Shown: positions 1-64,000 of the stretch, piece by piece
How the letters are laid out: every line of letters begins with the position of its first letter
Position numbering within the stretch: position 1 is the first letter of the stretch
NCBI GenBank assembly: GCA_008921705.1
Contig: VFFE01007759.1
Span: forward strand, 18,224 to 82,223
Direction of reading: 5' to 3'
DNA: 64,000 bases
Source of the DNA: Burhinus oedicnemus
Taxonomy: Eukaryota; Chordata; Aves; Charadriiformes; Burhinidae
Program-made: the position numbers and the translations under genes
The notes under the pieces: model-generated
The model's input: the letters and a program-made list of their open reading frames with translations, nothing else
Database searches by the model: none
What the model was told of the DNA's origin: nothing

Positions 1-458
1 GGGTGCTGGGGGAGCAGAAACACGGCGTCGGCCCCTGTGGGACTGGGGTGTGGAGGGAGGGAATGATCCCTGGGAGACCTGCCCGAAATGTCTGGGACCA
101 CGAGAGCAGCTCCCTGGTTATGGCTGCCCCCCACTCCCAGGATCTGGTCCACGGCAAGGTCAAGGTCACGTGTGTCCCCTGTAAAGGCTGGTGGAGTGAC
201 TTAAACACCAGAGCCGGTCCCTGCCGTACCGTGGGGCAGCAGTGGAGGGGGAGAGGGGCTGCTTTGGGTGCAAATCGCAGTGTCCCACCAGCAGGGATGA
301 GTCTTGCAGGCTTGGATGCCTTTCCAGCCCTCCTGGAGCCCACCTTGCAATGGGGGACAGCAGTGGTGGGGGCTGGGCAGCCCCCAGGGTGCCTCCCCTC
401 CGTGGGGCTGGGCACGCTGAGAGCCTCCAGCCCATCGCCTTCTCCTTCTCCTCTGTAG
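1..458 (+). other. PYGL: PYGL intron 2, 3' part
   Basis: GC-rich intron sequence ending in a pyrimidine tract and a TAG acceptor at 456-458. Nothing else is recognised in it. Confidence 0.7.
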
Positions 459-8969
<8,511 letters not shown>

Positions 8970-9180
8970 GGGCATGGAGCTGTCACCGGCCGGAGCTGGG
9001 GGACGTGAGCACGTGCGCTGTAAAATTGTCTCTGTTGTCTAGTCTCTGTTGCTGCCGCTGGCTTTCCTACGGATGGGGAAGAGGGGGGATTTTTATAACG
9101 CAAGTGTCATGTGGAAAGCGAAACCACATCGCCCTGTTGCTTGCATAGGTGCTAAAAATAAAAATGCCGTTGGAGTCCAA
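8970..9180 (+). other. PYGL: PYGL 3' UTR
   Basis: Short 3' UTR from the TAG stop to just past the poly(A) signal. The exact cleavage site is inferred. Confidence 0.7.
9157..9162 (+). terminator. PYGL: PYGL poly(A) signal AATAAA
   Basis: Canonical AATAAA 188 bp after the PYGL stop. It is the first canonical signal downstream. Confidence 0.8.
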
Positions 9181-9560
9181 GGGGCTATTTGCTGAAGCCT
9201 AAAATTAGGGACTGGGCTCGCTTGCACCAACGCAGAAAGAGGGTGCGGGGGGTGAGCTGCTGGGGGCTCAGTGCAGGACAAGGGTGGGAAGCACAGCTGG
9301 CCACAGCTGTCTCAGCCCTTGCAGGACTTGGGGTGCACCTCTCGCCCATCCCAAGGCATCAGTGCTGGGGGGTGCAGAGTTAAGGGCTATTTGCAATCAG
9401 GCCCGTGTACCCCCACCACTGCCCCATATGATGCTCCTGGCCACCACTTGCACGGTCCCGTCCCAGGAGCAGCACCCAGCTCACAGCAGTATCTCCACCA
9501 CCCCCACCCCGAGTAACCTGCAGCGTCCTCAGGACAGTGGGCGAATTAGGAAGTTTCTCA
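9181..9560. other. PYGL-ABHD12B convergent intergenic gap
   Basis: About 380 bp between the two 3' ends. No coding exon or repeat is seen. Confidence 0.6.
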
Positions 9561-9566
9561 GTAGTT

Positions 9567-9572
9567 TTTATT
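9567..9572 (-). terminator. ABHD12B: ABHD12B poly(A) signal
   Basis: AATAAA on the minus strand (TTTATT on plus), 87 bp downstream of the ABHD12B stop at 9659-9661. Confidence 0.75.
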
Positions 9573-9658
9573 AGGTACAGCAGTGAGTTCAGTGCAACGA
9601 GGGGTTCCTGGTGCGGGTTGGAGGGAGTGCTTGCGGTTGCTGCACACAGCAGCTGGCG

Positions 9659-9680
9659 TCACTTCGTGTTCAAGAAGTCT
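9659..9680 (-). CDS. ABHD12B: ABHD12B exon 13 (terminal, 22 bp coding)
   Basis: Acceptor ttgttgcag, then one base completing Lys354, then DFLNTK and TGA. It matches the conserved DFL ending of the family and keeps frame with exon 12. Confidence 0.85.
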
Positions 9681-12600
9681 CTGCAACAAGATGCAATAAA
9701 TCTTCCACTGTATAATAAATCTTACGCTGTGTCACTGACCATCCTGTGCTGCTCGAGAGCCTGATTTCTCATCCCTGGTCTGAGCTGGCCTTGGAGCAAA
9801 GCTGCCTCTCTGCACCCACGGCAAAGAGGAGCTGGGGACTGTCCCCAGGGCCACCTCCCCATGAAACCTCCACAGAGGACAGGCTCAGGGCAGCGAGGAG
9901 CAACTGGAGCTCAAAAATTGATGCCAGCATGTAGTGGAGCAGGGGAAGGGACTTGCACGGTTGCAGCAGGGGAGGATACACCCATGGAAGAAGAGGCCAA
10001 GGGTCATTCTGTGTGCCCCCCCGTTTCTGCAGAGCAGCACTTACTTGACCAGGGTGGGCAGCTCCGGGTTGAATGAGATGTAGTCGTGGCCCAGGCCCAG
10101 CTTTTCGGGAAAGGTAATGAACTTCACCTTGGATTTGTCCTTGTAGGTGCTGCGTGCGGTTTCGAAGAGCTGCCGTGGGGTGGGAGTGTGGTTAGCGGCA
10201 TGCGCAGGGGACCCCAAAACCCCTCCTGGGGCTGGCCACCCCCTCTCCAGTCACTTCAGCCCNNNNNNNNNNNNNNNNNNNNACTTCAGCCCCCCCCCCC
10301 CCCCCCAAAACCAGGCTCAAACGTCACCCATCCCTGGTAAAGCCCGCAGGGAGGTGATGGTGGTCCCCACCTTGCGACCCAGGTGCGGAGGCAGCACAGC
10401 ATCATCTTCTGCGTGCAGGATGAGGAGCGGGCAGGCCAGCACCTTCACGCTGCAGGCAGCAAGCACAGCGCCGAGGAGTCACCCCGGAGCCTATGGACCT
10501 GTGGGTACCTCCCTGGATGCTGCTAAAACCCCCGCAGCAACCCTGACCCCCCTCCTGCCCCAGGTGCTGCTTTTCAGATCCATACCAGCCCACGGGTGAT
10601 GCCCACGCTGCTCGCTGCAGCACCAAGCGCCCTAATAAACCCCCAAGGCAGGGTGCTCGGGCTTCAAAAGCACCCGTGAAGCAGGTGGCTTTTAGCAAAG
10701 GCACCCACAGACACGGAGGAGGAAGGACCCTGCCACCGCAGCGGGTGTCTGCTGCGATGCGGGTGGGACTCGAGCACGTAGCGCTCCAAAAAAAAAATAA
10801 AAGGATGTTGGCTTGTGGACTTTGCTCACTAGTAATATTGATATCTGAAGTTATGCAAATCAAAAGCTGCTCTTAAAGCATGAGTAAGCTGGGCAAACAC
10901 AAATACGAGTGCAGGAATTGCGTGGTGTGACATGTCCAACCCGCCCCTCCTCAGCCAGGTTGTCCCGGCATCGTGCCCGCAGCTCCGTGGGGATGGCTGC
11001 ACCCCTGCCCTCCATGTACTCACTTCTCGTCGCTGCGGAAGAACATGTTGCCCAGGGCTAGCGAGTCCAGGATGAGGTACCCGAAACCTGGGAACTGGCG
11101 GTAGATCTGCCAGGGAGAGAGTTGGGGGGTTGCTAAGCTGGGGTGGGGGGGAGCCCTGGGACACCAGGGCTGCCACTGCTGGGGGACCCCATAGGCAGAG
11201 CCTCCCCCACCCATCGCCACTGGGGGGAGCCCAGATGGGCAGAACCCCCGGGCTCACCTTGGTGATGGGGATGTGGGCGGCCGCCTCGCGGATGTTGGTG
11301 TAGGGTGACTCCAGGACGACAGCATCAACCTGGACCCCTGAAGGCAGAGCGGGGTGAGAGCAGGCATGGCTGCGGGGGGCTGTGTCCCCCGCCCCAGGCT
11401 GCTGCCACGGTCCCGTCCCAGGCAGCAGCCATGAGGCCAAGCTGCCCCTGTCCTGCTAAGGAGGATGGGGACGGCCACTCGTCCCTGCTGCGGGGACCAA
11501 GCCTGATGCTCGAGCAGAGAGTAACGGGGCTCCCCAGCTCCTCTGCAGTCCCCGAAATCTGTCCTGAGGTGTGCAGAGCCCTGGGGGGACACCGCACACG
11601 CTGGCCCTTACCTCGCTCCTCCTGCAGTTTCCTTGCCGCGTTCGTGGCAATCCTGTGAGAAGAGAGGTGACAGTGACAGCGAGCAGCCATGATGCCCTGG
11701 TGGGGTGCACAGCACCCTCAAACCCCCCCCCTTGCCTGCTGGGTTTTGCTTTGCAGGTGCCCCCACCAAGGAGCTGCTCCAACCCCTTAGTCCGTCCCCA
11801 GGTGGCACCGGTCTGGCAGCAGTGTCACAGCCTGGGGACCGGCTGTGGGCTTTGGCATCAGCCAGCACCCAGGGGGCATCTCCCACCCTCGTCACCCGGC
11901 CCCACACCTACCCCGTCCCCAAGGAGTGTCCCCAGAAGAGGACGCTGCTGTTCCCGCTCCGTGCTTTGGCCCAGTCGTAGAGTGCCAGGACGTCCGTGGT
12001 GAAGCCGCTCTCCGTGGGGTGTCCGCTGGAGTCCCCATAGCCTGCGGGGGACACGGCTCGATGTCATGACCTGGGGGGGGTGACGGCCCCAGGGGGGTCA
12101 CTCAGCGAGAGGCAGGAGGTGACTTTACCTCTGTAGTCGAGAGCCAGGATGTGGAAGTCAGCAGCCCCCATCGTCTGTCGGAGGAGCGGCACCACGTTAT
12201 GTCCTGTTGGGGGGGGGGAGCACCCCCAGGACCCCCCAGCATGACTGGGTTCGCTCTGCCCAGGGACCCCCTTGGGTCCCCAGAGCCAGCGTGAGCCTTA
12301 CCCCTGGCAGGTCCCGGTGCCCCCACAGGGAACCACTTACCTTCAAGAACTGGACGCGGTGGCTTGCAGCCCTGATGGGAAAAACGAGGTTAGAACTCTG
12401 GGAGGGACCCTCGAGGAACCCTCCCCGCCAGCACCGGTCCAGGTGAGGGACCAGGGTGACCTTTTCCCGGCAGGGGGAGAGCTGGATGCTCTGGGGTGGG
12501 TGGGTTTTCACGTTTCCCTTTAACTCAAAAGGGATTTTCATCCACCCGTGGGGTTGGAAACCGCCGCAGCAGCCCCGGCCCCCCAGCACCACTGGCTGCT

Positions 12601-15600
12601 GCACTGAGTTTGCTAGGTCTCACCCCGTGCAGAGACGCCGTGCGAGAGCCGTCACCGCACTCATCCTCCCCGGGGAGAGGCACGCGCGTTCTCACGGGTA
12701 CTCACCTGGTCCCCCCATTGCCGTGCAGGTAGATGATCACGGGGTGAGCATCGGCAAGTGCCTCCTCGTACCAGCGCTGGTCCTTGCCCTGTGCCTCAGC
12801 CCCTCTGCTGCCCGGCACCGTGTGCCTGGGGGGGCCAGAGAGGGGTTACCTGGGGGGGGCTTCACCCAGTTTAGCCAGGACGCTGGCATAGCAGCGTGGG
12901 TGTGCCTGCCCGGGATGCCGGGGCTGCCCCGCTCACCAGATGCCGACTGTGATGCCCGGCTCGGTGTCGAGGTACAGGCTGACGGTGTTGTTCAGCAGCA
13001 GCTCCGGCCGCCGAAGATCCACGAAGAAGGGGAAAGCCACTGATGGAAGAATGGCAGCCATCACGCGGGTAACCCAGGAACCTCAGACCCAGTTGGTTTT
13101 GCACATTTTCCAAAGCAACACGGGGGGAGGAGGTTTTTTGAAATAATTTGTCCGAAAGCCAAGGGCCGGGCTACGGCCGGCTCGGGGAGCGGGTAGGCGA
13201 GCACAGCGCTCTGCCACCTCCTCCCACCCCATTTCTAGCCCCGCTGATGCTGTGCGTGCCCAGATGTGTTGCAATTTCAGGCAGTAAACAGGGTCGGCGG
13301 CACCACATTATTACAGCTTGCAAAACACGAGGCGCCAACGGGAAAGGTCCCTCCGTGCCTCCTCTGCAAGCCCACGGCAAAGGGGGGGGGGGGTTGGATG
13401 GGTGCTGTCCTGGTGCCACCCAGGCGCTGTGTGGGTCCCCCCCCACATTTTGGGGACACCCCCCCCCCTCCAGCCCCCTGCCTGCTGAATCCCTTGCGGG
13501 GGATCCCTCTCCATTGGGACAGCCCTGAGGCACTCACGGAAGTTCAGGAAGACGAATTTGGTGAGCACAATGGGGAAGAGGCGGATGAGGAAGGGCACGG
13601 AGATGTAGATGAGGAGCAGGTCCAGGAGGAGGGTGCGTAGCCGAGGGCACCAGGCCAGCCAGCCCCTGCAAGACAGACACCCTGTTAGCACATCCCCTCC
13701 CATCCCAAGAGTTTTGAGGCACAGCGGAGCGGGGTCCCCGTTCCCAACCCCAGCTGTGATAGTTGGATACAACAGCTTTTCCCCTGCAAGGGCCTGAGGC
13801 TGCCATGTGTTCCCCCCCAGGACCGGGAATTGGTTCCCCACGCTGGGATCGTGTTTGGCTTTTGGGGATGGAGCTGAGGTGCTGGAGCAGCCCCACCGTG
13901 ACACAGCATCATCAGAGGCCACAATCCGGTCCCCTGCAGCCTCCCACGGGATGCAGGTAGGCAGGAAGGGCAGGGCACATGCCAGATCCGGGAGCTGCAA
14001 GCCAAACCGGCAATAAAGAGCAACTGATACTCTGCAGCAACACCCCCAAGCTGTGGCTGGTGAGACATGGTCACAGCAGTGTCCCCCAGCCCAGCACCAA
14101 GAGCCTCTGCAATTCCCCAGGGACAAGGAGGAAAGCTGGGAAAGGGGTTTGGAGAACCTGCAGTGCCGTGGGAGAAACCAGTGCCCAGAGCAATGTCCCT
14201 CAGTGCCACCAGCACAAGGTGGGGAGCGTGACCACCCTTGACAGTGTCCTGTCCTGAAGGGCTGGGGGACGCATCCAGCCACCTCGGGCCATGCCCTCTG
14301 CAGCGATCTGCCCCAGCCTCCAAGAGGAAAGGGAAAGCCAAGAGCTGCACATTGCCCGGCATCGACATCCCTCATGGGCTGACACAGCTGGGAGATGGGG
14401 AAACCAGTCCAGGCGCCGGGGGATTTAGGGCAGAGGTTTCTGACAGGCGTCCAAGCACAGCTCGCTCCGTGCCAGCACATGCCCAGGGTCACCGTCACTA
14501 ATGCAGAAGCGGATTTAGTCCATCGCCCGCCCTGGGGAGTGCTGCAAGATGCCGAGAAAGGGTTGCAAAGTGAGTGCCAGGGCAAGGTGGCATGGTCCCC
14601 CAGGCACAGGTACCCTTCCCAGGAGGGTGCAGGGTGGCGTGAGCCGTGCTGGAGCCACAGGGAGCTTGTTGAACCCCCATCGCCCCCCGAGACCTTGGAC
14701 TGAGCAGTCCCGCTGTACGCCGGCAGCAACGGGCCAGCAATGCCCTCGCAGTCGCTGCAGTTAATTATTAGGTGCTGCTCTTGGTCTACACCTAATAGTC
14801 AAGTGCAGGGGCGAGCGCTCACACCCGTTCTTGCACAATACTTGCCGCAGGTGAGAACTGACAGGTCTGGACCGGGCGGGGGGACGTGCCCACCAAGGGG
14901 CATCTCTGACAGCTGGTAGAGCAACAGGCCACCGCATGGCACCATGGGGACAGTAAGGTGACATGGGGACACAACCATGGCATGGAATCATGGGGGGAGG
15001 GAGGGAGGGATGGCCACGGTATGGGATTATGGCCATGGCAGGGTGACATGGGGACATGGCCATGGTACAGGATCACGGTCGTGGCAGGGTGACATGGGGA
15101 CACAGCCGTGGTACAGGATCACGGCTGTGGCAGGGTGGCACTGCCATGGCCGGGGGGACACACATAGGGTAATGGCCCCAGCAAGGTGACAAGGCCACGG
15201 TGTGGGGACACAGGAGCACAGCCACAGCACGGGATGACGGCCTCGGCAGGGTAGCACAGCCACGGCAGCACAGCCACGGCACGGGGACAGACCCACGGCA
15301 CAGGGGACAGCGGTGGCACACGGGCACAGGAGACGCGGCAGGGGACACAGCCGAGGGACGGAGCACGGCCGCGGCAGGGAACAGGCGGAGAAACACCCCA
15401 CGGGGACGAGCACACGGTCCCAGGGAGCGCGGCGCGGCGCTGCCCGGCCCCGAGTGGCAGCCGGGCGCCCGGCAGCGCCCCTAGGCCGGCCCGGCAGCCC
15501 AGGCTGCCCGCCCCGCGGCGGGTACTCACCGCTCCCGCCGGGTCGTGCTGGACCTGCCATCCGTCCGGCCGCTGTCGCCGTCCTCGTCGCCGTCGCCGCC

Positions 15601-15624
15601 GCCACGCTCGCCGCGACGTCGCAT
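9659..15624 (-). CDS. ABHD12B: ABHD12B, alpha/beta-hydrolase domain protein 12B (complete, 360 aa)
   Basis: Predicted membrane-anchored serine hydrolase. Its paralogue ABHD12 hydrolyses lysophosphatidylserine; the substrate of ABHD12B itself is unsettled. Thirteen minus-strand exons, in gene order: 15624-15530, 13665-13538, 13039-12937, 12825-12706, 12371-12341, 12174-12129, 12041-11912, 11652-11612, 11337-11258, 11106-11024, 10449-10371, 10169-10045, 9680-9659. They total 1083 bp in one open frame, or 360 aa (human ABHD12B is about 362). Visible features: basic and acidic N-terminus, one hydrophobic segment at about residues 44-66, HGNGG at 143-147 (oxyanion region), GHSLG with nucleophile Ser214, HAEDD with Asp301/302, and LGHDY with His340. 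The 12B paralogue is favoured by RAASHR, TNAARK and VDAVVLE and by the neighbours PYGL and NIN. Confidence 0.94.
10045..10169 (-). CDS. ABHD12B: ABHD12B exon 12
   Basis: 125 bp, residues 313-354. Contains the catalytic His340 in LGLGHDYI, then FNPELPTLV. Acceptor acggcag, donor gtaagt; the donor itself holds an in-frame TAA. Confidence 0.93.
10263..10282. other. Assembly gap (20 N) in ABHD12B intron 11
   Basis: Twenty N, flanked on both sides by acttcagccc and followed by a long C-run. This fits a homopolymer break with a nominal gap size. Confidence 0.98.
10371..10449 (-). CDS. ABHD12B: ABHD12B exon 11
   Basis: 79 bp, residues 286-312. Encodes [20 protein letters not shown] and HLGRK, with the catalytic-acid candidates Asp301/302. 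Acceptor cctgcag, donor gtgggg. Confidence 0.95.
10450..11023 (-). other. ABHD12B: ABHD12B intron 10
   Basis: 574 bp; an A-rich patch near 10790-10803 is the only notable feature. Confidence 0.7.
11024..11106 (-). CDS. ABHD12B: ABHD12B exon 10
   Basis: 83 bp, residues 259-285. Encodes [20 protein letters not shown] and FFRSDE, the IYR.FPGF motif of ABHD12/12B. Donor gtgagt. Confidence 0.94.
11258..11337 (-). CDS. ABHD12B: ABHD12B exon 9
   Basis: 80 bp, residues 232-258. Encodes [20 protein letters not shown]. Acceptor ccttcag, donor gtgagc. Confidence 0.95.
11612..11652 (-). CDS. ABHD12B: ABHD12B exon 8
   Basis: 41 bp, residues 218-231. Encodes [13 protein letters not shown]. Acceptor ctcacag, donor gtaagg. 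Confidence 0.93.
11912..12041 (-). CDS. ABHD12B: ABHD12B exon 7, nucleophile exon
   Basis: 130 bp, residues 175-217. Encodes [18 protein letters not shown] and WAKARSG, then FWGHSLGT with Ser214 in the GXSXG elbow. Acceptor ccccgcag, donor gtaggt. Confidence 0.96.
12129..12174 (-). CDS. ABHD12B: ABHD12B exon 6
   Basis: 46 bp, residues 160-174. Encodes [15 protein letters not shown]. The acceptor is ctccgacag at 12176-12175. An alternative AG 29 bp upstream was rejected because it breaks the frame, while this one aligns residue for residue with the family. Confidence 0.88.
12341..12371 (-). CDS. ABHD12B: ABHD12B exon 5 (31-bp micro-exon)
   Basis: Encodes [11 protein letters not shown], residues 149-159. 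Acceptor cccatcag, donor gtaagtgg. The AASHR string is typical of ABHD12B. Confidence 0.9.
12706..12825 (-). CDS. ABHD12B: ABHD12B exon 4
   Basis: 120 bp, residues 109-148. Encodes [19 protein letters not shown] and then [13 protein letters not shown], the oxyanion-hole segment. Donor gtgagt. Confidence 0.95.
12937..13039 (-). CDS. ABHD12B: ABHD12B exon 3
   Basis: 103 bp, residues 75-108. Encodes [20 protein letters not shown] and EPGITVGI. Acceptor ccatcag, donor gtgagc. Confidence 0.94.
13538..13665 (-). CDS. ABHD12B: ABHD12B exon 2, membrane anchor
   Basis: 128 bp, residues 32-74. Encodes the hydrophobic run [19 protein letters not shown], a single transmembrane or membrane-embedded helix as in ABHD12. 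Acceptor cttgcag, donor gtgagt. Confidence 0.94.
13666..15529 (-). other. ABHD12B: ABHD12B intron 1 (1.86 kb)
   Basis: Intron with a degenerate 46-bp minisatellite in its first 600 bp and GC-rich DNA continuing from the promoter. No other exon is recognised. Confidence 0.7.
14935..15345. repeat. 46-bp degenerate minisatellite
   Basis: Tandem units of the type gtacaggatcacgg..gtggcagggtgacatgggga. Clear unit starts at 15019, 15065 and 15111 are exactly 46 bp apart. The flanks decay into looser catggggaca / cacggca repeats. Lies in ABHD12B intron 1. Confidence 0.75.
15530..15624 (-). CDS. ABHD12B: ABHD12B exon 1 (start codon)
   Basis: 95 bp from ATG (15624-15622) to a gtgagt donor. Encodes [20 protein letters not shown] and on to RRE. 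Exon 2 must be entered with two bases in hand, and only this frame satisfies that. The other in-frame-looking ATG at 15560 (MAGPARPGG) is out of phase. Confidence 0.8.
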
Positions 15625-15670
15625 CGCTCCCGCCGACTGCCCGCGCCGCCGCCGCCGCGCCCGCCCGCGC

Positions 15671-15756
15671 CACCCCAGGCCACGCCCCCGCCACCCCAGG
15701 CCACGCCCCCGTCACACCCAGGCCCCGCCCCCGTCACGCCCAGGCCCCGCCCACGC
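15671..15756 (-). promoter_or_regulatory. Four tandem 21-22 bp GC-box units
   Basis: Unit starts at 15671, 15692, 15713 and 15735. Each carries CCACGCCCCC or CCCCGCCC, an SP/KLF-type GC or CACCC box, 47-132 bp upstream of the ABHD12B ATG. Confidence 0.65.
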
Positions 15757-15910
15757 CCAGCTGTTCCCAGCCACCCTCCTGTCAGAAGGCCACGCCCCCT
15801 CGGGCAAAGCCACGCCCTCTCCCCGCCCCTTTGAGCCTCGGGGGCGGGGCCGGCGTGCCCTCCCCGGGGTCCCGGGGCACCCCCAGGGCCGCAGCCCCCT
15901 GTCCCCCGAG

Positions 15911-18900
15911 GGTCGGGCCAGGGAGACCACGGGGCCAGCAGCACAGTGGCACACCGGGAAAATTCAGACTTGCCATGGCAAGGGGCGTACAGGGAAAGCT
16001 TCCAGGTTAAACGAAAAAACCCCAATTTTTTTAAAAAAAAAGGTTTAAAACCAAAGCCGGTGTCTCTTGGCTTCAGCTGGAAGGGTGGAAACCTGCTGCT
16101 GGTTCCTCTCTCAGCTGTGACTCCCGCCTACAGCTCTGCCAGGCTGAGCCAGCCGGAACTTGACAGGCTGAAACTTCCCAGCAGGAAAGAAATATCCCCC
16201 TTTTATCGACATTCCCCATGAAACTCGGAGGATGCGCTGCCTGGACACCGGCACGCACGGCTGGGCCATCGCCTGCGTCGCCATGCCTGCCAATGGGGCC
16301 TGCAAGCGAGACGGCTTCGTTAAATACATGACGGGAGAGCTGGGAGCAAAGCCTTTTCCGTAAAGGAGCAGCAGCCCACGCTGGTATTCCGAGCTGCTCT
16401 TATTTCACCTGCCCTCCAAAGCAAGACCTGGGCTGTTTTTCCGGAGCTCACAGCCCACACCAGGCTGCTCCTGCGATTTTAGCCGAGCTCCAGGGCAAGG
16501 TGGGACGCGATGGTGGGACACGCTGCCGAGACGAGGCAGGAGCTGGGCGCGTGGCCCTGCAGCCCTCCAGCACCCACGGTGGGTGTCTGGTGCGGGGGGG
16601 TTTGGCAGGGTGCTCACGTGCGGCAACGTGAATCCGTGTGGTTTATGCGGACGCGGTCTGCTCCAAACTCCGAATGCAAATCCAAAGACAAACAGGTCTG
16701 GTCAAACCGGGGCCACCGGCGCCGTGGGCAGGCGGGTGCGCGTTGCCTGTCAGCAGATGATGCAATAAGGTGGCACAAGCCACCCACAAGCTGTTGTCCC
16801 CGTGCCACAGGGGCAGGAGGGCAGCAGAAGCGACCAGCAGGTCTGGCTGGAAGCTTTTTCCTTCCACCCCCAATTTTTCCCTGTTCCTGGTGGGTGCTGG
16901 GGCTGCAGCTGGGGCCCACGGCAGTGCATCGCCATGAAGACGATGGGAGAGATCGCTCGCAGGCTTCGCTGCCGGCAGGGATGGGCAGGATGCGGCCAGT
17001 GCTGCCTGCGGGGACTTTATTCGGCAGCGAGAACCGGAGAGGATCGGCACAAAGTTACGGCAGAGGCTTTGGCAACGAGGCGTGCGCACCGGGCTGGAGC
17101 AGCCGTGCAAATATGGTGCTGGCACGGCAAACGTGAGGTTCTCTTGGGTTAGGGGACAAATCCTGCAGTGGCCGGAGACAAGCACAGCCGCCCGCTGCAG
17201 CCAGAGGGGTGTCCAGGATCAGGCCCAAGTAGTGGTGGCGGAAAAGCCACTTGTACAGCGGGGGCTGGACGTGCGATGGCAGCAACGAGCCGTAGCCGAG
17301 GAGGCCCGACACCGCTGCAAGCTTAGCACGGCTCGCCATTTTTTTATGCAAAAAAAAAAAAAAATCAAAGTTTGGGCTTATTTCCTTCCAAACTTCTCCC
17401 CGCGTTGGCTGGGAGACGGGGAGGTTTCCAGCTGATTTTTCCCTACAGCGTCTTTTCCTAAATGTCGCCTTTGTTTATTTTTTGCTGATGGTTTCATAGC
17501 TTTTTTTGCTTATTTTTTTCTTGCTGTTTTATGGCCCTGCTTTCCCCTGGCCTGGCAGGAGGCCGGGGTGAAGGGTGTCTCTCCCGGCACGATGCAGCGG
17601 GAAGGGACCCCTGGGAGGCAGGAACGGCTCTCGGCTCCCCGGGAAGGAGCCGGACCTTCCCTCGCCCCAGCAGAACAAAGCGCCCCATTGTGCGGGAGAA
17701 ATGGGAAGGAAAGCGTGACGGGGCAGCGAGAGCCATGCCAGGAGGGTGTTTCTGCAGGCACTGGGTGCCCACGGCCTCGCAGAGGGGTCACCCACCTCCT
17801 GCGCAGGCGCCCACGGCCACTGACCCCCCTTTTCGGGTGGCTCCATGCCAGCCCCCCAGCCCAGCTGTGGGAGGCAGCTCATGTCCAGCAGTCCTGGATT
17901 TTCCCATGTGCCCCTTTTTTTTGTTTTTGTGGCGCGTATCACACGTGACGGCGTGGGCGAGCGAAGGTTTCCTTCCGCCGAGCTCGCTCGCAAGGCGCTC
18001 GTCGCAAATGCCATCCTCAAATCCAGCTGCTTGCTGGAAGGGGGCTCCGAAAATAGGCTGGCGGGCTCCCCGTCTGGCGGGGCTCCGGGGCTCCTAGAAA
18101 CGTGCTTTCCTCCTGTGGGAAAAAGGGGGAAAAATTAAAATCAGGATGCCTTTGCTAACAGCCAGTCCTAAAACTGAGCCAGGGATTTGCATGGCAGTGA
18201 TACAGCCTGGCGCTGCCAGGGTCTGCGCATCCCCGTGGGGCTGGCTGGGGACACGGGGACACCGAGCGTGCTGCCAGTCCCCGTCGCCCATCCAGCTGCA
18301 CGCACGCAAACACGCGCCCAGTCGCTTTGTTGGGTGACAGCGGAGATTTTTCGGGGCTGTCGCTTGGATTAGCGAGGCACCGGCGCTGTTGCGGCGAGGA
18401 GGAGGGTGAGGGGGGATAAAGGTCCTGGCACTCGCCGGGCTCGCAACAAAACAAAGCGCCAGATGGTTTCAACTTCGGCATAATACGCGGTGAAAAAGTG
18501 TTTGAACCGGGGCTGAAAAAGCGAAGGCGGAAAGAGAGAGAGAAAGAAAAGAAAGAAAAAAAAAAAACCTCGGCAAGTGTCAGAGCAGAAGAAAGCATCG
18601 GAGAAAAATGGCAAATGTTAAAAACCAAAACAAAAAGCCCTCCCCGGCACAAAGCCATGGCCGTAACATCTGTCCAGCAGAGCCTCTCGCCAAGGCCCCC
18701 TTCTCTTTAAAGTCACCTTTCCTCGCCTCCCTCGTTGCGGGGACACAGCCCTGTCCCTGCACGGGGCTTTGCCCAGCGCTGGGGGACCCGCTGGGCTCTG
18801 CCCACGTCCCACGTCCCCAGCGCTGGCAGCCGGCAGTGACATACCGAGCGGGCGCAGTCGGGCAGCAGAGCTTCCCCAGCTGCCGCAGCGGGATAAATAT

Positions 18901-19770
18901 TTTATTAAGTTTTTTTAGCTCCCGGGTGATGTCCCGGGTGTCCCCGTCGCAGCCAGCGGGACTGCGGGACTTCGTGGCAAACCAACCCGCGTGTCTGCTG
19001 CAGGATGGCGTGGGGTTTGAAGCCTGGTTTCCTCTCGAAGCAAGGCTTCCCCAACGCGCTGTGCGCCCCTGCGTCTGGGCTGCGAGGCTTTTGTGTTGCC
19101 CTTGCTCCTCCCCCATAAATATTTCGAACCCGCCGACCAATTTCGGCCTTGCCTTAAAAAAAAAAAAAAGAGAGAAAAAAGGCTCGAAAGTTAGGACGTC
19201 CCGAGTGTTTTCGCAAAAAGGAAGCAAAATAAGCCCACGCAATTGCGCGAGAGCAGATTGCAGTGTGAGCTGAACCCCTTATTAGCCACCAGAGAATCCA
19301 CAAGCCACATGCCTTGGGGACAGCCGGCTCCCTGCCACTCAGCCCACGCCTGCTGGCGCTGAGCTCCAGCCTCTAATGAGGGCTGCCGAGGTTTAAGTGA
19401 GGGTTTGGGTTTTGCTGGTGCCCGTGGTCGGTGCGTCAGCACCTCGGAGCCCCCCCGCGGGATGGCTCATGGGGCAGAGGGTTGTCCCCAGTTATGTCCC
19501 CCCCAAAGCAAGCGGGGGCCACAGGCGGGTCGGTGTGCTGAGCCACCACGGGTGCTGGGGTGGGTGGAGGGGCTGGGTGCCACAAGGCGCAGCATGGGGG
19601 ACACAAGGAGACCCAGGGGGGGTCCCTGGGATGGCAGGGAGCCGGGGTGCTGTGTCCCCAGGGCAGGGGACAGTGGGGTGACATGGTGCTGTGACCTTCA
19701 GGCATAGGGCAGCCCGGGTGACGTGCCATTGTTTTTTTGGGACGATGAGGTGCTGCAGGGCCATGTCCCC
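15911..19770. other. ABHD12B-NIN intergenic region, no gene seen
   Basis: About 3.9 kb between two divergent promoters. Holds A/T runs near 16017-16045 and 17340-17363 and a purine tract at 18530-18566. No exon, RNA gene or transposon is recognised. Confidence 0.6.
18530..18566 (+). repeat. Polypurine tract
   Basis: GA/GAAA-rich low-complexity run ending in 12 A. Confidence 0.8.
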
Positions 19771-19773
19771 AGG

Positions 19774-20760
19774 GGTGCAGGACAGTGGGGAGCCAGGGTG
19801 ATGCCACCCTGGGGTACAGGACAGTGGGGAGCCAGGGTGATGCTACCCAGGTGACAAGACAGTGTGGAGCCAGGGTGATGCTACCCTGGGGTGCAGAACA
19901 GTGGGGATCCGGGGTCATGCCACCTTGCGGTGCAGGATGGTGGGAACCAAGGTGATGCCAGCCAGGAGACAAGACAGTGGGGAGCCAGGGCAATGCCACA
20001 CTGGGATGCAGGACAGCAGGGAGCTGGGGTGATGCCGCCCTGGGCTGCAGGATGGTGGGAACCAAGGTGATGCTAACTGGGGGACAGGACAGTGGGGAGC
20101 CAGGGTGATGCCGCCCTGGGATGCAGGATGGTGGGAACCAAGGTGATGCCCCCCGGGGGACAGGACAGTGGGGAGCCAGGGTGATGCTACCCTGGGGTGC
20201 ACGACAGTGGGGAGCCGGGGTGATGCCACCCTGGGCTGCAGGAATGTGGGAACCAAGGTGATGCCAGCCAGGAGACAAGACAGTGGGGAGCCAGGGCAAT
20301 GCCACACTGGGATGCAGGACAGCAGGGAGCTGGGGTGATGCCACCCTGGGGTGCAGGACAGTGGGGAGCCGGGGTGATGCCACCCTGGGCTGCAGGATGG
20401 TGGGAACCAAAGTGTTGCCACCCTGGAGTGCAGGATGGTGGGAACCAAGGTGATGCTAACTGGGGGACAGGACAGTGGGGAGCCAGGGTGATGCCGCCCT
20501 GGGATGCAGGATGGTGGGAACCAAGGTGATGCCCCCTGGGGGACAGGACAGTGGGGAGCCAGGGCGATGCCACACTGGGGTGCAGGACAGCGGGGAACTG
20601 GGGTGATGCCACCCTGGGGAGCAGGATGGTGGGAACCAAGGTGATGCCCCCCGGGGGAAAAGACAGTGGGGAGCCAGGGTGATGCCACCCTGGGGTGCAG
20701 GATGGTGGGAACCAAGGTGATGCCACCCAGGGGTCAGGACAGCGGGGATCACTATGGTGC
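19774..20760. repeat. 39-bp minisatellite, about 25 units
   Basis: Head-to-tail units close to 39 bp. Two main unit types recur: one with gacagtggggagccagggtg, one with gatggtgggaaccaaggtg. Blocks of several units recur as larger duplications, for example 19948-20040 against 20256-20340, and 20059-20160 against 20441-20545. Because 39 is a multiple of three, long minus-strand reading frames run through it; these are not genes. Confidence 0.9.
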
Positions 20761-20959
20761 TCTAGGGATGCAGGACAACGCGGTGGCCCCCACGCAGCTG
20801 TCACCCGTGCTGCGGGCCGCTGCCGCTGCCGGCCGGGGGGCGGTCCCGGGCGGTGCCAGCGGGGCCCCGCCGCACAAAGGCCTCCGGTCGCCCCCGCCCC
20901 GGGGCCGCCCCCCGCATCCCCGGGGCCGCCCCCGAGCTGCGGCCCAATAAACGCCGCCG

Positions 20960-21035
20960 CATTTGAACGCGGCACCTCCCCCGGTCCCGCAACGCTCCGC
21001 TCCGCCGCGCCCGGAGGCACCGGCAGCCGCGCCGG
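20960..21035 (+). other. NIN: Putative non-coding first exon of NIN
   Basis: A good donor, gtgagc, follows 21035 in the CpG block downstream of the CCAAT box. NIN has a 5' UTR exon before its coding exons. The 5' end is a guess. Confidence 0.35.
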
Positions 21036-21052
21036 GTGAGCCCGGGAGGGGA

Positions 21053-21072
21053 NNNNNNNNNNNNNNNNNNNN
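21053..21072. other. Assembly gap (20 N)
   Basis: Twenty N in the GC-rich NIN promoter or early intron 1. Confidence 0.98.
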
Positions 21073-24000
21073 CGCCCTCCTGCCAAGGGCACCCCATCCC
21101 TGTGCCGTCCCCGGTGAGATGCTCCAAACGTAGGGGGGGCGGGGGGGAAGGGCTGGAGCGGGTTCTGGAGCAGCTGAGTTGAGGAAGCAGCAGGCTGGGG
21201 CTGGAGGAATTAATAACAGCAGTTGTTTTGTCATTGGCGAAGTCCTCGCTGTCACCAGGGTGGCAGACGACATCTGCTGTCTGGTCGCAAACCGTGGGCC
21301 TGTCACCTCCCGTGCGTGCGGGCTGAGCCAGGAAAACCCCCAAATCCACAGCCCGGGAGGGTCAGCCACCGGGGTTTTGCCATGACAAGTGGGTGTCAGT
21401 TTGGGTGGGAGCATTTATCCCGCCCGTCTTATCCGCTCACCGAAGCGGGGATGCCGGCGAGAGGGTCCCCGCAAGCGCGATGGATGCGCGGCGTTATCGC
21501 CGTGATTCAGCACGGCCCACGTTTATCGGAGCCGACGCAAGGCTGAGCTCCACGGGAATTACCCAATCCCTTATTTCCCGGCACGCGTGGCGTCGCTGGA
21601 GAAATTGCCGGCTCGCTTTGTTTACTTCTCAAATAATCGGCTTTGTGCCTATACCTTGGGCTTTATCGCACCAAGGGCTCCCCGAGTTATTGCAGCCCAA
21701 ATTCCAGCCCGATTTGCAAAATCAAAACAGATGGGCGCTTTGTTTTTCCTTATTGAGGGGACGGCCGCTTATTGAAAGGCCCTATTACAATGCAAATACC
21801 GGGGTGGCGTGAATATTCAAAAAGCTGCGCTTCTTTGGAAGCTCTTTACATAAATTTCTAGCGCTTTATGTGCCGTCCCCGCTTCGCTAATCTGGAGCGG
21901 AGCTTGGTTAACAGAATCTCTTCTCTCTGCCAACTTTGGAGGGTTTGGCCGTGTTTCGGGGAGCACGGGGAGAGGTGGCATTGAGGTGCAAAGCAGCCAG
22001 CGCCGGGGCTGCAAAAAATTACGACCGCGCTCAATGGGGAGGAGGAACCGCCAGCTGTAAAGCTGACCGTGGTGGTGACCCCTTGAAGAGCCGGGCGTGC
22101 TGTCAAGTGATTTACTGATATTTGGGTGCTTCATTGTCCTTTTGGGCTTTTTCCCCCTCCTCCCCCCTTCCCTTTGGTTTCTCGGTGGGACCCTTTGTGG
22201 AGCCGCTGCTCCCCAAGAGGGGATGGGGTGTTGCGGGGTGGGCTGAGCTCAGAAATCGCCCCACCACAGGCAGGGGCGTGAGGGTTTGGGGGTGTACGCA
22301 GCGAATCGTGGCAGCTCAGCCGCAGCTGCCATGGATGAGACGGTTCATTAGGGAAAGGAGATAATGAGTTAGATGAGACAACCCCAGCTCCGGCTTTCCA
22401 GCAAGGGCTCAAGGGGTCTGGTTTCGGTGGCTGCTGGGCATCACGTCATCAACCCTGCCGTTAAAAACCGGGGTCCTGGTGGGTTTTGCCAGCTGTGGTC
22501 ACGTCGTCCCCGCTTGTCCCAAGTGCAGAGGGAAGGACGAGTTGCTTTTAACCTGCCCGCATGTGGCCTTGCTCTTCAGCACAGGGTGGACCCTACGTCT
22601 CGGGGAGTGGGTGCTCGTGTCTTGGCGATGGCCACGTGATGCGGCTCTGCTGGGTGCTTACGCGCTGCTAATTGCCAGGCCCTCGTTTGAGCCCAGGCAA
22701 TAAAAAGTAGGAGCGAAAGCAACGTTTTCCTTGCTGTCCCTTGAAGGAGATGACTTGCCGGAGGTCACCGCTGCCTTCTGCGGGGGGCTGGTTGGGACGG
22801 AGGCAGCGTAGCCCATAGCCCTGAAGAGGGGCGGTTGGTGACGCAGCCCGTGGGGGGCATCCGGGCAGAGCATCCCTGAAATCTCCACCTCGTGCCACTG
22901 CGCAGCAGCAGACGCGCTGTTTGCGTTAATACCATTTTGCACAAAAAAAAAAGGGCATTGTGCTAATTGTAGTATTTTTACTTCATGGTGCCATTGATTG
23001 ACCAGGTGATCTGCGTCTTCGTTAGTTCGAGGCGAAGGCTTGGAGGTTGCTATTGATTCCAGGCACTTAATATGCGAAGCGGTAATTACTGTTTAAGCCT
23101 ATATTGTTTGAGTTAAATTTAGCTGAGAATTTAGGCGTATGAGGCCTCTACATTGTGCGCTGTGAAGGTTATCTGGCCCTCAGGAGGGGGTGGATTTAAA
23201 GGAAGGAAAGAAACGCTGGTGAAAACTTCCTCTTCTCATCATCCCCGAGCGCTTTGCTTCCCAGGACTTGTTATAGGGAGACCAGAAATAAAGACTAATG
23301 TGGTTATGACTCCAAGTACTTCTCCTAAACCTGCGCCGTCTGCTCAAGCTGGTTATTTTGGGAGACTTAACACAAGGCAGAAGGCCAGCTCTAAATCCGA
23401 ACAAAGTGATGCCCTGTGCGGGGAACGACCCTTCTCCTCCTCGCGGGGGACCGGGGAGCCCCCACTCAGCTGCCGCCCGCCCGTCCCTATTATCCTGCCA
23501 GCTCCGGGCCGCCCTCCTGCATCTCAGCTGCTGGCCCATCTGGAGCGGAGATGAAAGGCTGGGGTTTAATTCGGGCTTTGTGTTGCCTCTTGTGTTTTGC
23601 TCTCCCCCCCCTCCTCTCCCCTCACCTCCCCTCTTAGCCCTTTCTCCGCTGCCAGTCTCCCATCCCCGATCCTGCAAGGCAGCTCGGGTGCGGAGGGTGG
23701 CTCTGCGCGCCGGGTCTCTGATGCTGCTGACCTCATTATTTTGACTGCTGGGTGATGCCAGGCAGCCTGGCGAGCTCATCAGGTAGGAGGATTGGGTTGG
23801 GGGTTTTTTTTGTTGTTTTGGTGGTTTTTTTCTTTTTTTTCTTTTTTTCGCCTCCTCTCTCAAAGCGCTGCTGAATAATTCAGCCGGGAGTAGGCATCTT
23901 GGGTCACCTTGCACAGCCGGCTGCCTGCCGGAGTCGGCTTCCTAAGATGGAGGTTGCGCAGGATGCGTGCGGGATCGCCTCGCTGCCGGCGGCTCGCCGG

Positions 24001-26861
24001 CGTTGACTGACTGTAGGTAGGGGAAGAGCGTTGCCCTTCTTTATTTATTTCTGATGCTTTTTGTGCTGGAAAGCGTGAAATCCCCTCCCTGGGCTGCGTA
24101 GGGGTGGCTGGGGCTCGCTGAGCTGGTGCAGAGCCCAGTGAGCTCCGACCGTCCCTCGCCTGCGAGGCTGCTGGGGCCACCGTCCCTTGCCAAAAACTCA
24201 CCCGGGCTGTAGAGCAGGTCTGGCCCCCGGTGGGGACCGTGCACCTGATGCTCTTCTCCTTTGGGGACTGTATTTTTCTTGCTGGTTTTATGGGTTCCCC
24301 AGTGTCTCCTCCCTCAGCCCATCCAGATTCATCCAGGGTAAGTTTTTTTTTGGGGTTGCCTGCTGGTACGGCACCGAGAGGGGGGGTGACCCCAATGCTC
24401 CGGCAGCGTGGGAGCTCGGGGACATGTTGGGAGGTGGCATTTAGCTCTTTGCGCTGTCTAACTGGGGGAACTGGTTCTGGTGGTGTGGGAAGTGGGGTTG
24501 GGTGCCGGAGAGGTCTCTGGGGGGGTAGGAGGTGGCTGACCTTGAAGAGAAGAGGCTCAAAACCACTTGGGAAGCCCCACAGGTCAGAGTCATCTTTGCC
24601 ACGGGCTCAGGTCTGAGTTTCGGGGCTGCTGGGGTGTATGGCCGGGGTGTGCAGGGCTCTCCCGACACCAGTACCTGGCAGCAGTCAGCAGACTGGGGGT
24701 GCGGGTGGGAAATGGGGTTGTCGGCGTGAGAACCGGGAAACTAGTTTGCCGCCTGCCTTCTGCTTGCAGGCACCTGAGTTTTTTGGGTGCTGACGCCTCC
24801 TTTGCGCCCTGGGTTGAATGCAAATGCGTCTGCACCCTCGCCCCTCCCTGCAGCGCTTGGGTGCTTTGCTAAAGCAGCTCAAAAGGCACCTGGGGAGGGG
24901 GGAAAAAAAACCAACCAGGGGACACGGAGGATGTGAGGCTCAGGTAGAGCGATGTGGGGATGGGGAGGGATTGTGTGCGCTCTCTCGAGGTCTGGCGATG
25001 CTGCTGTCCTCGCCCATGTCAGCGCAGGAGGACGGACAGCCGCGCTGGGCTATTTCCGTCCCGTGGACCCTGCGTACTGCTTGGCACCAGCCCTGCATCC
25101 CTCGGCAGGCGCGGGAGCCCGATGCTGCTCTGCATTGTCCTCTGCTCCTGTGGCCAGCGAGATCAAGGACACGGCTGCTGCAGTGTCTGCCCCGGAGATT
25201 TCCCAGTTAGCCAGCTACGTTGGTGGGACGGGCGTTTCCGATTGCCCCTCTGCCGTGGGGCGCTTGTGGGAGCTGATGTGGTGGCTCGTGATGCTCTTTG
25301 AAGATCAGAGTGAGCCTCAAGGCTGCGGTGGTGGGGAGGGGGCTGAAATGGGGCCGCACCTTGCGGTTGGGACAGCTCTGCTGGTTCTGGGATGTCTGTC
25401 CACAAGCCGCAGGAACCCTGCGACGCTGAGAGCCAGGAGAGGAGGTGGCTGCTCCGTAGCAGGGCTGGACGGTCAGGGGGTTTGGATAGGACACCCCCCC
25501 CCCCCCCTTTTGGGAAATCTGGCTGAGACAACCTGCGGCAGCGTGGGGAAAGCAAAATTCCCAGGGAGACCTGGCTGGTGCTGGGTGATGGTCTGAGGCT
25601 GGCTGGGCATCCTAAAGGCTGTGTCCTTGGGGTGCTGGGTCCCTCCAATGCCTGTTGCCACTCAGTGCGCACCAGTGATGATGGCTCCAGTGCCTATCAT
25701 GCCCCCTGGGGTGGTGGCATGTCCCCCCCCCAGTGTCATTGCACTGGGTTACGCTGGTGCTGCTCTGAGCTGGCGGGGAGCCCCGCAGCCAGGCTGGGTG
25801 AACGGATGCCAGCCGAATCCTTCGTTTCAGACAGGAAATTTCCCTCCCTGCTCCCCTGCCAAAACAATTCCTGGGGCCGCGATGCTCTGGATAGCGATGG
25901 GCTGAGAGAAATGAAAAATTGTTGAGTTGGAGGGGAGGGTGAATCCATTGGGCGCGTGGTGGGGAAACCACCTGGGCTCTGTTTGCGGGGGTCAGCTCTG
26001 CTCCGGGGCTGGGTTTGCTGCCACCCAAGCCATGTCCCCCATCAAACGCTTCTGCCTTCAGACAGGGTTTGACCTGAAGTACCTAAAGGAGAGCAGTGGT
26101 GTGTGCCATGGGACTGGAGACGCGTCCTCCCCAGGCACAGGGCACCGTGTGGCTTTGCGCTGGGCTTGTGGAGGAAAGCAGAGATGCCGCACGCTGGCAT
26201 CAACGGGGCTGGTGGCACTTGGGGCTCCCTGCACCCAGGCCAGCATAAAAAGGAGCATATTTGGCACAGGGATGTGTTTTGTGTTCGTGGAGGGGGGGGG
26301 GTGTAGAAGGTGGCTGGCTGGCTTGAAGCATTCGGGCTGGGGGGAGAGGCGGCGGTTGGGATCTCCTGCCTTCCCCACCAAAGGCAGAGCCCCGCGCTTT
26401 GCTCCCTGCCGCTGGTGAGCTGTTGCCGCCGGGATGGTTGTTTATCTTCTCGCTAAGGGTGGACAAAGCATCACCTGGGAACCAGCGGCACCCAAGGGAA
26501 CAATTTTCCCCTGCAGCACCTCAGCTGCTCCAGCCGAGCTGAGCGAGCCGCTCGTGGAGCCAGCGCGAGGTGGCAGGTAGGGACGAGCAACCCGGGGCTG
26601 CCCCAGCCACCCGGGCTGTCCCCACCACGAGGGTTTGGCTCGGCAGGCATTTTTTCCCTTTGGTTTTTCTGCTGTACGACTTCTGGCTTCACCCGGTGGG
26701 ATGAGAGAGGCTGGAGGGGTGGCAGAGCACCAGGTTCACTTAACGTGAACAAAAACTGCACCGAAAAGCCTCGCGGGCTGTCTCTGTACCAGCCCTTGGG
26801 GTTTTTCGCCTTCGCGTGCCATGCTGCGGTCGATGCTCACCGGCCCCGTCTCTCCCCGCAG
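21073..26861 (+). other. NIN: NIN first intron, no gene seen
   Basis: About 5.8 kb. AT-richer stretches lie at 21.6-22.1 and 22.9-23.4 kb, and a T-rich tract at 23795-23850. No exon or mobile element is recognised. Confidence 0.6.
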
Positions 26862-27065
26862 GTGAGCGTGGCAGGCTATGGGATGGATGAAGCTGAGCAG
26901 GACCAGTATGAAGCTCGCCTCAAGGAGCTCTTCGACAGCTTCGACAGCACGGGCACGGGGTCCCTGGGGCAGGAGGAGCTCACCGACCTCTGCCACATGC
27001 TGCACCTGGAGGAGGTGGCCCCGGCGCTGCAGCAGACCCTCCTCCAAGGCAACCTCCTAGGCAGG
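26862..27065 (+). CDS. NIN: NIN exon with start codon
   Basis: Exon of 204 bp; coding starts at ATG 26883 (MDEAEQDQYEARLKELFDSF) and gives 61 codons. Acceptor ctccccgcag, donor gtaagg. The start is chosen by match to the ninein N-terminus. An out-of-frame ATG lies five bases upstream at 26878. EF-hand 1 loop: DSTGTGSLGQEE. Confidence 0.94.
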
Positions 27066-30000
27066 GTAAGGCTGGGGCGATAGCCGGGGGGCAATGGGGG
27101 GGCCGGGGCTTTGGGAGCAAGGCAGCGCTGGGCAGCTGCTCCTGCGTGTGTGGGAGGGTGATGGAAGGAGGCTGAATGTCTGTAATTTGTGAATATCCAA
27201 CATCCCTGAGGCTCTGGGGCTGCAGGACTTGCAAAGTTGTTCTGGTCAGCGGAGTGGGTGCGGAGCGGCTTCTGAGAGCGATAACAGGAAAGGAAAGTGC
27301 TTGCTGCGGTGCCTTCCCTGACTGGAAGCAGTCTGAAACCCTCAGAAACCACCACTTTACGCTTAACCTTGTGTGCTGGCACTGCACCGATGCAGGGCGT
27401 GTTTTCCCAGCGTCCAAGCCTAGAGCGAGCACCGGCTCCCTGCCGCCCTTGCACCGATGCTCGGCCGAGCCCACGCTGGCTCACACACACACACGCACAC
27501 ACACACCGTGTGCCCCCCGGCACTGGTTCATGCTGCTTCTGGCCTGGGTCGTCTTCCCCAAACCAGCTCCCTGGGTGCTCGCACAGAGTCTGCGGTGCTT
27601 GGGGTGCGACGGGGACCCGAAGCCAGGGCTGGAGCCTGTGATTTACGGTGGCTTAAGCTGTAGTTAAACTGGCGGGGCTGCGTGCAGTCATGCACGTGTC
27701 TCTAAAGTAGAGAATATTGTCCAGCTCCAGCAGTCGCTGGCTGAGCTGCCTTTGTCCGCATTACCTGGTGTTGGTGTCCACACAGAGCTGCGGTTGTCAC
27801 AGACCCACCTGGGATAGGGTTTTTTGGGGACAAACGGCTCCTTCCTTCTGCGGGGCTGCAGCGTCCCACCAGCCTGTGGGAGGAGGGGAGCTGTGGCCAG
27901 TGAGCACAGCGTATTTTCCAAAGTGATTTTTTTCAGTTGTGGTTTTACCTTCATGGTGTTAAATGCCAGGGTGCTGAGCCAAAGCTGCTTGCCCTTTGGG
28001 AGACCTCCATGTTCAGCATGGATGTCCTTCTGCTCCTGCGTTACCTCCTTCCCAGCGTACTGTGCTCGGATTGCATCAGATGCTTCCTTTGAAATCACCC
28101 TGAAATCCCATCACTGCTCATTAAAATCGGAAAATGCAGAGCGAGGCAGCCAGGGCTCTCAATTGACATGAGCTAAGCAGCCATCCCGACTCCGATTTCC
28201 TATCAAACTGCAGTTTTCATGTAACAAAATAATTTCTTTAACAAACAAAGCCTCCTCTTCCTCGCCTGCCCCGGGGCCGTAGCTCTTTTGCTGACAGTGA
28301 GCGGTGCTGGAGCACGGTTGAATCCAGACAAAGGTTTCTGACCTTTGGAAGTTGCAGCGTGGCATTTGCTTGAGCACCGGAGGCTCCGTGCTGCTCGTCC
28401 GCCACTCGGATGCTGTTACCTGGCTTTGCCGCTTGCAGGGTGGTGGGATAGAGGGCAAGGAAGAGCAGGACTAAAGATGTGGTTGTCACGGCTGGCCAGG
28501 GCTAAAGCAGCAGAGCTCATCCCTGTGGCCTGCTCAGAGTGGGCGAAAAGCGAAGTTAAATGCAGTAAACGCTCAGCTCAAGGGCACCAAAAAGCCCAAA
28601 AGCTAAAGCATCCCGAGTGCTGGGTCACGCTTGCCCTGTCCCAGCCAGGAGCTCCATCCCTGCGAGCCGTCCCAGGGCACGAAGCATCCCGAGGAGCATT
28701 TTTATTTCATTCCCTCCCTTTGTCTTTGGGGACGGTTCTCGCTCCCGACCTGCGACTTGAACGTCAGAATAATCTTTGTCTCCTGCATTTCCTCCCATCT
28801 CCCCGGCATTTGTGCTCGTTAGCGGCAGCAATGGCCCATGTCTAAGCACGAGCCTGGTTTAATAGCTATCGAATCCTCCGGGTTTCCTAGGGAGCTCGTC
28901 GGGAGAATAGCAGCAAACACGTTGCTCCCCGAGTGCCGGCTTCTTGCACCTGCCCCGCCGGCTCCTTGCCGCAGATGGTCCCTCTGGGCGGTGGGAGCAG
29001 CCTTTGTTCGCCTGCGCTTCCAGGGGCCGGGATTTATGGGAGGGCACCGGGTAGGGGGGGGAGCGTTTTGTCTGCCGTAGGGGTGACTTCTCGGCAGGGC
29101 CACATGCTTGCTTTTGTGCCGGGGGCTCCGCTCCAGGGATGAATGCGGCACGATGGGGGCTGCTCGGTTGGAGTGGGAGCTGAGCCGGTGTCCCGGCGAG
29201 GGGCTGCACACGCTGCGTCCCCCCGCCTCGCTCCGTGCGATGCTTTGGGGATTAATGGGTACATGTTATCTCCGGGGTCTGGCAGGGATGTGTAAATCCT
29301 GCCCCAGCAGATCCCAGAACTGCTTTCCTCACGCGATCGCGTGCGGAGGCGATGCTCGCAGCAATTCCTGGGATTCCTCGGGAAAGCTGTTCCCTCCCGC
29401 TTGGCTGCGGGACCGAGAGGATGCGTGCAAGCGTGCCCTTCTTGCCTGGCCTCCGAGAGGCAGTTTAATTCACTATCTTGGGGACACGGTGGCAGCAGCG
29501 CTCAGAGGCTGCAGCGATGACTGCAGTTACGTGATTTGCAGGGGTAAGTCGGGCACCTCCGGACCCTGCGCCAGGACCGTCCTCCGTGGTCGTCCTCAAG
29601 TTCAGGTTTCACCCTGTCCCTGCGCTGGGACATTGGCCAGCCTGCAGCAAGGACACCGCCGTGTGGGGTTTCACTCGTCGGCTCCCTTCAATGCTTTGGC
29701 CGGTGACCTCTTGCAGATAGGCTCCCTCCGAGCCTGCTGTGACACCGCTCCCCTTAATGCGCGGTGGCTTTCCGTATGCCAGGCAGGAGACCCGCTTGCA
29801 AGGTTGCCCTGTTCCTGTGTCTTCCCCGCTTGATATTTCCCTCTGCAACCTTCCGGCTGCTGCTGCTGGAAGGAGTTGGCAAGCAGGGACAGGGCTTTGG
29901 GAAAAGGGACTCTGCTGGAAGATGAAGGAGAGGGAGCTGGAAGGTGCCACCGATGCTGGTGTGCCCCAGGGAGACGGGGATTGCGGACCGCCGCTTTGCG

Positions 30001-33000
30001 TTGCAGGGACAAATGGCGAGAAGCAGCAGGTACCTTGGCACACGCGTGCTCCCTTTCTAGTGCTAATAAGTCACGGCTTCATAGGAAACTCGCTTTAAAG
30101 CAGGCGTCGAGATTTCTCAAAGGTGCTGGGGTTGCTCGGCAGCCGGCAGCTTGGTTGGTCCCTGATGACCGTGGGGAGGCTGGGCTGGGTTCGCTATGTC
30201 TGTGTGACATGTTAGTCTTGTTTGCCTCTGATTTACTTGTTCTGGGAAAAGTCTCCGCACCGGGGACTTCACATGTCCCCAGTGGTGCGCAGAGCCCTGG
30301 TCTCGCTGTGGGGTTTGCTGGGACACGTGTCCTGATCCTGATCCACACCTCTGGGTGGGCACGGATGCATGCCCTGACATTGCCTCCCAAACTCTGCTTG
30401 TTTGGGCTGGTTTTGCTGTTTGGGAACCCTGTGAGCAGATGCAGGAGTTGGCGCTTCCAAAATGCCCCCAAGTGAATCAAGCCCATCGAAAAGAGCATCA
30501 AGTACCCCAATGCTGTTTTATCACAGAACCATAGAATGGTTTGGGATGGAAGGGACCTTAAAGGTCATCCAGTTCCAACCCCCTGCCATGGGCAGGGACA
30601 CCTCCCACTAGACCAGGTTGCTCCAAGCCCCGTCCAACCTGGCCTTGAACACCTCCAGGGATGGGGCAGCCACAGCTTCTCTGGGCAACCTGGGCCAGGG
30701 TCTCACCACCCTCACAATCAACAATTTGTTCCTAATATCTCATCTAAATCTCCCCTCTTTCAGTTTGAAACCATTCCCCCTGGTCCTGTGGCTCCACTCC
30801 CTAATCCAGAGTCCCTCCCCAGCTTTCCTGGAGCCCCTTTCAGATACTGGAAGGGGCTCTAAGGTCTCCCCAGAGCCTTCTCTTCTCCAGGCTGAACACC
30901 CCCAACTCTCTCAGCCTGTCCTCACAGCAGAGGGGCTCCAGCCCTCGCATCATTTTGGTGATCTTTTGCCGCTTTATACTTTCTGCCTTGTGTTTGTAAA
31001 GTTTGTAGGTTGGCTTGAGTGTCTGGGGCTGTTTTCCAGAAGTGGATGGTGCTTTGTGCAATGCTGCTGCAGTTAGTGCTCTCCTCCCCGGGGCTGTCCA
31101 GGCCCATCCTTTTCCTGGGAATATTCTCTAAGCAAAAACCAAAGGCTGTTGCTGCGGACTTGTACCTGCCTCACCTGGGCCATCGCATCCCTGGAAGTGC
31201 CCCTTGTGCTCGCGGGGAGCCCACAGCCTCCCTGGGATGGGCTTTCCCGGCAGGACTGTGCCCCTCCATCGCAGCACGTGGGTGCCGGAGGCATGGAAAT
31301 ACTGAGCACGTAGGTGCGGGGTGCTGGGTGATGCGGGCATCGCCTGCTCCGTATCTCCTGGGGGTGCGCATCCCGCGCCCTGCACACACCTTGGCAATTA
31401 AATTGGATGGGGATATAGAGCGAGGACGTTGCCGGGGAGCAGTGGCAAAGGATTGCTTTCTTTAAAATGTGGGATATCATAGCGTTTGTGGCTTTGCTGT
31501 CCCGCAGGCTGGCTTGTGCCTGAGCACAGCTCTAATTTTAACAGTTGCATTTCTCTAACTCTTTAAGTACTCTTTCCGTACAGACATGCGGCATCCGATG
31601 TCGAATATACACCGTAAACAGATGCTGGTTTTCCTGGTTATCTGGTGTTAGGATGGGCCGGAGATTTCCCTGAAGAAAAATATCCCCCTTTGCCAGCTTG
31701 GGCTCCATCTACAGAGTGGGGTGCTGCGGCGCGGGAGGTGTTGCAGGACCCCTCGGAGCCGATGCAAGCGCTCGCTGCGGGTCTCTGCGCTGTTGATTTG
31801 CATTTTAAATTTTTAAATCCTGCTGCGTGGCCGAGCGCGGTGCTGGCACGGGGAGGGGACTGGAGAATGGCCACCTCCTGTCCCGCAGCCTAATCTTCCC
31901 CGGGCTCCTTTGGATGTGGTGGTCGTGGTAAAATCGCTCTGCGGCCTCGATGCCGGGGACATCTGTCCCGCATGGAGCCAGGGCTCAGCCCCCATCTTCC
32001 TTCCTCCCCTTCGTTAGTGCTTCTGGGCAAATACAAGTTACGGGGCTCGTTAGGCAGAGCAGGTCCCATGTCAGGGGTGCTCTCTGCAGCTGCCCGCGTG
32101 GTTTTACTCTGCCCTCTCATTTAACGTGTTTGCAAGAGTGATGCGAAGTGATTTTTATTTTATTTTCTTGCTGCTGTTAGGTCCCATCCAAACCCGTTCC
32201 TAGCACCCATCCGAGGGACCGCCTCTGTCTGTCCCCGTGGCTGTTGTCACCGTTCCCTTCCTGAGAAGATCCCATGGGGAGGGGACCTGTTATTCGAACA
32301 CCCTCATCTTTTATTCATCCTCATTTAGTCTAAATGTCAAGTTTTTTTTTTAATCAGGCAAATTCTCCTATCTCTGTAAACTGTCCTTTTGAAGTGCGCT
32401 AGCCCTTGGAAATGAATGGCAGCAATTAGTATTCAGATGAAGGCATCCCTGACAAGTTTCTTTGCTGAACATATTTCTAAGTGTTTAATTACTCGGGGAG
32501 CCTGCGTTTAAAACCACAGCGGTGATTTGTACTGGGTGAGCTGGGGAGCAGGGCTCGCCCCTGCATGGGGGGGGCTGGTGGCTGAGCCCCCAGCTCTGCT
32601 GTCATCCCCAGCCTGCCGGGGAGCATGTTGCTCTTTTTTTTGGGGGGGGGGCTGGCTGGACCCCAAAAACAAGCTGGCAAACTTCAGACCTGAACTTTGC
32701 CGCTTGTGCCTCCCCCGGCGGCATTAAAATCCCCTCTGACTGCAGCTCCTGCCCTTCGTGCTGGATCCGCAGCAATGGGACCTGCCAGCAAGAGCAACCT
32801 CGGTGGGTTCCCTAAATACGAAGTCTCTTGGTCAATGCTAAAAATCCTCCGAAGATTTATTTAGCCAAAAGAAATGGTAGCAGCCAGCTCTGCCTTGCCA
32901 CTGACCCATGTCAAATAGCTTCCCCAGCTGTCCCCGGGTTTCCGTCCCCTGCGGCTGGAATTGCTGGCATTCCCCAGCACGGCTGTGAAAGATGCTCCAG

Positions 33001-36000
33001 CCCCTTTGGAACTGTCTGTGGCGGTGAGGCAGGAGGCTTTCCAGGAAGACACAGATGGGGNNNNNNNNNNNNNNNNNNNNTAAACAAAAAAAAAAAAAAA
33101 CCCCCAAAAAAAAAAAACCAAAAAAAAAAACCCCACCCCAAAACCCAGTGGTAGGATCATCCCTCCTTGTTTTTCCCATAGACCTGGTATTTCCAGTCCA
33201 GCCCTCCCGGAGCTGCAGCAGGCAGGAGCTGGGGCAGGGCTGTCCCTGGAAAGGGTGAGACTTTCTGCTATCCACTTTGGAAAGCGTTTTCTGAAGCTTA
33301 ATTAGGGCAGTGGAGCATTTCCACAACTGAGTGTCTCATCACTGGTCGGGACTGGTATCTCGCTGCAGGAGCCACCAACTCTGACCAGGTCACCTCAAGC
33401 AACGGAGATGCTCCTTGGTCCTCTGGACACGTTATTTCGGCTTCTTGCTTGATGGAAAAACCCAACTAATGCACTAAAGCAGCGGCTTTGGGTCAGGGTG
33501 GTACCAGTCCCTCTTGTTCAAAGGCACTGGTGTGTCTTCGTGTTGCTTGCTGTCCTTTCTCCAGGTCCCCAAACTGAACGAGCTGAGGTTCATCCGTGCC
33601 CCTTGCCGAGGCTGTCGGCAGGCGCAGGCGTGCTCTCAGCTCAGCGTGCTGCTCGGAGAGATTTGCGTTGCTGCCCATCTTCCTGCTGGATTATTGGCCT
33701 GAGCGTTAATTAACTGCACCAGTTGATTTCCTCTCGTCTTCCTTTTTTTTTTTTTCCACAGGTCCACTTTGACCAATTTAAAGAAGCACTTATCCTCATC
33801 TTATCCAGAACCCTGTCAAATGAAGAGCACTTCCAAGAACCAGGTAAATACTGAAATTCTGAAAAATAGTACGTTTTATTTGGCAAATCAGCTCTCGCAG
33901 AGCATCTTAGAAGACAAAGTGTTTTTTAGGTGCTGAGATAAGCTCTTCTGCTTGGATGCCCAGACCTAGGGACAAGGGAGACTTAAGGTCTGTTGTGCAG
34001 CCTTGTATAAAAGTGTTTTCTGAGCTAGTAGATATTTATATCCCATTACCATGATCTAAATGCCCGGAGAGGCATGTGACGTCAGCGTGTAGACAGCTAA
34101 CAGCACTTCAGATGCTGGAGATGTCCCACGGCTGCTAAATGGGCTGAGGTCTTTCTATCCCACGAGGCTTGTGGTGGCCAGGGATGCTTCAGGAGCCCTC
34201 CAGCTGCAGCAGAAGGTTACAGGCAGGAGATCAACTGGCTGCTTTAATGCTGCTGCTGCTTCTTCCCAGCTGGGTTTGTGAGCTCTGCCTCGGGAGAGCC
34301 TCCGCTCCGGGCTGAGCCGGCGGCAGCCCCGGCAGCCGATGCGCTCCTGGCATGCCTCTGGGATCTGTCCCGGGGGGACAGCAGTGCCTTGCCGAAATCC
34401 CATGCTGGCTCTGGATGCTGCTGAGGTTTTGTGAAGGTTATGAGGGGAAGGTCTCTGCAAGAGCTTCTCCTGGAGATGGGCTGCTGGATGCAGAAACACC
34501 CCTCCTGTCTGGCACTGATTTTTCTTTTTTTTTTTTTTAAAGTCTATTCTGTTTCCCGGTGTCTGAAATGAGCAGGGTGGGCTCAGTCCCATAGAAAGCT
34601 ACTGGGAAGGGACTGTGTTTCTCCCAGGGGACAGGCAGTGTGGCCCAAAGATGCTTCGGAACAAGACGAGCCCCTCTGACAAACCAGGTTGGGGCCGGTT
34701 GGAGAAGGCGGTGGGTGCTGTGAGCCCTCGCTGTCCTGTTTTCTCCTTCCCTTTGTTTCAGCGTGCCTTTAAAAAGTGGCTTTTTAGACCCTCGGCAGAG
34801 AATAAGGTCACAGCTTCGGTGTGCCCCTCCCTCCCCATGCACAAGGGGCCGGCGGTGCTGGGAGCACTGGGGAGGTGCGGGGCCAGGATGAGGGCTCCAG
34901 CTGGAGTGGGGGGCTGAGGTCTGCCTGGGTCACACCTGTATGTAAATCCCTAATCCTGCCTTCGGAGCAGCAGGGGAGGGGAGCATAAAATCCCCAAAGG
35001 AGAAAACAGCTTAGCAAGGGGAAGAGGGGGAAACTCCAGGTTTCCTCTCCTGGAGCATCAATCTCAGCTGGAGCACCCCGCGCTCGAGAGCGCGGCAAGT
35101 CAGCAAAATCACAGCTTTCCCCCTTAAACAGGCTGCAAAACCCACAGGATATGCAATTGATGGATTATTATTTTTTTTTTTTCCCACCCCTCATTTCCAA
35201 AGCTCTTAATGCTTAGAGGGAGCTGGGCGATGCCAGTTCTTGCTCCCGGCATCCCTGAAGGCAGTTTTCCTGCAGGTCAGTGGGTGCTCGGGAGCACGGG
35301 GGGAGCCTCGCCGGTGCCTGGCGAGGGGTCGGGTCTGCTGCGATCCCTTCCAACCCCTCGGAGAGGAGCTGGCACGGAGCGGGAGGCAGCCCCGACGAAC
35401 CAGAACTAATCCGGCACTCTGCGTTTATCGGGGAATCATATGGCTGAGAAGCTCTGCCTTGATTTAAATATAAATAAATCTTCTAGAAAGGGCTAAATTT
35501 GGGGTTATCGCAGGGGAAATTACAAATGCGGCCGGCAAGAGGCTGCGGTGGAGCTGGAGAGCCCTCCTTGGGGACACGTTTGTCAGCTGGGTTTTGCATG
35601 GCGGGTAATCAAAGGGCACGCGGTGCAGGTAGGAAGCCGGCACCCGGCAGGCCTGGGAGGCATTTATTTTTAATGCGTTTTGACAGGTCGGTTAACGCCA
35701 AAAGTCTTTGCTGCTTTTAATTTAGATCAAACTCGAGATTTGGAGAACAAGCCGCTTTGTGCTGTTGGTGTCAAACTGTCAGTGACTGTGGAAATGCTGG
35801 TGTTACAGCCCGCCCCGGGCTTGGGAAAAATTGAGTTAAGAGCTCCTAATCGTATCATTTAAATGAAAATTTAATTTGGGGGGTGGGGGGAGAAAGGCAA
35901 GCACAGATTTTAAGGCTGTTTGCCGCATCTGGAGAGTTTGCTCTGCGAGGAAGCAGCCGTGTGCCTTGATGCTGTGGTTTTTCCCTGGGCACTTGGGTGA

Positions 36001-39000
36001 TGGGAAGGTCCCTTGGGTCTGCGAGCAGCCGGAGGGCTTGTGTCCGTGCTCTCCAAACCAGCCGCTCCCCTGCAGCCCCCAGGCAGCCTGTGCTACGTGG
36101 CCCGGGGGACCCGGCAAGGGGACAGCATCGTCGTCCCCAAGGGTGCAGTGCAGCCCGGCTCAGGGAGGATGGCTTGGCACAAGGAGCCTGGGGGTGACGG
36201 GGGGCAGCCCCTGGGGTCACAGTGGGACCCACAGGCTGGGGACGAGGAACCAAAACTGCCATGGGATGCAAAAGCAGTTCCTGCAGAAGCGGCTGATGGG
36301 GGGGTTTCCCTGTTTTGGGGGGGAAGCAGCAGGTGGGAGAGGCGCTCAGGCTTGCAGAGAGCAGCTGATATTTATTTTTTTCCTTGGCAAAGAAGCTAAG
36401 TTCCCTTTCCGAAGGAAAAGTCTGGCAGGGAGGATGGTCCTGGCGTGCTGCGGGCACTTTGCCTGGGAAGCAGCCTGGAAAACCAAGGCAGGCAGAGTTC
36501 CCAGCGCCGCTGTCCCCAGCTCCGTCCCCTCGAGGACGTTGGTGTGGGGACACAGATCCAGCTGCCAACCACAGCATCGCCCAGCCAGGAAAAACCCCAG
36601 CTCCGCTGGGAAGCGGTGTGGCTGGGCAGAGGAAGAGGGGAGACTCCAGGGAAAAGCAGAAAAAGGCCTGAATGTGCCTTAAAACAGCACTTATTTTAGT
36701 GGTTAATTTAGCTCCTGCAAAGCAGGACTGTCACTGCCGGGGAGACCCGTCGCCCCCAGCAGCACCTTGGGACATTACGGAGCTGCCTGACAAAGGTGGT
36801 GCCTGTGGATAAATTGCAGCCCGAATTACCGGGGTTTGGTGCTCCGAAAAGATGGTGCTGGGGGCTGAGCCGGCGGCTGCTGGGAGCCCCGTGGGACCCG
36901 GGCTGGGTGCTGCTGCCACCGAGGCTCTTTGTGCATGGGTCACTGTAGCGGTGAGGGGGAAATCTGGGGACAATAAAATAGATTTAAGGGGGGGGTGAAA
37001 TTAAAAAAAAAAAAAGTCAGTTATGTGGGTGATTGCGGGGGGGGAAATAATCGGCCTTTTTTTTCCCCTCCCCATTATGGCAAATAAAAAGTCAGCTCTG
37101 TGTGTTAGAGGCCCGGATAGGGAGGGATTATCGGGGTGGAGCGCAGGATTACGGGAACACCCAGGATAAATTAAAGAGCAGTTTGACGCCATCCTCCCTG
37201 CGGTCACATGGGCCTGTTGGAGTTGGTTTGGGTTTGTGTTTGGGTTTTTTTTTGTTGTGTTTTTTTTTTTTTCTTCCCAGCACATGGAGAGAACAGAACT
37301 GCCCTCCCGAAGAGGAGCTGGCGGGGATGATGCCCTTGCCGGAATCCCACCCCTGGGGGAACGGTTGCTCACGTGGCTGCGGAGGTCTTGGCTCCGCAAG
37401 CAGACCTGGGTGGGCACAGGTATAAAACCGGTGCCACCATCCGGACAGGGATGATTTAGGCACAGGCGATGCCTCTGGACCAGAATGCATTGATTTTTTT
37501 GGGCTGTGCTGACCCAGCCACCGCTCCTCTCCCACCTCCGTTGCTGAGCCTGAAGTGTGAAATAGGGACTAGGAGGAGTTTAGACGGTACCTGGCATCTC
37601 CAGGGATTAGGATTTAGCAGATCCTCGCTGCGATGGGCTTTGCCCAGCGGTAGGCTGTCTGCTGCCGCCAGGAGGATCCCTCCCTTCCAAATCTTAAGCA
37701 GCAAAGAAATTAATTTCGCCTCCAAATGACGGGCTCGCGGGCCGAGGGTCTTCCTCCTCTAAAACCCCTTTTGTCTGCGCTTGATGGCTTTGATGCTGGG
37801 CCCAAGAAAACGCTGCTCGCCTTCAAGGACAGCCCCCCCTCCCTGCCGCCTCCTCCCCAAGCATATGAGGGCAGAGCAGGATTTTTGAAATGATTTATCT
37901 AGCCCAGAAAGGCAGAAAATCAAGTGTAAATCTCTAACCGTGGAGACGTTTAACTGCTGGGATGGATGGATGGAGGGGGGGGGCGAGCTGGGGAATTGGC
38001 GCTTCTGTCTACAGCGCTTGAATGGGAGGGGTTCTTGTGAAATGCAGATGTAGGGGGTGCTTTTTTTTTTTAATTTTTATTTTCAGGGGGCACTTTGGGA
38101 GCTACACACTCCCCCCTCGGGCAGCAGGGCAGGGAGGCGAGAGGCTTGCTCTCTCCTGTCCTCACCCCCAGCCCGGGGGCAGTTTGGGGGGGGCAGATGG
38201 GACCCCAGTGTCTAATTAGGCGCCAGCTCCGGCGTGTGTGTTTTACGAAGCCCGCAGGTTGCTGAGGGCTGTAGAAAGCGGGGTGTGTTCGGCCTATTTT
38301 CTTTTTCTCCTTCCCCCCCCCTTTCTTGGTGGCTCATCAGCCACGCAATAGCGAGGGTCTACGAGGAGCAGCATCTCGCCCCGCTGCTGGTGGCAGAAGG
38401 GGGTACCAGAGATCAGCCTGGAGCAAGAGCAGCCTCCCCTCCGTGTTCAATTCCGGGGTATATTTTACAGTGTTTGGGATAAATAGCGCACAGGGCTGTC
38501 TCATGTGCATCTGTCTCATGGGAAGCATTGATTTTTTTGACATCTCCCGCCTGTTTCTTCATGTGCCTTTGAAAGCACGTGTGGATGGAGCTGCTCCTTC
38601 CGTCCTTCCGCGTCAGTTTTGGCTGGAAAAGAGAAAAGCAGTTCAGCTCGTCAGTGAACTTTCTGTGCCCGGGGAGCACGGGTTGCTGCTTTTTGCTGGC
38701 ACGTGCGCTCAGCTTTCCCTAAATACTGGGGATGGTGGGAGCATCGAGGGCGCCGGCTGCTGCGCTGGGGGTTTGGGTTGGGAATGCAGGAGGGCGGAGA
38801 GGCTTAGAGGATGCTGCACGTGTGGGACGTATCCCTGCACACCCATGAGATGGTCCAGAGATGATGGTGCGTGGGGTTTTCCGTGAAGGAGACAGGTCCG
38901 TGCTCCCAGGGATGTCGCGGGATGTGGTCCCTTATGCTGGTGCGGTGCTTGTGGTCCTGTAACACGAGGGCTTTCTTCTGCGCCGTGTGCCCCGCAGCCA

Positions 39001-42000
39001 ACGGCATGAAGGTGCACGGGGGCTTGCAGGGGAAGAGCTGTAACCCCGTGTTCAGGAAAGCACCCTGGTTCTGGAAATGGGATTTCAGGGTGCTTGAGCT
39101 GGGATCCCCTCGGTATTTTGAAGTCGGAGCTTTGTAAGGCAGGAGCAAACTTTCTGCTCTTCTCTAACTCTCAAGGGTCACCTTTCGCTCCCAGGGAGGT
39201 TTTCGGGCTTCACGGTTTCCAAATTGCAAAGGAAAAACAAGCGCACCCCGGTGCTCAGAGGAGAGGGAGAGAAATCAGCCGCCAGCCTCCAAATGCTTAA
39301 AACGCAAAAATGGGGAGACGGCTCCTGTTTTCCCCACTTGCCGTTAAAGCGCTTGCAGGGTGGCACGGCACGAAGGCACCTGTGTTTCCACACACAGCTG
39401 GATTTTCAGCTGCAGCTGTGGTTAAACACGCTGTCGGGGCTGGGGGGATGGAAACAGGACTCTTCCGAGCATTGGGAAATCCAGAAGGAAATTAAGCCAT
39501 AGCTTCATTATTGCTAAATTACGGCTTCTTCTCCCCCGCATCGTTCTAAAGACAGATGGGCGCGGAGGTGCGTTTCTGTCTTCGAGGAGGAAAAATTATT
39601 TCTCAAAACCCCCCACGCCCCCCACCCCCCAAAAAAAAAAAAACCAAACAAAAAAACCCAAACCAAAACAAAAAAACCCCAAAAAAACCCAAAGCCCCCC
39701 AGCCCTCTTCTGCAAGGGCGGGGGAGATGGCAGGGAGAAAATAAATGGGTGACTGAGTAGCCACAAATATTAGCATTTCAGAGAGAGCTGCTGGATGGAG
39801 ATTGTTCACCACCGGGCAGGCTTTAATAGGAGTGATAAGGTTTGCTTTTGTTCTCGGGCTCTTACTTAATCAGCCTGTCTCGTTGCGATTTTTCTATCGG
39901 CGCACTTCATCACACAACTTTCATGTGCGAGTCCCAGCTGCAGCAAATCTTGTTAAAATGGCCTTGTTCAAACACGGGCGCCGGGTTTGTTCCCTAGAGC
40001 TGCAGTATGGATGGATGGAGTGCAAGGCTGGAGGAATCAAAGGACTCCTAGTCCTGTGTATTTTATAATTCATTGCATAGCTAAGTTGCAGAATATTTTT
40101 CCTCTAACAAGCTTGAAGCCTTCTACCATATCTAAAGGAATATTATCCAAGGAGGCATTTGGGCAGGGGGGGTTTAGAGACCCGCTGCTTTCTGTCTACC
40201 GTTTGTCAAGGATTGAACAGCATCCCTGCTCCTTATTAGTATTGCACTCTTGCATTTATTTTGTACCAGAGCGCTCTGCAAATAAAATTTTAAAAAGCTG
40301 CTGTTCTTGCCGCTGCCTTGGTGTGCTGCAAGTGGCGGAAAATAAAGACGATCGAGTCCTGGGGGGGTTTTCGATGGCAAGGTTAGCAAACACTGAAACA
40401 AAGCGTGGCGGAGAGCCTTTCCCTAATTGAATCCCTGGTTAATTTGGTCCTCTGTTTAATTTGCCCCCTACTCCAGACATCGGATGACTCTCGCTGAAAA
40501 TAGCCCAAAACGTGCTTATTTATTTTTCGTTTTTGATCCCAGTCCGTGAGCGCTCCCGGATAATTCAGTCCCCGAAGGCAGGAGGCTGCTGCGGGAAGCT
40601 GGAGCCGGGGAATGCGAGTGGAGCTGCGGAGCCCCCTGTAATTAGATGACGACTCCAAAGGGTTATTTAGGTCTCGCAGTTGGTGTCGGTTGCAGAGCGC
40701 AAGCTGGGACCTGCCCCGCCGTCGCCTGGATCAGCTGCTCGTGTTGGCCCCCAGGGGATGTTCCCCTCCAAACTTGCCCAATTTTTTTTCCACTCATCCG
40801 GTTGTTTGCACACTTTTAATTGAGCTGCGATTTAAATCCACCGAAAGCAGCGGCGGTCACCCAGGTGTCTGCGTAATCCAGAGACTTGAGCTGCTCAAGT
40901 GCTACACTGTCCCTAATTAAACCTGCCCATCGCTGGTAATGAAGATTAGCGCAAGGAGGGGAGACCTAATGGCTTTTCCATCCCAGGCTGCACTTGCAAG
41001 GTTGAGGGGGTTTTTCCCCCATCTTTTTAACTGAGCAAACTTAATTTGGGAATTGGGGAAGGGTGAGGAAGATGGAGCCCGGATTCCACTTTGTGACAGC
41101 CTCTGGTTTTTTGGGGGGTTTTGGGTTGTTTTTTTTTTGGAGCAGGACCAATTCCAACCCATCAGGCCCGATGCCACGGTGAGGGTAGTGGTCCTGGAAA
41201 GGAGCAGCCGCTGGCGCCTGCCGAGGGGGAATGGTGGTGGCAATTTGGTGCTTGAAACCCTGCAGCCGAACCTGCCCTGTGTGCTGTGACCCGGGAGCTG
41301 GATCCGCAAAAATTACGTTACCGATACGTTTTGTTCTTGAATTTCACAGATTCTTCCCCAGAAGCCCAGCCCAAGTACATCAAAGGTGGCAAACGCTACG
41401 GCCGGCGGTCCCTGCCGGAGTTCCAGGAGTCGGTGGAGGACTTTGCCGAGGTGACCGTCATCGAGCCGCTGAGCGAGGAAGCGCGTCCCCCGCACATCGC
41501 CTCCAGCGGCTGCGAGGAGGTGAGCGGGAAGGGGCCAGGCGCTGGGGTAGGCTGTGCCCCCCCCCCAGATGTCACTGCTCCCCACACCATCCTAAGGTGG
41601 TTTGGATGTCCTTGGGGTTGTCCCAGCGAAGGCGATGGTCGCCTTCCTCCCCTGTCCCCAGGGATCAGCTGTGCCAGGCGGCACCTCCCTTGCTCCAGCC
41701 CTGAATTCCCAGTCTGCAGAGAGGCTGCCGTGGGAAGCCGGGATGAGACCGGCTTGCGCAGTGGCACGGTGACGTGCACCGGCTGCTGGCGCCGCTGGCC
41801 TCCTCGTGCTCCTGGCTGCGGCGCAGGCCAGCAATTAAGTGAGGGCTGTAACGCTGCCTCCGTGGCTAACGAAGTGTGGGCTGGGAGCTAAGCGAGCAGA
41901 AGGAGCACGTCCTCATCTATTAGCTCATCTGGAAAGACCTGGCCGTGGCTCCGGCGCTCTCCGGTAGAGGGGATGGGGAAAAGGGGTGGTGAGCGGCGGA

Positions 42001-45000
42001 GCTCTGCAGCAGGCAGCTGCCTTGGAATGATGCCCTAAATCCAGAGACACCAGCTTCTCCTTTCGGTCTTCTACTTTTTCTTTTCCCAGCAAAAAGCTTG
42101 CGTGCTCCTGCACCAAAGGAGAAGGCTGGCCAGCCCGGCAGCTGCAAGGCTCCATGCCCACATACGCCTGTGCATATGCTTGCTCAAAAATCCAGATTTT
42201 TTTTTTTTTTTTTCCCCTCCTTGGTTTTGTGATCAAAACTAGTGGCGCTCTCTGTGCTAGTGCTTTCAACCCCAGAATCTCCTCTTGCTTCTCCAGAACA
42301 GAAAAGCAAAAGGTGAAGAGTGGTTGGGTTTGGTGGCGTGTGTTAGCATACGGCTGCAGCAGTGTTTTGCTGGAGCTGGGCTCATTCCAGCCTTGCCCCC
42401 GTTTGCCAAGTATTGTTGAATCAGTGTTGTGTGTTCAGGAGCGCGTGGTGGGAGTTTTCCAGCGGGAAGGAGAAATGCTGCTGCTTTCTCCCCTCCTCTG
42501 TCTCCTGGCTTCACTTGTGCTTCCCTAGAGATGGGGGGGATGCCCAACCCTGTACGGGGAAGCAAGGGAGAAATGTCCAATTCCCAGGTTTCCAGTGTGA
42601 TTCCTATGCAGCTGAGCTTAAAAACAAAATAAATAGAACAAAAAACCCAACATAAATAGAACAAAAAAAAACAACTCAAAAGCTTTTCCACCAGAGCCAG
42701 TTTCTTTTCCCTGTTCTCGGTAACCTTTGCTCACTGCTACGGGAATGCTCATCCACCTCCTGGTGCTGGCCACATGGGCTGCCTTGACCTTGAAGTCAAC
42801 GTTAATCTGCCCACAACCCCCAGGGAAGTGATGCCCTTGACAGAAGAGGCCACTCTAATCTTACTCTCCTGTTTTGGCTGTCGAGGAGGTGTTAAAAGGC
42901 TAGTCTATTAACAAGGTCGGTCAATTAACTCAACTGGTAAGTAACCACACTCTACTCCTCGTTGGCTGCATCAGTCTCCTGGTGGGACCTCTTCTTGCGC
43001 CTTCTGGGATGGGTGGGATGGTTAATTCTCTTGCAACTTGAGCAAAAACCAGGATAAACTTGTAAAATCCCCACTTTCCATCTTTATCGGCATTACTCTC
43101 TTGTCCCTAAAAGAAGATCCTTTCGGTATGCATAGAAATTAGTTGCTTGAAGGCATCGGGGGTGATGGGTGGTGTTGGAGACTCCTGAAGCATTGACTTC
43201 TTGGGGCTCAGGACAACTAGCAGCCTTTGCTCAGGTTTCTCCTGCTGCGTGTATAAACACGCTGCTGCCCGCGTGCCGCAAGCCTGTCTCCAGCCCAGGG
43301 TGTTCTGCTGGCCTGAGAACTGGGGCAGTGTGGCTTAATTGGCGCTTTTCTTTCAACCGATGCCAATTAAAAGGGCTCAGGCTCTGTCTGAGAGGCTTCC
43401 TTCCCCTTCTCGTCTCTGTAAACACAAGAGGAGAGGCTGGAGGGCTGGTCTGGGTGTGGGATCGGCTGCCCAGAGAGGCTCTGTCACCTCCATCTGTGGT
43501 GGCTTTCCAGCCATGAGCAGCTGGGTCCGAATCCAGTGTTGACCCTGCCGTGAGCAGAGGGCGGTGTAGGGATCCCGAGGTTCCCTCTGACCTGCATGAG
43601 TTTGTCCCCACAGATGCTTCTAGGCTCATGGATGCTGAGAAATGAGTGGCTCCGGCAGCTTTATGGATGTGGTGCTAATGGAGCTGCAGCCATGAAAGCG
43701 CCTAAGAACGCACCATGACAGCTTGCCGTGGTTGACGCTGTGTGTCTCTGGCCCCGGCTGCCACTTGAGCTTGTTTGTCCTAAACTCTTGAGATAGGCGA
43801 TGGGTCTTGGTGGGCTTGGGAAGTGCTGTGACCTTGCTTTCCTTTCCTTTTTGCCTTGCATTACACCTGATGATGCTCTGCTCAATGGTGGTGGTGCAGG
43901 GTTGGGATGGGGAGCAGGTTTGGTGGCCATAGGGTACCAACCCCAAGCTGGTGGTAGGGCAGCAGCAGCACCCTTTGGCTCATGGGTCCCCAGCAGCACA
44001 GCCCTGGGTACACAGCCAGATGTGGCTAGTCTTTAAGGCCATGTTGACTTCCAAACCTCAGCATAGGGCATCTGTCATCTCTTCTTCCCCAGCTGCTGGC
44101 TTTGCTCTGGGAAAGGTTCCTTCTACTTGCACGTTGTCGAAACTGCTGTCATGTCCCAGCTCTGTCCCTTCCATGCCCACCAAAGCCACTCCTCTCCCCA
44201 GACATCCATGTCTTTGCTTCTACATAGTGTGGTTTCCAGCATGGCACGGCCTCTCAGAGCAAAACCTTCTGGGAGAGTCAGGCTTGAAACTCTTTGTCTT
44301 CAGGTCCTCGACATACAAACGTGAGACTCCTGAAGTGCAACTGTCCTGTAGAGCCGGGATCTGCAAATAACAGCTCAGGGTAGCGCTCGCTCCCCCCAAA
44401 GGTGCATTTATTGATGTGACTCTGGTGCTTTGCAGCTGAAGGCAACTGGCAAAGCGGGTTGTGGAGATTTGCCGTCTTTTGGAGGTCTCTGCTCCGGCCG
44501 CTCAGACCAAGGAGCTGGTCTCTGGGCAAGCGCGCAGGGAGGGGAAAAATGGGGGCCATCAGCATTGATGCCAAGGCTCACCTTGCTGCCTGCAAAGCAG
44601 AACAGGCTCAGCGTGCGCTCCTGATCGTCATTTTAATTAGCAATATATTCTGGTGGAGAACAAAGGTCTGTCTCGCTGGAGCAGATGGCGGGGGGGGGAG
44701 AGGTTGCTGCCTTATTATGGGGAGAGGCCACCGCGAGCAAACGGCACAGGCTGCAGATGCTCGCCCGGGCCCCGAGCTGGAGGGCGACGAGCATTGAAAG
44801 CCGTGGCCATCTGCTCCTCAGCTCGGCCAAGCACGCGCCCGCCCAAATAATAATGCATTCCTGGGATCGCCGCTCCCGCGCGCGGCCCGCCGATGTCTGC
44901 GACCCGCATCCAGCTGTAGCACCACCGGGGCCGGGGGAACAATGCTGTGCCTGACACTGGGATGAGCCAGCCCCCTGCTTTGTCCTCCCACCGGTGGTGG

Positions 45001-48000
45001 CCGACCCTGAGCCCCTGCCGTACAAAGGGACCCCCTCGCCCTCCGCAGCGGGGCCCCGGCACGGGGAGGGAGGTCACACGCGCTTCCCGGGGTGGGTGGC
45101 AGTGGGTTACCAGCCCGCAGCCCCCCCCTACTCCGCTATTTTCAGCCTCTTTGGGTTGCTGGTGTTCATGGAGTTACTGCGTGCTGTGGTTTGACCTTCT
45201 TGGTTTTGAGGCAAGCCCTTGAACTCAGAGGGTCTGGTGGTAAACGGTTTCGATCTGATTCTATAGAAAAATATGTACGTTGCTTACGGAAGAAGGCTTG
45301 GACGCAGCAGCGGACTCCTGAGCATCACTGCCCAGCTTCACCTGGGTGTCTCCCCCAAGGATGCGCAGCCCCACAGGGAGCGGCTGCAGGGCGGCAGCTC
45401 TGTCTGGCACCCAAAGGTACCTCCTCCCAGCACCGAGTGGGCTCTTGCATATGTACAGGCACTTATGGGCTGGGACGGGGTCAGCTTCCGCGTTTTTGGG
45501 AAGAGGGGCCACCGTCTGCCTTTGCAGAACGGTAATCTGACGGTACTAGGGTTGCCTCAGCTCCGGCTTTTTGTGTGCTTGTCCTGATGGTTTATCAGGC
45601 AAACCAGGAATCTGCCACCCTGATGCCTCGACGGTGGTGCTAGTAGGACAGCACTTATTTGGGCCAAAATCTGCAGCTTTCTACTGCAATATTATATATG
45701 TTCTTGGCTTTATCCAGAACATCCAGCAGAGCCGCAGGTTCCAGCCCTGCCTGTGACCTCCTGCCTCTGCCAGGCTGATCTGCCTGGGAAAGCAAAGGTT
45801 AAGCCCCCCTCCCACCTCCATCCAAGGCTCTCCCTGATTCCTGCCCTCCCCAAAAGCAGAGGGGTACACGGAGGAGCTGCAGCAGCAGCGGACGGCCCTG
45901 GTGTGGTCCAGCAGATGAAACGGGAGCAAGCAGAAGAGCTAAAAAAAAAAAAGGTCCAGTGACCTAATCCAGTTTCCATGGTAACGTTGTAGATTAATGG
46001 CTTTTAGCTGTAATCTGAATGAGATGTATTGAACTTTTATATGATGATTTAGAGCCTCTTTATGTCCTGGGTGACTTTGACTTCAAATCCATCGGTCACG
46101 TGTACGCAGAAGTAGCCACTTGTAACGGCGGCGAAGTAACATCTGCTGCTGCTAAACCAGGAGTTAACATCGCCGAGCATCGCGTGCGAGTAAATACCCT
46201 CGGCTGGTAGAGACAAGACAACGTGTAGTACACGGGGAGATCATTTTAAACCACGTACTTCTGCCCTGCTCCCGGAGCCGCCTGCGCTCATGTGCTGTTG
46301 CCACAGAGGAAGCGGGATGGCTTAAGACCAGCAAAGAGTGTTGGTTTTTTGTTGTTGGTTGGGTTTTTTTTTTGGTTTTCTCTAGCTCAGCGGCGAGCTT
46401 GTTGGCGGCACGGCTCTGTCTCCTGACCTGGAGCTACAGTTAGTGGAGATGTTTTGGAGCAGGCTGGGGCCGCTGGCCCTCGAGCTCTGCAGGCAGATGG
46501 GTGCCCCTTGGCGAAAGCATAAAGCAGCAAAAGCTTCATTTCCCGGATCGCACGTGCTCTGGAAGCAGATGTCCCCATGGCATTCGTGGGTTCATTGCAG
46601 CTTAATTACCTGCCGTGGATGCGTGTCCCTCCCGTGTCACCCGGGCTCTGCGGCTGGCGTGGGTGAGACGCCTGCGGAGGGGAGCGGGGCTGTGGGATGG
46701 TGGCGTGCCACGCAGGTTTCTACCCACGATGGGGATGCTCGACGCTCAAAAGTGCGCTGTGCTCGTGTCCCACGTACAAGATCCGGATGGGCTGTGGGTA
46801 GCAGCTCTGCAATGGGAAAATAGGGTGCTGGAAGGAAAAGGATAACCCAAACTCAGGTGGTGATTCAGCCCATGATCTTCCCTGCATCCTCATCATCTCG
46901 ACCATCGGTAGTTCGAAGACGAGCAGCATGGTTTGCTTGGGGGGCAAATCTCTCCCTCCCTCCTCATCAACCTGCCGGACTCAGATCCGTCACCTCTCGT
47001 GGGTCATTTGTGGGGCTTTAGGGCGTCTTTTGCTGCAGCTGTGCTTTATCCCCACCGAAGAACCTCGCGTGCCAGAAAAAGGCAGCATCAAAGAGCCGTG
47101 GATTGCCAGCCCAGCCCGCAGGGAGCGGGGAGATGAAAGCCTGGCGGCGTTGCTGGAGCCCTGTAGCTCGTTTGATGCTGATCGCAGAGTCTCTTTCATA
47201 CGGGTGATGTCTTGCAATAGTAATAACTCGGGGAACCTTTTGTTTTCTCCCCAGCACTGGAAGACGCGAGACAGCGAGGAGTACGAGGCCGAGGGTAAGA
47301 GCAAACAGCAGCACTTGTATGTGCTTATTCTCTTTCCAGCTTTGAAGATGAATCAGAGGGGCGCACTAAGAGGGTCTCGGGCCACCCTGGGTGCAGGGAG
47401 CAGTCCCAGCCTGGCGTGGTGCAGAGCTCGGCAAGGTGCACGTGGGGCAAGCAAGCCCCGAGCTGGGAGCAAAAGCTGAAGTGGGGTTCCTTGGAGGGCA
47501 CGGTCTTGCGGCTTACCCTCTCCGCCCTCTTCCCTTCCTCCCGCCCGGTGCAGAGGCTGACCTGCTGCAGGTGCCCCCCGGTTGTCCTGGCCACCAGCAC
47601 CCCCAGAGCAGTAGCCGGGGCTGGTCCTGGTCCCCACTCCTGCCCCAGGGGCTGCTGGCTGGAGTGGAGCACGGTAGGCACTAGATGTCAGCACGGACCA
47701 CAGTCGTTAAATGTTTCCTAATTGTCCTGTAAGACCCCTGGGGTGAGCGTTGGGCTTTGGTGCGAACCCTCAGCCCCCAAAGCTGTGTTTATAACTAAGG
47801 CGTGCGACTTCTAATTGCGTCAACGCCTCTTCCATGTTTCAGCTGCTCTCTAACCCCTACCCCATCCAAAGGAACCAAATTTTTTGCTCCAAAAGCTGCT
47901 TTTCCAGCCCCAGAGTGAGGTAGCGGGTGCAAGGAGGTGGCCTTGCAGCTGTGCAAGCTCGGACTGGTTTGTGCCTAGGGAGCGTTTCCAGCTGGGTGAG

Positions 48001-51000
48001 ACCACGCTGCAGGCATTTGCTGGAGGTAGAGGAAATGTGTTCAGCTGAAGGCTATTGGGTTTTTTCCTTCCCCTGGAAGTGTGTTTGGAAGTACTTGGAT
48101 CAAAACACACACTACAGTTTACATTCAAAGGGGATGGGAGTTTAGGCAGCTCCACCTGAAGGGGTTGACGCTTACGGAGATAGGCAACCACTGAAGTTCT
48201 CGATCTGGTCAAGGTATATATGGATGTGCAACTTGCTCAGTCCTCTGCCTTGATCCCATAACCGCCCAGAAGAGGAGGGCTCCTTTCTCCATCCATGCCA
48301 GTGGCCAAGGCAGCAGGGCTGCGCTTCCCCTGGCCACCAGCCCAGGTTGGCCACGGGACTCATCCATGTCCCCAGAGATCCTCCTGGCTGTGGTCCTGGC
48401 CGCAGCTCAGCCTGCGCCTGGACTCAGGGTTCCCTCGCCTGCGGTGGCACACGAGTTGAATGCTGAGCAGGATCTGCTCCTTCTGGTAGAGTCTGATAGC
48501 TATGCTGGTGCCGGTAGCTGTACCCCAAAATTACAAGTGCGCCCTGTGCAGGATGAGGTAAGGTAGATGGTCCCATGGGTCTGATGAGCAAGCAGGGAGG
48601 CTCTGCCCACTGCAGCAGTGAGTTCCCCGTGACATGCAGAACCCCCAGGTCTTCTGGTGGTCACTCCCGTGCAGTGGATGGGCAGAAACCGAAGCAGTTT
48701 TCCCCATTTCCAGGTCAGCTGCGCTTCTGGAACCCAGACGACCTGAATGCCTCCCCTGGTGCCTCACTGCCCAGCCCAGACTGGATAGAGGAGAAGCTGC
48801 AGGAGGTCTGCGAGCACCTTGGCATCACCAGGGATGGCCACCTGAACCGGAAAAAGCTCGTCTCCATTTGTGAGCAGTATGGGCTCCGAACGGCAGCCGG
48901 GGAGGTGAGTGGCCACATACGGACCCACTCGCACCAGCACGTGCTGCTTAGGTTTTAGTGTGGCCCCTGCAAAGTCTGTCCCGTGGTTGACCACAAGCAC
49001 AAGTGCTGGTTAACAGGTCGCTACTTGGAAGGTGGCTTTCGGCTCCAGCTTGTGACTTTCCAACGAGTTCGTTGGCGTTGAACCATCAGACGTGGGAGGC
49101 TGGTCTAGTAGAGCTGACACCGTAGCGTGCGTGTCTTCTCATGCAATCGCAGGGTAAACTGGCATTTAAAAACATATCCTAGATTCCAAGCATGTCTCCT
49201 TAATCCCAGAAATCTTCTAGCTAGATGGTAAATAGGGGTTAAAATATTCATAGATGGTTGCTTTTGACTTTGTGAAGGCCTGCGGGCTGTTTCTGTCCTG
49301 TAGGAAGAGTCCACGAGAAAATTATTTCTCTAGCTAAAAGTCTCTTGTCAAAAAAACCCACCCCAAAAAAACCCCACACAAAAAAACCACCAAAAAAAAG
49401 AAACCAAACAAAAAAACCCCAACACTACAAAACCAGACTGTTTTGCATCTTAAAGTAACATGGCTTGTAATAATTTTCATCATAAAGCGTGTTTCTGAGC
49501 AGGTATTCCTTTGCAGCATTTGCAGCAAAATGTTTTCAGGATATTAAGGCAGAATATGGAAGAAATAAAGTCTAGACAAAGAAATAGTGAGGGACTAATC
49601 TCAACATCTCTGGGCCTAATAAGGTTGGTCTTGCTTTTCAGAAAGCAGACTGCCCTGAAGCATAAAACTGATTTATTATAACCTTGCAGCGTCTTACTGT
49701 GGTTTTTCGCCTGGTCACTTCAGGCTGCTGGGGTTTTTGGCATCTGTCTCTCTGCCTCGCACTGAATCCCTGAGGTCACCCTGTCTCGAGAGCGGAACGA
49801 AACAAGGGGTTTTTCGTGCTGCCTCGCAAGACGGAGGCTCCGAGACGCGATGCCCAGGAGCTTACCTGCTTTTACAGGCAGGATTTTCCTACTGTATGTG
49901 GCTCTGAAGTTCTCGATCTGGTCAAGGTATATATGGATGTGCAACTTGCTCAGTCCTCTGCCTTGATCCCATAAATGCCCAGAAGAGGAGGGCTCCTTTC
50001 TCCATCCATGCCAGTGGCCAAGGCAGCAGGGCTGCACTTCCCCTGGCCACCAGCCCAGGTTGGCCACGGGACTCATCCACGTCCCCAGAGATCCTCCTGG
50101 CTGTGGTCCTGGCCGCAGCTCACCCTGCGCCTGGACTCAGGGTTCCCTCGCCTGCGGTGGCACACGAGTTGAATGCTGAGCAGGATCTGCTCCTTCTGGT
50201 AGAGTCTGATAGCTATGCTGGTGCCGGTAGCTGTACCCCAAAATTACAAGTGCGCCCTGTGCAGGATGAGGTAAGGTAGATGGTCCCATGGGTCTGATGA
50301 GCAAGCAGGGAGGCTCTGCCCACTGCAGCAGTGAGTTCCCCGTGACATGCAGAACCCCCAGGTCTTCTGGTGGTCACTCCCGTGCAGTGGATGGGCAGAA
50401 ACCGAAGCAGTTTTCCCCATTTCCAGGTCAGCTGCGCTTCTGGAACCCAGACGACCTGAATGCCTCCCCTGGTGCCTCACTGCCCAGCCCAGACTGGATA
50501 GAGGAGAAGCTGCAGGAGGTCTGCGAGCACCTTGGCATCACCAGGGATGGCCACCTGAACCGGAAAAAGCTCGTCTCCATTTGTGAGCAGTATGGGCTCC
50601 GAACGGCAGCCGGGGAGGTGAGTGGCCACATACGGACCCACTCGCACCAGCACGTGCTGCTTAGGTTTTAGTGTGGCCCCTGCAAAGTCTGTCCCGTGGT
50701 TGACCACAAGCACAAGTGCTGGTTAACAGGTCGCTACTTGGAAGGTGGCTTTCGGCTCCAGCTTGTGACTTTCCAACGAGTTCGTTGGCGTTGAACCATC
50801 AGACGTGGGAGGCTGGTCTAGTAGAGCTGACACCGTAGCGTGCGTGTCTTCTCATGCAATCGCAGGGTAAACTGGCATTTAAAAACATATCCTAGATTCC
50901 AAGCATGTCTCCTTAATCCCAGAAATCTTCTAGCTAGATGGTAAATAGGGGTTAAAATATTCATAGATGGTTGCTTTTGACTTTGTGAAGGCCTGCGGGC

Positions 51001-54000
51001 TGTTTCTGTCCTGTAGGAAGAGTCCACGAGAAAATTATTTCTCTAGCTAAAAGTCTCTTGTCAAAAAAACCCACCCCAAAAAAACCCCACACAAAAAAAC
51101 CACCAAAAAAAAGAAACCAAACAAAAAAACCCCAACACTACAAAACCAGACTGTTTTGCATCTTAAAGTAACATGGCTTGTAATAATTTTCATCATAAAG
51201 CGTGTTTCTGAGCAGGTATTCCTTTGCAGCATTTGCAGCAAAATGTTTTCAGGATATTAAGGCAGAATATGGAAGAAATAAAGTCTAGACAAAGAAATAG
51301 TGAGGGACTAATCTCAACATCTCTGGGCCTAATAAGGTTGGTCTTGCTTTTCAGAAAGCAGACTGCCCTGAAGCATAAAACTGATTTATTATAACCTTGC
51401 AGCGTCTTACTGTGGTTTTTCGCCTGGTCACTTCAGGCTGCTGGGGTTTTTGGCATCTGTCTCTCTGCCTCGCACTGAATCCCTGAGGTCACCCTGTCTC
51501 GAGAGCGGAACGAAACAAGGGGTTTTTCGTGCTGCCTCGCAAGACGGAGGCTCCGAGACGCGATGCCCAGGAGCTTACCTGCTTTTACAGGCAGGATTTT
51601 CCTACTGTATGTGGCTCTGAAGTTCTCGATCTGGTCAAGGTATATATGGATGTGCAACTTGCTCAGTCCTCTGCCTTGATCCCATAAATGCCCAGAAGAG
51701 GAGGGCTCCTTTCTCCATCCATGCCAGTGGCCAAGGCAGCAGGGCTGCACTTCCCCTGGCCACCAGCCCAGGTTGGCCACGGGACTCATCCACGTCCCCA
51801 GAGATCCTCCTGGCTGTGGTCCTGGCCGCAGCTCACCCTGCGCCTGGACTCAGGGTTCCCTCGCCTGCGGTGGCACACGAGTTGAATGCTGAGCAGGATC
51901 TGCTCCTTCTGGTAGAGTCTGATAGCTATGCTGGTGCCGGTAGCTGTACCCCAAAATTACAAGTGCGCCCTGTGCAGGATGAGGTAAGGTAGATGGTCCC
52001 ATGGGTCTGATGAGCAAGCAGGGAGGCTCTGCCCACTGCAGCAGTGAGTTCCCCGTGACATGCAGAACCCCCAGGTCTTCTGGTGGTCACTCCCGTGCAG
52101 TGGATGGGCAGAAACCGAAGCAGTTTTCCCCATTTCCAGGTCAGCTGCGCTTCTGGAACCCAGACGACCTGAATGCCTCCCCTGGTGCCTCACTGCCCAG
52201 CCCAGACTGGATAGAGGAGAAGCTGCAGGAGGTCTGCGAGCACCTTGGCATCACCAGGGATGGCCACCTGAACCGGAAAAAGCTCGTCTCCATTTGTGAG
52301 CAGTATGGGCTCCGAACGGCAGCCGGGGAGGTGAGTGGCCACATACGGACCCACTCGCACCAGCACGTGCTGCTTAGGTTTTAGTGTGGCCCCTGCAAAG
52401 TCTGTCCCGTGGTTGACCACAAGCACAAGTGCTGGTTAACAGGTCGCTACTTGGAAGGTGGCTTTCGGCTCCAGCTTGTGACTTTCCAACGAGTTCGTTG
52501 GCGTTGAACCATCAGACGTGGGAGGCTGGTCTAGTAGAGCTGACACCGTAGCGTGCGTGTCTTCTCATGCAATCGCAGGGTAAACTGGCATTTAAAAACA
52601 TATCCTAGATTCCAAGCATGTCTCCTTAATCCCAGAAATCTTCTAGCTAGATGGTAAATAGGGGTTAAAATATTCATAGATGGTTGCTTTTGACTTTGTG
52701 AAGGCCTGCGGGCTGTTTCTGTCCTGTAGGAAGAGTCCACGAGAAAATTATTTCTCTAGCTAAAAGTCTCTTGTCAAAAAAACCCACCCCAAAAAAACCC
52801 CACACAAAAAAACCACCAAAAAAAAGAAACCAAACAAAAAAACCCCAACACTACAAAACCAGACTGTTTTGCATCTTAAAGTAACATGGCTTGTAATAAT
52901 TTTCATCATAAAGCGTGTTTCTGAGCAGGTATTCCTTTGCAGCATTTGCAGCAAAATGTTTTCAGGATATTAAGGCAGAATATGGAAGAAATAAAGTCTA
53001 GACAAAGAAATAGTGAGGGACTAATCTCAACATCTCTGGGCCTAATAAGGTTGGTCTTGCTTTTCAGAAAGCAGACTGCCCTGAAGCATAAAACTGATTT
53101 ATTATAACCTTGCAGCGTCTTACTGTGGTTTTTCGCCTGGTCACTTCAGGCTGCTGGGGTTTTTGGCATCTGTCTCTCTGCCTCGCACTGAATCCCTGAG
53201 GTCACCCTGTCTCGAGAGCGGAACGAAACAAGGGGTTTTTCGTGCTGCCTCGCAAGACGGAGGCTCCGAGACGCGATGCCCAGGAGCTTACCTGCTTTTA
53301 CAGGCAGGATTTTCCTACTGTATGTGGCTCTGAAGTTCTCGATCTGGTCAAGGTATATATGGATGTGCAACTTGCTCAGTCCTCTGCCTTGATCCCATAA
53401 ATGCCCAGAAGAGGAGGGCTCCTTTCTCCATCCATGCCAGTGGCCAAGGCAGCAGGGCTGCACTTCCCCTGGCCACCAGCCCAGGTTGGCCACGGGACTC
53501 ATCCACGTCCCCAGAGATCCTCCTGGCTGTGGTCCTGGCCGCAGCTCACCCTGCGCCTGGACTCAGGGTTCCCTCGCCTGCGGTGGCACACGAGTTGAAT
53601 GCTGAGCAGGATCTGCTCCTTCTGGTAGAGTCTGATAGCTATGCTGGTGCCGGTAGCTGTACCCCAAAATTACAAGTGCGCCCTGTGCAGGATGAGGTAA
53701 GGTAGATGGTCCCATGGGTCTGATGAGCAAGCAGGGAGGCTCTGCCCACTGCAGCAGTGAGTTCCCCGTGACATGCAGAACCCCCAGGTCTTCTGGTGGT
53801 CACTCCCGTGCAGTGGATGGGCAGAAACCGAAGCAGTTTTCCCCATTTCCAGGTCAGCTGCGCTTCTGGAACCCAGACGACCTGAATGCCTCCCCTGGTG
53901 CCTCACTGCCCAGCCCAGACTGGATAGAGGAGAAGCTGCAGGAGGTCTGCGAGCACCTTGGCATCACCAGGGATGGCCACCTGAACCGGAAAAAGCTCGT

Positions 54001-57000
54001 CTCCATTTGTGAGCAGTATGGGCTCCGAACGGCAGCCGGGGAGGTGAGTGGCCACATACGGACCCACTCGCACCAGCACGTGCTGCTTAGGTTTTAGTGT
54101 GGCCCCTGCAAAGTCTGTCCCGTGGTTGACCACAAGCACAAGTGCTGGTTAACAGGTCGCTACTTGGAAGGTGGCTTTCGGCTCCAGCTTGTGACTTTCC
54201 AACGAGTTCGTTGGCGTTGAACCATCAGACGTGGGAGGCTGGTCTAGTAGAGCTGACACCGTAGCGTGCGTGTCTTCTCATGCAATCGCAGGGTAAACTG
54301 GCATTTAAAAACATATCCTAGATTCCAAGCATGTCTCCTTAATCCCAGAAATCTTCTAGCTAGATGGTAAATAGGGGTTAAAATATTCATAGATGGTTGC
54401 TTTTGACTTTGTGAAGGCCTGCGGGCTGTTTCTGTCCTGTAGGAAGAGTCCACGAGAAAATTATTTCTCTAGCTAAAAGTCTCTTGTCAAAAAAACCCAC
54501 CCCAAAAAAACCCCACACAAAAAAACCACCAAAAAAAAGAAACCAAACAAAAAAACCCCAACACTACAAAACCAGACTGTTTTGCATCTTAAAGTAACAT
54601 GGCTTGTAATAATTTTCATCATAAAGCGTGTTTCTGAGCAGGTATTCCTTTGCAGCATTTGCAGCAAAATGTTTTCAGGATATTAAGGCAGAATATGGAA
54701 GAAATAAAGTCTAGACAAAGAAATAGTGAGGGACTAATCTCAACATCTCTGGGCCTAATAAGGTTGGTCTTGCTTTTCAGAAAGCAGACTGCCCTGAAGC
54801 ATAAAACTGATTTATTATAACCTTGCAGCGTCTTACTGTGGTTTTTCGCCTGGTCACTTCAGGCTGCTGGGGTTTTTGGCATCTGTCTCTCTGCCTCGCA
54901 CTGAATCCCTGAGGTCACCCTGTCTCGAGAGCGGAACGAAACAAGGGGTTTTTCGTGCTGCCTCGCAAGACGGAGGCTCCGAGACGCGATGCCCAGGAGC
55001 TTACCTGCTTTTACAGGCAGGATTTTCCTACTGTATGTGGCTCTGAAGTTCTCGATCTGGTCAAGGTATATATGGATGTGCAACTTGCTCAGTCCTCTGC
55101 CTTGATCCCATAAATGCCCAGAAGAGGAGGGCTCCTTTCTCCATCCATGCCAGTGGCCAAGGCAGCAGGGCTGCACTTCCCCTGGCCACCAGCCCAGGTT
55201 GGCCACGGGACTCATCCACGTCCCCAGAGATCCTCCTGGCTGTGGTCCTGGCCGCAGCTCACCCTGCGCCTGGACTCAGGGTTCCCTCGCCTGCGGTGGC
55301 ACACGAGTTGAATGCTGAGCAGGATCTGCTCCTTCTGGTAGAGTCTGATAGCTATGCTGGTGCCGGTAGCTGTACCCCAAAATTACAAGTGCGCCCTGTG
55401 CAGGATGAGGTAAGGTAGATGGTCCCATGGGTCTGATGAGCAAGCAGGGAGGCTCTGCCCACTGCAGCAGTGAGTTCCCCGTGACATGCAGAACCCCCAG
55501 GTCTTCTGGTGGTCACTCCCGTGCAGTGGATGGGCAGAAACCGAAGCAGTTTTCCCCATTTCCAGGTCAGCTGCGCTTCTGGAACCCAGACGACCTGAAT
55601 GCCTCCCCTGGTGCCTCACTGCCCAGCCCAGACTGGATAGAGGAGAAGCTGCAGGAGGTCTGCGAGCACCTTGGCATCACCAGGGATGGCCACCTGAACC
55701 GGAAAAAGCTCGTCTCCATTTGTGAGCAGTATGGGCTCCGAACGGCAGCCGGGGAGGTGAGTGGCCACATACGGACCCACTCGCACCAGCACGTGCTGCT
55801 TAGGTTTTAGTGTGGCCCCTGCAAAGTCTGTCCCGTGGTTGACCACAAGCACAAGTGCTGGTTAACAGGTCGCTACTTGGAAGGTGGCTTTCGGCTCCAG
55901 CTTGTGACTTTCCAACGAGTTCGTTGGCGTTGAACCATCAGACGTGGGAGGCTGGTCTAGTAGAGCTGACACCGTAGCGTGCGTGTCTTCTCATGCAATC
56001 GCAGGGTAAACTGGCATTTAAAAACATATCCTAGATTCCAAGCATGTCTCCTTAATCCCAGAAATCTTCTAGCTAGATGGTAAATAGGGGTTAAAATATT
56101 CATAGATGGTTGCTTTTGACTTTGTGAAGGCCTGCGGGCTGTTTCTGTCCTGTAGGAAGAGTCCACGAGAAAATTATTTCTCTAGCTAAAAGTCTCTTGT
56201 CAAAAAAACCCACCCCAAAAAAACCCCACACAAAAAAACCACCAAAAAAAAGAAACCAAACAAAAAAACCCCAACACTACAAAACCAGACTGTTTTGCAT
56301 CTTAAAGTAACATGGCTTGTAATAATTTTCATCATAAAGCGTGTTTCTGAGCAGGTATTCCTTTGCAGCATTTGCAGCAAAATGTTTTCAGGATATTAAG
56401 GCAGAATATGGAAGAAATAAAGTCTAGACAAAGAAATAGTGAGGGACTAATCTCAACATCTCTGGGCCTAATAAGGTTGGTCTTGCTTTTCAGAAAGCAG
56501 ACTGCCCTGAAGCATAAAACTGATTTATTATAACCTTGCAGCGTCTTACTGTGGTTTTTCGCCTGGTCACTTCAGGCTGCTGGGGTTTTTGGCATCTGTC
56601 TCTCTGCCTCGCACTGAATCCCTGAGGTCACCCTGTCTCGAGAGCGGAACGAAACAAGGGGTTTTTCGTGCTGCCTCGCAAGACGGAGGCTCCGAGACGC
56701 GATGCCCAGGAGCTTACCTGCTTTTACAGGCAGGATTTTCCTACTGTATGTGGCTCTGAAGTTCTCGATCTGGTCAAGGTATATATGGATGTGCAACTTG
56801 CTCAGTCCTCTGCCTTGATCCCATAAATGCCCAGAAGAGGAGGGCTCCTTTCTCCATCCATGCCAGTGGCCAAGGCAGCAGGGCTGCACTTCCCCTGGCC
56901 ACCAGCCCAGGTTGGCCACGGGACTCATCCACGTCCCCAGAGATCCTCCTGGCTGTGGTCCTGGCCGCAGCTCACCCTGCGCCTGGACTCAGGGTTCCCT

Positions 57001-60000
57001 CGCCTGCGGTGGCACACGAGTTGAATGCTGAGCAGGATCTGCTCCTTCTGGTAGAGTCTGATAGCTATGCTGGTGCCGGTAGCTGTACCCCAAAATTACA
57101 AGTGCGCCCTGTGCAGGATGAGGTAAGGTAGATGGTCCCATGGGTCTGATGAGCAAGCAGGGAGGCTCTGCCCACTGCAGCAGTGAGTTCCCCGTGACAT
57201 GCAGAACCCCCAGGTCTTCTGGTGGTCACTCCCGTGCAGTGGATGGGCAGAAACCGAAGCAGTTTTCCCCATTTCCAGGTCAGCTGCGCTTCTGGAACCC
57301 AGACGACCTGAATGCCTCCCCTGGTGCCTCACTGCCCAGCCCAGACTGGATAGAGGAGAAGCTGCAGGAGGTCTGCGAGCACCTTGGCATCACCAGGGAT
57401 GGCCACCTGAACCGGAAAAAGCTCGTCTCCATTTGTGAGCAGTATGGGCTCCGAACGGCAGCCGGGGAGGTGAGTGGCCACATACGGACCCACTCGCACC
57501 AGCACGTGCTGCTTAGGTTTTAGTGTGGCCCCTGCAAAGTCTGTCCCGTGGTTGACCACAAGCACAAGTGCTGGTTAACAGGTCGCTACTTGGAAGGTGG
57601 CTTTCGGCTCCAGCTTGTGACTTTCCAACGAGTTCGTTGGCGTTGAACCATCAGACGTGGGAGGCTGGTCTAGTAGAGCTGACACCGTAGCGTGCGTGTC
57701 TTCTCATGCAATCGCAGGGTAAACTGGCATTTAAAAACATATCCTAGATTCCAAGCATGTCTCCTTAATCCCAGAAATCTTCTAGCTAGATGGTAAATAG
57801 GGGTTAAAATATTCATAGATGGTTGCTTTTGACTTTGTGAAGGCCTGCGGGCTGTTTCTGTCCTGTAGGAAGAGTCCACGAGAAAATTATTTCTCTAGCT
57901 AAAAGTCTCTTGTCAAAAAAACCCACCCCAAAAAAACCCCACACAAAAAAACCACCAAAAAAAAGAAACCAAACAAAAAAACCCCAACACTACAAAACCA
58001 GACTGTTTTGCATCTTAAAGTAACATGGCTTGTAATAATTTTCATCATAAAGCGTGTTTCTGAGCAGGTATTCCTTTGCAGCATTTGCAGCAAAATGTTT
58101 TCAGGATATTAAGGCAGAATATGGAAGAAATAAAGTCTAGACAAAGAAATAGTGAGGGACTAATCTCAACATCTCTGGGCCTAATAAGGTTGGTCTTGCT
58201 TTTCAGAAAGCAGACTGCCCTGAAGCATAAAACTGATTTATTATAACCTTGCAGCGTCTTACTGTGGTTTTTCGCCTGGTCACTTCAGGCTGCTGGGGTT
58301 TTTGGCATCTGTCTCTCTGCCTCGCACTGAATCCCTGAGGTCACCCTGTCTCGAGAGCGGAACGAAACAAGGGGTTTTTCGTGCTGCCTCGCAAGACGGA
58401 GGCTCCGAGACGCGATGCCCAGGAGCTTACCTGCTTTTACAGGCAGGATTTTCCTACTGTATGTGGCTCTGAAGTTCTCGATCTGGTCAAGGTATATATG
58501 GATGTGCAACTTGCTCAGTCCTCTGCCTTGATCCCATAAATGCCCAGAAGAGGAGGGCTCCTTTCTCCATCCATGCCAGTGGCCAAGGCAGCAGGGCTGC
58601 ACTTCCCCTGGCCACCAGCCCAGGTTGGCCACGGGACTCATCCACGTCCCCAGAGATCCTCCTGGCTGTGGTCCTGGCCGCAGCTCACCCTGCGCCTGGA
58701 CTCAGGGTTCCCTCGCCTGCGGTGGCACACGAGTTGAATGCTGAGCAGGATCTGCTCCTTCTGGTAGAGTCTGATAGCTATGCTGGTGCCGGTAGCTGTA
58801 CCCCAAAATTACAAGTGCGCCCTGTGCAGGATGAGGTAAGGTAGATGGTCCCATGGGTCTGATGAGCAAGCAGGGAGGCTCTGCCCACTGCAGCAGTGAG
58901 TTCCCCGTGACATGCAGAACCCCCAGGTCTTCTGGTGGTCACTCCCGTGCAGTGGATGGGCAGAAACCGAAGCAGTTTTCCCCATTTCCAGGTCAGCTGC
59001 GCTTCTGGAACCCAGACGACCTGAATGCCTCCCCTGGTGCCTCACTGCCCAGCCCAGACTGGATAGAGGAGAAGCTGCAGGAGGTCTGCGAGCACCTTGG
59101 CATCACCAGGGATGGCCACCTGAACCGGAAAAAGCTCGTCTCCATTTGTGAGCAGTATGGGCTCCGAACGGCAGCCGGGGAGGTGAGTGGCCACATACGG
59201 ACCCACTCGCACCAGCACGTGCTGCTTAGGTTTTAGTGTGGCCCCTGCAAAGTCTGTCCCGTGGTTGACCACAAGCACAAGTGCTGGTTAACAGGTCGCT
59301 ACTTGGAAGGTGGCTTTCGGCTCCAGCTTGTGACTTTCCAACGAGTTCGTTGGCGTTGAACCATCAGACGTGGGAGGCTGGTCTAGTAGAGCTGACACCG
59401 TAGCGTGCGTGTCTTCTCATGCAATCGCAGGGTAAACTGGCATTTAAAAACATATCCTAGATTCCAAGCATGTCTCCTTAATCCCAGAAATCTTCTAGCT
59501 AGATGGTAAATAGGGGTTAAAATATTCATAGATGGTTGCTTTTGACTTTGTGAAGGCCTGCGGGCTGTTTCTGTCCTGTAGGAAGAGTCCACGAGAAAAT
59601 TATTTCTCTAGCTAAAAGTCTCTTGTCAAAAAAACCCACCCCAAAAAAACCCCACACAAAAAAACCACCAAAAAAAAGAAACCAAACAAAAAAACCCCAA
59701 CACTACAAAACCAGACTGTTTTGCATCTTAAAGTAACATGGCTTGTAATAATTTTCATCATAAAGCGTGTTTCTGAGCAGGTATTCCTTTGCAGCATTTG
59801 CAGCAAAATGTTTTCAGGATATTAAGGCAGAATATGGAAGAAATAAAGTCTAGACAAAGAAATAGTGAGGGACTAATCTCAACATCTCTGGGCCTAATAA
59901 GGTTGGTCTTGCTTTTCAGAAAGCAGACTGCCCTGAAGCATAAAACTGATTTATTATAACCTTGCAGCGTCTTACTGTGGTTTTTCGCCTGGTCACTTCA

Positions 60001-63000
60001 GGCTGCTGGGGTTTTTGGCATCTGTCTCTCTGCCTCGCACTGAATCCCTGAGGTCACCCTGTCTCGAGAGCGGAACGAAACAAGGGGTTTTTCGTGCTGC
60101 CTCGCAAGACGGAGGCTCCGAGACGCGATGCCCAGGAGCTTACCTGCTTTTACAGGCAGGATTTTCCTACTGTATGTGGCTCTGAAGTTCTCGATCTGGT
60201 CAAGGTATATATGGATGTGCAACTTGCTCAGTCCTCTGCCTTGATCCCATAAATGCCCAGAAGAGGAGGGCTCCTTTCTCCATCCATGCCAGTGGCCAAG
60301 GCAGCAGGGCTGCACTTCCCCTGGCCACCAGCCCAGGTTGGCCACGGGACTCATCCACGTCCCCAGAGATCCTCCTGGCTGTGGTCCTGGCCGCAGCTCA
60401 CCCTGCGCCTGGACTCAGGGTTCCCTCGCCTGCGGTGGCACACGAGTTGAATGCTGAGCAGGATCTGCTCCTTCTGGTAGAGTCTGATAGCTATGCTGGT
60501 GCCGGTAGCTGTACCCCAAAATTACAAGTGCGCCCTGTGCAGGATGAGGTAAGGTAGATGGTCCCATGGGTCTGATGAGCAAGCAGGGAGGCTCTGCCCA
60601 CTGCAGCAGTGAGTTCCCCGTGACATGCAGAACCCCCAGGTCTTCTGGTGGTCACTCCCGTGCAGTGGATGGGCAGAAACCGAAGCAGTTTTCCCCATTT
60701 CCAGGTCAGCTGCGCTTCTGGAACCCAGACGACCTGAATGCCTCCCCTGGTGCCTCACTGCCCAGCCCAGACTGGATAGAGGAGAAGCTGCAGGAGGTCT
60801 GCGAGCACCTTGGCATCACCAGGGATGGCCACCTGAACCGGAAAAAGCTCGTCTCCATTTGTGAGCAGTATGGGCTCCGAACGGCAGCCGGGGAGGTGAG
60901 TGGCCACATACGGACCCACTCGCACCAGCACGTGCTGCTTAGGTTTTAGTGTGGCCCCTGCAAAGTCTGTCCCGTGGTTGACCACAAGCACAAGTGCTGG
61001 TTAACAGGTCGCTACTTGGAAGGTGGCTTTCGGCTCCAGCTTGTGACTTTCCAACGAGTTCGTTGGCGTTGAACCATCAGACGTGGGAGGCTGGTCTAGT
61101 AGAGCTGACACCGTAGCGTGCGTGTCTTCTCATGCAATCGCAGGGTAAACTGGCATTTAAAAACATATCCTAGATTCCAAGCATGTCTCCTTAATCCCAG
61201 AAATCTTCTAGCTAGATGGTAAATAGGGGTTAAAATATTCATAGATGGTTGCTTTTGACTTTGTGAAGGCCTGCGGGCTGTTTCTGTCCTGTAGGAAGAG
61301 TCCACGAGAAAATTATTTCTCTAGCTAAAAGTCTCTTGTCAAAAAAACCCACCCCAAAAAAACCCCACACAAAAAAACCACCAAAAAAAAGAAACCAAAC
61401 AAAAAAACCCCAACACTACAAAACCAGACTGTTTTGCATCTTAAAGTAACATGGCTTGTAATAATTTTCATCATAAAGCGTGTTTCTGAGCAGGTATTCC
61501 TTTGCAGCATTTGCAGCAAAATGTTTTCAGGATATTAAGGCAGAATATGGAAGAAATAAAGTCTAGACAAAGAAATAGTGAGGGACTAATCTCAACATCT
61601 CTGGGCCTAATAAGGTTGGTCTTGCTTTTCAGAAAGCAGACTGCCCTGAAGCATAAAACTGATTTATTATAACCTTGCAGCGTCTTACTGTGGTTTTTCG
61701 CCTGGTCACTTCAGGCTGCTGGGGTTTTTGGCATCTGTCTCTCTGCCTCGCACTGAATCCCTGAGGTCACCCTGTCTCGAGAGCGGAACGAAACAAGGGG
61801 TTTTTCGTGCTGCCTCGCAAGACGGAGGCTCCGAGACGCGATGCCCAGGAGCTTACCTGCTTTTACAGGCAGGATTTTCCTACTGTATGTGGCTCTGAAG
61901 TTCTCGATCTGGTCAAGGTATATATGGATGTGCAACTTGCTCAGTCCTCTGCCTTGATCCCATAAATGCCCAGAAGAGGAGGGCTCCTTTCTCCATCCAT
62001 GCCAGTGGCCAAGGCAGCAGGGCTGCACTTCCCCTGGCCACCAGCCCAGGTTGGCCACGGGACTCATCCACGTCCCCAGAGATCCTCCTGGCTGTGGTCC
62101 TGGCCGCAGCTCACCCTGCGCCTGGACTCAGGGTTCCCTCGCCTGCGGTGGCACACGAGTTGAATGCTGAGCAGGATCTGCTCCTTCTGGTAGAGTCTGA
62201 TAGCTATGCTGGTGCCGGTAGCTGTACCCCAAAATTACAAGTGCGCCCTGTGCAGGATGAGGTAAGGTAGATGGTCCCATGGGTCTGATGAGCAAGCAGG
62301 GAGGCTCTGCCCACTGCAGCAGTGAGTTCCCCGTGACATGCAGAACCCCCAGGTCTTCTGGTGGTCACTCCCGTGCAGTGGATGGGCAGAAACCGAAGCA
62401 GTTTTCCCCATTTCCAGGTCAGCTGCGCTTCTGGAACCCAGACGACCTGAATGCCTCCCCTGGTGCCTCACTGCCCAGCCCAGACTGGATAGAGGAGAAG
62501 CTGCAGGAGGTCTGCGAGCACCTTGGCATCACCAGGGATGGCCACCTGAACCGGAAAAAGCTCGTCTCCATTTGTGAGCAGTATGGGCTCCGAACGGCAG
62601 CCGGGGAGGTGAGTGGCCACATACGGACCCACTCGCACCAGCACGTGCTGCTTAGGTTTTAGTGTGGCCCCTGCAAAGTCTGTCCCGTGGTTGACCACAA
62701 GCACAAGTGCTGGTTAACAGGTCGCTACTTGGAAGGTGGCTTTCGGCTCCAGCTTGTGACTTTCCAACGAGTTCGTTGGCGTTGAACCATCAGACGTGGG
62801 AGGCTGGTCTAGTAGAGCTGACACCGTAGCGTGCGTGTCTTCTCATGCAATCGCAGGGTAAACTGGCATTTAAAAACATATCCTAGATTCCAAGCATGTC
62901 TCCTTAATCCCAGAAATCTTCTAGCTAGATGGTAAATAGGGGTTAAAATATTCATAGATGGTTGCTTTTGACTTTGTGAAGGCCTGCGGGCTGTTTCTGT

Positions 63001-64000
63001 CCTGTAGGAAGAGTCCACGAGAAAATTATTTCTCTAGCTAAAAGTCTCTTGTCAAAAAAACCCACCCCAAAAAAACCCCACACAAAAAAACCACCAAAAA
63101 AAAGAAACCAAACAAAAAAACCCCAACACTACAAAACCAGACTGTTTTGCATCTTAAAGTAACATGGCTTGTAATAATTTTCATCATAAAGCGTGTTTCT
63201 GAGCAGGTATTCCTTTGCAGCATTTGCAGCAAAATGTTTTCAGGATATTAAGGCAGAATATGGAAGAAATAAAGTCTAGACAAAGAAATAGTGAGGGACT
63301 AATCTCAACATCTCTGGGCCTAATAAGGTTGGTCTTGCTTTTCAGAAAGCAGACTGCCCTGAAGCATAAAACTGATTTATTATAACCTTGCAGCGTCTTA
63401 CTGTGGTTTTTCGCCTGGTCACTTCAGGCTGCTGGGGTTTTTGGCATCTGTCTCTCTGCCTCGCACTGAATCCCTGAGGTCACCCTGTCTCGAGAGCGGA
63501 ACGAAACAAGGGGTTTTTCGTGCTGCCTCGCAAGACGGAGGCTCCGAGACGCGATGCCCAGGAGCTTACCTGCTTTTACAGGCAGGATTTTCCTACTGTA
63601 TGTGGCTCTGAAGTTCTCGATCTGGTCAAGGTATATATGGATGTGCAACTTGCTCAGTCCTCTGCCTTGATCCCATAAATGCCCAGAAGAGGAGGGCTCC
63701 TTTCTCCATCCATGCCAGTGGCCAAGGCAGCAGGGCTGCACTTCCCCTGGCCACCAGCCCAGGTTGGCCACGGGACTCATCCACGTCCCCAGAGATCCTC
63801 CTGGCTGTGGTCCTGGCCGCAGCTCACCCTGCGCCTGGACTCAGGGTTCCCTCGCCTGCGGTGGCACACGAGTTGAATGCTGAGCAGGATCTGCTCCTTC
63901 TGGTAGAGTCTGATAGCTATGCTGGTGCCGGTAGCTGTACCCCAAAATTACAAGTGCGCCCTGTGCAGGATGAGGTAAGGTAGATGGTCCCATGGGTCTG
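26883..64000 (+). CDS. NIN: NIN (ninein), first five coding exons; gene continues past window
   Basis: Large coiled-coil protein that anchors microtubules at the mother centriole's subdistal appendages. Coding exons: 26883-27065, 33762-33843, 41350-41519, 47255-47294 and 48714-48904. They join in one frame for 666 bp, residues 1-222, all in the EF-hand head; the coiled coils lie beyond the window. Segments such as QDQYEARLKELFDSFD, VHFDQFKEALILILSRTLSN, KRYGRRSLPEFQESV and QLRFWNPDDLNAS match NIN much better than NINL. EF-hand 1 is near residues 8-43; EF-hand 3 is near 182-217, with a loop lacking the usual Asp at position 1 and Glu at 12. The fifth exon lies in a 1713-bp tandem array and recurs eight more times before the window ends. 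Confidence 0.95.
27481..27506. repeat. (CA)n microsatellite
   Basis: About 13 CA units with one CG interruption. Confidence 0.95.
30521..30960 (-). mobile_element. CR1 LINE fragment, 5'-truncated
   Basis: About 440 bp. On plus it starts with the reversed CR1 3' end (catagaatggtttggg, ggaagggacc, ccatgggcagggacacctcc) and runs to aggctgaacacccccaactc. The element therefore points to the minus strand, with its 3' end at 30521. Its 5' end is cut near 30960, as usual for CR1. This is the clearest avian marker in the window. Confidence 0.93.
33061..33080. other. Assembly gap (20 N)
   Basis: Twenty N directly before an A/C-rich low-complexity tract. Confidence 0.98.
33081..33148 (+). repeat. A/C-rich low-complexity tract
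   Basis: Runs of 10-14 A separated by runs of C, beside the gap at 33061-33080. Confidence 0.9.
33762..33843 (+). CDS. NIN: NIN second coding exon
   Basis: 82 bp, residues 62-89. Encodes VHFDQFKEALILILSRTLSN followed by EEHFQEP. Acceptor is a long T-run then ccacag; donor gtaaat. Confidence 0.96.
33844..41349 (+). other. NIN: NIN intron (7.5 kb)
   Basis: T-rich tracts at 37240-37272 and 41104-41140, an A/C-rich tract at 39609-39700, and an AT-rich unique block at about 39.75-40.95 kb. No exon or transposon is recognised. Confidence 0.65.
39609..39700 (+). repeat. A/C-rich low-complexity tract
   Basis: Alternating A-runs and C-runs, the same style as at 33081 and in each unit of the 1713-bp array. 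Confidence 0.88.
41350..41519 (+). CDS. NIN: NIN third coding exon
   Basis: 170 bp, residues 89-145. Encodes SSPEAQPKYIKGGKRYGRRS and LPEFQESVEDFAEVTVIEPL. Acceptor atttcacag, donor gtgagc. Confidence 0.96.
41520..47254 (+). other. NIN: NIN intron (5.7 kb)
   Basis: T-runs at 42198-42213 and 46341-46382, and a probable old CR1 fragment at about 43450-43600. Otherwise nothing is recognised. Confidence 0.65.
43450..43600 (+). mobile_element. Probable old CR1 3' fragment
   Basis: Degenerate match in CR1 sense order: ctgcccagagaggct, then a ccctgc.gtgagcagaggg-like block, then gaggttccctctgacct. Borders are uncertain. Confidence 0.45.
47255..47294 (+). CDS. NIN: NIN fourth coding exon (40 bp)
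   Basis: Encodes HWKTRDSEEYEAE plus one base of Gly, residues 146-159. Acceptor ctccccag, donor gtaaga. Confidence 0.94.
47295..48190 (+). other. NIN: NIN intron, unique left flank of the array
   Basis: Single-copy intron sequence up to the array border. No element is recognised. Confidence 0.7.
48714..48904 (+). CDS. NIN: NIN fifth coding exon, array copy 1
   Basis: 191 bp, residues 159-222. Encodes QLRFWNPDDLNASPGASLPS, then WIEEKLQEVCEHLGITRDGH and KKLVSICEQYGLRTAAGE: EF-hand 3 of ninein. Acceptor ccccatttccag, donor gtgagtgg. Enters with one base carried over and ends on a complete codon. Confidence 0.96.
49350..49426 (+). repeat. A/C-rich tract inside the array unit (first copy)
   Basis: Seven or more A-runs of 6-8 split by C-runs; the complement is G-runs split by T-runs. 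Recurs every 1713 bp in the array. Confidence 0.9.
50427..50617 (+). CDS. NIN: NIN exon, array copy 2
   Basis: Same sequence and splice sites as copy 1. Read after copy 1 it meets TGA at 50457-50459. Confidence 0.6.
52140..52330 (+). CDS. NIN: NIN exon, array copy 3
   Basis: Intact copy with acceptor and donor, 1713 bp after copy 2. Confidence 0.6.
53853..54043 (+). CDS. NIN: NIN exon, array copy 4
   Basis: Intact copy with acceptor and donor. Confidence 0.6.
55566..55756 (+). CDS. NIN: NIN exon, array copy 5
   Basis: Intact copy with acceptor and donor. Confidence 0.6.
57279..57469 (+). CDS. NIN: NIN exon, array copy 6
   Basis: Intact copy with acceptor and donor. Confidence 0.6.
58992..59182 (+). 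CDS. NIN: NIN exon, array copy 7
   Basis: Intact copy with acceptor and donor. Confidence 0.6.
60705..60895 (+). CDS. NIN: NIN exon, array copy 8
   Basis: Intact copy with acceptor and donor. Confidence 0.6.
62418..62608 (+). CDS. NIN: NIN exon, array copy 9
   Basis: Last complete copy in the window. The next would start at 64131, past the edge. Confidence 0.6.

Follow-up and report, generated by a model that had tools for sequence, protein, structure and literature searches.

A 1,713-bp tandem array in a bird genome assembly repeats a NIN exon whose extra copies are predicted to break the reading frame

The known sets of mutually exclusive exons offer exons that differ from one another. 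The reading frame of such sets is not addressed in the available sections of PMC9013439. The closest known kind of locus to the array described here is the LPA KIV-2 coding VNTR of human apolipoprotein(a), in which two exons sum to 342 nt, a multiple of three, and a unit can add a domain (available sections of PMC11201333 and PMC11462820). False exon gains have been reported for the previous assemblies of zebra finch, Anna's hummingbird and platypus; gaps between the copies are given as one sign of a false gain, and haplotype duplication as the main source, except in the hummingbird (available sections of PMC9516828). In a limited search of open papers by titles and the beginnings of abstracts, no description of an intragenic NIN exon array or of an avian exon macrosatellite was found. 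In the assembly analysed here, head-to-tail units of more than 1 kb are located inside one gene, NIN, with an exon in each.

The window, i.e. the whole stretch of DNA analysed, comprises 64,000 nucleotides and corresponds to positions 18224-82223 of contig C1233, in an assembly of 1,169,565,922 bases and 1,504 contigs. In a lag scan of the window, strong periods were confined to 1713 bp and multiples of it, with an identity of 0.90 at lag 1713 and of 0.29 at the best unrelated lag. The first unit of this 1,713-bp head-to-tail array starts at window position 48191, and the share of the array within the window (48191..64000, + strand) amounts to 9.23 units with nine complete copies of a 191-nt NIN exon. 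Copy 1, between the acceptor TTTCCAG and the donor GTGAGT, was found at 48714..48904 on the + strand, and the identical copies 2 to 9 follow on the same strand at multiples of 1713 bp (50427..50617, 52140..52330, 53853..54043, 55566..55756, 57279..57469, 58992..59182, 60705..60895 and 62418..62608). Units 1 and 2 have five mismatches only (48262, 48263, 48323, 48367 and 48410), all in the first 220 bp of the unit. From 48411 to the end of the window, every base equals its partner 1713 bp downstream wherever this partner is within the window.

The assembly itself was searched with 1,201 bases of the unit, resulting in 24 matches. Seventeen of these were 100% identical over the full query, all on C1233; the other seven were short and restricted to the A/C-rich tract of the unit. 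The whole array extends from C1233:66414 to 95534, on one contig, and comprises 17 complete units and 29,121 bp. The exon is identical in all 17 copies. The first-pass annotation had described a clean tandem array of the NIN exon with at least nine copies, which agrees with the nine complete copies in the window and is exceeded by the 17 on the contig. It had also called the units near-identical; the high similarity was borne out, and the term is too loose for units 2-17, which are letter-for-letter one sequence, with only unit 1 deviating at its five positions.

The assignment of the amplified exon to NIN, which had been made from the window alone, was confirmed by protein comparison and by gene order. 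When translated, the head exons of NIN on the contig joined without a stop, and the product matched "ninein, partial [Homo sapiens]" with 86% identity over 86% of the length; its first 89 residues were identical to a hypothetical protein of the bird Pitangus sulphuratus, in line with the bird origin assumed in the first-pass annotation. The order of the exons was examined for the part of the gene covered by an 800-residue query, and within this part the NIN exons follow one another collinearly on the contig from window position 26883 to C1233:113593. Four coding exons precede the array on the + strand. The first (26883..27065, 183 nt) has its ATG at 26883 and is followed by the second (33762..33843, 82 nt), the third (41350..41519, 170 nt) and the fourth (47255..47294, 40 nt), which is the last before the array and ends in phase 1. 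The array is located between this 40-nt exon (C1233:65478-65517) and an exon at C1233:102299-102445, and more NIN exons succeed one another in the gene's order on either side. Pfam EF-hand matches above the cut-off covered residues 10-44, encoded by the first coding exon, and none above the cut-off was obtained in the repeated exon. The earlier placement of the array in the EF-hand head of NIN is corrected accordingly: the EF-hand recognized by Pfam is carried by the first coding exon and not by the repeated one. By sequence search against the PDB, the best match of the repeated exon was a ribosomal protein (E 0.027), and the NIN head matched eight chains, all of EF-hand proteins (e.g. calmodulin and troponin C) and none of ninein. 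Rfam gave 0 matches in window positions 46000-52000, and the pattern of the exon DNA gave 0 matches in the bacterial and archaeal genome collection.

A search with the NIN head gave 60 listed matches among 1,210 candidates. Among the matches listed, six multi-exon proteins span both borders of the exon (P0002, P0003, P0004, P0008, P0011 and P0012, the last with a gapped match), and in all six the single matched stretch corresponds to one copy. Sixteen further listed matches (P0013-P0024, P0034, P0035, P0037 and P0039, with the longest contigs up to 31,952 bases) are frames of the exon alone plus some intron, with one copy each. Three matches are excluded from these counts: P0005, with its end within the exon, and both P0058 and P0059, whose identity to the exon is only 26-28%. 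No exact match to this exon was present among the matches listed, the best being 97%, so that none of them is shown to come from this animal. The comparison with the NIN locus of relatives, which the first-pass annotation had proposed as a check, thus yielded one copy in each spanning protein, and the relatives do not decide the copy number here. The protein P0002 (public, jgi, on a contig of 20,045 bases) is a NIN-like protein of 415 residues with 91% identity to the NIN head; either a spliced gene prediction or a processed copy in a different animal could account for it.

The repeated exon is entered in phase 1 and left in phase 0, i.e. it completes a codon started in the preceding exon and ends at a codon border. 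In-silico splicing at the usual acceptor gave an open frame with one copy and a stop with 0, 2, 3, 4, 7, 10, 16 and 17 copies. The position of the stop did not vary among the splices with at least two copies: it was always codon 11 of the second copy. With a length of 191 nt and these phases, nine or 17 copies cannot simply add to the protein: at the usual acceptor, the units do not keep the frame and copy number does not set protein length. The addition of all nine (17) exons to the protein was considered and was ruled out by the stop in the second copy. The earlier reading as an amplified exon was right in recognizing a tandem NIN exon, but it missed that the exon is asymmetric and that two or more copies give a stop.

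A second AG is present 5 nt downstream of the usual one. Its use for copies 2 onward reduces the exon to 186 nt and gave an open frame with 2, 3 and 17 copies, the numbers tried. This AG would be expected to be weak, since it sits behind the first AG and is followed by C, and an escape by this route is conceivable at best, because identical copies give copy 1 no cause to differ from the others in the AG used. Exons that are identical, have good splice sites and are spaced by 1.5 kb would by default all be included, and protein from such an allele would then be abolished. Since the exon is entered in phase 1 and left in phase 0, NIN would be read correctly only when a single copy, no more and no fewer, is joined at the usual acceptor. 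Judged solely from consensus splice sites and frame, transcripts with at least two copies are predicted to stop early and to be destroyed by nonsense-mediated decay, and the allele is predicted to make less ninein or none unless splicing holds to one copy. Of ninein-null mice, 65% were viable, with 35% lethality (available sections of PMC6441496), and null mice are described as viable and able to reproduce, with smaller litters (available sections of PMC11175614). As null mice are partly viable, a weak NIN allele in one bird would not be absurd, but it would be costly, and because of the cost of ninein loss a frame-breaking allele should be selected against.

Three versions of the unit start were distinguished. 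The first 227 bp of unit 1 (R_left, 48191..48417, + strand) contain its five differences from the internal units. The same stretch in unit 2 (R_int, 49904..50130, + strand) recurs identically in units 2-17. At the right edge, a 227-bp partial unit with five differences follows unit 17. Comparison of the left, internal and right versions over the first 220-227 bp gave nine differing positions: the left edge alone differs at unit positions 72, 73, 177 and 220, the right edge alone at 49, 132, 206 and 207, and the internal units alone at 133, where they have a private A. The partial unit is followed by 194 bp of other sequence and then by a run of 6,183 N, which has one and the same CT-rich simple repeat on its two sides. 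In the interval that separates the array from the next NIN exon, outside the window, this run is flanked by a CTCCCTCTCTCT repeat and a T run, over roughly the 100 bases that precede C1233 position 95956 and the 60 bases that follow 102138. The right flank also contains a 31-base echo of the unit junction, with 27 of 31 letters in agreement (0 of 20,000 shuffles as good), and this echo was read as the old right border of the unit. The unit ends share CTG[A/C]AGTT[C/T]TC with 9 of 11 letters, a stretch that could have seeded the first duplication.

The order at the left edge was compared with that in a relative. A protein-database search with the frame that crosses the tandem junction gave one match (P0062) among 13 candidates. 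This protein has 172 residues and the source label "lgn", which we take to stand for contigs assembled from public reads, and the tandem junction is absent from the match. Its open frame extends from the left flank across the 227-bp stretch and comes within 7 bases of the exon, which argues that the left edge represents the ancestral order and that the start of the repeat is plain NIN intron. The possibility that the first 227 bp are a separate mobile repeat was rejected on the evidence of this one relative, which has the same order beside the same left flank. The base-by-base comparison was done by our own reading of the protein alignment back through the codons. Read in this way, P0062 supports a G at unit position 133, which indicates that the internal A is derived, and it agrees with the internal base at positions 49, 73, 206-207 and 220; position 177 is silent in this comparison.

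The internal start is thus a third sequence with its own derived base, joined to the unit body on both sides, and this points to a real duplication. The presence of at least two real units in the animal is considered highly probable. With moderate confidence, we favour a true intragenic duplication of at least two units that was recently expanded or homogenised, the count of 17 being probably inflated or fixed by the assembler; a unit number near 17 is doubtful. The first duplication would have joined the two imperfectly matching 11-bp stretches at the unit ends. Later copies would have arisen by unequal exchange or gene conversion between units, with the outer edges left diverged, and the last copy would have lost its body and exon by deletion. 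Several points stand against this explanation. Sixteen identical units over 27 kb also fit a consensus copied by software, and the neighbouring contig pieces resemble a short-read scaffold. R_int could in principle represent another allele, at which the assembly arrived through a wrong walk across the 48 letters common to the three versions. At unit position 72 the codons of P0062 imply C or T, which would not be in line with the A of the internal and right versions. Selection would also be expected to act against an allele that breaks the frame.

The quality of the assembly bears on the count. Contig C1233 is interrupted by five runs of N, four with exactly 20 N and the one of 6,183 N, and falls into pieces of at least 10.3 kb and then 10.8, 12.0, 44.7, 30.3 and 63.2 kb. 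Two-thirds of the 44.7-kb piece is array, and its 29 kb of repeat are free of gaps. Of the five breaks, three have poly-C, poly-A or CT-rich sequence next to them and two have none. This pattern of breaks suggests a short-read scaffold, which could not have read through 29 kb of perfect repeat, and the count of 17 is for this reason doubtful. Assemblers of the Celera family typically use a minimum gap of 20 N, and they are able to insert the consensus of a single repeat over and over. The 20-N runs within the window, a mark of the assembler, are at 10263-10282, 21053-21072 and 33061-33080, and the ten bases before the first of them recur directly after it as an unmerged overlap. No N was found in 40 kb sampled as four stretches from two other contigs, a sample too small to stand for the assembly in general. 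The readable part of the contig outside the array contained 231 repeated 40-mers, none with an array-like lag and extent, which indicates that looping is not general on this contig. The 40-mers starting at 19940-20114 recur at lags of 306 and 383 bp as local direct repeats, and those starting at 30565-30640 recur at two places on the contig, 62.8 and 101.8 kb off, probably as a dispersed repeat.

A real and recent macrosatellite of about 17 units in NIN, individually variable and homogenised by unequal exchange, would mean that the contig is a faithful picture, and this is regarded as a tentative possibility. Diverged outer edges around an identical core are expected of a real array and are present here. 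The 0 differences in 27.4 kb would be accommodated by spread within approximately 12,000-24,000 generations, at assumed mutation rates of 9e-9 and 4.6e-9 per site per generation. Both the short-read-like scaffold and the selection to be expected against an allele with 17 frame-breaking exon copies that all have good splice sites speak against such an array.

A pure assembly artefact, in which the animal has one complete unit and a short partial second start and the assembler looped many times, is considered unlikely. The perfect identity of units 2-17 would follow from such looping, and the left edge, diverged over 220 bp, corresponds to the same stretch as the 227 bp of the partial copy on the right, which would close a loop in the assembly graph. 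An uninterrupted 29 kb in a scaffold that is broken five times, in three cases at poly-C, poly-A or CT-rich sequence, points in the same direction, and false exon gains are documented in bird and platypus assemblies (PMC9516828, available sections). The internal start, however, alternates between the two edges and has a base found in neither, so that a chimera would have to switch several times over 227 bp and acquire a new mutation as well. The private base and the alternating sites argue against an array made up of nothing but what its two edges supply, although another allele could be their source. If the versions were alleles, it would be odd for five differences to fall in 220 bp and 0 in the 1,493 bp that follow. 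Recent expansion, homogenisation and assembly error, the three readings offered by the first-pass annotation, were all kept. That up to 17 identical frame-breaking exons are transcribed while the spliceosome keeps exactly one, with copy number dialling the dose of ninein between individuals, is very improbable.

If the copies are real, the locus would be a natural splicing experiment with identical tandem exons whose joining is forbidden by the frame. Transcripts would then show whether the splicing machinery holds to one of several identical exons or whether the allele is weak, and copy number would form a naturally graded dose series of a centrosome gene. Should the copies prove not to be real, the locus would be a clean case of a short partial duplication around an exon that was inflated into a persuasive coding macrosatellite, and the edge copies, together with the phase of the exon, would have proved useful for checking such claims.

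As far as the available sections of the sources go, the NIN array and LPA KIV-2 have in common an exon-bearing intragenic unit with introns, a period in the kilobase range and near-identical copies. Unlike in LPA KIV-2, the unit of the NIN array has a single 191-nt exon, and extra copies break the frame. With mutually exclusive tandem exons of the Dscam type, the array shares a frame that allows one copy only; the copies of such a cluster encode different versions, whereas the 17 NIN exons are identical, and a choice among them would thus leave the protein unchanged. The false exon gains resemble the NIN array as extra exon copies inside a gene in bird assemblies, from which the array differs by its 17 units, of which 16 are identical, and by its diverged edges.
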